The notes beneath the pieces were generated by a model. The model was not told the DNA's origin and did not search any database. It saw nothing but the letters and a program-made list of their open reading frames with translations. A stretch of DNA of 64,000 nucleotides from Calliopum simillimum (Eukaryota; Arthropoda; Insecta; Diptera; Lauxaniidae), in NCBI GenBank assembly GCA_951812925.1, contig OX638371.1, positions 49,326,101-49,390,100 on the forward strand, written 5' to 3'. Below, piece after piece: positions 1 through 64,000 of the stretch. Each line of letters begins with the position of its first letter. Position 1 is the first letter of the stretch. The position numbers were made by a program, and so were the translations under genes.

Positions 1-1910
1 CTGTATATTTTCATATCATCTGCATATATTAGCAAATGAGAGTTTTTAATAATGTGAGTTACATCATTTATTGCTAAAATAAACAGGAGAAGTCCCAAGT
101 GGCTTCCTTGCGGAACACCTGAAGACGCAGTAAATGGAGGTGACAACACCTTCCGAAATCTTATTTGATATGAACGATCAGACAAATAAGATTCGATCCA
201 ACTGACAAAATTTAATTTTTAATTTAAACAAAATTAAGTTATGTGGTAGTTTGTCAAATGCTTTACTGAAATCTGTGTAGATACAGTCAACTTGCCCACC
301 AGAGTCCAAAGAGTTTAATGTAAAAGAAGTGAAATCAAGAAGGTTAGATACTGTAGATGTGCCATTAACAAAACCATGCTGACGTGATGTAACGACTACA
401 CCAGAGCACACCTTGACTTGATCATATATAATTTTTTCAAAAAGCTTTGGTTGATGATAGCTTGGCTATGGGCCTGCAATTTCTTAAAGATTGGACTTAT
501 GAATGATTCCTTCCAAAATTGAGGAAAATAGTTATCGTTAATAGATTTATTAAATAAAAAGCTGAGTGGATGACTCAAGATAGAACTACAATTAATTAAT
601 AATGTTGCTGGAATACCATCAGGTCCACTTCCAAGATCGTCATCAATACATGCAATATATTTCTCCACGAGTTCAGGCGAGAAAGATATTGCATTAAATG
701 AAACTTTCGGGTCGGTTGCCATGAATTGAAAATAGGCGACATCAGGGCTAATTAAATTCGCTGAAAAAGAATTTTTAAATAAATTAGCAAACAACCCCGT
801 AATTATTTCGGGGTTGCTGGTCACCAATTTTGAACTCAGTCGGAAAACCGTCCGATTTTTTTTTTTCGAATCAATAAATCACCAAAAATTCTTGGGGTCT
901 TGAAGAATGTTCAGCTTCATTTTATTCAAATACTCAGAATAAACAGAAGCTGATTTCAATTTGAATTCGTCAAACAGTTTGTTGTAATTTTCTAAATCGT
1001 TTTGGTTTTGGCTACAGATATATTTTTTCCAAGCCCTGTTGTTCAAAAAGCCAGCTTTTTTGAAATTGAATTCATAAATTTTTATAGAAGAACATTTATC
1101 ATTAAAATTATTTTGATCTTATTGGTACAATATGTTCAAAGGTGGATGATAAGTATTAACGACACTAAGGGCATTGAAGGCGTTATTTACAACAATCTTA
1201 CTACTATCTGTAGCCAAAACAAAGTCAAGTTGTCGTCCGTGACAATTCGTTATACAACTAACTTGTTGTAAATCAGTTAGAATTTCGTCAACAAAAATTT
1301 GTTGTTGTCGGGTTTTGTGACAGGACGCATAATAATATGTGTCATCCTCTGACAAAGGCCATTTAAGGTCAGGCAAATTGAAATCACCCAACAATAAAAT
1401 GTCATCATTAAAGTCAAGTTTTTGAGTAATGTATTCTACGGCCTGCGCAAGATTGTCGAAGACTTCTATGCTACTATTAGGAGGAACATACGTGTTAAGA
1501 ATATATAAACTTGACTTGCGAATAATTACCTCTACGCATATTAGTTCAATGTCTGATGCACAAGGAATTTCAAACAATGAACTCGTCAAATGATTTTTTA
1601 TGGCTATTAAGACGCCTCCACCGACTGGAGAAATATCGTCTATGTGTCTGTCTCTTCTAAAAACATAAAAACTATTGTCAAATAACTCCGAGTTGCTAAA
1701 AAAATATCATGCGTCTTTGAACGTAGGCCACTTACATTTTGGTAGTAAAGGGATAGCCGATTTAGTTTTTTGAACTGCGTCTATTTGAAAATCGAGAAGT
1801 CTTCTTAGTTTCTTTGGATTCAGAAATGAAGACATTATCAACCCATGCTTTTGAATTGCACACGGCAGCGAAATGACAAGAAGCTGCCGATATTTTAAAA
1901 GAAGCATGAG
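1..1910 (-). mobile_element. Decayed Jockey-like LINE (endonuclease + reverse transcriptase), runs off the left edge
   Basis: A broken non-LTR retrotransposon read right to left. Its order is an ORF1/ORF2 junction (about 1,700-1,910), then an AP-type endonuclease (about 1,119-1,700), then the reverse transcriptase. The endonuclease shows GDFNLPDLKW, LDFVLAT and a YHPPL motif. The RT N-terminus is at 396-850 (GSGPDGIPA, then FWKESFISPIFKK). The palm is at 178-411 (QHGFVNGTSTVSNLL, then YTDFSKAFDKLPH). At 1-130 a GVPQGSHLG block and the catalytic YADDMKIY run to the window edge. Several stops and frame changes separate these blocks, so it cannot encode a working protein. Such elements copy themselves by target-primed reverse transcription. 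YADDMKIY and the domain order fit the Jockey group of insects; the exact clade is inferred. Confidence 0.88.
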
Positions 1911-2131
1911 CTAGCTTATTGCCAAGTTTCCTACAGAAAATATATACGCCAAGAGGAATGACATTATTTTGTTTTAAAAACTCTTTAATAGTGTCAGAAG
2001 TATTGGAATTGGAAACTAATGCAATGTCACTGCATGCAAATACATACGTACATAAATATTAACAAACAAATACAAAAAATATTATTTAGAAGTAGTAGTA
2101 GAAATATTTTATTGTTCATAAATTAAATTGA

Positions 2132-2371
2132 TTGACATGGTACAAAATGTTTGAACAAAATATAAACCCACATCCAATTTGTCCATATTGTTGTACAGTA
2201 GAAGAACATTTCTTATCCAATTGCATCGAAATCTCTAGAATCTACCAAAATCTTGAAACAGACCAAAATAATAAAAAAAATGTAATCGACTTATTAAAAA
2301 CATCATCCGAAAAAAATATAAAAGACTTTTTGACACTAATAAAAAAACTCAGGTTGCTATACGAAACATAA
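2132..2371 (+). pseudogene. Possible 3' tail of a second non-LTR retrotransposon (CCHC-like knuckle)
   Basis: An open stretch of 79 codons with CPYCCTVEEHFLSNC, a C-x2-C-x5-H-x4-C pattern like the knuckle near the C-terminus of many insect non-LTR reverse transcriptases. It is followed by a lysine-rich tail ending LRLLYET. It lies on the strand opposite to the LINE at 1-1,910, so it would be a separate insertion. No RT domain is attached. An unrelated chance ORF is possible. Confidence 0.4.
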
Positions 2372-3226
2372 AGCTTAACCAGAAGCGGAAGGCATTAGTT
2401 GCAATTGCATCATGTAATGCACTTCAAGGTTATCTTTAAAGTACATATCTTTGTGCTGAACGATTTCAAACGATCGGATTTGGTCAATTTCACAGTGTGA
2501 GCTTAAGCGTAGTTTATGTGATGAGTGGAGTTTAGCTATGAATTTAATTTTCGCTATCATTTGAACATAAGGGCCGCTTAAAGGGGGTACAGACTACACA
2601 GTATGAAATCAGAGTAGGTGATTTTTATAGATTTTTGTTCGCTGAATCCGAATATGACCTTCGATTTGCTAAGTCAAGTCTGAGATCCGAGTTATCCTTG
2701 ATTTAAAGTGCAGAAAACGCTATTTTCAGAAATATAGAGTACGTCCTGAAAGTAGTCTAGTTCACGGCTCAGCTATGATATAATAAATATAAGAATGAGC
2801 TAAGGATTGAGTTTTCTTATTAATATAATTTTTTGAAATTTTTAGGCATAACTTAGAATTTTTTCAAAAACAATTATTTTGATTGCATTTTTCAATAAAA
2901 AACTACATTAACGTTTCTTTCGGTACGATAACGACGTTAAAAAACTTGTAGCAAACTTAACAACAACAGACCGAAATCAACAGTCAAAGTTTGCTACAAA
3001 AGTTGTTAAAATTATGTTATGTTATGTTATTATGTTGTCGCAAGTTAACGACAGCAATATTGTTAATATTATATTTGGGAATACCAATTAGCAACAATCT
3101 TTGTTATTCGCAAGTTAACGACCGAAAAATGTCGGTAAAGAATTTGGGAATTCCACTACAGATATGAAAAAAGTTTGGGTTTTAAAATTTAAACTGTTCA
3201 AGTTTTTATATGGATTTTGAGCCGCT
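2372..3226. other. AT-rich spacer with small imperfect repeats
   Basis: No gene seen. A short inverted pair around 2,945-2,995 (ACTTGTAGCAAACTT against AGTTTGCTACAAAAGT), a TTATG microsatellite near 3,015-3,035, and two copies of CGCAAGTTAACGAC near 3,040 and 3,109 suggest an old MITE relic. Confidence 0.4.
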
Positions 3227-3375
3227 AAATTGGAATCTGCAATTTATTTCTACATAAGTTCTGCAATTTTGGAGATATTGGCCATTCCATTTCGTATCTT
3301 TATTTTTCAGCTCGAATGGACAATATCTTCAAAATTACAGAACTTACAGAGAAATAAATTGCGGATGCGAATTTC
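3227..3375. repeat. Short foldback element
   Basis: The two halves are imperfect reverse complements. TTTATTTCTACATAAGTTCTG near 3,243 pairs with CAGAACTTACAGAGAAATAAA near 3,339, and pairing extends outward into ATCTGCAA/TTGCGGAT. Arms are about 60-70 nt. No coding content. Confidence 0.6.
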
Positions 3376-3383
3376 ATATAACT

Positions 3384-3955
3384 ATATATGAGGAGTAGTC
3401 GAACAAAAGGTAACATTTCCAGTTTTTGACTTTTTGCTTTTATTGAAGAAACGTATGTAAATCTATGAACTACACATTCCAGTTGAATTTGGCGGTTCAA
3501 AGAATAACAGTTCCCAAGAAAACCGCGTTTTTCATCGATTTCCGAACAAAAAGTAACATTTCCACTCAACTTACAGTTTTTTTGTAGTTCTGATGAAAAA
3601 TTACATTTACCTATTTAATAATAACCACTAATCATAGTCTTCGTCGAACATTTTCAGTTGGTTTTATTGCTCCCACAAGGCATCATTTCAGTTTAATGAT
3701 TATCAAAAAGTAAAATTTCCAACATTTCCTGACAAAAGTTAACATTTCCAAATTTCAAACTCAGTTATCTCCATTAATATGAAAGTTTTTAAATGTGTAA
3801 AAACGCGATTGTAAGGCAGTTTTTTTAGTGTATATTTATGCATAAACATATTTAAAAAAAAAAAAAAATGCTACCTTTTTTAATCACATTTTATTGATTT
3901 CTGAACAAAAAGGAAACATGGAAATGTCACTTTTTGTTCGATTACTCCTCATATA
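3384..3955. mobile_element. MITE with about 35-bp terminal inverted repeats and a reiterated internal motif
   Basis: The left end (3,384-3,420) begins ATATATGAGGAGTAGTCG and continues GAACAAAAGGTAACATTTCC. The right end (3,922-3,955) is its reverse complement with three differences. Inside, the phrase GAACAAAAAGTAACATTTCC recurs in direct orientation (3,544, about 3,703, 3,731, 3,903). No transposase. The flank is TA-rich, so a TA target duplication is plausible but not certain. Confidence 0.72.
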
Positions 3956-4580
3956 TTCAGTACTGTCCTTACATAAGTAGACAACATATCGTTCACCCGT
4001 AAAAGCTCTAATCAATCTTCTAAACCTAATTCAAACAATGTCGATATCTTTATTTTTCTCGGAGATATCCTAACCTAAAAAGTTAAAAAATTGCAAAAAA
4101 CATGTTTTCTCATTATTTCAGTCTACGATATTTCGGAGAAAAATAAAGCTATTCAGTAAATATGACATTAAAAATTATAAGAAATTTTGATCACATATAT
4201 AATAAAGTACAACTTATAGCAAATTCAAAATCTAAATGGTAAATCCAAAATATGATATCGCTGTAGGCCTGATTAACATAATTTAAATGAGGTTTAAAAG
4301 AAAAAGATGCTGTATCGGATTCTACGTATGAATGTTCTATATTCTAGTTTTATATTTTTTCCTTGTTTAGGCTAGAATATCTCAATAACCCTGTGAGATA
4401 CAGCTATTCTAAGGCCGAATTCGGACTTAGCATTGCAAAATACATTAAAAATAACAATTTTTGTGTTTGTTTGTTGTGATTTATTTTTTTTTTTTCTTCA
4501 TTTTTTTTATTTTATATGGGATACCTATGTATTTCTGCGATATTTCGCGGAGACGATCAGCTACGATTTCGGGGTTTGCA
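3956..4580. other. AT-rich spacer
   Basis: No gene. A weak inverted pair (TTTATTTTTCTCGGAGATAT near 4,049 and ATATTTCGGAGAAAAATAAA near 4,128) recurs near 6,370-6,410, so it is probably a relic of a dispersed repeat. Confidence 0.4.
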
Positions 4581-5009
4581 TTACGGGGCACCTTTCTGAA
4601 TATTCTCAAGTAAAATTCAGATAAATCGTATGTAGGGCATGGCGAGGGAACGGGTTAAACTCTAAATCGCTCATTACTGCCACAAACCAGGTCCTAAAAT
4701 TCTGAAAAAATTCAAGCAAATTCCTTGATTCCGGGTAAAAAACGAAAAACGCAAAATTTCGCATATAGCCAAAAATCGGCGTTTTTGCCCAAAATTTTGC
4801 GTTTTTCGTTTTTTACTCGGCATTAGGGGCTTACATTAAAAAAACTTCATAAAGAAAGTCGATTTAGTTTTTATCAAGGAATTTGCTTGAATTTTTTCAG
4901 AATTTTAGGCCTGTTCTGTGGCCATACTGAGCGATTTAGACTTTTTAACCCACTCGCCATGTCCCACATACGATTTTACTTGAGAATATTTGGAAAGGTG
5001 CCCCGTAAT
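4581..5009. mobile_element. Long foldback element (arms about 200 bp)
   Basis: A near-complete palindrome. It starts TTACGGGGCACCTTTCTGAA and ends with the reverse complement (AAAGGTGCCCCGTAA). Matching continues inward through GTATGTRGGRCATGGCGAG, AATTCAAGCAAATTCCTTGA and CAAAATTT/GCGTTTTTCGTTTTTTACTC to a centre near 4,790. The right arm has about 50 extra bases near 4,820-4,870. It would fold into a hairpin as RNA or single-stranded DNA. No coding content. Confidence 0.75.
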
Positions 5010-5766
5010 ATATCTACTACTAATGAAATGTGTGCTCTCCCGTATATGATCGGAAATCCTGATTTTTCCGAAATTTTCGGGTAAAATGACCTCCTGACAC
5101 CCCCGCTGTCGACATTTTCTTGTTCACCTGTTGGGAATTTCATTTTACACGTCTAGGAATAATATATAGAATAAGAAAAAAAAAGCCTTTAAAACGTGGG
5201 TCATATAAGGGAAGATATGCCCATATACAGGGTGTCCGGAAAACTTTTACAAATTCACTATTCTTGGCCCGCATATAGGCTTGGGCCCGCATGTAGACCG
5301 CAGGAAATTCTATTTTTAGGCCCGAGCCCACGCCCATCTTTACTCTAAATTATAAAAAAAATTAAACTCATAAAGAGTCAAAAGTAATGTCGTGCACGGT
5401 ATGTGCCATAATAATCAGACTTACTTTTGGACTAACCCACTTTCAAAATAAACGGCTCATATGTAGATATTGGAAAAAAAATGTTTAAGGCCCAACCACA
5501 ACGTGATTAGAGTCTTATACGCATTGCTCTCTTTTGAACGAAAAGCTTGTCAAATTCTTAAGCGAATGAGAAATCAAATTTTCTCTGGATATAATGAAAT
5601 TAATTGAATACAGCGCTTACTGTCAAAAGCAGTGTGGTTGTTGTAGTACCAAATAACATTCTCAGTGTTGCCAACAAATTTTTTCAAATTATTCCATTTT
5701 TCACTTAAAAAAGTAAATTTTTTGATCAAAATTGACCACTGGCACAATACGCATCGTTTTCGTTTT
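5010..5766. other. Spacer with fragments of dispersed repeats
   Basis: No gene. The stretch 5,385-5,470 (AGTAATGTCGTGC..., then CCACTTTCAAAATAAACGGC) resembles the inverted-repeat arms at 12,045-12,200 and 17,810-17,950, so it is a fragment of that family. Confidence 0.45.
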
Positions 5767-5768
5767 TA

Positions 5769-6366
5769 GCAGACCCCGCTTAATTGACGCCTTTTTAATT
5801 GACTTCCCCGGATAATTGAATTAAAAATGCCTAGTGAAACTGTCCTCATTGAATAAGGCACCCAAATCCCCTATTAATTGATTTCCGCTTAATTGGTTTC
5901 CCCGGTTAATCGATAGGAAGAAAATTATTTCCAAATGAAAAATACATGTAAAATACACCTTTTAAAATATCAACAATATTAAAAGTAACATAAATTTTAC
6001 TGATGGAAAAATCTGAACAGTTTTCAATACAGCTCAATAAAGATACTCCGAACTAGCTATGGCAAAGGCAAACCCGTTAAAGTGTCGTCTTTCGTAAAGT
6101 CCATGATTTCCCGGATTATTAAAGGGGTTTGATGAAGCTGATATTTTTAACGCCGACGAAAGTGGATTGTGCTTTACTGAACAACTTTTTATACGCACAC
6201 AATTACAAAATTGTCCCAACATTTTTCTATAGAAGTATCCGTTAGTGAGATATTTGCAAAAAAAAAACTGATATTCGCACCCTTTTCAGCGGGCCCGCTT
6301 GATTCCCCTGTTAATTGAACCGAAAAGTTTGCATTTTTCATCAAATTTATAAAGCGGGGTCTACTG
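5769..6366 (+). mobile_element. Decayed pogo/Tigger-like DNA transposon
   Basis: The ends are inverted: left GCAGACCCCGCTTAATTG (5,769), right AAGCGGGGTCTACTG (6,352-6,366). Each is flanked by TA (5,767-5,768 and 6,367-6,368), the target duplication of Tc1/mariner/pogo elements. At about 6,134-6,180 on the plus strand the frame reads DIFNADESGLCFTE, matching the block around the first catalytic aspartate of pogo/Tigger (CENP-B-like) transposases (family knowledge). The rest of the transposase is deleted or unreadable, and internal CCCCGGTTAATTG-type repeats fill the remainder. It is dead by itself. Confidence 0.75.
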
Positions 6367-6368
6367 TA

Positions 6369-6957
6369 TATCGATATCTCTATTTTTCTCCGAAATATCG
6401 TAACATAAAAAAAGTTCCAAAAATGCACGAAAGACGCCATTGGCAACATTGTTTGATTTATATAAAAAGTTTTTAAAAATGGAATAAATATCAGAAGCAG
6501 TAAAATTAAACTTGTATTTCGTTTTCTTCTTAATATTTATCTTCCATTTGCTTTGTGTTTATGCCAATTGTCAAAACTCAGGGGTGCCACTTGGTCGAAA
6601 ATAGCCAAAATCGGTAGCCTTTCTGTGATTATTGCGCAGATTTAGAGCTAAATCCAAAAACTGTCTGAATTCACCTGTTAAATCTCCGGTGGAGTGTTGA
6701 TAAAAAAACTTCGCAAAACTCTATTTTTTTCGATTTTTTGACTTTGGGAGAAAGTACACTTGTTAAAAGTTTTTAATTTAGTCAAGAGAACATTTTATTA
6801 GAAGCTTAAGATACATTGGACTATTTCTACCAAAAATGTGTAGTAATAATTCGTCTAGATATGTTTGGCCATTTAGCACAAATCTTAACCGGAACTCGCC
6901 AAAAATATCAAAAGGGTTGTTAGTTTACCGTAGACCTTTTTTCTGGTAGTGACCAAG
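6369..6957. other. AT-rich spacer
   Basis: No gene or convincing repeat end seen. Confidence 0.4.
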
Positions 6958-7361
6958 ATAGTGGAGTCAATGAAGCACTTTAGATGGAAGTCCTCAAGAA
7001 CAGCTCCGATTTTGATGATTATTTTTTTTTTAAATTTTATTTTTTTTTTATTTAAAATCAGAAACATTTTGGAGCGCGGTCGGAATTATATAATTTTTTA
7101 AACAATATTTAAAAAAGTTATAAAAAAAAAAATTGTTAAAAGAAATGCAACAAACAAAAATCAAAATAGTCATTTTATATGTATTTGGCAATTCTGAATC
7201 CGAATCTGGCATTAGAATTGCTGTATCTTATATGGTTTCTGAGATATCTTCTCTTTTTATAGGGTCTAAAATTGTGTATATAAAAACTGTTGTCATGTTT
7301 TTCTCAAGAACGGCTTAAGCGATTTTAATGAAACTTTAGAAAAAGATGCGCATTAGCATAT

Positions 7362-7632
7362 TCTAAAGAATGAAATAGACCTTGACTTAGTATATACTTA
7401 TGAAGAGGCATGGCACCGCCCCAAACTTTTAATTTGGTTAAAAAGGTGGGCGTGGCACTTTACCGATTTCGCTCAATTTTTGCCCACTATAAGATATTGA
7501 TAGTCAGTAGCTATGCACTAATTTTCATCAAAAAATTTTATACGGTTCAAAAGATATGACCAAATCAATTTAAAAGTGTGGGGCGGTGCCACGCCTCTTC
7601 ATAAGTATATACTAAGACAAAGTCTATTTCAT
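7362..7632. mobile_element. 271-bp MITE with 9-bp target duplication
   Basis: It is inserted in the left arm of the surrounding inverted repeat; the right arm (about 9,480-9,510) gives the uninterrupted site. TTAGCATAT stands at 7,353-7,361 and again at 7,633-7,641. The ends are inverted: ATGAAATAGACCTTGACTTA on the left and its counterpart TAAGACAAAGTCTATTTCAT on the right, continuing into TATATACTTATGAAGAGGC. A 9-bp duplication suggests a MuDR-like group (inference). Confidence 0.75.
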
Positions 7633-8123
7633 TTAGCATATCGACGGCTTATATTCAATATCCTCTATCTACAATTTTCACGAAAATTAGTTTTTGATGG
7701 TAAAACCTTCATTGAGACAAATGGCATCTATGATATTAATTCCAAACGAAAAATTTGCTTCCAGAGCTATTTTTTCCCATTTAAAGAAATTCACTATCTA
7801 CAGCAATCGATTTTGTGAAATGCAATATCTATCTACATATGAAAAATGAAAGATTTTTCATTTTATTATATTTATTGGGTGGCCGTTATATACAAGGTCA
7901 TGACAAACGGTCGTCAATCGGCTCCAAATGGCGAAAATAAATTTTCTTGATTTTTTCAGTTTTGTATGTTGGAACTTGATAGCCCTGCTGAGTCGTGATT
8001 GGCCCTTCTGTAAACAAACAGATAAGGCTAGACGCATGAAATTTGGTTCAGATGAAAACAATATTACTAGGCTATCTGTGATCAAAAATGGGCGCGATCG
8101 GTTAAACTTGATTTGAAAATTAA

Positions 8124-8398
8124 TACAATTGAGGAGTGTCCGCACCAAAGGGCCTAGGTACCATTTCGAGGCAAAAGTTGTGTCATAATATAAATCGGGT
8201 GACATTTTGTTAGAAATAATAATAATAATTGTTTTCTGTTTTCACGAAAAATTTACTCGATGGCGTGAAATTGATGGCATTATGTTAAAAAAATTATACC
8301 TGTCAAATAAATGATTATTATGGCACATAATATGTATGAAATTACTTTTGCCTCGAAATGGTACTTAGGCCCTTTGATACGGCCACTCCTCAATTGTA
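8124..8398. mobile_element. MITE with about 55-bp inverted ends
   Basis: The left end ATACAATTGAGGAGTGTCCG (8,124) continues into GGGCCTAGGTACCATTTCGA. The right end (about 8,343-8,398) is the reverse complement with few changes (TCGAAATGGTACTTAGGCCC, then CCACTCCTCAATTGTAT). The centre has an ATA microsatellite. No transposase. Confidence 0.75.
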
Positions 8399-8418
8399 TA
8401 TATGAGTCGAACGGTATC

Positions 8419-9145
8419 CAGACGGACTTGTGTATGCAAAACATGAGAACTGAAATATGAGCTCAGATTTTTATATAAAGTACACCCAGTTACTAGAAAG
8501 TAGATGTACCCAGGAGCAAAGGTTTTTATTCCCTACTCCCCGCCCAGGCCTACCATAGTCTTCCGCCCTAGTTTTTTATAGCAGTTTATGGTGGACTGGG
8601 ATTAGTGGTGAGCAAACCATGGTCTTGCATATTGTGTCTTGGTCTCAAAGATGCCAAATTTCGAATTGAGATATGATTTTATGCTTAAACGGGCGTGACA
8701 CACCTATTAACTATAAATTCGAAAGACTAAAAAGCAGTCTTGGTCTTGATGATAATTCTGAGCAAGACCAAGAGCACAGAAGCAATGATTCTAGCGTCTT
8801 GGTCTAATACCGAGACCAAGACCAAGAATCAAGACCAAGACTAATTTTGCTCATCACTAACTGGGATTTTCTTATTACGTATCTAAACTAGGATTTTTTC
8901 TATCATGTAAAAATTCTGAATTATATTTTCTTAGATGTCCAAAAATCACTGTTTTGAGGCCTACTTAGAGCTATATAGCAAGCTATAAGCAAGGATAACA
9001 GGATCTTTACATGATAGAAAAAAAACCAAGTTTAGATTCATAATAAGCAGATCAAAGTTCAAAATAAACGGCTATAAAAAATAAGGACCTATAATAATCT
9101 GAGCTCAGGTTTCGGTTCTCATATTTTGCATTCTCAAGTCCGCCA
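8419..9145. mobile_element. Foldback element with inner palindrome
   Basis: CCAGACGGACTTG near 8,419 followed by ATGAGAACTGAAATATGAGC is the reverse complement of 9,095-9,145 (GCTCAGGTTTCGGTTCTCAT, then CAAGTCCGCCAGG). A second inverted pair sits inside: GTATCTAAACTAGGATTTTT near 8,879 and the match at 9,012-9,043. Between them lies a run with several GACCAAGA repeats (8,625-8,845). No coding content. Confidence 0.65.
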
Positions 9146-9883
9146 GGCACCTAACCTATTTTGAGTTTTTTTTTGCTAAAAAACCATCTATTAATAAATA
9201 ATTCATAAAATAATTGGTTTTTATCATTGTGCAATAGGCTCTATCTGCTTGTTTGAACACGCATTTTATATTATATTTGAATTGCAATATCCTCTATCTG
9301 CTATAATAAGGCGAATAACTAAGATTTTTTTTAATTATTTTATTTGAAGGATCTAGTGGCTCTTTTTAATTAATATCGTAGTACTTCGTTTGATTAACAC
9401 TATAAAAAATAGCGAATAAAACAGTTTTTTTGCTCTCCTGAAAAATTGTGTTTTTGTAGATAGAGTATATTGAATATAAGTCGTCGATATGTTAGCGCGT
9501 ATCATTTTCCAAAGTTTCGTTAAAATCGCTATAGCCGTTCTTGAGAAAAGCATAGCAACAGTTTTTATATACACAAATTTAGACCCTATAAGAAGAGAAG
9601 ATATCTCAGAAACCATACAAGGTACAGGAATTGTAATGCCAGATTCAGATTGAGAATCGCCAAATACATATAAAATGACTATTTTGATTTTTGTTTGTTG
9701 CATTTCTTTTAACAATTTTTTCTTATGAAAATATAACTTTTTTAAATATTGTTCAAAAAATTATATAATTCCGACCGCGCTCCAAAATGTTTGATTTTAA
9801 ATAAAAAAAAAATCATCAAAATCGGAGCTGTTCTTGAGGACGTCCTCATTTTGCCTGTTTTTTGGCCTCATTGACTCCACTAA

Positions 9884-10545
9884 AAATTTATGGTTTGGTT
9901 GGAACTAATAGATTGCGTAGAATATTTTAATACCTGTTAGTAGAGCAGTTTTATTGAAGTAAGGAAAATTTTATAATTTGATAAAATTATAGATACAAAA
10001 TTCAATATCTACTTTATTTCATATAACGAAGTGATTTAATTTAAAGTGTGACCATTTGGTTATGATTGCAATTGTTTGTTTACAATTTTCTGCATGATAG
10101 AAAAGTGTTATTCTGTAGTGGTGCGTTTTGATGAGAACTATTTTAAGAAAATTTTGTTCGAGAATGTCGTCTTTCTCCTTCTAAATCTTATCCATTCGAG
10201 ACAAAAAAGTATCATACATTAATATGATCAGCTTAAAATTATTCATATTTTTTTGCAATTTTATGGATTCTATCTACGATCCTATTATCTTTATTATCTG
10301 TACCAAATTTCATGCATCTCGTAAGTTCAACAAACAGACGGCCACATATACCAAAGGGCCAATCAGGGCTCAATAGTGCCAATCAAGGTTCAACATGAAA
10401 TTCTGAAAAAATCAGGGAACATTTTTTTTCGACATTTGGAGCCGATTGACGACCAGCTATCATGACCTTGCATGTACTGGCCACACTAGTGTATACTGTT
10501 TACTTTGCATATTGGTAGTTTCAACTTATATTGATCTAATATTAC
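9884..10545. other. Spacer downstream of the AlaRS-like exons
   Basis: I looked here on the minus strand for the next AlaRS exons (the block after the FIQYSR segment) and found none. The segment 10,435-10,480 is an inverted copy of 7,885-7,925. Otherwise AT-rich. Confidence 0.5.
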
Positions 10546-11404
<859 letters not shown>

Positions 11405-11484
11405 TTTGCCTGTTTCGATCGCTAGATATTGCCAAATCCTTGCGTTTCATTAACAATTTCTGAAATCCCTGGAGTCAAGATTTA
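11405..11484 (-). promoter_or_regulatory. Putative upstream region of the AlaRS-like copy
   Basis: About 80 bp separate the start codon from the first inverted-repeat arm of the 11.5-19.2 kb complex. No TATA box is recognised. If the gene is live, its promoter lies here or inside the repeat. Confidence 0.25.
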
Positions 11485-12619
11485 TAAGAGCTGCGACATC
11501 GATTTGATTAAACATCGATATTTCACAAAAACATCGACTATTTTTACCATCGATGTTTAGCGTTAGATTTTTTTGCAAAATCGATTTTTAGCATCGATGT
11601 TTTTATTCGATGTTTTCACAAATTTTGTTCCAAAAATACGCATTCATATTCTTTTAATAGTAATGACAAAATTTTTTACTACTAAAAATGGAAAAAATTG
11701 TCGCCTCAGATCAGTTTTTGCAAATAGGAGAACAATATTTGTAGACTATATTCGAGCTTATAAAATTGTTTTCGTACGAGTTATAGCTTGAAAATATCTA
11801 ATTAAGAAAACTGGCAAAGCTGGTAGCGTATATATTAGGGTGGGCCGATTTGGAAACTGACCTCGGCTATCCCCTATATGAAAGCCATTCAATTCTATGA
11901 ATATTTGCAAAAGAAACCATACCTCTGCGTTCAACTTTAGTTCGGCGCATTATCGATCGAAAATTTTACCTTGCATTCAATATTTTTTTTATTTCCATAC
12001 TAAATTTTGAAAATTCTTGTAGAGACAAAAGTAATGTCATAATATGATTTGGCTGGTATTCTGTCAGTAATCAATTACATTGGGTTCTGTTCACATAAAA
12101 AGTTCATTTGATGGTGTGGAATTGGTGGTATGTATTTAAAAAAGTGGCATGGGTCAAATAGCCGATTATTATGACCCACTTTCAAAATAAGCGATTCATA
12201 TTTTTAGATAAATTTTTTCAACCAAAACACCAACCTAGGCTCAAAGTTCATTCAATTCTATAAATATTTGCCCAAGGAACCATATCTCTACGTTCAACTT
12301 TAGTTCGGCGCATTTTCGATTGGAAATTTTAACTTGCGTTTAATATCTATTTGTATACTAAATTTTTACAATTCTTATATGTTTTGGCTGGTATTCTGTC
12401 AGTAATCCATAAAATTGAGTTCTGTTCTTATGGAAAGTTTACTTGATAGTGTTGAATTGATGATATTTCCCGACTAGAAATTTGCTTAGGCATGCCTAAA
12501 AATACATTAGGCCCTAATTGGGAAGCAATGGGGTTAGCCTAAATTATGAATGCCTATTACTTGCCTAGTTAAGTAGGCTTTGGGTTTGCCCAAACTAAGT
12601 TTGCCTAATAAACGCCTAA

Positions 12620-12925
12620 TGCGGTGGTCATAGTGCTAAACGAACAGTTGCCGAATTTCGGTTGCCTAACGAAAACCTAACGTGGGGGTCATAGTGATAA
12701 ACGAACAGTTGCCTAGTTTCGGAATGCCTAACAATTGCCTAGTTAGGCAGGCTTAGGATATTCCTAAATAAGGTTTGCCTAATGCGGTAGTCATAGTGAT
12801 AAACGAACAGTTGCCTAGTTTCGGAATGCCTAACATTTGCCTAATTGGGCAGGCTTAAGATTTACCTAATGAACGCCTAATGCGCTTGTCATAATGAAAA
12901 ACGAGAAGTTGCCGAATTTCGGTAA
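12620..12925. repeat. Four subterminal repeats
   Basis: Four diverged copies of GTCATAGTGATAAACGAACA, each followed by GTTGCC and TTTCGG, occur at about 12,628, 12,687, 12,791 and 12,887. Spacing is irregular (about 59, 104 and 96 bp). Subterminal arrays of this kind are often transposase-binding sites; that role is inferred. Confidence 0.6.
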
Positions 12926-13312
12926 ATCTGGGGAAAAAGTAATGCGATATTAATGAGAACATTTGAAGATGCTCCAAAATTAAATAATATAAATGTACGA
13001 ATAAAATGTTTGTTCTAATCTATAAGATAAAATATTATTAAAATCTAGTATTTTTAGTGCTTTTATTGCTCTCAAAAAGTAACATTTTCATTTTATTAGT
13101 ACCACGATTAATACCACACGAACTTAAGATCATGACAGCTGTCATAGTTTTTTTACCAGGGACTCCATTGTGAATTTTCTTTTTCTACGTGCTTATACGA
13201 GCATATATAAAATGACGTCTAAAACACAGCTACATATTTTTTATTTTCCTTTCGTGCCAAAAAACTCATTTGTTTCAAAATACTCTTAGGCCTTTGCCAT
13301 TTTTACTTGTGG

Positions 13313-13620
13313 TGGTGGTTGGTAATCGGTAGAACACCAAAAAATGTAAGATTCATGGGACGAACAATTTCTCTTAGTTCCGTTTTCCAAAAACTTACGG
13401 AGATATAGAAATCGGAAGATCGGGATATGGCTTTACGAAAACCGGAACCTCTTGATAGAATTTAAAAATATTGATGCCAAATTAATGGTATTTTAATTCA
13501 CTACAAATTTGGTTTACAAAAGTTTTAAATCCGAGTCATGATTTTCGAAATATGGCAAATTTTCGTACATTTTGACTAATTCTTTTTTTGCAAGTCTATG
13601 CCATTTTAATTTGTTCGATA
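13313..13620. repeat. Half copy of the foldback family seen at 36.6-37.3 kb
   Basis: GGTAATCGGTAGAACACC and the sequence after it match one arm of the element at 36,630-37,340, including GGAGATATAGAAATCGGAAG. The second arm is missing. Confidence 0.6.
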
Positions 13621-13928
13621 TATATGTATTAGGGATGTCAATTTTTGAGCCTTTTGGCGAGCCCGAGATTTCCGGGATTATAAATTGCAATCCCGAAATT
13701 GAAAAAAACCAACACTTTAAATTTATGCGGTTTTTTTTTTTTAAATAGAACAATTCTAACCAAAAATAGTAATTTTCACTGCATTTGCCTGTTCTGAATC
13801 CGAATCGGTCTATCGCGTACGGTTTTGACATGTCCTTAACTAAAAGTTCAAAAAATATGATTTTTGAGGTTATATGGAGTATGCACGAAATTATTTTCTA
13901 TTAAATGCAGCATCTCGTTCTAATCTTT

Positions 13929-14305
13929 AGCCGTGTTCTTTTGACGCGTATATACTTATGAATGGTGAGTCGTACGATAAAAAGTCCAAGGGTATTTTTC
14001 AGGGAGAACCACATGCTCTACAAATAATTTTGATCTTTTGTAAAAATAATATTTAGATAAATAATAATTATTTAGAAGTTATTTAAAAAAAAGTAATTTT
14101 TTGCCGTTTATCGGCGCTTAACCAGTTTTTATAGAATAACTCCTAAAAGATAAATTTTTTAAATATAAAATGAAAAGTTTTTGTAGAGAACGTGATTCTC
14201 CATAAAAAAGTTCCCTAGAGTTTTTATTGTGCGACTCACTGTTCATGAGTTATTGCAATTTAAAAATATACACAATTGTATATACGCGTCAAAAAGAACA
14301 CGGCT
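13929..14305. mobile_element. MITE with AGCCGTGTTCTTTTGACGCG ends
   Basis: The left end 13,929-13,954 and right end 14,281-14,305 are inverted copies. An inner inverted pair (GGTGAGTCGTACGATAAAAA near 13,964 and TTTTTATTGTGCGACTCACT near 14,221) gives it a two-step hairpin. Partial relatives occur near 21,650 and at 40,430-41,035. No coding content. Confidence 0.72.
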
Positions 14306-15003
14306 TTTGTCTTCAAAATGAGCTATGATATAGTATCAAAGGATTTTCTTATAAAAAGTTACGATAATTTCAAATGGTATCATGAATTTATAACTAATTT
14401 TGAAGGCACAAAATAGTACTATATTACGCATTCAATAGAAAATAGTTTCGAGTGTCCTCCATATAACCTCACAAATCGTGATATTTCAACTTTGAGTTGA
14501 GGATATCTCAAAAACCATACGTGATAGACCAATTTTGATGCCAGATTCAGATTGAGGATCGACAGATACATCGAAAACTAATATTTTGTTGAGAATTGTT
14601 CTTATTTTTTTTTTTAACTGCATAAATCTAAAGTGTTTCTTTTTTTCTAAATTCAATTACCAACAAAATGAGTAATGTCGGATCAAAATCGGTACTTGTT
14701 GAACAATATTAAATAATGTTTACCTAATTTTTTTAACATAATTTCATATTTTTGATAAAAATAGTTTTAATCAATCCCGGGATTTGCATCGACTCTACCC
14801 TCCACCGCTTGTCTAAATAGAGTTAGGAATCAAATCATCCATCGGCAGCCCTGACATTTGATTTGTTGTTCGGTTTGTGAATAAAATTCTAATAGAATGT
14901 AGTTCCAAAAAAGTATTTTCCATCTTGGATTGAACATAATCGTAAGTGCTTTTGTTCTATTTAATAAATAAATCAATTTAAGCGATAGCGTAATCATTTT
15001 CTC

Positions 15004-15906
15004 ATGAAGGAATGCCTATACCTACAACAACTGAGCCAGATTCTGAAGCAGACGCCGCAACAACAAAACTCCCCAAATCCTAGTCAAAGTATCACTGCCA
15101 ACATTGGGACAATGCCTTGCTGGTATTATGACAAATAAGAGTTGAAAGACACAGCATCTGTATTGGATCACATAACATTGGACACGGAACGTCGCTGTCG
15201 CAAAGAAGGCGCACGCTTCATCATGAGTTGTGGCACCGAAATAGGCCTTGGACGCAATATCATTGCTATCGGAGTGGTGTACTTTCATCGCTTTTATATG
15301 TTTCATTCGTTTAAGAGCTTTCCGCGTTATGTCACTGCATGCTGTGGCATCTTCTTGGCGGGCAAAGTGGAGGAAACGCCCAAGAAATGCAAGGATATAA
15401 TAAATACTGCACGTGGACGTTTAACGGACACGCAATTCTATTCATTCGGAGAAGATCCAAAGGAGGTGCGTTAGAAGAAAACTAAATTTATTATTATTTG
15501 GGTAAATTTTTCTTAAATTCTCTTATAGGAAGTTATGACTTTGGAGCGTATTCTGCTGCAAACCATAAAATTCGATCTCCAGGTGGAACATCCATACACA
15601 TTCTTGCTCAAATATGCGAAATGCTTCAAAGGCGATCAGCAGAAACTTCAAAAAATGGTGCAAATGGCATGGAATTTCGTAAATGATTCCTTAAGCACTT
15701 TCATCTGTCTACAGTGGGAACCAGAGATGATTGCAGTTGCTCAGATACATCTTGCTAGTAAATTAAGTAAATTCACTGTCGCTGATTGGGTTGGTCGTCT
15801 GCCGGCGCATTTGCGTTATGCTTTAAGTTGCGAACTGGCGCTTAAGTTTAACTGCACCAAAGCAGCCGAAGGGGTACGTATACTTAAAAAAATTTTTACG
15901 AAATAA
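15004..15906 (+). pseudogene. CycK: Cyclin K fragment, two exons with an intron and a premature stop
   Basis: Cyclin K partners CDK12/13 in phosphorylating the RNA polymerase II tail. From the ATG at 15,004 the frame gives a glutamine-rich lead, then TMPCWYYDK, where TAA at 15,136-15,138 interrupts the expected lysine-glutamate run. It continues [37 protein letters not shown] and [15 protein letters not shown] to EDPKE. A canonical intron follows (GTGCGT at 15,466; TTATAG before 15,530). Exon 2 resumes [20 protein letters not shown] and [15 protein letters not shown] up to [10 protein letters not shown]. After about 15,795 the protein no longer resembles cyclin K. The retained intron argues for a DNA-level copy, not a retrocopy. 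Confidence 0.88.
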
Positions 15907-16099
15907 TGCGCAGCTTTCTTGAAAAATGTTTTGAGATAATTACGCTTTTCTTTCCTGGTTGAAGAACAAATGCAATGATATTCAGATATGTATATGTTAC
16001 TATTTGAAATCGAACTGAATCCTTTAGTCAAAAACATTTTTCTAGGGTTGTCACGTTATTTCTTAACAGTGTCCAATGAAATTAATTTTTTTTCTTTGC

Positions 16100-16235
16100 A
16101 GATGGTTTCGTTAAAACTTTTTCAAAATCGAAAGAAGATCTTAGTGAGTATACCATCATAAAATCATTGGCTCTTCATCACTGCAGGGATTGGAATGGTG
16201 GTCGTGCTGCACGTGATAATAAGGGTTTTTGATTG
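16100..16235 (+). other. Exon-like stretches after the cyclin K homology, unrecognised
   Basis: A TTCTTTGCAG acceptor-like site at about 16,092-16,101 follows a GTACGT donor-like site at 15,874. The next bases are open for some 30 codons in one frame (KTFSKSKEDL, then HHCRDWNGGRAAR). I cannot assign a family. They may be remnants of another gene joined to the cyclin K piece, or chance. Confidence 0.25.
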
Positions 16236-16461
16236 AAATCCGCAGCAGATTTTATTTCTGAATTTTTTTTGAAGTTCTACTATTGACTTTTTGGTTGTAA
16301 ATTGTCACTTTAATGCAAAAAGACGTTACAACAAAATAACTCAAATTCATTTCAGAGTGCACTTCTATAATTTTTCTTATTTCTAGCGATATGTCGAACC
16401 ATGTTGTTACGTCCTTTTGCATTTTCGTGCCGATATGTTGATACATATCTATTCAATAGAC

Positions 16462-16672
16462 TTAGCATGGAAGACGAAACAAATCGAATGACTGATTTTC
16501 AATTGCTTACAACTTCAAAGTTAAGACAAGAATTGAAATTTTTGTTTATAAACTTAATTCTTTGAGTTAAAATGGAAGCTTAAGTCTAACCAAGTTTTTA
16601 ATGAAAATTTGAATAGGCTGATATTAACGATTTATTTTAAGTCACCCGATTCGTTTCGTCTTCCATGCTAAT
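16462..16672. mobile_element. Short foldback element
   Basis: TTAGCATGGAAGACGAAACA (16,462) is the inverse of the right end at 16,653-16,672 (TCGTTTCGTCTTCCATGCTAA). Arms are about 35 bp. No coding content. Confidence 0.7.
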
Positions 16673-16839
16673 GTTATAATTAAAGGCAACTTCTTTAAGA
16701 TTTCCTTTCAATACATGATTCATTCATTCTTCCAAACAATTGTTTCATTAAAACCCTATTTTATTAAATTTTACGGTTCAAAAACTAAATAAGGATTGTC
16801 AGATATGTCTGCAATTGTATTTATTTTCAATAAGGACTG

Positions 16840-17205
16840 TTCCGTAATCCGTGTGGTTTCAATTATTTTCCATTTTGGAAGCTTTTGATTAAAATGGTAA
16901 GTCACGCGATTAAAAGTATCAAAATCTGTTTTGTGCAGAATTACAGGCTCTACAAATAATATTGATTTACATTTACGAGAAAGTACCCGTTTAGGAAATA
17001 TTCGACAAAATCGAATTTTTCGACTTTTTGCGATTTTTTAAGAAAATTACCTATCGATTACTTTTTTGTTAATCCGAACTTATATAATTTGTACAACCTG
17101 CAATTCTCCACAATAGATATTCCAATTCTTTTTATCGTTCGACTCACGGTTTTAATCAAAAAGCCCCCTAAATAATAAGTAATTGAAATCACACGGATTT
17201 CGGAA
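16840..17205. mobile_element. MITE with TTCCGTAATCCGTGTGG ends
   Basis: The ends 16,840-16,866 and 17,180-17,205 are inverted copies. An inner inverted pair again contains a GTRAGTCACGCGAT-like word and CGTTCGACTCACGG, the same two-step layout as the MITE at 13,929-14,305, so the two families may be related. Confidence 0.68.
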
Positions 17206-18174
17206 TAAATCTGAATTATCTTTAATGTGATCAGTTATTATAATTTAGCATATTAACAATTCTTAAAAAATTAAGATAGAAATAAGAAGTAATATTTTTA
17301 ATAAATTACTAAAAAAATACAGAGCTATTTTTAATTTTATTGATTTGAAGATTATTATGAGTTAGGCGTGAATTAGGGCCCAATTGGTTTTGCCTAAGCA
17401 GAACGTTAGGGTCAAGTGCGAAATCCGAACGATGGCCTGGTTTGGTAAGCCTCAAATTTTCCTAAATACGAACGCCTACCTAATTAGGCCGGCATTAGGC
17501 ATTCCTTATTGGGAAAATATGGGGAACTCCGTTACATCCGATATGAGGGCCTTGTTAGGCGCCCGCGTTTGGCCCTAACGTTCTGGTTAGGCAAAACTAA
17601 CGGGGCCCTAATTGTCGCCGCACAAAATTTTCTAGTGGGTACTATTGTCTCTAAAAAAATTTTGAAAATTTTGCATAAAAAAAAATATTAACTGCAAGGT
17701 AAAATTTTTAATCGTAGAGATATGGTTCATAATAATATTCATAGAATTGAATGAACTTTCAGCCTAGGTTGGTGTTTTGTTTGAAAAAATTCATCTAAAA
17801 ATATGAATCGTTTATTTTGAAAATCGGTCGTAATAATCGGATATTTGATCAACATCACTTTTTCAAATACATACCATCAATTCCACACCATCAAGCAAAC
17901 TTTCAAACCTCATTTTATTGATTATTGGCAGAATATCAGCCAAATCATATTATGACATTACTTTTGTCTCTATAAGAATTTTTAAAATTTAGTATGAAAA
18001 TAAAAAAAATGTTAAATGCAAGGTAAAGTTTTCGATCGAAAATGTGCCGTACTATAGTTGAACGCAGAGGTATGGTTCCCTGGGAAAATATTCATAGAAT
18101 TGAATGAGCTTTCACATAGGGGGGTAGCCAAGGTCGATAAAATTTCGACCATACAATTTGGCCCATCCTAGTAT

Positions 18175-19040
18175 ACATATATGTGGCTTATGTGTTTTCA
18201 TTCAAATTTTTGATTTTCGATTTGGCAATAGGGAATTTTGTCTATAAATGATAAGCCACATGTGCGCACATACAATTTATCGTTTAAGAGCTATTCCATT
18301 AAATAAAAGAAAATGTAGAAAAACTGTTTTATGGAATAATATATATCGTCCCTTTACAAGTGAAAAGTACTGAGTTAGTTTTCCCGAGTTTAGAGTAATT
18401 TGGTATTCCTGGTCTAAAATATTACAGTCTTTAGTTTGATAAGACCCATTTAGCCATATCTTTGTGAAAAAGTGGTTATTTTCATCATAAAAGTAAAAAC
18501 AAAAGACCGATTTTCATACAAAAAAAAACGAAATTTAATTCATTTTCTAAGCAATACAAGCCAAATGGGCCTTCGTCGATAGAAAATAAATATGATTTTC
18601 AAATGTATCAGATAAATTAAGCTTTATATTCTCAGGACCTCACTGGGTCATTCCAAATCCAAAAAATTGTGTTTTTTTTAACAAACTTTCAGTAGATTTT
18701 ATCTCGAATACAATTAGAAACGTCAAGCACTTTATGTTTCATCGGTTTATTTTCCTACAAGGTGCTTAGATAAAATGGGACACCAGTGTCCCGTTGGTCC
18801 TTAAAGGTAAAAATTAAATTTATTTTTTCGTTAAATTCTTTTTTTTTTTAGGTATATAAGAATATTCAAAAAGTTATGGCAGTTATAATTTGAAATCGAA
18901 GTGGAATATTTTAATTAATATATATGCAAAGCTTCAACACCGTAGCAATTTTTTCCATTTATAAAAGAATGTTTTGAATTTTACTGTACCATATTCTAAA
19001 AAAAAATTGAGACTTATTTGATTCGTTTCGTCAGAGTTTG
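18175..19040. other. AT-rich spacer inside the nested complex
   Basis: No gene seen. The text does not match the other side of the inverted-repeat complex, which makes the complex asymmetric. Confidence 0.4.
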
Positions 19041-19176
19041 CAACGAATTATAAAAGTAATCGATCTTGCCAAACATCGATCTTTTTTTGGCGATGTTTCC
19101 TTAAAATCGACGGTTAATTCAGAAAACATCGATGTTCGAAAAATCGATAATTTCCAGTCGATGTCGCAGCTCTAGT

Positions 19177-19789
19177 GCTAGCCACACACGAGGCAACCGT
19201 TGCAGCAACACAGCCATGTTGAAGCAAACGTTGCCTAGTGTGTAGCTGTGTTGTCCATTGATTTTCGTGTTGCCGCAACCGTTGCACAGTGATGCGATCA
19301 GTACAAGCTAGACGGAAAAAACTCGAAATCGAATTTTTACATTCCGAATATGAAAAAATATCAGAAAATATATAATTAACTCATAAGCAATTTTTTAATT
19401 ATGATGTTTTCCAAATTTGTGTCCATGAAATTAGTTGCTATTTTCACAATTTTTTTTTGTACTTCCCAATATCGAAAAGAGTTGAAAATTGGCACACATT
19501 ACGGGCAAAATATTTTTTTTGGAAATATTATAAATTCAAAACCAAATTTTTAAAATGTTGGTGCTATAGAATAGAATTTACGACAAATTCTGCAAAACAT
19601 TTTGGAAAAAAAAGATGGTTACTCCATATTTCTGCCAAACTTTTTTTTATTTAATCAGTGTTAGTCTACTGTAAGCCCTGGAAATGCCTTAGTGCACAAA
19701 TTTACCTTTGACTTTTTTTCTTAATCCACACATATGATGGTACTAAATGTTACTGTATTAATTAGGCTCTGACCGTATTGTCTGAAATA
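19177..19789. other. Spacer with a GTTGC-rich dispersed repeat
   Basis: The stretch 19,180-19,310 has several CAACCGTTGC/GTTGCCGCAAC words and resembles pieces near 26,195-26,280 and 33,480-33,560. The rest is AT-rich without a gene. Confidence 0.4.
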
Positions 19790-21078
19790 TAAAGGGTGTT
19801 TTTTTTAGAGGTATAGAACTTCGAATTGTAATAAAACACAAGAAAATCGTTTTAATGTCCATCAATTTGGCTTTATTGGAAGGATAATTTTATGCCATTA
19901 ATGTTTAAATATGATTTCGGGCATGTGGCCGCCGCGGCTGGCTCGAATAAAGCCAATTCTACAGGTCCAATTTTCAACCACTTTTTCGACCATATGGGGC
20001 CGTATGTCGGCAATAACGCCACGAATGTTGTTCTGGTTTGTTGGCGTAGACGAGCGACTTCACATATCCCCAAAGAAAATAATCCAATGGTGTCAAATCG
20101 CACGATCTTGGTGGCCAATTGACAGGTCCATTCCGCGAAATTATGCGCTCATCGAATGTTTCCTTCAATAAATCGATTGTGACGTGCGCTGTGTGGCATT
20201 TAGCGCCGTCTTGTTGGAACCACAACTCATCCACATTCATGCCATCTAATTCGGGAACAAAATAGTCGGTTATCATGGCTCTATACCGGTCTCCATTAAC
20301 GGTAACTGACTCTCCAGCATTATTTCGGAAGAAGTATGGCCCAATGACTCCACCAGCCCATAGAGCACACCAGACAGTCAGTTTTTGTGAATGTAATGGC
20401 GTCTCAAGGGTCTCATGTGGATTCTCTTCACTCCAAATGCGGCAATTTTGCTTGTTGAAGTAGCCATTCAACCAAAAATGAGCCTCATCACTGAACAAAA
20501 TTTTGCGATGAAAATCAGCATCGAGATCAATCTCATTTTCGGCCCATACACCAAAATCACGACGCATTGCATGGTCTCGCGGCTTTAATTCTTGCACAAG
20601 CTGAATCTTGTAAGGTCGCAAGCCAAGATCTTTGCGCAAAATCTTCCATAAAGTTGATGGACAAAGCTCCAATTGCTGTGCACGGTGGCGAATCGATTCA
20701 TTCGGGTCCTCTTCAACATTTTGCTCTACAGCGGCAATTGTTTCTTCGGTGCGCACTGTTCGACGTCTCTGCGGATGCGTATTATCACATAGAGTAAACG
20801 TAGTGCGAAAACGACCCATGGTTAACCGAATTTATTGCTCTGATGGACGATTATGTCGACCATAAAATGGACGGAGCTTGCGGTAAACTTCGCGAACTGA
20901 ACCATTATTTTCGAAATAAATTTGCACGATTTGCAAGCGTTGTTCTTTTGTCAACCTGTTCATGATGAAATGGCAAACCAAACTGAACATAAATGACATT
21001 AGAGTTGCCAGATTTGACCACAAAATGCCAGTTCTATCTCTATTCAAAAAACAAACCTCTAAAAAAAACACCCTTTAT
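19790..21078 (-). mobile_element. Mariner-like (ITm, DD41D) DNA transposon, about 1.29 kb
   Basis: It is bounded by inverted repeats AAGGGTGTTTTTTTTAGAGG (left, about 19,792) and the reverse complement CCTCTAAAAAAAACACCCTT (right, to about 21,076), each next to TATA, consistent with a TA target duplication. One transposase gene fills the minus strand. The length and ends suit a full-length copy, now inactive because of the gene lesions. Confidence 0.88.
19898..20963 (-). pseudogene. DD41D transposase with one stop and one frameshift
   Basis: Cut-and-paste transposase of the Tc1/mariner superfamily. The likely start at 20,963 (MNRLTKEQRLQIVQIYF) opens a helix-turn-helix N-terminus. TAA at 20,832-20,834 interrupts the frame before MGRFRTTFTLCDNTHPQRRR. 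Catalytic residues are visible: SDEAHFWLNG, then WFQQDGAKCHTA, then CDLTPLDYFLWGYVK. Counting from the second aspartate to the one in TPLD gives 41 intervening residues, hence DD41D. After VYANKPEQ (about 20,040) a frame change occurs, and the C-terminus continues in another frame through RASRGGHMPEIIFKH to a stop at 19,898. It cannot make an intact protein as it stands. Confidence 0.88.
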
Positions 21079-22025
21079 ATAATTTTAAGTCGATGAGACT
21101 TTTCGTGGGGTTTAAATATTTGTAATTTAACACACAATATTTTCACACTGAGAAAAAAAAATAAATACACGAAATAAAAAAAACGAAAAATTTGGTTATA
21201 TATTTCGGTAAATAAAAAAAAATGGTCACTTGATATTTTCACCAAACTTTTTTTTTTTCAACTGAATATTATGTCTACTCTAAGCACTAGGAGTGCCTAA
21301 GTGCGTAAACTTGACATTGTATTTTTTTTTTTTTTTCAACCGATTTGATTGTCCTAAAAATGAAATTTCAAATCCAGGTTCTGAATATTTTTTCTAAATA
21401 TTATAAATGGTTTTTGGGTAATTTCATTACTTTGAGCTCTAATCCGGGTAACATAACAAACACAACACGTTATGTTAATACACAGAAAAAAAAAATCAAT
21501 TACAGAAATAAAAATTTTAAAAAAAATCGTAGATAGCCCGAGAAAAGCAATAAATATTATTAATACATTAAAATAATATAAATAAATTATATTTAATTAT
21601 ATAAATAGTATAAATATGTATAAAAAATAAAAAGTATTAATAATAGGCGTGTTTCTTTGGACGCGTATATATAATTGTATATGTGTGACAAAAAAACGAG
21701 CATCTGCAATTAAATATAACAATTGAAAGCACTGAAAAAATTTGACAGCTGACGAAAAACAAAAATACAAAAAATAAACGAATATCAACAAACTAAAAAG
21801 AATACAACAAGATATCAGCTGAGGAAAATATTTGCATACTATTTATTTAAAAATACAATATTCAACAGACGAAGCGGTAAAAAATTAACGCATAATTCAT
21901 AATTTTTTATACATGATAAGTACATGAACTCTTTTCTAGGTTTTCAATCTTTTGACCGCAAGCCACTTCTTGCGCTTGCTACAAATAAAAATAAGGATTG
22001 CATTCTTAATTTTCGTTAAATAAAT
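21079..22025. other. AT-rich spacer
   Basis: No gene. Near 21,645-21,690 there is a fragment resembling the MITE family at 13,929 (CGTGTTTCTTTGGACGCGTA). Confidence 0.45.
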
Positions 22026-22457
22026 TAAGGGCCAGTTTTTCAGTGCAAGTTTAACTCATTTTCTTGTTTAAACTAAATTTAAGCTCAGGAATGAGTTGTG
22101 ACGACGAAAGTCGGAAACCTCGTTTTCGACACACAAAATCATTTTTTTTGTCATAATTATGTGTTAGAAAAATGCATTGATAGATTTATATGTAAGTCGA
22201 TCTTTGCAAATATATGACTAAAAGTTCAATTAAAAAATCAATTTTCTATATATAAAATGTCATTAAGTAACACACTTAAAAATTCTTAAAGTTATTTGGG
22301 AGAACACGCCCTGATAAGGTGGAAACACCTGCAATCGGTATTGAATTTGTTCCAAAGGAACAACTATACCAAATATCAATAAATAACACAAAACAACAAT
22401 TATGATATATCAATACGTATTAACACACTAACAAAACTGGCAAAAGTCGGCTTCGCA

Positions 22458-22535
22458 GCCGGGCAAGGCTGGTGCAGTGGTAACGACTTCTGCTACCAAC
22501 CGCGAGTTCCTTGGTTCAACTCACGCCCAGGCCTA
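22458..22535 (+). promoter_or_regulatory. tRNA-like pol III promoter, unit 1
   Basis: Box A TGGTGCAGTGG at 22,470-22,480 fits TRGYNNARNNG fully. Box B GGTTCAACTC at 22,513-22,522 fits GGTTCRANNC fully. The 43-bp spacing is right for tRNA-type promoters. The cloverleaf does not close properly (the T stem mispairs), so this is a SINE-like promoter rather than a tRNA gene. Confidence 0.75.
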
Positions 22536-22618
22536 AAACACAAAAAAAGTTTTCAAACTTGCAATTTTTCAATTATAATTAATTTAGTGAAATAAATATA
22601 ATTATAATTAAAACAAAA

Positions 22619-22665
22619 ATAGTCTGATGAGTCTTTGTGGCGAAAGACGAAACATATGTCACTAT
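22619..22665 (+). ncRNA. Type I hammerhead ribozyme, unit 1
   Basis: All core elements are present and pair. Stem I is ATAGT (22,619-22,623) with ACTAT (22,661-22,665). The core is CTGATGA (22,624-22,630). Stem II is GTCTTT (22,631-22,636) with AAAGAC (22,643-22,648), closing loop GTGGCG. GAAA follows at 22,649-22,652. A minimal stem III is formed by C (22,653) with G (22,658) around ATAT, then the GTC cleavage triplet (22,658-22,660). Cutting is expected after 22,660. Such short stem III forms are known from Penelope-like elements and retrozymes, where they often act as dimers (family knowledge). Confidence 0.9.
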
Positions 22666-23002
22666 AGCCGTGTTTTTAATCCGTTCCTTGATTTGTCATA
22701 ATTATGTGTTAGAAAAATGCATTGATAGATTTATATGTAAGTCGATCTTTGCAAATATATGACTAAAAGTTCAATTAAAAAATCAATTTTCTATATATAA
22801 AATGTCATTAAGTAACACACTTAAAAATTCTTAAAGTTATTTGGGAGAACACGCCCTGATAAGGTGGAAACACCTGCAATCGGTATTGAATTTGTTCCAA
22901 AGGAACAACTATACCAAATATCAATAAATAACACAAAACAACAATTATGATATATCAATACGTATTAACACACTAACAAAACTGGCAAAAGTCAGCTTCG
23001 CA

Positions 23003-23080
23003 GCCGGGCAAGGCTGGTGCAGTGGTAACGACTTCTGCTACCAACCGCGAGTTCCTTGGTTCAACTCACGCCCAGGCCTA
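23003..23080 (+). promoter_or_regulatory. tRNA-like pol III promoter, unit 2
   Basis: Box A at 23,015-23,025 and box B at 23,058-23,067, identical to unit 1. A single G-to-A change lies upstream (CAGCTTCGCAGCC). Confidence 0.75.
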
Positions 23081-23163
23081 AAACACAAAAAAAGTTTTCA
23101 AACTTGCAATTTTCCAATTATAATTAATTTAGTGAAATAAATATAATTATAATTAAAACAAAA

Positions 23164-23210
23164 ATAGTCTGATGAGTCTTTGTGGCGAAAGACGAAACAT
23201 ATGTCACTAT
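23164..23210 (+). ncRNA. Type I hammerhead ribozyme, unit 2
   Basis: Identical core to the unit 1 ribozyme. Stem I 23,164-23,168 pairs with 23,206-23,210, CTGATGA is at 23,169-23,175, and the expected cut is after 23,205. It lies exactly 545 nt from the first cut. Confidence 0.9.
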
Positions 23211-23547
23211 AGCCGTGTTTTTAATCCGTTCCTTGATTTGTCATAATTATGTGTTAGAAAAATGCATTGATAGATTTATATGTAAGTCGATTTTTGCAAA
23301 TATATGACTAAAAGTTCAATTAAAAAATCAATTTTCTATATATAAAATGTCATTAAGTAACACACTTAAAAATTCTTAAAGTTATTTGGGAGAACACGCC
23401 CTGATAAGGTGGTAACACCTGCAATCGGTATTGAATTTGTTCCAAAGGAACAACTATACCAAATATCAATAAATAACACAAAACAACAATTATGATATAT
23501 CAATACGTATTAACACACTAACAAAACTGGCAAAAGTCGGCTTCGCA

Positions 23548-23625
23548 GCCGGGCAAGGCTGGTGCAGTGGTAACGACTTCTGCTACCAACCGCGAGTTCC
23601 TTGGTTCAACTCACGCCCAGGCCTA
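23548..23625 (+). promoter_or_regulatory. tRNA-like pol III promoter, unit 3
   Basis: Box A at 23,560-23,570 and box B at 23,603-23,612, unchanged from unit 1. Confidence 0.75.
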
Positions 23626-23708
23626 AAACACAAAAAAAGTTTTCAAACTTGCAATTTTTCAATTATAATTAATTTAGTGAAATAAATATAATTATAATTA
23701 AAACAAAA

Positions 23709-23755
23709 ATAGTCTGATGAGTCTTTGTGGCGAAAGACGAAACATATGTCACTAT
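23709..23755 (+). ncRNA. Type I hammerhead ribozyme, unit 3
   Basis: Identical core, CTGATGA at 23,714-23,720, expected cut after 23,750. The sequence after it continues only about 130 bp before the array ends in a T run. Confidence 0.9.
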
Positions 23756-24374
23756 AGCCGTGTTTTTAATCCGTTCCTTGATTTGTCATAATTATGTGTT
23801 AGAAAAATGCATTGATAGATTTATATGTAAGTCGATCTTTGCAAATATATGACTAAAAGTTCAATTAAAAAATCAATTTTTTTTTTTCTATAAAAGTTTA
23901 AGTATAAATTGAAAAAGATATTTATCGCAAAGGTTAGGAAAAAAACCCATATTTTATTTTATTATTATTATTTTACTTATATTTTTCTTTTTATAATAAC
24001 TAATCTGAATTCTATTTAAAAAAATTACAAAAACCCAAAAAACAGAAAAAGGGAAAATGTATTACTAAATAAGTACTTTAGTCATAAGATAAAATGCAAC
24101 ACTGAGAAATGTCATGTGAACAGGCCCAAGACATTTTTCATATCTACGGCAACATTGCACGATGTGACAACTATGTGAACCAAAACAGCTGATTGTCATT
24201 TCATATTTCGTCAAAGTGAAATTAATAACTATAAAGCAACGAGCTGAAGTCGATTCTTGGTCAGTCAATCGTTGAGTTTCACGCAGGCAACATCAACCGC
24301 TGCAGCTACAGAGTTCAGGTAACATTTTATTTTTGTCAAAGACTTCGGACCAACGCGACGCCTCTTTTGCTAAG

Positions 24375-24625
24375 TTGTGGACACGAGCGGCTAACTGCGT
24401 AATAGCTGGGCACTGCGGATGGAAACAGATTTGCAAAACCAACAAACGAACTGACACGACACCTCTCTTGCTAAGTTGTAGACACGAGCGGTTAACTGCG
24501 TAATAGCAGAGCGTTGCGGGTGGAAGCAAGTTACATTCAAACGCAACAAACCGACGCGACGTTCTTTTGTATGTGTGACTATAGACACGAGCGGCTAACT
24601 GCGTCATGGCAGAGCACTGCGGGTG
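24375..24625. repeat. Three copies of a 102-bp repeat
   Basis: GACACGAGCGGCTAACTGCG recurs at 24,380, 24,481 and 24,583. Open frames on the minus strand here are by-products of the repeat. Confidence 0.7.
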
Positions 24626-24670
24626 AATACGAGATCATGGCGACAGGTTGACATCGCGTGACAAGGCAGC

Positions 24671-25858
24671 AGAGAGATTAGGCGAAGATCCAGAGCAGCA
24701 GCGAGAGCGGAACCTACAGTGAAGGAGAATAAAAACATTAAAACTAAGAAACAAGAGACAAAGAGAAAAACTGAAATAAAACAAATTGTGTAATGTTAAA
24801 CCACGCGTGTGTTTTTGCTCTCTGAGCTAAGGAAGTTGGTGTAGGGTTTTTCAGTTACCACATGTTCAGGCGAGATCTATGCAAATATAAATTTTGTGTA
24901 GCCGAACCTGTGGACGCCGCTGAGGATCACCCCCGCGAAAGGTTCGTTACAGAGTTTTTCAGTGAATGTTAAACGTAGTTTAAACTCAGTTTAACTGAAC
25001 GATATTGGCCGTTATATTTTATAAAAAAAAAAACGAAAAAAAAACAAATAAATAAATGAATAAAAAAATCCATAATTTGAAAAAAGAAGAATTTATTGGA
25101 AAATAAAAAATTCACAAACTTCACTTTTGACCACTATTTAATAAAATCACGTTCTGCATATGATTTCCAATCATTATGACCATAAAATTGCTTAAGCATT
25201 TGAGCAACCGAGATGCCTTTAAGCAAAGCTTTGACACTGGCTCCGTATACCAGGTACCAACCTCCCAACTGGGTACATTTTCAGAGAGATTAGGCGAAGA
25301 TCCAGAGCAGCAGCGAAAGAAACAAGAGACAAAGAGAAAAACTGAAATAAAACAAATTGTGTAATGTCAAACCACGCGTGTGTTTTTGCTCTCTGAGCTA
25401 AGGAAGTTGGTGTAGGGTTTTTCAGTTATCACATGTTCAGCCGAGGTCTATGCAAATATAAATTTTGTGTAGCCGAACCTGTGGACGCCGCTGAGGATCA
25501 CCCCCGCGAAAGGTTCGTTACAGAGTTTTTCAGTGAATGTTAAACGTAGTTTAAACTCAGTGTAACTGAACGATATTGGCCGTTATATTTTATAAAAAAA
25601 AAAAACGAAAAAAAAACAAATAAATAAATGAATAAAAAAAATCCATAATTTGAAAAAGAAGAATTTATTGGAAAATAAAAAATTCACAAACTTCACTTTT
25701 GACCACTATTTAATAAAATCAAGTTCTGCATATGATTTCCAATCATTATGACCATAAAATTGCTTAAACATTTGAGCAACCGAGATGCCTTTAAGCAAAG
25801 CTTTGACACTGGCTCCGTATACCAGGTACCAACCTCCCAACTGGGTACATTTTCATTC
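24671..25858. repeat. Tandem duplication of about 0.6 kb containing an LTR-like end
   Basis: AGAGAGATTAGGCGAAGATC stands at 24,671 and 25,283, and the two copies run in parallel to TACCAGGTACCAACCTCCCA. Copy 2 lacks about 40 bp after CAGCAGCG. Each copy holds AAAGGTTCGTTACA preceded by GTAGCCGAACC, the inverse of TGTAACGAACCTTTC at 26,796. It therefore carries the end of that repeat family on the minus strand. Confidence 0.75.
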
Positions 25859-26156
25859 AATCAGCTTCTTCATCTCGATTGCGACGCAATTGCTTTAGTA
25901 ATTCCCGATCAAAGTTTTGCATGACATTTTTCGCGGACCGCATTTCGACTTGATCACAATGCACTTGCTAAGCGTTGATGTAATCCAACCGTTGTGGTGG
26001 CCAAACGCCAATAATTGAAAGTCTACAATTAAAATTTTTTGTAGCCACCCGCACTGAAAAAGTCATTTCATTGTTAAACGAGTTTAACAATTTAAACGAG
26101 TTTAATATAACTTAGTTAAAACGAAGTTTCAACTTGCACTGAAAAACTGGCCCTAA

Positions 26157-26795
26157 AAATTGTAATTTACCTTTTATCTTTTGTACTTTCCCATGTACTA
26201 ATCGCATCACTGTGCGTTGACAGAAATATCAAAAAGTTTTGATAAATTTGGTCTGTTGCTGCAACCGTCGCGTCGTGTGTATCATTGTTTACTGCATTTT
26301 CTTGTTCAGTTCGTTGGAAACAAGCAAGTAAGAAGGTTCGGGTCAAAGATAATCAAAAGATATGAAAGTAGCTCTGCCGACGTCCTCTGCCCACACGGAT
26401 TGTCTGACAGAGAATATGTGAGGCACGTTCAAAACTATGTTGCCATATGTTATAACGCAAAATTTTTGTGTAAGTTTAGGGTATTCTTAGGCGATTAAGA
26501 CAATTGTATGGGAATTCAATGAACATTAAAAAATATAATTTTCTGTTATTTTAATGAAAATAAATATAAAACCCAGCGTTTAAAATTGCTTCAAAACTCA
26601 ATTAAAACATACTAAAAGCACTGTGCGTCACGATTTTTTTTTTAATTTGAATAATATCAGGTTTTTTGAATTTTTTACTCAATCTGTTGTTACCAAAACT
26701 GTAAAATGATATGGATGCCCTACTCGTCAAGAGTTTAAAATACTAACTTAGAAGTGGAGAAAACAAGGTTTTCATTGTTTTTAAGTTATAAATTG
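26157..26795. other. Spacer
   Basis: No gene. The stretch 26,330-26,440 (ATCAAAAGATATGAAAG, then CTCTGCCGACGTCCTCTGC) has a diverged relative at 63,058-63,130, showing another dispersed repeat. Confidence 0.4.
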
Positions 26796-28072
26796 TAACG
26801 AACCTTTCAGCCAGCGGTTTTGCTCGCCGGTGTCCAGGGGTTCGGCTACAAAAATTTATAAAGAAAAGGACGGCCTCTTGGTTAAATTCAAAGTCACGGG
26901 TTGGAGTTTTGTTTGTTTAGTGCAATTTCATTTCTTTATTCAGTTTCTCTTAATACATAGAAAATAATATATATATCTTAAAACACGTCTCTCTGCTTCC
27001 CCACCACTCTTCGCTCCTATGCGTCGCTCTCTCGTCGCCGATAGCCGTGGTCTCGTTAAGTGTAGTAGTGGTTTGTCGTCTCGCTTGTTCCTACTGAAAT
27101 GGCTACTGTCGTAATCTCGTGGCTGATAGTCGTGAGTAGTTGATCTCGTGTCGGGCTGCTCCCACCTACGCTACAAGACGGTTTCAAACGCGTGGCTTAT
27201 GGCCGTGAGGTAGCTGATTTCGTATCGGGCTACGTCACCCCTGCTATACACAAGAATAAGTTACACGCGTGGCTTATGGCCGTGAGGTAGCTGATTCCGT
27301 ATCGGGCTACGTCACCCCTGCTATACACAAGAATGGATTAATCGCGTGGCTTATGGCCGTGAGGTAGCTGATTTCGTATCGGGCTACGCCACCCCTACTA
27401 TACACAAGATTAAGTTACACGCGTGGCTTATAGCCGTGAGGTAGCTGATTTCGTATCGGGCTACGTCACCCCTACTATGCACGAGAATAAATTACACGCG
27501 TGGCTTATGGCCGTGAGGTAGCTGATTTCGTATCGGGCTACGTCACCCCTACACAACACAAGATTAAGTTACTCGCGTGGCTTATGGCCGTGAGGTAGCT
27601 GATTTCGTATCGGGCTACGTCACCCCTACACAACACCAGATTACTTATACACGGTCTCTACGTCACTCCACTACTACGTCACTATACTACCACACCACTA
27701 CTCATGCCACTACTTTAAATATTTCACTTCCCTTGCTGCTTACCGGTTTTCTTCTTAAGTTTCCTGTGTTCTCCTTCTGCTGCTTACTGCTGCTGATGTT
27801 CGCCAGTCGCCGGCCACGCAAAGACTGCTTTCCTCCTTGTCTGCTACTTCTGCTTACTGCTGCTGCTGCTGGTGTGTGCTGGCCGCCGGCCACGCAAAGA
27901 CTGTCCCGATCAACTGCTGTGTGTCTAAATTTATGCTATCATTCTTTGACAATGAACAAACCGAACGACAGCTGTGTGTCAGAAACAGCTGTTGTGCGGT
28001 GTTGCCGTTTATATCACTTTTAGTGATGTGGTGGGGATTTTACTTTAAACTAAATTACTCTTATTTTCCTTA
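26796..28072 (+). mobile_element. LTR-like repeat starting TGTAACGAACC
   Basis: It starts TGTAACGAACCTTTCAGCC, then GGGGTTCGGCTACA and TTTATTCAGTTTCTCTT. The minus-strand repeat ending at 24,951 shows the same order, so this is a dispersed family with defined ends, perhaps a solo LTR or a terminal repeat. The right border is uncertain. It contains the 77-bp minisatellite and CTGCTGCTG runs. No protein recognised. Confidence 0.4.
27189..27650. repeat. 77-bp minisatellite, six copies
   Basis: CGCGTGGCTTATGGCCGTGA starts at 27,189, 27,266, 27,343, 27,420, 27,497 and 27,574, a strict 77-bp period with a few substitutions. Each unit also has GTATCGGGCTACGTCACCCC. GC content is much higher than the surroundings. 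Confidence 0.92.
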
Positions 28073-28505
28073 GCTAACTACTTAATTATGACAGTAAATT
28101 ATTATTTTAATTAATAATAATAAAAATAATTACATTTCATTTGTAATTCAGAAATAATTAGTTACTAATATACATATATAAATAAAAATATGATACCTAA
28201 TAATAAGCATTTATAGAAGCGATGATTTGTAGGAGGAAAACGCGGCTCCGCCAACTTTCCTCCTCACAAAATCAAGCCAAGGAATTTTAATTCATAAAAC
28301 TTTAAGGGAATTTTTTTAAAGATTCCTTTTTTACGCTTGATATTTGATAGATAATTGTATTTTATTTAGAATATGTTTTTACAAAGAAACATTTTTTTGG
28401 GTAATGAAATACATAAACTGACATTTCAAGTAAAAGGATTGTGATTGCTAAAACATAGCAAATAAAACAATAACAAGTATTTATAAAACAATATAAATTT
28501 GTGTA
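28073..28505. other. AT-rich spacer
   Basis: No gene or clear repeat border. Confidence 0.4.
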
Positions 28506-29065
28506 TAAATTTGTGGCATTTTGACAAAACAACCTAACTCGAAATTAGTAACTTTTCAGGAGAGCTAAAAACTTGTTTTACTGCTTTTTAATAATGTGGC
28601 ACAATTTCGTTGATCCAGCGACTAATCTACCTTTTCAATACATTTTTCCTTATTTTGAACTGTCAGCTGTCAATTCCTTTTCTCCTATGGTTAGCAAAAC
28701 ATCACCGCACTAATGGCGCTATTAGTAACTTTTCAGGAGAGTTAAAAAACTGTTTTACTGCTTTACAATATTGTGGCACAATTTCGTTGATCCAGCGATT
28801 AATCTACCCTTTCAATACATTTTTCCTTATCTTGAACTGTCAGCTGTCAATTCCTTATATCCTATGGTTAGCAAAACATCACCGCACTAATGGCGCTAAG
28901 TTCAAATCTTGCGTGTATTATGGGACAGCCTAATATCTCTGGATCTAGAAACCATAGAGATACGATGATCACACTTAAAGAAGCGTATTTAAATTTTATA
29001 TTTATGACTTAAGTCCTAGAAAATTGTCTTATCTCGAATTGTTTTGCCAAAAGTCCACATAAATA
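28506..29065. mobile_element. MITE with TTTTGACAAAACAACC ends and an internal 177-bp duplication
   Basis: The left end (CATTTTGACAAAACAACCTA near 28,518) and right end (TTGTTTTGCCAAAAGTCCAC near 29,040) are inverted. A 177-bp segment is tandemly doubled inside: ATTAGTAACTTTTCAGGAGA at 28,544 and 28,721. The same family with the same ends is at 35,291-35,816. No coding content. Confidence 0.65.
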
Positions 29066-30049
29066 AAAATAGTATTCTTCTCATTTTCTTAACTTTTTCG
29101 GTTAAAACATCTTAAAATATTAACGTTACAAATAGTTTTTTCGGCGAACTCGGTTGCAGCATCAAAAAATACGTCAAAACTGTCTTGTCTTATTTTTTTT
29201 TTTTTATTTAGTTTTTTAATTTTTTGTAATTAATTTATGCCCTTTTTTATATCGGTTTTTTTTTTCAAATTGTGACTTGCGCGACAATTGTCACCAGAAG
29301 ATTCATTATCAAAAGGTACAATTTAATAGGAAACTGTGGCTTTGATAAATGTTCCAAACACGTTTTTATATACGTATTTTTATATACATTTCAATTTATT
29401 CGCAAATTATCAAGAAAATAGAGTTCATATTTAACTATCTGAATTTCTTTCGTTTTTGCTCTCTAAGAAACAAAAACCGACTCCAATTTTTGAAATAAAA
29501 AAGTTAATTAGTTTTATAATTTTACTTATTGGGGGAATTTTGGATGCAATTGCCGGCACATATTTGTTTATATTCTTTTCATAATGGCCTTAGTGGCAAC
29601 ATTTTACATCGAGGTGAAATTAAAAAAATATGCAAAAATATGAAAATTTCAAATGGCAATTGCAATGCATTTTGGGCCTTGCAAGTCTATGTTGGAACAC
29701 AATTGTTTTAAATAATTGATTACTTAGGATTTGCGATGTATAGTAGTCATATTTTCATTCGATTTATGGAAAAAAATTTTCAGGAAGAAGAAGAAAAGTT
29801 AGAAAAAAGGGGGTGGGCGTACGTAGGGGAAAGAGTTATGGTCCGTTGGTGAGGGAGGGGATCGGGAAGGGTAAGAGTTATGGTCCGTTGGCTGTAGCGG
29901 GTAGGTCGGGTGTAACTGAAGGGAAAAAAACAACCCTGCACGAGGTGATTTTTTTTTTGACTTTTGGTGAGTTCATTGTCATCTAATGACATTTCAGAAA
30001 TAAGTTTCTTTTATTAAATTCGTTTTTGTTTTTTTTATTTTCTTTAAGT
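29066..30049. other. Spacer; G-rich direct repeat near 29,830
   Basis: No gene. AGAGTTATGGTCCGTTGG occurs at about 29,829 and 29,873 in a G-rich patch. The nearby CGGGTGTAACTGAAGGG recurs at about 63,935, marking a dispersed family. Confidence 0.45.
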
Positions 30050-30789
30050 TAATCACAAATGGTTTCAATATACTCGATGGTGAAATGAATTCCATTGCAA
30101 ATGCCATTTATTTGGGTGTCTCTGTCACAGATCGTTGTTGTAAACCAAATGCAGATATGGATCATTTAGATTGGTCCAAGGTGAAGGAATCTACCGTGTA
30201 CTTACAGTTTGTTTACTAATATACATCTACTTTGGTTACAGATTTTTTTCAGCTACATTGATTTACTAAACACACCCGAACAGCGTGTGCATTTGTTCCA
30301 AATGCGTTGATCCACAGGAAACAATGGAAATGAATGCACATTTAATGAAGCCATGACGTTAACAAAAAGTCATTTAGACAATGTGAAAGAAATTGCCTGT
30401 AAGTTCATTTTACACAAATCAGATTCCAAATTTAATCCATTTTTTTTATAATTATTTTAAAAGACCTGGATGTTTGCAAAATTTGCCTCAGTAAGCAAGA
30501 AAGTTTTTTGCAACCATTCTATGGCACGTCAAGACCTGCATTTGAAAGCGCTATTGTAGTTGGTAAATGGGCAGATGCATTGGAATATGGAAACCAATTG
30601 TTGCCTGGATTTAGGTAAGTTGAAATAAAAAATGATTTTGTTATTTTTATATTAATAATTCTATTTTTGATTAGAAAATTTTATGGCGACTGGAACCCAT
30701 TACTTGGTTTGCTTTCTTTTAAAATAGCAAAAATTCAGCTTTACGAAACTTATCTGAAAGGATCAGTGCATAATTTTCAGGAAGCAAGT
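30050..30789 (+). pseudogene. SMYD3-like (SET/MYND) methyltransferase fragment, exons with introns
   Basis: SMYD proteins are SET-domain lysine methyltransferases. Exon pieces, in order: about 30,050-30,185 (NGFNILDGEMNSIANAIYLG, then VSVTDRCCKPNAD, the equivalent of the family's NHSCDPN block), about 30,247-30,310 (YIDLLNTPEQRVHLFQMR, then TGA), about 30,310-30,399 (a poorly matching piece ending KSHLDNVKEIA before GTAAGT), about 30,464-30,613 (LDVCKICLSKQESFLQPF and GKWADALEYGNQLLPGF before AGGTAAGT), and about 30,674-30,789 (KFYGDWNPLLGLLSFKIAKI, then GSVHNFQEAS). Introns are short with GT/AG edges. The stop, the missing SET N-terminus and the abrupt end inside the C-terminal helices make it non-functional. 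I am confident of the SMYD family, less of the exact paralogue. Confidence 0.78.
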
Positions 30790-31488
30790 AAAATGTGACT
30801 ATTTGGCTGAAATACGCGGAGATGGAGATGAAAAACAAACAGGTGAATCATGCGCGTAATCTCTGGGATCGCGCAGTGACCATTATGCTGCGTGTCAATC
30901 AATTCTGGTATAAATACACGTATATGGAGGAAATGTTGGAAAATGTTGCTGGTGCACGTCAAGTTTTTGATCGTTGGATGGAATGGCAACCGGAGGAGCA
31001 AGCTTGGCAAACTTATGTTAATTTTGAACTACGCTACAAGGAAATCGATCGTGCACGCGCAATTTACGAACGTTTCGTTTATGTCCATCCTGATGTCAAG
31101 AACTGGATAAAGTTTGCACGCTTTGAAGAGAATCATGGTTTTATACATGGTTCAAGACGCGTTTATGAGCGGGCAGATGAATTCTTTGGTGATGATTATA
31201 TTGATGAAAAATTATATCAAAAAGTGACAAAAAATCATGTCAGAAAGTGGCGTTGACGAAGGTTGGGAAGAGGCTTTCGATTACATATTTCTCGAGGATG
31301 AAATGGCACGTCCTAGTTTGAAATTATTGGCGGCAGCTAAAATGTGGAAAAAGCAAAATGAAATACCAGCAGCCGAAATTGTAGTAACAGAAAATGCGAA
31401 TAACAAGCAGACAGAAGCAGCAGCATCAGAAGAGACTACAGCAGCTGTAGTAAGAAATGAAGTAGATGCTGTTCCAGCAGATGCTTGA
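30790..31488 (+). pseudogene. crn: Crooked neck (HAT-repeat splicing factor) fragment with internal deletion
   Basis: Crooked neck/Clf1 is a HAT-repeat scaffold of the spliceosomal NineTeen complex. The copy begins mid-protein (NVTIWLKYAEMEMKN) directly at the end of the SMYD3-like fragment. It continues without introns through HARNLWDRAVTIMLRVNQFW, QVFDRWMEWQPEEQAW, YERFVYVHPDVKNWIKFARF to DEFFGDDYI. There most HAT repeats are missing and the text jumps to the C-terminal part. After KVTKNHVRKW a frame change occurs near 31,240, and the tail resumes as DEGWEEAFDYIFLEDEMARP and KLLAAAKMWKKQNE, ending in a low-complexity Ala/Glu tail at 31,488. Full-length proteins are about 700 residues; this retains about 235. 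Confidence 0.9.
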
Positions 31489-31856
31489 TTTCCTCTGCTT
31501 TATAGTTGGCAGTTAAAATTCCTGCCCCACCACACCATTTCTCTGTAATCTCTTGCAGAGACGCGTTTAAAATCTTTTTAAGCTGTTCCAGTTTCATCCA
31601 ATTTTTTATGTGAATAACTTGGTGTTTTTCCTTTGTACATAAATGAAACAAGAATTAATTCAAAACACTTGGAAATGTAGATTGCTACCTTAAATAATAA
31701 TGGAGCCTTTTCGAGCACAATCTCAATAAGTTCACTTAGTTCATTCGCTACTGTTTTGTTTTACTTCATTGATTTATTTTCTAAGCAGAGGTGCATTTCA
31801 GATATCGAAATCAAAAACAAATATTACAATCCAAATAAAATTTATGCTCGTCCAGC
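31489..31856. other. Short spacer between crn and Zw10 pieces
   Basis: No gene seen. The two pseudogene fragments converge across it. Confidence 0.4.
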
Positions 31857-32860
31857 TTAATGATGTTCATTCAGCATGTTCCTTGGCTTGATTTTCAGCC
31901 CACTTGGCCTTGCTGAAATATCTTCCATGGAAACAATACGACAAATTATTTCACTGCAAAAGTCATTCAGCAATTCAATAAACGTTTTGTTGTATTTCAT
32001 ATCAGGTAAAACATTTTGCCAGAAGTCCATTTGACGCAAGCTCTGTCTAATAAGTTTTAGCGGTGCGGCACCCAATGATTGCGAAATTGCATCAGATAGA
32101 TCTAAAATTTAGAAATGAAAAAAATTGTGTTATTTCGGTCAAAAAGGGTTATATTCAGATTATTGCTAACCAAATTCGCGCAAAATTCCCATAATATTTT
32201 CTTGATACAAAACTTGTTCATCAAAATATTTAGTACCCGCTGCTTGCAGCGACTTTACTAATGCAGTAAATGTTGGAATGCCTTTCTCCGACCCAATGAG
32301 AACAGAGCTGACTGCTGTGGAATGCTTTCAAGTAGTTTTTTGTGTATTTGAGGAACCTGAATTATGTACATATTTAGAGAGATGGAAATAACATTAAGAA
32401 GACTGTCGTCTTCATTGTTCTCTGATTCGTTAGGTTGCCGCAAAATGCGTTCCATTAGCTTAACAATATTCTGAGAAAAGTAAAATGAGCTAATCAAATA
32501 TGTAATCAAATCATAATTGAAAGCGACTTACTAAAGTGCTTTTTGATACCATACAACATGGGAACATAAACGGATTATCAGCCACATCTTCAGGTGCACT
32601 TTTTTAGCAATGACCGTCATATCTTGCAAGTCTCTGTGCAGTCTCAAGTATTTTTCTACTGAAACGGTTCTTAAAATAAACTCCAAATTTTTCGGTAAAC
32701 TCTGTAAGTTCGTGGTATATTTCAGGATTTTTCAAAAATGTAAAATTCCTGAAAAAAGAAATAAAAATAAATATTAGTTAAAACTCAAAATTTTATGCGA
32801 GAAAAATGTAAACAAACCTGTGTTGAATTAAAATGTCAAAATTGACTTCTCGCTAGGTTG
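31857..32860 (-). pseudogene. Zw10: Zw10 (kinetochore/RZZ and vesicle-tethering protein), C-terminal exons, broken
   Basis: Zw10 recruits dynein to kinetochores in the RZZ complex and also acts in Golgi-ER tethering. On the minus strand: a short exon (about 32,819-32,855), then 32,532-32,748 (NFTFLKNPEIYHELTEFTEK, then NPFMFPCCMVSKSTL), an intron 32,474-32,531, then NIVKLMERILRQ, PQIHKKLLESIPQQSALF, and after a frame change IPTFTALVKSLQAAGTKYF and ILREF. A further intron (about 32,104-32,170) precedes DAISQSLGAAPLKLIRQSLR, QMDFWQNVLPDMKYNKTF, LNDFCSEIICRIVSMEDIS. Frameshifts lie near 32,600-32,625 (two) and 32,295, and probably near 31,905. Introns keep GT/AG borders. The N-terminal two thirds is absent. 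Confidence 0.82.
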
Positions 32861-33560
32861 CCCAATGTTTACATTTTTACCAAAAAAAAAAAAAAAAAAA
32901 TGATTTTCTGCCTTATATAAAATAAGTGCTATCACTATTTGATTGTATTATTAATTTTATTCATTTAATTTTGAGATATTGCTTGAAATACAGCAAAAAA
33001 ATGTAAAATTATTACATAAACTCCCTAATTTGGACCAAAACACCCTAAGTGGTAAGTCCAAAATTTTGCAAGTCACCACACCAAGGTGAACTTACGAATT
33101 TACCAATACAACCAAATACTTTTCTAACACCAATAGGAAATTCTGCTCACCCTTTCATATCTTTTGATTATCTTTGGTTCGTGTGGAGTAAATTGAAGTG
33201 AAAAAAAGAAAGAAACGAACATGGCAATTGCATGGCTCATTTTCTTTGCGTTCTTTCAGCAACCTTTGGTTCAAAAATTCGTATTTTTTTAAAAGCCAAT
33301 TTTTTGACCAAATTTTCTTTTGCTTTTTTGGTTGCATTTCCTCTCCTCTCTTTCGTACAAAAGTTCGTTGATTATAATAATTGCAGTGATCTCACTTATT
33401 ACGTCACCCATTTCAAAAAATAAATACTACTTTCCTTTCGCTTATGTCTTTTCTGCACCACAGCTATACACAGTACTGAGGTTGCGTCAACAGTTGCCAC
33501 GTGCGTAGTCAACAAACAAAATACGTTGCTGTTACAAGTTGCTGCAACGGTTGCCTAGTG
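32861..33560. other. AT-rich spacer with repeat fragments
   Basis: No gene. A TATGAAAG/AATCAAAAGATA fragment near 33,150-33,175 belongs to the family also seen at 26,350 and 63,058. GTTGC-rich words at 33,480-33,555 match 19,180-19,310. Confidence 0.4.
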
Positions 33561-34096
33561 CAGAGAGTATAAATAAGGTATAGAGGTGGAGTTCGATCGA
33601 GCATGTCAATCAAACATAAAAACCACGAGAATTTATTGAGGTATGAGAACTCTCTACTTCAAGGTTAAATGAATTTTTATGAGTGCAAAGATGTGGCACT
33701 CTTTTAAGCGAAATTCATTTTTTAGCTGCCAAGTGATCATAAAAATTAGCAAGTGGATTTCTTTAAGAAAAACCAAAATATGTAAAAAAAAAATAAACAT
33801 TACCTAACTCATTCACACATGCGCAGTTTAACCTGCAGACCATTTGCATTTCATTCCCTCCTACGTAGCAGTTGTTGTATTTGAAATTGTTTTTTCTTGT
33901 TGTTGGTATATTTTGTTTGCACGTTTTTTTGCTATGATCGTTAATGGTTTTTTTCTCAGAAGGAGTTTGTATTTTCCTTTTTTTTTTTGCTTTCTTTGTC
34001 TGTTGATACAAATCCTTTTGAAGCAAAAAACAAATATAACTGGCGCGCAGGAAATTGAATAGGGTCAAAATTAATAAATTAAACATTGTTTTTACA
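33561..34096 (+). repeat. Left 536-bp inverted repeat arm
   Basis: It begins CAGAGAGTATAAATAAGG and runs to AACATTGTTTTTACA; the exact inverse is at 37,424-37,959 with few changes. A TATAAATA box at 33,568 followed about 30 bp later by GCATGTCAATC looks like a pol II core promoter pointing into the segment. Confidence 0.85.
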
Positions 34097-35290
34097 TTTT
34101 GTTTTCTCGTTGCTGCTGCAAAATTTTTTGTTTTTTCAGAATTTAACAATTTAACCTTCTAGAGTCGAAGTTTTCGTTTCAGATTAACAAATTTTATTAA
34201 AAGGTTATTTTCGATATAAGAAGTGAAAATTAGATAATAAATTTTTTCTAACAATAAAAAGATGGTTTTAAGGGGTTGAAACATGGACAACTAAAATTTG
34301 AATCAGAGCAAGAATATATTCTGTGTTTTATGAATCTAACACAATTCTACTGATTTTAATGGAATTTCACCATGTATCAGTATCTTCAAAGAGAAATGGT
34401 CCTGGGCTGGTCCTCCAAAAACTAAATTGTTAACATGTACCTATCTGTAAAAATATTAGACGCAGATGAATGATATTTTTTGCATACCATACTCGTATGT
34501 AAATAGTATCGGGAAGAATAACATTCTCTGGAAAAACGTGACACGACTGCTTCACGTTCTTATTATTACAAATATATGCTTATCCGTATGCCATATATTC
34601 ATTGGAATCTAATGATCCCAAAAGGTGGTCATGGGCAATAAAGGGTTAAATTTCATTTTTGCTTGGATTTTGAAAAACTCTTCTAGTTCAATTTGCATCG
34701 TTGCCAAATTTTGAAAAGCACAAAAAGGAATTTGTTTTAATTTTTAACTTCAGGCTCATATTGTGAAAATGGTCTAAGTCATATATTAATTTTTTTGGGA
34801 AACACATCTAAAAGTTCACGTTCAAATAACAAAATGTTACATATAATTCTTAACGTGTTAAGTTACTACTGAAATTAACTTTACATAAATTGCTATTTTA
34901 CCAAAATAGCTTATGTCGATTATAGAAAAATCACGAAAAATTAAAATTTTCCAGTATTCCTGGGTGAAATTTTCCTCTGAATTTTTATGTAATTGTTAAG
35001 TCTTTTCTGCAAAAATATGTTTGTTAAATTTAGTAGATTAAAAGTATTTTCAGATATGCAAGACTACGTAAGTACTACCGCAGTAGCATAATTTATATTC
35101 ACATAGTGCACCTTCTGGGAACACTGTTCTAATCACACAGTTATAAATGCAACTATTGAAGTGTAATGTTTAAGCAAAAAGCGCGGTAATAGGTTTAGTG
35201 TTGAGTATTATACTATGCGATGAACAGTGCAACCAAGTTAAGTTGCATTTCCGAAAACACCTTATATGTTATTTTACTGTTTAGAGTTAC
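34097..35290. other. AT-rich interior of the 33.6-38.0 kb segment
   Basis: No coding region seen on either strand. Confidence 0.45.
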
Positions 35291-35816
35291 ATATCTGTAG
35301 ACATTTAACAAAACAACCTAACTCGAAGTAAGGCAATTTTCTAAGATTTTAATCATATATATAAAAATAAAATATCTCTATGAATTTTAGTTGCAGAGAT
35401 AAAGGATCGAAAATCAACCTATCTCAATGTACAAATGCTTTTCACAAAACAACTTAAGTCGACATAAGGAAAGGGTGTTTTTCTTCACAAAACATCTTAA
35501 GTCGAGATAAGATACAGGATAAATGACAAAAACATTTTTGACAAAAGCACTTCTTCGAAATAAGTTACTTTTCCTATGGAAAAAACTGAATTTCTTAAAT
35601 CAAAAAATATTTGACAAAAACATCTTATTTCAACTATATTAAAAATTATTGACCTTAGAGCAATATATTCGTTTAGTATTCATGTATAATAAAAAACTTT
35701 TACATTTGTTCCAACTCTTACACAAAAAGAATTGAGAAGCATCAAAGTAGTTTTTTAGCTCTCCTGAAAAGTTGTCAATTTCGATTAAGGTTGTTTTGTC
35801 AAAAGTCCATAGATAT
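35291..35816. mobile_element. MITE, same family as 28,506-29,065
   Basis: ATATCTGTAGACATTTAACA (left) and TGTCAAAAGTCCATAGATAT (right) are inverted ends. AAACAACCTAACTCGA follows the left end. The inner stretch TTTTTTAGCTCTCCTGAAAA (about 35,750) is the inverse of the duplicated segment in the other copy. Confidence 0.68.
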
Positions 35817-36629
35817 TTTCTTTGCAAATTGACATAATTTGGTCTATATTTAATAAAAAAAAGGTTTTTTGTGAATACCCGGGAAATGGTTTGTTTTAGA
35901 CAAAATTACCTGAAACCATTTAGCTGGAAAATTTAGAGATCTAAGACTTTTACTTCAATTACAAAGGTCGTCGCTAAAAAAAACAAGATATTATAAAAAA
36001 GCCTATTTTTATTAAAGTTGGATCAAAACTATATCATTTTGTAAAGACAATTTTGGCATTTCTTAAAACGAGTAAATGCCTCGAAAACCTTGTAAACTCA
36101 AAAAACTGTCAAAATTCGTATTGATTTTCACAACTATTTAGCACCCTAAATATGTTTTTTTAACACTTAAATAAAGTACCTATAATCTGCGAAATTTAAC
36201 CTTCCTCTAATATAAAGTAAAGTAAAATTCAGCACATCATGCATCAACAACTAAATATTTTATAACTGTCATATATTTATCTTTTAATTAATTTAATGCA
36301 AGTCTTTAAATATCTTGAAACAAAGAATATATCACTTAGACCATTTTTGTAATATGAGCATGAAATCAAAATTTTATAAATTTATTTCTTTGTTCTTTTC
36401 GAAATTTGGCAACATAGTTGCAAATGAACAAAACCATCGTTCCAACAACAAAATAAAAAAAAACCATTCATAGAATCAAAAAAAAAAAAAAAAACAATCC
36501 CCGCAGCTGCAAACAAAAAATGAAGAATAAAGCGAAATATTATGTACCCTATACCGCACACAATAAAAGTTCCGTCTACCTCTGAAAATTTGCATTTTAA
36601 TTCAAACGATTTTTAAATGAGTATATACA
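35817..36629. other. AT-rich spacer
   Basis: No gene seen. Confidence 0.4.
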
Positions 36630-37340
36630 GGTTAAGCGGGAATCGGTAGAACACCGGAAAATGTAAAAATCTTGGGACTATTCGGAACTACTTTTCTTAG
36701 TACCATTTTCCGAAACGGAGATATAGCCATTGGAAGGTTGGGACATAGCTTCATCAAAACCGGTTTCAGTTGCGAATCCCTTAATGGATTTTAATAATAT
36801 TGGTGTCATATGAAAGTTATTCTAATTGGCTATAAAATTGTTGCAGTTAAGTTTTAAATCCGAGTCAAGCTTTTTGCGATATGGCGAATTTTCGAAAATT
36901 TTGACAAGTTTTCTTTTCAAAAAGTCTTATTAACTCATAACTTTGGTAACAAAATATGAAAGCTTAATCTATTTCTTGTCATTTGATATGCAATTTGTCT
37001 TTGATTTCTTTCATTAGCACATTTTTTTATAGAAAACTAAAAAGTAAAACAAAGATATTTTCATGAGAATTCGCAAAACATTACAATAACACCGAAAATT
37101 TGCCATATTTCGAAAATCACTCGGATTTTAAACTTTTGAAGCCAATTAAAATACCTTTGATACGATACCAATATTATTAAAATTCATCAAGGAGTTCTGA
37201 ATTTATACCGGTTTTCATAAAGCTATTTCTCGATCTTCCGATGGCTATATCTCCGTTCGTTTTGGGAATTTCAAAAATGGAACTAAGAAAAGTAGTTCAG
37301 AATCTTACATTTGACGGTGTTCTACCGATTCCCGCCAACC
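36630..37340. mobile_element. Foldback element, arms about 300 bp
   Basis: GGTTAAGCGGGAATCGGTAG near the left end is the inverse of CTACCGATTCCCGCCAACC at the right end. The arms share GGAGATATAGCCATTGGAAG and ATTTTCGAAAATT-type blocks. A half copy is at 13,313. No coding content. Confidence 0.75.
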
Positions 37341-37423
37341 TTCTATAATTTTCTAAACCTAAAACGGCTCATTCTCTGCGTCTCAAACGATTGGACAAAG
37401 TGAATGTAACCTAATGGTAGGGT

Positions 37424-37959
37424 GTAAAAACAATGTTTAGTTTATTAATTTTGACCCTATTCAATTTCCTGCGCGCCGGTTATATTTGTTTTTTGCTTCA
37501 AAAGGATTTGTATCAACAGACAAAGAAAGCAACAAAAAATTAAAATACAAACTCCTTCTGAGAAAAAAACCATTGACGATCATAGCAAAAAAAAACTTGC
37601 AAACAAAATATACCAACAACAAGAAAAAACAATTTCAAATACAACAACTGCTACGTAGAAGGGAATGAAATGCAAATGGTCTGCAGGTTAAACTGCGCAT
37701 GTGTGAATGAGTTAGGTAATGTTTATTTTTTTTTTACATATTTTGGTTTTTCTTAAAGAAATCCACTTGCTAATTTTTATGATCACTTGGCAGCTAAAAA
37801 ATGAATTTCGCTTAAAAGAGTGCCACATCTTTGCACTCATAAAAATTCATTTAACCTTGAAGTAGAGAGTTCTCATACCTCAATAAATTCTCGTGGTTTT
37901 TATGTTTGATTGACATGCTCGATCGAACTCCACCTCTATACCTTATTTATACTCTCTGC
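37424..37959 (-). repeat. Right 536-bp inverted repeat arm
   Basis: Reverse complement of 33,561-34,096. Its TATAAATA faces left, so the two putative promoters point at each other across 3.3 kb. No transposase or integrase is readable between the arms. Confidence 0.85.
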
Positions 37960-38637
37960 TCGTGTATAGCTATCATAAGAGTTATAACCTTCATCAGTGA
38001 TGCCAGCATTTTTGGAACAAATTACCCTTAAAAATAGGTAAAAAATTCCCATAGTTCTGTTGAAAAAATCCCACGAATATATCACGAACAAACAGGTTTT
38101 AAAAACTTTATAAAAGCATTTGCTTTTGAATTACACAAGATTATGATATATCAAAAAGAGTTTTTAAAGAGATTTATGGCATCAAATGCAGAAAAAATAG
38201 AAATAAATACGTTTATAACAAAAATTATGTAGACTTCAATTCACTTGCTTAAATACATATCATCACGTCAATACTACAACTAGGTAACTCGAAAAAATAA
38301 GGCAAATGTGATGAACGTGACACTGCTTCTTGCGATATATAGTGCCTACATATGAAAAAAAAGAGACAACGTTTTTTTGAATCATTTTAATAGCTTAATT
38401 ATTCAGCTCACCACACATAGTCAGTGCTTTTCATCTGGACACTTCAGCTGCGTTGCTTAGCAAATTTGATAACGAAATATCACGATGCAAGATCTGCCCG
38501 TCATGGGACGACACATTTGCTGCTTCATATAACGATGTAGTTCACCGTGCGCCAATTCCAATACCAAGTAGACATACTGGAAAAATGCATACAACTCTAA
38601 AATCGAAGTATCTTAACTTTTTGCCGTTTCGTTTTTT
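37960..38637. other. Spacer; one unassigned open stretch
   Basis: The plus strand from about 38,420 to 38,610 is open ([19 protein letters not shown], then [20 protein letters not shown]) and less AT-rich than its surroundings. I do not recognise it; it could be another host-gene exon. Confidence 0.3.
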
Positions 38638-38726
38638 ATCAATCTGCAAAAATATTTCAATTAATTTTTGCTTTTTTAATTTTGACTTGACTTTATTTTT
38701 TTTTTTTTTTCAATTTCAAAATTCAA
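38638..38726. repeat. Direct repeat left of the COX15 copy
   Basis: ATCAATCTGCAAAAATATTT and the following 65-70 bp, including a long T run and CAATTTCAAAATTCAA, recur at 39,671-39,756 in the same orientation with minor changes. Confidence 0.85.
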
Positions 38727-38739
38727 TAATCACCCATTT

Positions 38740-39590
38740 TAGGAAATGAATTAAATATAAGTCCTTCGTCTAAACCAGCAACAAATGCACCGGATATTGC
38801 TGTCAAAAATACCATTCCTTTGCTTATGTGCGCCAATTTTTGCAATTGGAAAGCGGCACGACTTACATTGTTAAACTACTGTAAAGAAGGTAAAAGGCAG
38901 GTAAGTCCAGCAGATAAACACAACATGTGTAGGAAAAATGCTAGAGACAAATGTGATGCAAGCCGATGTTGAGAGACTCGAGATACATCATTCACATCAT
39001 TAAATATCTCTTCTAATCCAGATTTAATTATATACCAGCCTATTAAGCCTTGTGCACCTATTAAAGCGCCAGCTGCGACAACTCTTTTTTTCATGCCAGA
39101 ATTAAAATGTCCTCGGGACCAGAAATACGCCGCTGGTAATAAAAAGAACATTCCAATAGCTCGACCCCACATTCTATGAAAATACTCCATTTAATATATA
39201 CTTTTAAATTCCTCCAAAGTCATAGTGCTGTTTGACATCCTGAATTCTAGAAATTGTTTATATTTATTGAATTCATTTTCCCATTCCTGTTGATTTGACG
39301 GTCTTTTTTCTCCCAATAACTTCTGAGTGACCATTGACAATCCAGATTCGGTTAATCGCGTTAGACCACCTAAAAACACAGCCACTGAAATCATTCCACT
39401 GCATCCCAGCCACCAGTAACCTACAATTTTTTGATTTTTGTCGTTTCCTTTCGCTGCGTTTAAGAGTCCTGCTCTGCATACCTTCGTTATATCGGTGGAA
39501 AAACTCTGTTATTGTATTGATGCGTTAATACATTTTTATTAAGCCAGCGGGTTCTTTGCAAATTGTATGCGGCAATACACTTGAGCTTAA
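38740..39590 (-). pseudogene. COX15: COX15 (haem A synthase) pseudogene
   Basis: COX15 is a multi-helix inner mitochondrial membrane protein that oxidises haem O to haem A for cytochrome oxidase. Reading leftward: a partial N-terminus (AAYNLQRTRWLNKNVL, then a frame change near 39,490), AGLLNAAKGNDKNQK, IVGYWWLGCSGMISVAVFLG, GLTRLTESGLSMV, then TLEEFKSIY and TAA (39,188-39,190). MEYFHRMWGRAIG follows with the conserved histidine, then RVSQHRLASHLSLAFFLHM, a TAG near 38,876, and [20 protein letters not shown] with NSFPKMG. Homology ends there at about 38,740, well before the protein's C-terminus. Apart from the two stops and one frame change it reads without introns. It sits between the two direct repeats noted at either side. 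Confidence 0.88.
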
Positions 39591-39670
39591 TAATATGCAC
39601 TTTTCCTTTTTTGTTTTTAAATTATTTCGTCAACAATTCAATTTGAGGACTTTAGTATGCCATGCCTTGT

Positions 39671-39756
39671 ATCAATCTGCAAAAATATTTCAATTTATTT
39701 TTGCTTTTTTAATTTTGACTTGACTTTATTTTTTTTTTTTTCAATTTCAAAATTCA
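39671..39756. repeat. Direct repeat right of the COX15 copy
   Basis: Second copy of 38,638-38,726; the T run differs in length. Confidence 0.85.
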
Positions 39757-39765
39757 AAATTTGGA

Positions 39766-39856
39766 GAAACTCTCCTCGCACCAGCTGGTACGTGTTGGAG
39801 AGTTTCATAAAAATTGTTTTTCTCCAACACGTACCAGCTGGTGCGAGGAGAGTTTC
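39766..39856. repeat. Perfect hairpin: 36-bp arms, 19-nt spacer
   Basis: The arm 39,766-39,801 (starts GAAACTCTCCTCGCACCAGC) is the exact reverse complement of 39,821-39,856. The spacer 39,802-39,820 begins GTTTCATAAAAATT, and nearly the same text (GTTTCACTCAAATT) follows the right arm. No other copy is seen in the window. Confidence 0.95.
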
Positions 39857-40429
39857 ACTCAAATTCAATTATCATTCTTGCGATAAGTACCCTATGATAT
39901 TCTTCACGGTTTGGTGCACAGTCCTGTCGAATCAGAGTTCTCTAAAGTGCCAATATTGCAAAGATCTAAGAAAAAAACTAAACAAGAGAAGTCAAAAATC
40001 AGTGTAAATTTAAATTTTCAAAAATATTTAAATTGAATTATCTTAAAACTAGAAAATTGGAGTAACCTAGTTGTACTATTGAGGTGGCGATATGTATCAA
40101 TTCATATACAATTTTTCAATATATATTATTTGCATTGGTACAGAAGTAAATGCTCTTTTTTAACTTCAAAGTCAAGTGATTAATTAGTTTAGAGATTTTA
40201 CATCAGTTATATTAGAAAAAATACCTTCCGATTCAACGTTTGAATGTGGTTATTGAACAATCTAAACTAGCCCCTTTAGGTTTCTTAATATCAATTTTTC
40301 GTTATAATTTCTCATATTCACGTTTATTCCGTATTCTATATTCCAACTCAATTTTGAGTTACATTTTTCAAATATCAACAACAATAACAATAAACAATTT
40401 TCAATAAGTGATTTATTGACGTTTATAGG
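39857..40429. other. AT-rich spacer
   Basis: No gene seen. Confidence 0.4.
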
Positions 40430-41035
40430 CGCTTAACTGGTTTTTTGGAATAACTCCTAAGCGGTTCTTTTTTTTACAGAAAATCGAAATTATTTGTAGA
40501 GCTTGTGATTATTTAAAAAAAATACCCTTGGTCTTTTTATCGTGTGACTCACCGTTTATGAATTATCGCAATGTGAAAATTAACACAATTGTATATTGTA
40601 ATTGAATCTGCCATTTTTAAAAGGGGATATGTGTCGCTCGTCCGAAAATTGTTTTATTGATTTTTTGCCGTTTAAGCGATGGCACTGGTTGGCCTATATA
40701 TTTTCTCAGAATGCAAATTACTGCTTGTTATCATTGTTAGTTAACTCATATCACTAAAGTCGCATTTAAATAAGATTTACCAAGCTTGGAAGGGTTTTTC
40801 TTACATTTGCCACAAGTTAAAATGTTGTCACATATCCCCTTTTAAAAATGACAGATTCAATTGTAATTTAGTTAACTTTAAAATCATTATTTTTTGATAA
40901 GAAAAATAACATTATTTGAGATTTAACTTAAAGGTATTACATCAAATAAAATCTTTGAATAAAATGTATAAAAATCCATTAAAAGTTAATTAATCAAGGA
41001 AAAATTGTATATCAGCGTCAAAAGAAACACGGCTA
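40430..41035. mobile_element. Truncated MITE of the 13,929 family, with a second MITE inside
   Basis: GGCGCTTAACTGGTTTTTTG near 40,430, a GTGTGACTCACCG word near 40,543 and the end CAGCGTCAAAAGAAACACGG near 41,012-41,032 match 14,110-14,305; the left terminal repeat is not seen. It is interrupted by the element at 40,599-40,864. Confidence 0.55.
40599..40864. mobile_element. MITE with about 35-bp inverted ends
   Basis: The left end AATTGAATCTGCCATTTTTA, then AAAGGGGATATGTG, is inverted at 40,829-40,864. It is inserted in the MITE relic around it. No coding content. Confidence 0.75.
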
Positions 41036-41411
41036 ATATTATGATCTAAAAATTTAATTTCTTCATGTAACGTATAAAAGCATATGATTAATCATTTGAA
41101 AAATTGCAATTTTGTATAAACTTTTGTATTTTTCTTTAATTGCCAATTTTTCAATAGCACTTAACTTCGACAAATGGAATCGCACTTATTGAGAACAAAA
41201 ACCTCGTTTATATCGAGAATTTATTCACATGAGTTTTCCAATATTTTCAAATGAGATTTCCATGACATTAAAAAAAAATCTGGTTTTAATTTTTTTTTTT
41301 TTTAATTTTGGCTCTCTTGTGCTAATGCATCAACACTTTTCTACTATGAAACAATCCAATAATTCATTGAAGTAGCGAAGATCGAATTTAAGAAAGTAAA
41401 ATCAAGTCTTG
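41036..41411. other. AT-rich spacer before the BEL element
   Basis: No gene seen. Confidence 0.4.
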
Positions 41412-41599
41412 TGTTGCCGACACCTTCATAAAAACTACTTTTAAAATTTATTTTAATTTTATTAATTTCACTTTGATTTACCCTTATAAAAAATAGAATA
41501 ATTTTTTTACTTGGAATTAAAAACGAGAAAAGAAACATTTAATTTTGAAGTTGATTCAATAAATTTACTTTCAAAATTCCAAATCGTTTTATTCCAACA
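41412..41599 (+). repeat. 5' LTR of the BEL/Pao element
   Basis: Starts TGTTGCCGACACC and ends TTATTCCAACA. It appears identical to the 3' LTR. A canonical primer-binding site just after it is not obvious. Confidence 0.95.
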
Positions 41600-41642
41600 T
41601 TCTTCAAAATTAAATTGAAATTATAAATCCGTCAACGTGAAA

Positions 41643-44600
41643 ATGTTCAGTACTCCTCCAGCTCGAAATACATTTAGCTGTGGCCAGTGCAAGGCTGAAG
41701 ATTCAATGCAGATGGTCCAATGCGACAAATGTGATATTTGGTATCACTATGAATGCGCCGGAGTCGATGCTACAATCAAAGATCAGCCATGGAAATGCTC
41801 CAAGTGCAATAGCAAAACAGCACCTTTAGACAAAATGGAGGATCACAAAAATGAACGCGTTGAAAGAGGAACAAAGACTATCTCAATATGCTCAACAAGA
41901 TCTTCGAAACGCCGCAATATAGATCTTGAGTTGAAGCTCCTTGAAGAAGAAAAGGCTTTGGAGCAAAAATATCTGCAGAAAAAATTTGAGATCTTATCTG
42001 CTGGCAGTGAAAAGCAAATCGAACAAAAAGGAAGCTGCAGTCATGCACCAGACCGAACCAGAGAATGGGTTTCAAAACTTTCATTTCCTATTGCTTCCAA
42101 AGAGGAAGATTTAGTTTTATCTAACTCTCAGTTAGCTGCAAGGCAGGCATTACCGCGAGAACTTCCAATTTTCAACGGCAAACCTGAGGAGTGGCCGCTG
42201 TTTTATAGTTCCTTTCAAGAAAGCACTAAAATATGTGGATATTCTTCAGCTGAAAATCTCCTGCGATTGCAAAAATGCCTTAAGGGAAAGGCATATGAGC
42301 TTGTGAGTAGCCATCTTTTGCTGCCAACGAACGTTCCCGAAATTATACAAACACTTAAAATGATGTTTGGGCGGCCTAGTGTGATAATAAACTCTATGCT
42401 TGATAAAATCCGCTCCGAACCAGCACCGAAGGCAGATAAGCTTGAAACTCTCGTTTCATATGCAATATTGGTGAGGAACCTGTGTTCTACAATGGAGGCT
42501 TCAGGTCTAGACGCACACATGAATAACCCGTTACTTCTGCAAGAACTAGTGGACAAACTACCCGCACAAACGAAACTCAATTGGGCTATGTATATCGTTG
42601 ATCGCAATGCAAATATTTCAATGTTTTCGCAATGGTTATACAATGTCGCTGAAGCTGTTTCACAGGTGAGCTCATCTTTGTTTCCTTTAAAATTAAGCAG
42701 TGGAAGTTTACATGCACATGAGTCGGAAAAGAATGCAGTGCAAAAAAGATGCCCGATATGTGACAAGCAACACTATGTTGAATCTTGTAGCGAGTTTACT
42801 GCAATGAAGTTAACCAAAAGATGGGACATGGTAAAGAAGTTTAATCTATGTCGTTTATGCCTCAAAAACCATGGTAGCTTCCGTTGCTCTAAAGATAAAT
42901 GTTCAGTAGAAGGCTGTGAAGCTAGACACAACAAACTTCTTCATAAATTTGCAAGAGATCCCACAAGAGTCAGCGCCCATTCTTGTCCTAACTATACGAT
43001 GAATACATATTTCAAAATTTTACCTGTCACTTTGCATCACAAAGGCACATCTGTAGACACCTATGCATTTTTAGACGATGGCTCCAATGTAACGCTTATT
43101 GAAAAAGAGGTTTGCGATAAACTTAGCCTAGAAGGGCAACCAAAAGCTCTTTGCTTAAAGTGGACATCTAATACGTCAAGAACCGAAAATGAGTCAATGC
43201 AAGTTTGCGTTTGGGTATCTGCACGTGAGGAAAATGCTAAGAAATTTGAATTACTTGATGTGCGCACAGTTGATCAATTGGCGTTGCCAGTTCAAAGCGT
43301 CACAAAACAGCAGTTGTCCTCATTTAGCCATTTAAAGAAGATCCCATATTTGCCGTATGTTAAAGCAGTACCTAAAATTCTAATTGGTCTTAATAACGGC
43401 TATGTCTGCAATACTTTAAAGACTGCCGAAGGAAAGTCCACAGATCCAAGTGCATCCAAGACAAGACTTGGTTGGGTAGTGCATGGTGGCGGTCAAACAA
43501 GTGATAGCGCACTTAACATCCACAATTTTGAGCAATGTGATTGCGACTATGAGATGGAAAAGTTACACAATATTGTATCCGAATACCTCTCACTCGAAAA
43601 CTTTGGAAGAAGAATTGAGTTAGAGGCACCAGACATAGTACGAGCAAAAGAAGTAATGCATTCCACTACTAAACGCATTGGGAAACGTTTTGAAACGGGA
43701 TTAATTTGGAAGTCAAAATTTACCGAATTTCCAAATAGTTACCCCATGGCCTTGAGACGACTTCATTGCTTAGAGAAAAAGTTAAGTCCTGATCACATTC
43801 CAGTGGTAACGAAGTATATTGACGATTTAGTCACAAAAGGATATGCGCGAAAATTGAGTGACGAGGAGATTCAGAATACTAATGGCGTCATTTGGTATCT
43901 ACCAATCTTTACAGTTACCAACCCTAATAAACCTGGTAAGGTGCGTTTGGTTTGGGATGCTGCTGCAAAGGTACGAGGAACATCTTTGAATTCAATGCTA
44001 CTCAAAGGACCAGATTTAACAGCACCACTACTGTCAGTGTTATATGGGTTCCGTATGAGAAAAGTTGCCATTTGTGGAGACATCAAGGAAATGTTTCATC
44101 AGGTGCTAATCCGCAAAGAAGACCAAAGTGCTCAACGATTTCTTTGGCGAAATAACGAAGACAACAGGAATCCCGACATCTACGTTATGCTGGTTATGAC
44201 TTTTGGTGCAGCATGCTCTCCCTGTTCGGCGCAGTACGTAAAGAATCGAAATGCTGATGAGTTTAAAGCAAAATATCCAAGAGCAGTTGACTCAATAATA
44301 AATCATCACTATGTCGATGACCTTTTGGATTGTGCAGACACAGAATCCGAAGCTATAAAGTTGGCAAAAGATGTGGCTTTTATCCACAGTGAAGCAGGCT
44401 TTTTCATCAGGAATTTTAAATCAAACTCTAAGGTCGTTATGGAAAACCTCGGTGAGTTACAAGAACAAAATTCTATTTCTTTTAGTAATCAAGATATCCA
44501 AATGTCAACTGAAAAAGTACTGGGAATGTGGTGGTCAACGGCAACGGATAACTTTACGTACTCCTTAAAACTAAACAGGCTTAATAATGAGCTCCTATCT

Positions 44601-46412
44601 GGAGATAGAAAGCCTTCAAAAAAAGAAGTACTGAGAACCTTAATGTCCGTATTTGATCCACTTGGTTTCTTGTCACCTTATGTTGTTTATTTAAAGATTA
44701 TTTTACAAGAAGTGTGGAGAACTACAGATGGCTGGAACGATGAGATAACTGACGATGCATTTCGAAAATGGCTTATTTGGGTGAAACTTTTGCCAACTAT
44801 TGAAAATACCAAGATTCCAAGGTGGTACCAGATAACGGTTGATTCTTCTATTCAACTCCATATTTTCGTTGATGCAAGCGAATTAGCATATGCTGCTGTC
44901 GGATACTTTTTGGTTAATTCTGGAGGCGTACTTCAGTGTTCCTTGGTGAGTGCAAAAGTAAAGGTAGCCCCAAAGCAACCAGTTTCAATACCACGCATGG
45001 AACTTCTGGCAGCGGTTCTTGGTGCCCGTTTAGCAAATATTATATGTAGCATGCATCAGATAACTTTTGAAAGACGTTGGTTTTGGAGCGACTCGAAAAC
45101 AGTTCTAGCATGGCTGACAGCAGATCCAAGAAACTATAAACAGTTTGTGATGTTTCGCATTGGAGAAATTCTTGAAAGCACCAAATTTTCAGAATGGAGA
45201 TATGTTCCAACAAAAGCTAACGTTGCAGATGACGCCACAAAATGGAAAGCAAAATTTGAGATCGATATGCAGAGCAGATGGTTCACTGGTCCTGAGTTTT
45301 TGAAGCAACCAGAACTTTCATGGCCTGAGAAAGGACCCGAATTTTCACAACCTTCTGAAGAGTTAAGACCGCATATGTTGCTGGTTCACACCAATGAGGC
45401 AAGTATAAATTGCATTGACTACCACAGATTCTCTTCCTGGGGAAAATTGCTTAACATGGTTTGCAAATTGTTTACATTCTGTTACAAGCTGAAGCATAGT
45501 TGTGTTCCAGGAAAATCAGAGCTGTTGGCAATATCCGAAAATTATCTCTACCGGCAAATCCAGTACGATTTCTATAAAGACGAAATAGCGGTATTGAAAA
45601 ATAAAAATGAAGACATAGCGAAGACCAGCATAATTTACAAATGTTCTCCTTATCTTGACGAAAACGATGTACTTCGAATGTACGGAAGGATTGATTTGGC
45701 AACTAAAGTAGTTGAATGCGTAAAGCGACCAATTATTTTACCAAGGGACCATTACTGCACAAGTCTTTTAATTCGACATTTCCATAAAGCATATCATCAT
45801 ATTCATCATGACACTTGTCTCAACGAAATTCGTCAAAAATTTTACATACCTCGCCTAAGAGTCGAACTTAAAAAGGTACGAAGAAATTGTCAACGTTGTA
45901 AAAACAACACATCTACACCAAAAGTTCCTGAGATGGCACAAATGCCGAAAGCCCGGCTGTCACCGTTTACACGTCCATTCACACATGTTGGACTCGACTA
46001 CTTTGGTCCTATTCGTGTCAAAGTTGCTAGACATGAAGAAAAACGTTGGGGTGTGCTTTTTACATGTCTCACTGTACGCGCAGTTCATCTTGAAATTGCA
46101 AGAGACATGACGACAGATAGCTGCATCATGGCCATTCAAAACTTTATAGCAAGACGAGGTACTCCAATATCAATATATTGCGACAACGGAACAAACTTTC
46201 GAGGAGCTGAAATTGAGTTGAGAAAGTCTATTAAGGATATAAATTTTCCAAACATTGCTGATAAATTTAGCACATCTTCAACAAAATGGTACTTCAATCC
46301 TCCAGCATCGCCACATATGGGAGGTAGTTGGGAGAGATTGATTCAATCTGTTAAAAAAAACTCTCTACCAGATCACTCCGAATTTTATTTTCAAAGAAGA
46401 CACTTTGTATAA
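41643..46412 (+). CDS. BEL/Pao Gag-Pol polyprotein with N-terminal PHD finger
   Basis: I chose the ATG at 41,643; the frame is open two codons further upstream from a GTG. Domains by approximate residue: a PHD-type zinc finger at 12-62 (CGQCKAEDSMQMVQCDKCD, then WYHYECAG); a Gag-like region at 170-330 (LPIFNGKPEEWPLFYSSFQ); Cys/His knuckles at 370-440 (CPICDKQHYVESC); an aspartic protease around 479 (FLDDGSNVTLIEKEV); reverse transcriptase with YVDDLLD near 891; a Pao-type spacer and RNase H from about 1,076 (IFVDASELAYAAVGYF); an integrase HHCC zinc motif at 1,380-1,421; and the integrase core to 1,555 (LDYFGPIRVK, YCDNGTNF). The frame ends early at 46,412 because of an eight-A run at 46,353-46,360. 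The PHD finger is an acquired chromatin-reader-like module whose role here is unknown. Confidence 0.95.
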   Translation: MFSTPPARNTFSCGQCKAEDSMQMVQCDKCDIWYHYECAGVDATIKDQPWKCSKCNSKTAPLDKMEDHKNERVERGTKTISICSTRSSKRRNIDLELKLLEEEKALEQKYLQKKFEILSAGSEKQIEQKGSCSHAPDRTREWVSKLSFPIASKEEDLVLSNSQLAARQALPRELPIFNGKPEEWPLFYSSFQESTKICGYSSAENLLRLQKCLKGKAYELVSSHLLLPTNVPEIIQTLKMMFGRPSVIINSMLDKIRSEPAPKADKLETLVSYAILVRNLCSTMEASGLDAHMNNPLLLQELVDKLPAQTKLNWAMYIVDRNANISMFSQWLYNVAEAVSQVSSSLFPLKLSSGSLHAHESEKNAVQKRCPICDKQHYVESCSEFTAMKLTKRWDMVKKFNLCRLCLKNHGSFRCSKDKCSVEGCEARHNKLLHKFARDPTRVSAHSCPNYTMNTYFKILPVTLHHKGTSVDTYAFLDDGSNVTLIEKEVCDKLSLEGQPKALCLKWTSNTSRTENESMQVCVWVSAREENAKKFELLDVRTVDQLALPVQSVTKQQLSSFSHLKKIPYLPYVKAVPKILIGLNNGYVCNTLKTAEGKSTDPSASKTRLGWVVHGGGQTSDSALNIHNFEQCDCDYEMEKLHNIVSEYLSLENFGRRIELEAPDIVRAKEVMHSTTKRIGKRFETGLIWKSKFTEFPNSYPMALRRLHCLEKKLSPDHIPVVTKYIDDLVTKGYARKLSDEEIQNTNGVIWYLPIFTVTNPNKPGKVRLVWDAAAKVRGTSLNSMLLKGPDLTAPLLSVLYGFRMRKVAICGDIKEMFHQVLIRKEDQSAQRFLWRNNEDNRNPDIYVMLVMTFGAACSPCSAQYVKNRNADEFKAKYPRAVDSIINHHYVDDLLDCADTESEAIKLAKDVAFIHSEAGFFIRNFKSNSKVVMENLGELQEQNSISFSNQDIQMSTEKVLGMWWSTATDNFTYSLKLNRLNNELLSGDRKPSKKEVLRTLMSVFDPLGFLSPYVVYLKIILQEVWRTTDGWNDEITDDAFRKWLIWVKLLPTIENTKIPRWYQITVDSSIQLHIFVDASELAYAAVGYFLVNSGGVLQCSLVSAKVKVAPKQPVSIPRMELLAAVLGARLANIICSMHQITFERRWFWSDSKTVLAWLTADPRNYKQFVMFRIGEILESTKFSEWRYVPTKANVADDATKWKAKFEIDMQSRWFTGPEFLKQPELSWPEKGPEFSQPSEELRPHMLLVHTNEASINCIDYHRFSSWGKLLNMVCKLFTFCYKLKHSCVPGKSELLAISENYLYRQIQYDFYKDEIAVLKNKNEDIAKTSIIYKCSPYLDENDVLRMYGRIDLATKVVECVKRPIILPRDHYCTSLLIRHFHKAYHHIHHDTCLNEIRQKFYIPRLRVELKKVRRNCQRCKNNTSTPKVPEMAQMPKARLSPFTRPFTHVGLDYFGPIRVKVARHEEKRWGVLFTCLTVRAVHLEIARDMTTDSCIMAIQNFIARRGTPISIYCDNGTNFRGAEIELRKSIKDINFPNIADKFSTSSTKWYFNPPASPHMGGSWERLIQSVKKNSLPDHSEFYFQRRHFV

Positions 46413-46881
46413 TGCACTTCTCGAATGCGAACGCATCATTAATTCTCGCCCTCTTACATATGTCGATTTAGAATCCGTTACGGATGAAGCTCTAACACCT
46501 AACCACTTCATTCTTGGGTCATCAAACGGAAATAAACCTTTAGGTGAATTTACTACAGACGACTTATCACTAAGAAAGAACTGGAGAAAGGTACAGTACT
46601 TTGCAAATTTGTTTTGGAAGCGTTGGGTTCAAGAGTATCTTCCAAATCTAACGAAACGCACAAAGTGGCACGAAAAATCGTCTCCTATTGGAATTGACGA
46701 CATAGTTGTTATAGTGGATCCGAATTTACCGCGAAACAATTGGCCACTGGGTATTGTTGAAACGGTTTATAAAGCCAAAGATGGAAATGTGAGAAGCGCA
46801 ACTGTACGAACAGCAACTAGCACATTCACACGACCCGTTGCAAAGTTGGCCAAATTGGATGTACGGAAGTCGACTACTTAG
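46405..46881 (+). CDS. BEL/Pao integrase C-terminal region (DUF5641-like), separated by a frameshift
   Basis: It continues the integrase of the preceding frame after the A-run frameshift (ALLECERIINSRPLTYV, DEALTPNHFILGSSNG, WKRWVQEYLPNLTKRTKW, then NNWPLGIVETVYKAKDG). In relatives it is part of the same polyprotein. The ATG at 46,405 is only the first one in frame; true translation would enter from upstream. The frameshift may be a recent mutation, an assembly error in a homopolymer, or a slippage site. Confidence 0.9.
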   Translation: MYNALLECERIINSRPLTYVDLESVTDEALTPNHFILGSSNGNKPLGEFTTDDLSLRKNWRKVQYFANLFWKRWVQEYLPNLTKRTKWHEKSSPIGIDDIVVIVDPNLPRNNWPLGIVETVYKAKDGNVRSATVRTATSTFTRPVAKLAKLDVRKSTT

Positions 46882-46904
46882 ATGGTTAAAACACGCAGAG
46901 TTTT

Positions 46905-46919
46905 AACGAGGGGAAGAAA
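46905..46919 (+). promoter_or_regulatory. Polypurine tract of the BEL/Pao element
   Basis: A purine run GAGGGGAAGAAA directly precedes the 3' LTR, the usual primer site for plus-strand DNA synthesis. Confidence 0.8.
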
Positions 46920-47107
46920 TGTTGCCGACACCTTCATAAAAACTACTTTTAAAATTTATTTTAATTTTATTAATTTCACTTTGATTTACCCTTATAAAAA
47001 ATAGAATAATTTTTTTACTTGGAATTAAAAACGAGAAAAGAAACATTTAATTTTGAAGTTGATTCAATAAATTTACTTTCAAAATTCCAAATCGTTTTAT
47101 TCCAACA
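46920..47107 (+). repeat. 3' LTR of the BEL/Pao element
   Basis: Same 188 bp as 41,412-41,599. Confidence 0.95.
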
Positions 47108-47112
47108 TCTTG

Positions 47113-47585
47113 TTTTCAGATTATTTAATCCTATCATAAATTATATCTGGCATGCGGATATTCTGCTGTATTTGTACTGGGAAAATAGTTACATACCACA
47201 AAAAAATTGTTCTTTTCATTTTCGGGGACTTGTAAAATATACCCATTTTTTCTTCAAAGAAGTTTGGAGGGACACACAATACCCTTTCAAGTAATTCTGA
47301 GACGAAAATAACCATAAAGTGGGTAATTTCCCACGATCTGGCATCACTGACATCCATGAAATATAAAGCAATCCACTCACGATCCGATTTATTAGAAAAT
47401 TTTTTAGAATATCGGTAGCCTGGTTTACACTTTCATATTTATTTTAACACATTTTGTATTATACCAATTACATTTCTTCTAGCATCAGTCTGATCGTGCA
47501 TCCTTGCCTTATCAATGCGACTTTCTCATCAATAAAAATAATAAAAAACAAAAAATTAATTTCAATTTATAAAATATAAGGTACA
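47113..47585. other. Spacer between the BEL and gypsy elements
   Basis: No gene seen. Confidence 0.4.
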
Positions 47586-47589
47586 AAGT

Positions 47590-50500
47590 TGCTATATGTC
47601 CCCATAGGTATCGTACCTAACGCGGGTCCACCACGGCTAACTCTGGACTTTCAGGGGGTTCTCAACCCGCCGCGTTAGGTCGAGGGAGCTAACAATAAAT
47701 TTCACTTCCGGCGGAAGTGAAATTTGAAAAATAAAAATGTACCGGTGCAAACCAAAAAAAAAAAAAACCCCCAACTATCGATCTCCCAAAACAAAACCCA
47801 AAAGAAAAACCCACAGAATTAAAGATCACGAAACCTAGGAAAAAGATGGTAACCTTCACCTCTTTAAAATTTCTTGATGATACCCACGAACACCCACAAC
47901 CAACCATAATTCACCTCACTTATCCACCATCATCATCGACCACTGCAATCCCCCACCCTTCCAAATTAAATTAACGCCTCATTTTAAACTATTAAAAATT
48001 CACAAAATTAATTTTATTAATGAAATTTTGATAAACGGAAGCATCCGTATTAAACAATGCAAAACCAAAAAAAAACTATATCATAGGCCCTAACATACTC
48101 TTCAGTAGAAATAATTCAGCAACAATTGCTCAAAAATAAATATAAAAAAAAACTTAAGACAAAATATCTAGAATAAATCTAACTTCACTGAAATAAATCA
48201 TGTAATAGTATAGGTTATCAAAAAGAAAAAATTATATCATCAAAATAATTAAATAATTTAAACATGCATGTAATGTAAATGGTATATCACCAACGAAATT
48301 CAATAAATATGTGAAATAAAACAAAATATAATTTTGAACAAAAAAAAACACAGGGAAAAATGGGTTATTCGATTTTTTTAAAATAAATTTTCTTTCTTTT
48401 ACCGACTTTGAAACGAAAATGTCGGTCACTTTTCGAACATATAATTTTTACGCCACCCTAGAGAGCTCTTTGGGATGAAGATATGCGTGCCTAAAATTCA
48501 AAATGGCCACGATTAAACGACCGCGAAAATTACCGAACATCCGCCATTTCCCTTTACAAACGCAAAAATTTTATATAGAATACCGACATTTTTTCCAATT
48601 TTAACCGAGACTATAAAACGCAACCTTAATTTATACGATTAAAATAATCTTAAAACTAACTTAAAATGAAAAAAAAACTCCGCAGGAACCCTGTGTTTAT
48701 ACCAGCCCGTATATTCTTGCAGTTCTCTCACTACATGCAACCGATCATAGGTTCACACTTCACGTATTTTGGAATATTCCTTTTTCCACCCAAGACCCCA
48801 ACCAAATTTCTTGAATTTACGAGATTAGTTTTTTCATATTCCCCAGTAGAAAATGATGCCAAATATATACATGGAATACTAAAAAAAAACTGTAGCTGAC
48901 TTATCTTTTGTGTTGAGGATTTGCTTATCAAATTTTTTCCACCGCCGGTTCCTTGTCCTCATACGCCAACCACACTATCCGGGAAACACAAAATTAAAAT
49001 TCGTAATCTTCTGGCTATCGTCAGGCATCTGACTTACGTTTATTTTGTTCTTCTGTCGTTTACTGTAAAGGGGTATCTTTGCTGCTGCTGCTGATGCTGC
49101 CGATTTCTTCGTACAAAGTACACCACAGGAATTCCTAAACCAAGTATGAAATCTATCACTCACTTTCCACTAAAAAATCTAAAATTTCTAAAAAATTTTA
49201 CCTTCTTCTTTTTTCCTCTAATTTTAATCACTGTCGACCCGAAATTAAATTGCTGCTAATTCTTTTTTTAAATAAATTTAATAAAATTTTGCCGCGGGCT
49301 GAATCAACTGTACAAACACTTTAAAATTTCCAAAAACAAAATTTTAATTTTTAAATAAACTTGCGCAGCAACACGACTTTTCCATCCGGCGGTGGTTTTA
49401 CTTTTAAAAATTTTACCGCGAAACAAGTCTGTCGTCAACTCAAAATTTCTAGAAGCTCAGCAGCAACAAAAAGAACCGCTTAGTACATTACATAGCTCCT
49501 ACATATGACTTACACCCACACCCCAACATTAAAAATCGACTACACTCGAAACGCTTTCTCTTAATTTTCCCGAACTACCAAATTGCTTAACTCATCGGAA
49601 AACTCTTATCATCGCTTAACATTGCCAAAATTGGTAACACGCATATCGTTTTCCTAGTTCCAAACCCAATACTAATACAAAATTCCTACTTTTTTCTCTG
49701 ACCTGGTAATACCGTACTCAAAATATCCCTCTCTTCATATGCCATTTGACGTTTATCAAAACAATGATGGCCGTACATTACAAGTGACAATTTGCAGATG
49801 AATTGTTTTTTTTCTTTTATTTCACCTAAACGCCTAAACGTTAAGCTAATAAATCACGATTGGAAACTGGTATCATTACTCGCCCCACACGCATCCTAAT
49901 TTGTGATCTGATTGCTGCCAAAAAGCAGGATTTTGCGAGCTTGGACGATCGAATGACCTTTGCAGTTGGTAGCGCTTTGGTGTTTATTTGACGCACCGTC
50001 TAACCAGGTTTGACGCACATCATGCCATTGGACGCTTTATTTTGAAATTATCGAGACATCTGCCTATAACAAGGTAATGTGATTATCCCGTACGCGTATT
50101 TTGTAGTGCCAGCAATTACCAATCTTTCGGTGAGCGACATCCATCGACATCCATGCATTTCTATTGTCGCCTCGCAGGTTTTTGCTAACGCCATAGCTTT
50201 ATTATTTATTTCTTATTGACTTTAATTTCCATAGGTTTTAGTTGAAATTGACTGCTTCCGTCATCCAATAGCATGCAAGAATGGTTCTTAAGTAAGAGAT
50301 GCAATTATTTAAATGATAATTAAAATGGTATTTCATTCTGCCCTACAGTTGAACATACGAACTATGTTGGTTTTGGTCCCGTTTACCTATGTCTGGTGTT
50401 ATCACAGTTAATACCAGATTGGGTTGCACCTTTGTTTGACCCATACTGCAGCGAAATAACTCTTTGACCCGCGTGCATTTAGTCATTAGAGAAACGAACC

Positions 50501-51027
50501 TTTTTATCAGACTCCTTTGGACCACTCGATGGTTGTTCAAAGTTCCAACCCTTTCTACCCACGGATTATAAGCAAATAACACCAGAGCTCAAGTTATGCC
50601 ATTCCCTGAGATCAACACTTTGGAAAGTTTCCTGTGTTGGCACACAAAAGTTTCTAGCATGTTCTAAAAATGCAGATATATTTTCTATACACTTGCAAAC
50701 CATTTTGCTTTCATTAATTTTCCTAATGGAATTGCAAGGTGTTTACAAGTTAACACAAGAGAACGCCATCCTTGGTTGACACTTTGCCTTGAACGAGTTT
50801 TAGTTTATTTCAAAGTTAAATGCGGTCTAAAGATTATTGTACTAGGTTGTGTGGCTTGTTCGAAAGACACAAATAAAACAATTTTGTGTCGTCGTAGGCC
50901 AATATTCGTGGGCAAATGTAAGTAACTTAGAACGTGAGCACCCCATTCTGGTAAATCGTGAAAGCTTAAAGGTATTCTACTTCTAACCCTGCACTTTCAA
51001 ATTGCTGCCAAAACCAAACATGCAACA
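47590..51027 (-). repeat. 3' LTR of the gypsy element (3,438 bp)
   Basis: It matches 57,942-61,404 over its whole length with rare substitutions. It lacks a block of about 25 bp (containing CGCACCCGCCCATCCTG) that the other LTR has near 58,208-58,232. It contains a GC-rich hairpin zone (CCTAACGCGGG near 47,617 with CCGCGTTAGG near 47,670), a perfect palindrome at 47,697-47,725 and a CTG repeat near 49,080. No recognisable protein. Confidence 0.95.
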
Positions 51028-51724
51028 AAACACTATGGTGGTCAAGACGCCTCTAAAGGTTTCTGCAACCATCCTAGTGTGCATTTTACAATATTCTAAT
51101 GCATACGAATGAACTTAAAATTTTGGTTTTCCATCCCTACAGGCCTAGAAGCATGGTTCAAAAAAAAAAACTCTGTTTAGACGGCGCTCAACGTAGGCTT
51201 TCGCCCACACCCTGAGACTAAGAGACTCATGCTACAGATGGGCTAGCCGGGCAATCACTTGACATTTTAATGCAAATTATTTCATTTTACCAATCACCTC
51301 ATATTTTTTTTTTTTTCTAATTTCGTTTCAGATTTTCTATGAGGTTTGCCGGACTTTTTACAGGGTTAGACTTTGGCTGTATTGTTTTACATACATGTGA
51401 CGGGACGTATATGCTTACACAATTTGTCATAAGAATTTTACTTTGTGATTCCTTTATTTCCTCTCTTTTTTTAGGTACTAAGATATCACAGAATTTCATA
51501 AATTGTATTGCACAGTGGATTTACTTAAAATTATGAGGACTTTTTACCAACACACAAGGAAGACATCAGATTATTCTACTGGTGGTATTTATTGCACAAA
51601 TTCTATCCTAATGTCTAATATTAATTTTGGTCTTATCATATATTGCACGTGTGTGTTGACTTATCTCTAGCATTGCACTTTTCCATTTTTATTGCAATTG
51701 TCCCCATTTCATCGGTTTATAATC
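51028..51724 (-). other. 3' untranslated region of the gypsy element
   Basis: About 700 bp between the pol stop and the LTR. No envelope-like frame. The bases next to the LTR are not purine-rich in the element's sense, which is unusual. Confidence 0.5.
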
Positions 51725-54700
51725 CTACTGCTTTAGGTCTTTAGCGTGAAAGATGCCTAATGATTTCCCTGCAAGTGTTTCGAGTTCGTACATGCTATTG
51801 CCTATAGGCTGTACGACTCGACACTTAGTAAATTTTTTGCAAAATTTCGCGTTCACGTTTTTCTGAAAGTTACTCAAAGTAAAATTTCGCTTGTAAATCT
51901 CCTGGCCAGGCACAAATTGTACTTCGCGACTACGTCTGTTATAATATTTAGCACTTTTTTCATAGGCTTTGTGTACATTTGATTTGATTCGTTCACGGAT
52001 TAGGGACAATCTATCCTGGTTATTCATAATAAAAATCTCTGGATCATCCAACGAATTAAGTTTTCTTGCTAACTGATAATCAGTACCGCTTGTGAACATG
52101 TTCTGTCCGAATAAGGCAAAGAAAGGGGTGACACCAGTGGCCGCGTGAACAGAACTTCTAAGTGCACACTCAATTTCTGATAAATAAAGATCCCAATCCC
52201 TATGGTCCTGATCCATATAAGATCTAATAGCGGCCAATATAGATTGATTGACACGCTCTGCCGCATTTGACTGGGGAGCGTGATAAGCCGTCTTCATATG
52301 TTTCACTTTATATTGGGCTATCATTTTCGCAAACTCTTTACTGGCAAACTGTTGACCATTATCCGAGTGTATGATTTCGGGAACCCCGAATTTGTGAAAT
52401 ACTTCACGCGTAAGAAAACTTATCACATTTAAAGCAGTTGCTTCACGCATTGCTTTAAGCAACGTAAATTTTGTAAAATGGTCTACAACAATGAAAATAT
52501 ATGCGTTGCCCCCTTTTGATCTTGGGTATTTACCTAAAAAATCTATATATATTTTCTGAAAAGGGCGCTCCGTCACAACCTCTTTACCCATTGCTGGTCT
52601 CAATACTTGATTAGAGTGTTTTGATTCCTTGCATATCGTGCAGTTTCGAATAAAATTTCGCACTTGAATTGCCATTCTTGGCCAGTAGTAAAACAGTTGC
52701 AACCTATATAAAGTTTTAGACACACCGCCGTGAGCCACTATCTCAGGACTGTGTGCTTTTTCAATCAAAGTTGAACTTAAAGATTCTGGAATCCACAATT
52801 TCCATTTTAATTCATCCCGGCCTACTCCTAATTGAGTTCGCTTAAATACCATGCCATTGTCCACACGAAGATCTGGTAGTTTCTCATTATTTTCTGTCAC
52901 TGTCTGTACTAACTGCAAATACTCTGGAGATTGAAATTCAGTCGTTTCAAAATCCAGCCAACCACCACTATCTCCATCAATTTCCTCAACGAAACGCGAT
53001 AAGGTGTCCGCCACTATATTTTCTGACCCCTTCCTATGCTCTTTCTCAAAATCATACGCCTGAAGTTGGAGGGACCACCTAGCAAGACGACCTGATAGGT
53101 CTTTTAAGGACATGAGCCACTTCAAGCTCGCGTGGTCTGTCACCACAGTGAATGGCATCATCTCGATATAAGGGCGAAATCTCTTTACCGCTAAGACAGC
53201 TGCCAAGCACTCTTTTTCTGTAACGCTGTAATTGCGTTGACAGCTGTTAAGTTTCTGAGAGAAGTACGCTATTGGCCTTTCGTTGTCTTCGCGGTCCTTC
53301 TGGTACAGCACCGCACCTACGCCAATTTCTGACGCATCGCACTGTACCCAGAACCGCGAGGAAAAATCTGCATGTGTTAGCACAGGGGCTGTAGTTAATG
53401 CCGTTTTTAGCCTATTAAAACCATCAATGGCTTCTGGTGTCATTTTAAATTTAGACCCCTTTTTTAAAGTGTCGCTCAATGGAGCCGATAAGGTCGCAAA
53501 ATTCTTTATAAATCGGCGATACCATCCAGCGGTGCCTAAAAAACTTCTGACTTCCCTAGGTGATTTGGGTATAGATATTTTCATGATTGCCGACACTTTA
53601 TCGGGATCAGTTTTTAAGCTGCCGCCTCCCACTATGAACCCTAAATACTTCAGCTGCTTGAAGCAAAACTTGGATTTTTGCAAACCAATGGTCAAATTCG
53701 CTTTTTTAAGACACTGAGCTACCTCACTTAAAACTTGAAGATGCGTATCGAAGTCGGGCGCAATAATGAGAAGGTCATCTAAGTACACAAAAACATTAGA
53801 TTTCAACCGCTGTGGTACCACTTTATCCATGAGGCGACAAAGTCGTTGGGCCGCATTGCAGAGTCCAAAGGGCATTACTGCAAATTGATATAGCGGACGC
53901 CCAGGTACTGTAAACGCCGTATACTGCTTGCTCTTTTCTTCCAACCCGATCTGCCAAAACGCATATTTGAGATCTACGCTGCTTATGTAGTGTGTATAAT
54001 CAATCCTACTTAATATACCTTCAATGTTCTGCAGCGGATACGCATCTTTAATAGTACGATCATTTAGTTTCCGTGCGTCTAAACAAAACCGGTTTTTCCC
54101 TGGTTTCCGAACTATCGTAGTGCGATTGCTCCATGGGCTTTCGCTTTCTTCTATAACCCCTAATTTCAGCATATTATCAACCTCCGCATATACGAGCTCT
54201 TGAACGGCCGGCGATATGGGATAATGTCTATCTTTGACAGGTACGGCGCCTTCTATTAATTGTATGGTATGCGTTTCCAAATGCGTTTTCCCTAAGCCGT
54301 GTTCCTCATACGTTATAAATTGTTTTTTTATTTCCTCTAATCTCTTCTGTTGTTCATCATCTAGCATGTGACGTTCGGGTTCTTCATCCTCATGATCCAG
54401 TTTATCCTTCCGAAATTGGTGTAAAATTTTTTCTTCATCAAGTTCTGCCACGCCGATTACTTCCGTCGCCAACTCAAATGCCCTCCAGAAATCAATACCC
54501 AGATATGCACTTTGTCCCAAATTTGGACACAGGTAAAAATTAATTATCTTCGTTTTACCTTGATAGGATACTGGAATCTTTACTTTGCCAATTATATTAT
54601 ACCTTTGACCACCTGCCGTTTTTACAACCGAAAAATATCTCTCCATTTTAATTTCGAGTTGCTCTAAAAGTTCTCTACATCCACGCCCTAGGATTGATAC

Positions 54701-55234
54701 TGATGCCCCCGTATCTAAGAGTCCTTTCATTATTGTACCGTTGATTTTTATGTCGGCATAGGCTCTTGGATCCCTATCATTCAAAAGGTTCACCGCCTCA
54801 GCTAATTCTTTCCGAACCCGTTTCCTTTTCGCAAAATTGGCCCTAGCTTTTTTTACTTTTTTTGAAATTTCCCGCATCCCCCGAAACTGTGATTCATTAA
54901 AAAATTTTTCTCGCACCGCGTAATAATTTTTTATTCTTTCTTCAATAGGTCTTATTTCGTGTAACTTTTTACCCTCATTCCTATCATTTTCCAATATAGT
55001 TTTTAAAATTTCAATTTTTTTACTTTCCCCAGGTGTCTCTTGCTTATTGGTATTTTCGACAACTACTTTGTCGGAGCTTGTTGGTTTTCGGGGGGAATTT
55101 GGTTGGATCGTGATTCCCCCGTCAGGATCACGTCCTTCATGGAGTTTCCCGCAGCACAGTTTTTGCAATTTGGAGTAACCACCTAAGGTGTACCACACTT
55201 GTAGCAAAAAATTGATCTTTGCATCACGGGACAA
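51725..55234 (-). CDS. Gypsy Pol polyprotein (protease, RT, RNase H, integrase)
   Basis: A 1,169-codon open frame. By approximate residue: an aspartic protease at 165-185 (LLDTGASVSILG); reverse transcriptase at 350-550 with YLDDLLI near 481; RNase H from 633 (CDASEIGVGAVLYQ); an integrase HHCC zinc motif at about 835-875 (H-x-H spacing, then CTICKESK); and the integrase core (IYIDFLGKYPRSKGG, HSDNGQQFASKEF near 958, and the DDE glutamate in SNAAERVNQS). It overlaps the end of the upstream frame by about 52 nt in the -1 frame, so it is probably made by frameshifting; the first ATG need not be used. No stop or frameshift inside suggests a potentially active enzyme. Confidence 0.95.
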   Translation of the reverse strand: MSRDAKINFLLQVWYTLGGYSKLQKLCCGKLHEGRDPDGGITIQPNSPRKPTSSDKVVVENTNKQETPGESKKIEILKTILENDRNEGKKLHEIRPIEERIKNYYAVREKFFNESQFRGMREISKKVKKARANFAKRKRVRKELAEAVNLLNDRDPRAYADIKINGTIMKGLLDTGASVSILGRGCRELLEQLEIKMERYFSVVKTAGGQRYNIIGKVKIPVSYQGKTKIINFYLCPNLGQSAYLGIDFWRAFELATEVIGVAELDEEKILHQFRKDKLDHEDEEPERHMLDDEQQKRLEEIKKQFITYEEHGLGKTHLETHTIQLIEGAVPVKDRHYPISPAVQELVYAEVDNMLKLGVIEESESPWSNRTTIVRKPGKNRFCLDARKLNDRTIKDAYPLQNIEGILSRIDYTHYISSVDLKYAFWQIGLEEKSKQYTAFTVPGRPLYQFAVMPFGLCNAAQRLCRLMDKVVPQRLKSNVFVYLDDLLIIAPDFDTHLQVLSEVAQCLKKANLTIGLQKSKFCFKQLKYLGFIVGGGSLKTDPDKVSAIMKISIPKSPREVRSFLGTAGWYRRFIKNFATLSAPLSDTLKKGSKFKMTPEAIDGFNRLKTALTTAPVLTHADFSSRFWVQCDASEIGVGAVLYQKDREDNERPIAYFSQKLNSCQRNYSVTEKECLAAVLAVKRFRPYIEMMPFTVVTDHASLKWLMSLKDLSGRLARWSLQLQAYDFEKEHRKGSENIVADTLSRFVEEIDGDSGGWLDFETTEFQSPEYLQLVQTVTENNEKLPDLRVDNGMVFKRTQLGVGRDELKWKLWIPESLSSTLIEKAHSPEIVAHGGVSKTLYRLQLFYYWPRMAIQVRNFIRNCTICKESKHSNQVLRPAMGKEVVTERPFQKIYIDFLGKYPRSKGGNAYIFIVVDHFTKFTLLKAMREATALNVISFLTREVFHKFGVPEIIHSDNGQQFASKEFAKMIAQYKVKHMKTAYHAPQSNAAERVNQSILAAIRSYMDQDHRDWDLYLSEIECALRSSVHAATGVTPFFALFGQNMFTSGTDYQLARKLNSLDDPEIFIMNNQDRLSLIRERIKSNVHKAYEKSAKYYNRRSREVQFVPGQEIYKRNFTLSNFQKNVNAKFCKKFTKCRVVQPIGNSMYELETLAGKSLGIFHAKDLKQ

Positions 55235-56418
55235 TCCATGAACACGTGCCCTTGCTGTTTACAGTTCCAGCATATCAGAACTCGCTTTGGCTGCTGCTGG
55301 TATTGTTTTTGTTGCTGATAATGTTGTTGATGCTCATTACTCCTGCTCGTAAACGATTGCTGATATGTTTGCTGTTGCTTTTGTCCTGCTGAACGTTTAT
55401 TAGCCTGCACTTCATCGACTTTTATTTCTTCATACACATCATCATGGAGGTCATCATTATCTCCAAACTGAATCTCATCAAGGCCATGAGCACGCGGCTG
55501 CCGTCCATATTTTTGAGTTGGATGAAACGAGCTTCCGCGTCGTGCTAGAAACTGTTCTGCTTTTATACACTCTGTGCGTAGCTCCTCTATGGTGTAAATT
55601 GCCATCGGATAAACCACGTTCGCCAAACTACCTCTCAAGTTTTGCTTTATGATATTCACGACATCGTGATCATGAACTAGGTATCTCAATTTGGACCGTA
55701 TTTTTAAAACGTCATGAAAGAATTGATCGACACTTTCTCCTGGCACCTGCTTTCTTTCACTTAACTCGCTCATCACTTGGAAATCCGTGCGATTGCTTTG
55801 ATACTGTCGCATCAGGTATCCTTTTAACGTTGGCCAATCTCTGATATCACGCTTACGAACTTGAAGCCAGTACCATTCACGAGCATTTCCATCCACCAAC
55901 AAATAAAACTCGCAAAGAATTTGCTCCCAGGAACACCCATATTGATACTGCAGACGCTCTAACCGGAAAATGAAGTCTTCCACTGACAGTTTATCGGTTT
56001 TCCCATCGAAAACTAATCCCCATCGATCAATTCTCACCCGGTTAAAATTGTTGTAACCAATATTTTGTGATGTTGAATGTTGATTGATCGCTGCTTGATG
56101 TTGGTATGCCGGGGCTGCGTGTGACGTTTGGTAACCGCTGCCTTCTCGATTGCATTGCATTTCTGGTGGCTGAAATTGCGATGTTGAACGTTGGCTTGGC
56201 ATCGGCTGTTGGTGGTATTGTTGTTGCTGGGATTGTCCCATTGATCTTTGCTGGGATTGAAATCGAGGAAGTTGGCATGGCCTTTGCTGCTGAAAATATT
56301 GTTGTTGCTGGGATTGCCAAGGAGTGATCGCATTTTTCTGACTTAGATGAGTATCATTTGAATTTTGCCTATTATCTTGATTAAAATCGTCTTTTTCAGT
56401 TTCTTCACCTGCATGCAC
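55183..56418 (-). CDS. Gypsy Gag, central and zinc-knuckle part
   Basis: Glutamine-rich N-terminal third (several QQQQ runs). Then a Gag capsid-like segment (KTDKLSVEDFIFRLERLQYQ, EFYLLVDGNAREWYW, ERKQVPGESVDQFFHDVLKI) and a CCHC knuckle near residue 390 (CWNCKQQGHVFMDC). A second Cys motif starts (CYKCG) but is cut by TAG at 55,183-55,185, with further Cys residues open beyond it in the same frame. The upstream Gag frame overlaps by about 76 nt in a different frame, so the real Gag may span two frames. Confidence 0.88.
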   Translation of the reverse strand: MHAGEETEKDDFNQDNRQNSNDTHLSQKNAITPWQSQQQQYFQQQRPCQLPRFQSQQRSMGQSQQQQYHQQPMPSQRSTSQFQPPEMQCNREGSGYQTSHAAPAYQHQAAINQHSTSQNIGYNNFNRVRIDRWGLVFDGKTDKLSVEDFIFRLERLQYQYGCSWEQILCEFYLLVDGNAREWYWLQVRKRDIRDWPTLKGYLMRQYQSNRTDFQVMSELSERKQVPGESVDQFFHDVLKIRSKLRYLVHDHDVVNIIKQNLRGSLANVVYPMAIYTIEELRTECIKAEQFLARRGSSFHPTQKYGRQPRAHGLDEIQFGDNDDLHDDVYEEIKVDEVQANKRSAGQKQQQTYQQSFTSRSNEHQQHYQQQKQYQQQPKRVLICWNCKQQGHVFMDCPVMQRSIFCYKCGTP

Positions 56419-57092
56419 GGATCCAGCGCTTGGCCTACTGCTACATTTGAGCCTCCCGCCCTCGGTTTTTCCACGGACTCACCTACATTCGGTCCTAGAC
56501 TTAATTTTTTTAAAATTTCCGTTAAACTAGATTGCATTATCTGCATACTTTCTGAAATTTTTTCATGCACAGATTGCTCTATTGACTCCTTAAACTCTTG
56601 GTTTGTTCTATGTACGATTTCACCAATCAAGGCAATGTTTTCGCGACTGTTGATAGAGTCCCCCCGAGATTCAAACATTTTTTTATTATTCGGTTTTCCT
56701 GAATTTATGGGTGGAGGTAATGTCAAATTAGGCGGAAACGCATCAAGTGTTTGAGGCGCTAAAGGTGGCTTACCTTTTGGATTAGCACCTGTTGCATTCA
56801 ATGCTTCACTAGTTGCATTCACTGACTCAACAGTTGCTTCTCTTGGTTTTGCTATCGTTTCAGACAAATCAATAAAACAAGCATTATTTGCAGAGGACTC
56901 TTCATTCGAGTTTTCATCTGATTTACCCTGACCCTTTTTTGGTGGAGTTGTAAACATATTTTCTTCCTGATCTTGTGTACCCAATGGGTTTGCTAAGTTA
57001 TACAATGGGGTTCTTTTGTGCCTAAAATTGTATCGAGTATTTTTAGGACTCTTCCTAGATTTACTTGGACTAAATCGCGAATGACTATGCAT
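56343..57092 (-). CDS. Gypsy Gag N-terminal part
   Basis: A basic N-terminus (HSHSRFSPSKSRKSPKN), then a Ser/Asn-rich, low-complexity region and a helical stretch (IVHRTNQEFKESIEQSVHEK). It ends shortly after DPCMQV. At about 56,410 the next Gag frame takes over in the -1 register. Either a frameshift mutation or a second slippage site is possible. No domain recognised by itself. Confidence 0.7.
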   Translation of the reverse strand: MHSHSRFSPSKSRKSPKNTRYNFRHKRTPLYNLANPLGTQDQEENMFTTPPKKGQGKSDENSNEESSANNACFIDLSETIAKPREATVESVNATSEALNATGANPKGKPPLAPQTLDAFPPNLTLPPPINSGKPNNKKMFESRGDSINSRENIALIGEIVHRTNQEFKESIEQSVHEKISESMQIMQSSLTEILKKLSLGPNVGESVEKPRAGGSNVAVGQALDPCMQVKKLKKTILIKIIGKIQMILI

Positions 57093-57920
57093 ATGTTTTA
57101 TTTTATTTTTGCCTTATTTAATTTTACTTTTATTTCTTCTGCTTGAAGGTAAGGGAGGGGTTCTGCTTTTGGTCGAATGATTCTGTGGTTACTATGGTTA
57201 ATTTGCGTTTTTTTTTCTGCGCACTCCTATAGAGTAGCTTTCGTGATCTTATTCTCCTAATAATTTTCCTACGTTTTACCCCCATTCATACTACGTGTAT
57301 AACAATTTCTGTGCAACAAAATTGCAAGGTTTTTTGTCGTTAACTTTATTTTGGCCACATATTGTTAAGCTCTTTGAACTTGATAGTACTACTATAATTT
57401 TCTGTTGCTTTATCTTTATAGGTTACATCGCCAAAGAAGCTTATGACCCACAGCATAATTTACTCGCCTTCTATGTTTCTAAATTTCCTATCCTTAATTT
57501 TCTTCCTTCTCATCACGTTTTACTTTTAGTGCAATTTGGTTTAGAATTTGAAATCTTTCGAAAGCCACTAAAGTCGAACATTCTGAGAGGATTAAAAAAA
57601 AACCATTCTTAACTTTCAATTTATATGATTTATTTTTATCTGACTACTTTGGCTTTCAGAGCATCTTTCGTCTTCACAAACATCTGTGCTATTAGTCATA
57701 TTTAGCTAGATTTGACTAAGTCACCGATCGAATGCAAAAACCGAAAAGATCCTTTTCCCTATTTAGATTATCGTCGACCACTTTCACAAGTGATGCATTT
57801 AACATTTAAAATCTCTTTATGTTGAGCCATCACCGCAAAAGAGTCGGCGATCCACTATTTTGACTACTTCCGGACACATTACTAGGGTATTGATGTTTCT
57901 CACCCTTTATACTAATGTTG
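57093..57920 (-). other. 5' leader of the gypsy element
   Basis: About 830 bp between the primer-binding site and the first Gag ATG. No conserved protein; expected to hold packaging signals (inference). Confidence 0.5.
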
Positions 57921-57938
57921 TTTTATGTTTGGGCGCCA
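57921..57938 (-). promoter_or_regulatory. Primer-binding site (tRNA-Lys type) of the gypsy element
   Basis: In the element's sense it reads TGGCGCCCAAACATAAAA, starting 3 nt after the 5' LTR. TGGCGCC is complementary to the 3' end of tRNA-Lys; the match beyond the first eight or nine bases is weak. Confidence 0.75.
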
Positions 57939-57941
57939 TAT

Positions 57942-60900
57942 TGCTATATGTCCCCATAGGTATCGTACCTAACGCGGGTCCACCACGGCTAACTCTGGAC
58001 TTTCAGGGGGTTCTCAACCCGCCGCGTTAGGTCGAGGGAGCTAACAATAAATTTCACTTCCGGCGGAAGTGAAATTTGAAAAATAAAAATGTACCGGTGC
58101 AAACCAAAAAAAAAAAAACCCCCAACTATCGATCTCCCAAAACAAAACCCAAAAGAAAAACCCACAGAATTAAAGATCACGAAACCTAGGAAAAAGATGG
58201 TAACCTTCCTTCGCACCCGCCCATCCTGTATCACCTCTTTAAAATTTCTTGATGATACCCACGAACACCCACAACCAACCATAATTCACCTCACTTATCC
58301 ACCATCATCATCGACCACTGCAATCCCCCACCCTTCCAAATTAAATTAACGTCTCATTTTAAACTATTAAAAATTCACAAAATTAATTTTATTAATGAAA
58401 TTTTGATAAACGGAAGCATCCGTATTAAACAATGCAAAACCAAAAAAAAAACTATATCATAGGCCCTAACATACTCTTCAGTAGAAATAATTCAGCAACA
58501 ATTGCTCAAAAATAAATATAAAAAAAAACTTAAGACAAAATATCTAGAATAAATCTAACTTCACTGAAATAAATCATGTAATAGTATAGGTTATCAAAAA
58601 GAAAAAATAATATCATCAAAATAATTAAATAATTTAAACATGCATGTAATGTAAATGGTATATCACCAACGAAATTCAATAAATATGTGAAATAAAACAA
58701 AATATAATTTTGAACAAAAAAAACACAGGGAAAAATGGGTTATTCGATTTTTTTAAAATAAATTTTCTTTCTTTTACCGACTTTGAAACGAAAATGTCGG
58801 TCACTTTTCGAACATATAATTTTTACGCCACCCTAGAGAGCTCTTTGGGATGAAGATATGCGTGCCTAAAATTTAAAATGGCCACGATTAAACGACCGCG
58901 AAAATTACCGAACATCCGCCATTTCCCTTTACAAACGCAAAAATTTTATATAGAATACCGACATTTTTTCCAATTTTAACCGAGACTATAAAACGCAACC
59001 TTAATTTATACGATTAAAATAATCTTAAAACTAACTTAAAATGAAAAAAAAAAACTCCGCAGGAACCCTGTGTTTATACCAGCCCGTATATTCTTGCAGT
59101 TCTCTCACTACATGCAACCGATCATAGGTTCACACTTCACGTATTTTGGAATATTCCTTTTTCCACCCAAGACCCCAACCAAATTTCTTGAATTTACGAG
59201 ATTAGTTTTTTCATATTCCCCAGTAGAAAATGATGCCAAATATATACATGGAATACTAAAAAAAAACTGTAGCTGACTTATCTTTTGTGTTGAGGATTTG
59301 CTTATCAAATTTTTTCCACCGCCGGTTCCTTGTCCTCATACGCCAACCACACTATCCGGGAAACACAAAATTAAAATTCGTAATCTTCTGGCTATCGTCA
59401 GGCATCTGACTTACGTTTATTTTGTTCTTCTGTCGTTTACTGTAAAGGGGTATTTTTGCTGCTGCTGCTGATGCTGCCGATTTCTTCGTACAAAGTACAC
59501 CACAGGAATTCCTAAACCAAGTATGAAATCTATCACTCACTTTCCACTAAAAAATCTAAAATTTCTAAAAAATTTTACCTTCTTCTTTTTTCCTCTAATT
59601 TTAATCACTGTCGACCCGAAATTAAATTGCTGCTAATTCTTTTTTTAAATAAATTTAATAAAATTTTGCCGCGGGCTGAATCAACTGTACAAACACTTTA
59701 AAATTTCCAAAAACAAAATTTTAATTTTTAAATAAACTTGCGCAGCAACACGACTTTTCCATCCGGCGGTGGTTTTACTTTTAAAAATTTTACCGCGAAA
59801 CAAGTCTGTCGTCAACTCAAAATTTCTAGAAGCTCAGCAGCAACAAAAAGAACCGCTTAGTACATTACATAGCTCCTACATATGACTTACACCCACACCC
59901 CAACATTAAAAATCGACTACACTCGAAACGCTTTCTCTTAATTTTCCCGAACTACCAAATTGCTTAACTCATCGGAAAACTCTTATCATCGCTTAACATT
60001 GCCAAAATTGGTAACACGCATATCGTTTTCCTAGTTCCAAACCCAATACTAATACAAAATTCCTACTTTTTTCTCTGACCTGGTAATACCGTACTCAAAA
60101 TATCCCTCTCTTCATATGCCATTTGACGTTTATCAAAACAATGATGGCCGTACATTACAAGTGACAATTTGCAGATGAATTGTTTTTTTTCTTTTATTTC
60201 ACCTAAACGCCTAAACGTTAAGCTAATAAATCACGATTGGAAACTGGTATCATTACTCGCCCCACACGCATCCTAATTTGTGATCTGATTGCTGCCAAAA
60301 AGCAGGATTTTGCGAGCTTGGACGATCAAATGACCTTTGCAGTTGGTAGCGCTTTGGTGTTTATTTGACGCACCGTCTAACCAGGTTTGACGCACATCAT
60401 GCCATTGGACGCTTTATTTTGAAATTATCGAGACATCTGCCTATAACAAGGTAATGTGATTATCCCGTACGCGTATTTTGTAGTGCCAGCAATTACCAAT
60501 CTTTCGGTGAGCGACATCCATCGACATCCATGCATTTCTATTGTCGCCTCGCAGGTTTTTGCTAACGCCATAGCTTTATTATTTATTTCTTATTGACTTT
60601 AATTTCCATAGGTTTTAGTTGAAATTGACTGCTTCCGTCATCCAATAGCATGCAAGAATGGTTCTTAAGTAAGAGATGCAATTATTTAAATGATAATTAA
60701 AATGGTATTTCATTCTGCCCTACAGTTGAACATACGAACTATGTTGGTTTTGGTCCCGTTTACCTATGTCTGGTGTTATCACAGTTAATACCAGATTGGG
60801 TTGCACCTTTGTTTGACCCATACTGCAGCGAAATAACTCTTTGACCCGCGTGCATTTAGTCATTAGAGAAACGAACCTTTTTATCAGACTCCTTTGGACC

Positions 60901-61404
60901 ACTCGATGGTTGTTCAAAGTTCCAACCCTTTCTACCCACGGATTATAAGCAAATAACACCAGAGCTCAAGTTATGCCATTCCCTGAGATCAACACTTTGG
61001 AAAGTTTCCTGTGTTGGCACACAAAAGTTTCTAGCATGTTCTAAAAATGCAGATATATTTTCTATACACTTGCAAGCCATTTTGCTTTCATTAATTTTCC
61101 TAATGGAATTGCAAGGTGATTACAAGTTAACACAAGAGAACGCCATCCTTGGTTGACACTTTGCCTTGAACGAGTTTTAGTTTATTTCAAAGTTAAATGC
61201 GGTCTAAAGATTATTGTACTAGGTTGTGTGGCTTGTTCGAAAGACACAAAAAAAACAATTTTGTGTCGTCGAAGGCCAATATTCGTGGGCAAATGTAAGT
61301 AACTTAGAACGTGAGCACCCCATTCTGGTAAATCGTGAAAGCTTAAAGGTATTCTACTTCTAATCCTGCACTTTCAAATTGCTGCCAAAACCAAACATGC
61401 AACA
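57942..61404 (-). repeat. 5' LTR of the gypsy element (3,463 bp)
   Basis: Counterpart of 47,590-51,027. In the element's sense it starts TGTTGCATG and ends ATATAGCA. The copies differ by a block of about 25 bp and scattered single bases. LTRs this long are rare in insects. Confidence 0.95.
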
Positions 61405-61608
61405 AAGTAGCAAAAACTTACTTATTTGTTCGGCTTTGTGAACGTTATTAAAATAAAAATTCAAATATTTCTATCCAATGACATTTCAGAGCAGTTCACA
61501 ATGATCAAAATAATGAAATACACAAAGGCGTTGCCATAACAAAAATCTAAACATAAATATTATAAAGTTGCCACATAGGGCGTTTTATACGTAGAAATAA
61601 ATAAAAAG

Positions 61609-62036
61609 GTTTTAATTATTTGAAGTTGAGCTGTTTGGTCATGTTAAAAATAAAAATTCAAAAAGTTATTTTAATTTTTATGTTCGACGTTTCGTGGATA
61701 ATTCTCCCTTTCCTCAGGAACAATTTATTTAAAAAACTCTCTAAAAAAGAACAAATTAGAAAGTAATACAACAATTATTATCTAATACTACTCACAGAAT
61801 TATTACATTGAAAACTTGACTGACTTGTTGTATAAATAAATAAAATAAAATAATTAAAAACTGTTCACTAACAAAATTTTAAAACACGAAAACAAGAAAC
61901 ACTTATTATTACTGCTGCCCGATCGCTAATTCATATACTTTGCATGTTTTGTCTATGTCTTCCTTTGTGTTCATCACTGTTGTAATTTTTTGTTGTTTTA
62001 ACATGACCAATTAGCTCAACTTCAAATACTTAAAAC
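61609..62036. mobile_element. Foldback element with about 40-bp inverted ends
   Basis: GTTTTAATTATTTGAAGTTG (61,609), then AGCTGTTTGGTCATGTTAAA, is inverted at 61,997-62,036. No coding content. Confidence 0.72.
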
Positions 62037-62289
62037 ATAAATGGGTCAAACTTATTATTCATAAAAAGGTTTTAGTTCCTAACAATAATTTTGACCAAAC
62101 CATAATTTTAGTAACAAAATATGAAAGGTCGATCTATTTTCTTTTATTATCTAAGTCATATAGGTCTAATAGATACAATTTCCTATATTAGTAAAGTTTT
62201 TCCAAAAAAATGAAAAAAGTAGAAGAATTAAAATTTTTTTTTTTCTATTTCATAAGATGTCTTCATCTACAACATTATCATTTTCATCG
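62037..62289. other. Short AT-rich spacer
   Basis: Nothing recognised. Confidence 0.4.
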
Positions 62290-62868
62290 TTCTCTGCTTT
62301 GTATTAAACGACTTTATGCAATCTTCCGTATATTTAAAAAAATCCTCCATTGGATTAATCCCCTCTGCTTTACACTTTTTAAGGAACATGAATTTTGCAA
62401 TATATCCTTCGTAAAACGGTTTTCTTCTGTTAAATACAGGTAAAGCGTTAACATGGCGCCACAGACCCTCAATCGTAAGTGTGGACGCCAGTTGCTGTAT
62501 CTTTAAAAGAAATTGAGTGGTTCACCGTTAGATGGTTAAAACCTTATTTTTCTATTCTTGAAAAATGAAATATTGGTATATTAATTAAATATTTTATGAA
62601 TTTTAAATTACTTTCCAGCAGTCCGAAATAATAGCGGTGCCAGGTAAAATCCAATCCTTTATCAATTCCGATAGGACTTCTCTACACCTTGACTCTACTG
62701 GCACCATAAAACACCTCTCACTTCCCCTTTCCACACCACCGAAGACCCATTGCCGCTCGACATGGTGCCCTCGATGGTACTTCCTGTGTCCAAATTTGGA
62801 CTCATCAATTTCTACTATTTTTCCTTCACCTCCTACAAATTTAAAAAAAAAATATATTTTTTAAAATT
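62290..62868 (-). pseudogene. Merlin-type (IS1016/ISXO2-like) transposase relic
   Basis: On the minus strand the first block reads VGGEGKIVEIDESKFGHRKY, HRGHHVERQWVFGGVERGS and LIKDWILPGTAIISDCW (about 62,868-62,618), carrying the first two acidic catalytic positions of the DDE domain. After an AT-rich interruption of about 70 bp with stops come HLTVNHSISFKDTATGVHT, a frameshift, and TIEGLWRHVNALPVFNRRKP followed by GYIAKFMFLKKCKAEGINP. This is the Merlin/ISXO2 fold (family knowledge). Neither terminal repeat nor target duplication could be located. It is dead. Confidence 0.8.
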
Positions 62869-64000
62869 ATTAATTTTTAAAAATTGATGGTAATTTGCAT
62901 AGAGAAATAGAGGCGAAAGCGTTTTAATTGAACCTGGCAACACTTTCGGCCACACAAACACTATGACAAAATCTTTTATTAGTATTGAATTCACGCATTA
63001 ATTGTCTTTAAATTTTGGTGAAATTCATCACAGCTACCATAAAGATGTGGCCCATAGAAAATCAAAAGAAGTGAAGCTTAGTTCTGCCGACGGCCTCTGC
63101 TCACACTTATTGGTTGTCAGAGAATGCGTGTAATCTGCTAAAATAGCGCTACCTTATGTTGGGATTTAACTTTTGTGGGAGTTCATTCCTAAAATGAATA
63201 AATAAAATAAATTAAATATTTTTTTCTCTCTAATTTTCAAATGAAAATAATTTGTACGAACTACGTATTTACTAAAATCAAAAAAATTTCAAATATTTTA
63301 TTCAATTCCATATATATTCAATTCCACTGCTGTCCAAAGTGTTGATCTGATTCTTCGAACGGGTGCAAAATCCAAAATGCAATGACGACGTTTTCATCGT
63401 TAACCACATCAGTTTCAACATTAAGCGTCATTAATGCTGCGTAAAATCCCTAGCGCGTTTTTCTTGCATATAATTTGAATTGCGTTTTTATTTGCTTTTC
63501 GTTTATTTTTTTATTAATATATTTTTTTGACGTTTAATTTCTTTTGAAATTTTTTTTTTGTTTTACCCGCACACATCGCGTACATTTACATATGTTATCA
63601 ATTTTGACTTTATAGAAACTTAACAAATTTAAATTATATGCTAGTTCGCAATCAGCATTTATTTTATAGTTATCTCCAAATAAAGCGATATCGGAAAAGT
63701 TTATTGGACTTTTTCGAATTATTTTGGGATATTTTATGTGAACAAATTGTCTATTCTAAAACATTTCCAGAAATTTTTTAAATATTCTCGTATTGCTTAA
63801 GAAAAATCCGTGGTGGCAGCTTTTGACAACAAGGTGAAATGAAAAAAGGAAAAATGTGTATTTAGTTAGGTTCGATGATGAGGGAGCAGGGGGATTGGGG
63901 ATTGTTGCGCGTTCGTTGACAAGGCGTTGTGTGCGGGTGTAACTGAAGGGTAAAATGCAACCGTGAACTAGGCAAACAAGGTGAATAAGTAGTCATCTGA
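62869..64000. other. AT-rich spacer to the window edge
   Basis: No gene seen. 63,058-63,130 is a diverged relative of 26,350-26,430. 63,930-63,960 (CGGGTGTAACTGAAGGG) relates to 29,908-29,950. Confidence 0.4.

Follow-up and report, generated by a model that had tools for sequence, protein, structure and literature searches.

Tandem hammerhead units in the window

The window, by which we mean the whole stretch of 64,000 nucleotides analysed here, holds 3.18 near-identical tandem copies of a unit of exactly 545 bp (22147-23880, 1,734 bp), which vary among themselves at four positions. The unit has a GC content of 0.32 and is non-coding, with a longest ATG-initiated open reading frame of 24 amino acids in the circularised unit. 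Folding of the unit 2 monomer gave a minimum free energy (MFE) with z = -4.8 against 60 dinucleotide shuffles. The window copy has a single arm that ends in the zone termed A below; a T run makes up its flank match of 9 bp. The coordinates of all features are collected in Table 1.

Table 1 Features of the tandem array (window positions; unit positions are counted within the 545-bp unit)
Feature	Positions	Strand	Remarks
Left T8 flank	22142-22149	+	Possible duplication with T run 23877-23887; homopolymer, so weak
Tandem array, 3.18 x 545 bp	22147-23880	+	Insertion with one arm; begins at unit position 32 (5') and stops in zone A, at position 130 (3')
Unit 1, 5'-truncated, positions 32-545	22147-22660	+	
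Predicted hairpin TTAAGT-AACAC-ACTTAA, unit positions 148-164	22263-22279	+	Between zones A and B; in monomer MFE fold; again at +545, +1090
Zone B, unit positions 175-182	22290-22297	+	Other outer 3' end of two-armed copies; again at +545, +1090
Structured, well conserved module, unit positions 200-262	22315-22377	+	Hairpin GGTG-GNRA-CACC
tRNA-like block	22461-22528	+	Box A 22470-22480, box B 22513-22522; again at +545, +1090
T5 run between box B and ribozyme	22565-22569	+	Could stop pol III; unit 2 has four T, unit 3 again T5
Type I hammerhead 1	22610-22676	+	Constrained fold and motif; predicted cut after 22660
Hammerhead 1, outer helix I	22610-22615/22671-22676		
Hammerhead 1, inner stem I	22619-22623/22661-22665		
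Hammerhead 1, core	22624-22630		
Hammerhead 1, stem II	22631-22636/22643-22648		
Hammerhead 1, stem III	22652-22653/22658-22659		
Unit 2, cut to cut	22661-23205	+	Predicted 545-nt monomer
Type I hammerhead 2	23155-23221	+	Identical letters at +545; predicted cut after 23205
Unit 3, cut to cut	23206-23750	+	
Type I hammerhead 3	23700-23766	+	Identical letters at +1090; predicted cut after 23750
Unit 4, partial	23751-23880	+	Ends in zone A
T11, right junction	23877-23887	+	Four of these T also inside each unit

A sequence-only reading of this DNA had proposed a complete hammerhead ribozyme in each unit at a spacing of 545 nt, and our analysis arrived at the same three predicted cuts (after 22660, 23205 and 23750). 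The three cores, at 22624, 23169 and 23714, are identical, and both stem I (ATAGT/ACTAT, 5 bp) and stem II (GTCTTT/AAAGAC, 6 bp) pair. Stem III had been described as a minimal C-G pair; that pair is present, but the fold gives 2 bp (A-U and C-G) capped by an AUAU loop, and ACAUAUGU is an 8-nt palindrome. When the fold is constrained to the core, a 6-bp outer helix I forms beyond an internal loop; the unconstrained fold of the same 91 nt lies 2.7 kcal/mol lower (-10.1 vs -7.4 kcal/mol) and pairs core bases. In 200 Mb of order-1 Markov sequence with the composition of the window, no motif with a stem II of at least 6 bp and a stem I of at least 5 bp arose by chance, and seven arose with both stems of at least 4 bp. 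The covariance search that the sequence-only reading had proposed as a check went against the hammerhead: Rfam returned no match at the gathering score, and the best sub-threshold match, to RF00008 (type III; 23.8 bits vs the 48.5 needed, E 0.041 or 0.0052), has a different pairing in its alignment. RAGATH-1-hammerhead, also sub-threshold, scored 16 bits (E 2.8). Type III hammerheads are known in dipterans, according to passages of PMC7936874; the ribozyme of the 545-bp unit is read here as type I. The unit has one more stretch that resembles a core, CTGATAAGG at about 22311; judged by eye it is not a hammerhead, G8 being changed and no GAAA following the stem.

Genome copies, conservation and the tRNA-like block

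Recurrence across the genome had been proposed as a check, and the unit does recur. The window's hammerhead has 2,426 matches (1,223 + 1,203) at up to 2 mismatches in the 690-Mb genome, with none for the reversed control, and tandem copies are dispersed; a general hammerhead pattern matched 1009 + 1051 places (control 0 + 1). The element is a dispersed, high-copy, non-coding, retrozyme-like family. Searches of IMG/VR and GTDB contigs with exact or degenerate patterns yielded no retrozyme relatives; five IMG/VR contigs match a general hammerhead pattern, as viewed at the motif alone. The plasmid and phage sequences searched held no match.

Thirty-nine arrays were analysed, namely the window and 38 others among the matches listed (40 of the 1,812 first-look candidates were scored, with 195 matches); since these arrays were drawn from high-scoring listed matches, young copies are over-represented among them. 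Conservation was measured on one unit per locus, and exact-match and core counts were made over 78 units. Of the 42 columns at positions 504-545, which hold the hammerhead, 36 are invariant, and the mean minority fraction there is 0.0037 compared with 0.0158 overall. The exact window hammerhead occurs in 66 of the 78 units and 76 pass a regex core test that is blind to pairing; the alignment has gaps in five stem I 3' strands. Among the 545 circular windows that of the hammerhead has the 40th lowest variability, and the 39 less variable ones start at 191-203, 214-232 and 485-491. The module at positions 200-262, just 3' of zone B, shows a mean minority fraction of 0.0028, and positions 131-182 are less conserved (0.0276). 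The copies are too alike for covariation analysis.

Each unit had also been credited with a pol III promoter, of which the two boxes are present. Box A (TGGTGCAGTGG from 22470) and box B (GGTTCAACTC from 22513) lie 149 and 106 bp upstream of stem I in the orientation of the hammerhead, and a relaxed pair of the two boxes turns up 0.13 times per 64 kb on both strands (60 simulated windows). Both boxes are mostly kept, box A being identical in 33 of the 39 loci and box B fitting GGTTCRACTC in 37. Against the promoter, the tRNA-like block is more variable than the whole unit (mean minority fraction 0.0302 vs 0.0158, 39 loci), and 37 of the 39 loci have at least five T in a row (36 T5, one T6) after box B and before the ribozyme, where they could stop pol III and so speak against free read-through. 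ARAGORN found no tRNA at default settings. At relaxed settings it returned a weak tRNA-Gly, with a setting that yields 33 matches in the window and with 3 of 500 block shuffles matching on the + strand. To judge from the letters, a pol III promoter is plausible and the prospects of a functional one are about even. Retrozymes are said, in passages of PMC7761336, to lack promoters, and a promoter-like block would be unusual for a retrozyme. The tRNA-like head has 1,273 genome copies; set beside the 2,426 hammerheads, this does not indicate an independent SINE family with the same head.

Insertion anatomy and the proposed cycle

Among the 39 loci, 25 are head to head (-/+), one is -/+/-/+, nine are + only, four are - only and none is tail to tail; these arm counts took in segments of at least 28 nt that lie within 70 nt, and a short second arm may thus be hidden in some of the single-armed loci. 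The 65 outer 3' ends fall into zone A at about position 130 (32 ends), zone B at about 175 (30 ends) or neither (3 ends), with the limits of A (105-145, ends seen at 108-142) and B (155-190, ends seen at 160-181) fixed after the ends had been viewed. None of the 65 lies within 5 nt of the ribozyme cut, and 38 of the 39 loci have a tandem segment that crosses the cut with at least 10 nt on each side. There are 3' ends on both sides in 26 loci, 22 of which are A+B, one A+A, one B+B and two with one unclassed end; the A+B excess has P (at least 22 of 24) = 1.8e-5 under random pairing with zone limits that are post hoc. Flank matches of at least 9 bp were found in 21 of the 39 loci compared with 7.2% of shuffled pairings, their lengths being uncertain because they were sought with 10 bp of slack into the AT-rich ends. 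Such matches occur at 18 of the 22 A+B loci and at only 2 of the 13 loci without two 3' ends, one of the two being the T run of the window.

The arms of a locus also resemble each other in sequence. At 13 diagnostic positions, opposite arms agreed in 341 of 377 allele comparisons and same-strand units in 1403 of 1479 (94.9%), compared with 5771 of 9154 (63%) between loci and 4707 of 7481 for arms of different loci. Eleven loci have at least five informative sites between opposite arms; eight of them agree fully, L064 agrees at 11 of 12 and L061 at 4 of 5, and the arms of L045 are discordant (6 of 11). Minority alleles within a locus are mostly private (302, with 86 that are also the majority in another locus). 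Since the arms share variants, both were copied from one RNA or from identical RNAs. Together with the longest open reading frame of 24 amino acids, this insertion anatomy supports the earlier suggestion of a mobile non-coding retroelement.

Insertions of this kind resemble those of endonuclease-bearing Penelope elements, and a Penelope-like helper may be supposed on this likeness. The genome holds at least 51 GIY-YIG matches (150 of 209 candidates scored), of which two on small contigs, in frames of 612 and 622 amino acids, appear bacterial. Four pairs of GIY-YIG matches within 3 kb, - then +, were present among the matches scored. L078 and L079 each have one stop-to-stop frame of 841 amino acids, and RVT_1 and GIY-YIG occur together in frames of L078, L080 and L081, which we count as three types without formal clustering. 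Named protein matches to a Pao-type and a Penelope-like frame, among those listed, come from flies and mosquitoes with a best identity of about 50%, which places the host in Diptera and no finer than order. A strict hammerhead search of the five Penelope loci L077-L081 found none; inspection by eye shows a CTGATGATGA...GAAA motif after the frame of each of the three types, as expected from PMC11167929. L081 and L082 form a head-to-head copy whose arms stop alike, about 103 nt past the inferred cut, with no A/B difference. In L078 and L079, two copies of one type, the shared sequence reaches offset 146 from the core; L078 continues to 171, which puts their ends about 25 nt apart. Compared with L077-L081, the 545-bp unit has nothing in common save one 15-nt match in L080 (E 0.009), so that only the insertion anatomy points to the helper. 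Having no open reading frame for RT and GIY-YIG, the unit inserts like a Penelope element and is not one.

A Penelope-like protein cleaves and extends both strands with a preference for AT-rich DNA, and its RT starts internally in an AC-rich stem loop, at two sites that bound a 30-40 bp 'tail' and are alike on both strands (PMC11167929). The Penelope ORF starts at stem II of the hammerhead, and hammerhead mutants were unaffected in their insertion in vitro (PMC11167929). Head-to-head Penelope copies are flanked by TSDs of 8-10 bp, and one of their ends may bear a 31-bp tail, as passages of PMC3846280 describe them. The retrozyme fits this general pattern, with A and B flanking a predicted hairpin that has an AACAC loop.

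We consider it probable that the family is a dipteran retrozyme: non-coding and non-autonomous, with a type I hammerhead per 545-nt unit, and inserted by Penelope-type machinery. Transcripts of the arrays would come either from pol III acting on the tRNA-like boxes or from read-through. The hammerhead would cut multimers into 545-nt monomers, perhaps as a dimer through the palindromic stem III, and the monomers would be ligated to circles, steps suggested by the structure and by other retrozymes. A Penelope-like protein with GIY-YIG endonuclease and RT would bind the RNA, perhaps at the conserved module 3' of zone B (cf. PMC11167929), and would cut both strands of an AT-rich target. The two target ends would prime cDNA on the same RNA, one of them in zone A and the other in zone B, a difference to be expected if the first cDNA occupied A while B stayed accessible. 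Both cDNAs would traverse the unit, often repeatedly and across the ribozyme cut, and would be joined 5' to 5'. The two end zones, the A/B pairing, the flank matches, the shared arm alleles and the units crossing the cut are present in the genome; the order of events and the enzyme we infer.

As the template we lean slightly towards circular RNA. That uncut multimeric transcripts served instead, with the hammerhead acting elsewhere, for example in releasing RNA ends, is a serious possibility that falls somewhat short of even. Tandem units across the cut site are compatible with both templates, the longest arm of 4,012 nt (L071) is feasible as a transcript, and in a related system hammerhead mutants still inserted and unprocessed RNA was judged the dominant substrate (PMC11167929). 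Tandem units as such are equally expected from uncut multimers, which is a point against the main reading. The 94.9% agreement of same-strand units and the mostly private minority alleles fit repeated copying of one circle, although a homogeneous source array would equally give such agreement within a locus; the good conservation of the hammerhead also argues against uncut multimers.

Descent of the unit from a Penelope element by deletion, instead of a separate origin as a retrozyme, is unlikely. L078-L082 do have the same order of parts, with a hammerhead-like motif followed by 3' ends within about 180 nt, but the unit has no meaningful identity to L077-L081, its hammerhead has stem III and outer helix I, and it contains a tRNA-like block. 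LINE twin priming is a target-primed insertion that gives flank matches and inverted arms, and its second priming point is variable. Mobilisation by a LINE with an L1-type endonuclease, the inversions being ordinary twin priming, would agree with the flank matches and inverted arms seen here, but 62 of the 65 outer 3' ends fall in two zones and the ends are internal unit sequence with no poly(A) tail, and we regard such mobilisation as quite improbable. Ordinary satellite DNA amplified by unequal crossing-over, its hammerhead incidental, would suit the homogeneous tandem units and the satellite-like arrays at contig ends, but the arrays are short and dispersed, and their two end zones, A/B pairing and flank matches make such an origin very hard to credit.

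A contig-end relative and comparison with known systems

A hammerhead with four extra bases in loop II occurs 232 times in the genome (98 + 134; control 0), and the 100 of these matches that were listed are all at contig ends (C1 left 5, C3 left 44, C3 right 19, C4 right 32). Similarity searches with each unit add C6 left, where the composite period is longer, and arrays of this relative are therefore present at five or more of the 12 ends of C1-C6, contigs that make up 675 of the 690 Mb. Because the known arrays at C3 left and C4 right escaped the similarity searches, the absence of matches elsewhere carries little weight, and with 100 of the 232 matches listed, internal arrays are possible. 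All five contig-end arrays extend to the outermost base of the contig and have their 5' side facing the tip. Their unit measures 385-410 bp; that of C3 left is 398 bp with no mismatch across the 1,050 bp examined, and the last 450 bp of C4 are a minus-strand array of period 410. Two stretches are missing from the contig-end unit, 203-314 and 98-178, and with the latter go the usual A ends and the beginning of zone B; the hammerhead and box B are retained, as is a match resembling box A.

We raise tentatively, and hold to be rather doubtful, the idea that chromosome ends are capped by this hammerhead satellite, a retrozyme relative laid down by reverse transcription of its RNA. The shared 5'-outward polarity of the five arrays is as reverse transcription onto an end would give, and chance alone would give it once in 16. 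Contig ends need not be telomeres, and satellites often stop assemblies. A TERT search gave no match here, nor in any control genome, and so says nothing either way. Passages of PMC12051294 report Diptera to be without telomerase. If telomeric, the relative would tie a self-cleaving RNA to chromosome-end maintenance in Diptera, as a ribozyme-processed, RNA-templated end structure in an order reported without telomerase. The complex terminal repeats of Chironomus, Anopheles and D. virilis, in the account given by parts of PMC7694509, are likewise long tandem repeats at chromosome ends; unlike these, the contig-end repeat has a hammerhead and kinship to a dispersed retroelement. Our search of the open-access literature found no report linking a hammerhead to dipteran chromosome ends, and none joining a retrozyme to A/B head-to-head insertions.

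Insect retrozymes as such are not new, since passages of PMC7229834 report insects with retrozyme-like repeats and passages of PMC3088659 mosquito hammerheads in repeats. Like the unit described here, the non-LTR animal retrozymes in the relevant parts of PMC7229834 are tandem and non-coding with one type I hammerhead per unit, and have low GC, flank duplications and structured RNA. They measure about 170-400 nt, a range that is descriptive and not defining, compared with 545 bp for the unit and 385-410 bp for its contig-end relative. Their target-site duplication, which when present exceeds 4 bp according to the same source, is matched here by flank matches of at least 9 bp in 21 of 39 loci (control 7.2%). 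Head-to-head insertions with two end zones set the 545-bp element apart from the animal retrozymes as portrayed there. The schistosome SMalpha SINE-like satellite likewise combines a tRNA sequence with a type I hammerhead (parts of PMC4918200 and PMC8490949); the W-element example of 335 bp (PMC8490949, in part) belongs to another phylum, and the tRNA part of the 545-bp unit is weak, found by relaxed ARAGORN only. Hammerheads of newt and axolotl and of Aedes have a short stem III with a loop able to pair between two ribozymes (passages of PMC7229834 and PMC3088659), and such pairing is predicted for the 545-bp unit in a different host.

The closest likeness in insertion is to the EN-containing Penelope-like elements Penelope and Poseidon PAc, which share head-to-head arms, AT-rich targets, two alternative 3' ends and a hammerhead before the RT-start region (PMC11167929 and PMC3846280, as far as the passages concerned describe them). 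Their flank duplications are 8-10 bp (PMC3846280, in part) compared with matches of 9-18 bp here, and the ends lie about 45 nt apart here compared with the 30-40 bp tail (PMC11167929). The unit differs from both in having no ORF, a fuller hammerhead and no shared sequence found. The RT that moves animal retrozymes is unsettled; passages of PMC7229834 name Penelope-like elements as a strong candidate on indirect grounds, and the insertion anatomy described here is genomic evidence for such a link. Because A/B pairing goes with shared alleles, our results suggest that head-to-head insertions may arise when the two ends of a target each prime at a different site of a single RNA, which would be another route than the antisense self-priming favoured for head-to-head copies in passages of PMC3846280.

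Conserved module of the probable retrozyme unit

In addition to the hammerhead, the module at window positions 22315-22377 of the retrozyme, the non-coding 545-bp tandem unit, is well conserved. Its GAAA loop is replaced by GTAA in the third unit, both sequences being GNRA tetraloops.

Related hammerhead satellite at contig ends

Pattern and similarity searches of the host assembly revealed, among the matches listed, a retrozyme-related hammerhead satellite at at least five of the 12 ends of its six large contigs (C1-C6). The satellite has a period of 385-410 bp, which is longer and composite on C6, and the 5' side of the arrays faces outward at all five ends.

Locations of repeats and reading frames
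Feature	Location	Remarks
Satellite array L083	C3:1-1050	contig end
Satellite array L084	C4:119491401-119491850	contig end
Satellite array	C1:1-2707	contig end
Satellite array	C3 right end	contig end
Satellite array	C6:1-55.9 kb	contig end
GIY-YIG frame L075	C183:63226	612 aa, small contig
GIY-YIG frame L076	C104:11024	622 aa, small contig
77-bp tandem repeat	window 27188-27629	5.7 copies, 91% matches
Pao/BEL-type and gypsy-type retrotransposon frames	window 41619-46881 and 51725-57113	each several kb
Presumed COX15-like frame	window 38879-39508	- strand

Other frames and repeats

The frame that we take to be COX15-like is split by an in-frame TAA (39191-39193, minus strand), its halves being otherwise continuous. 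Two near-identical 98-aa frames (50483-50776 and 60860-61153) lie approximately 10.4 kb apart. Paired blast matches that keep this spacing suggest a larger duplication. The two GIY-YIG frames may encode UvrC of bacterial origin, contributed by either a symbiont or a contaminant.
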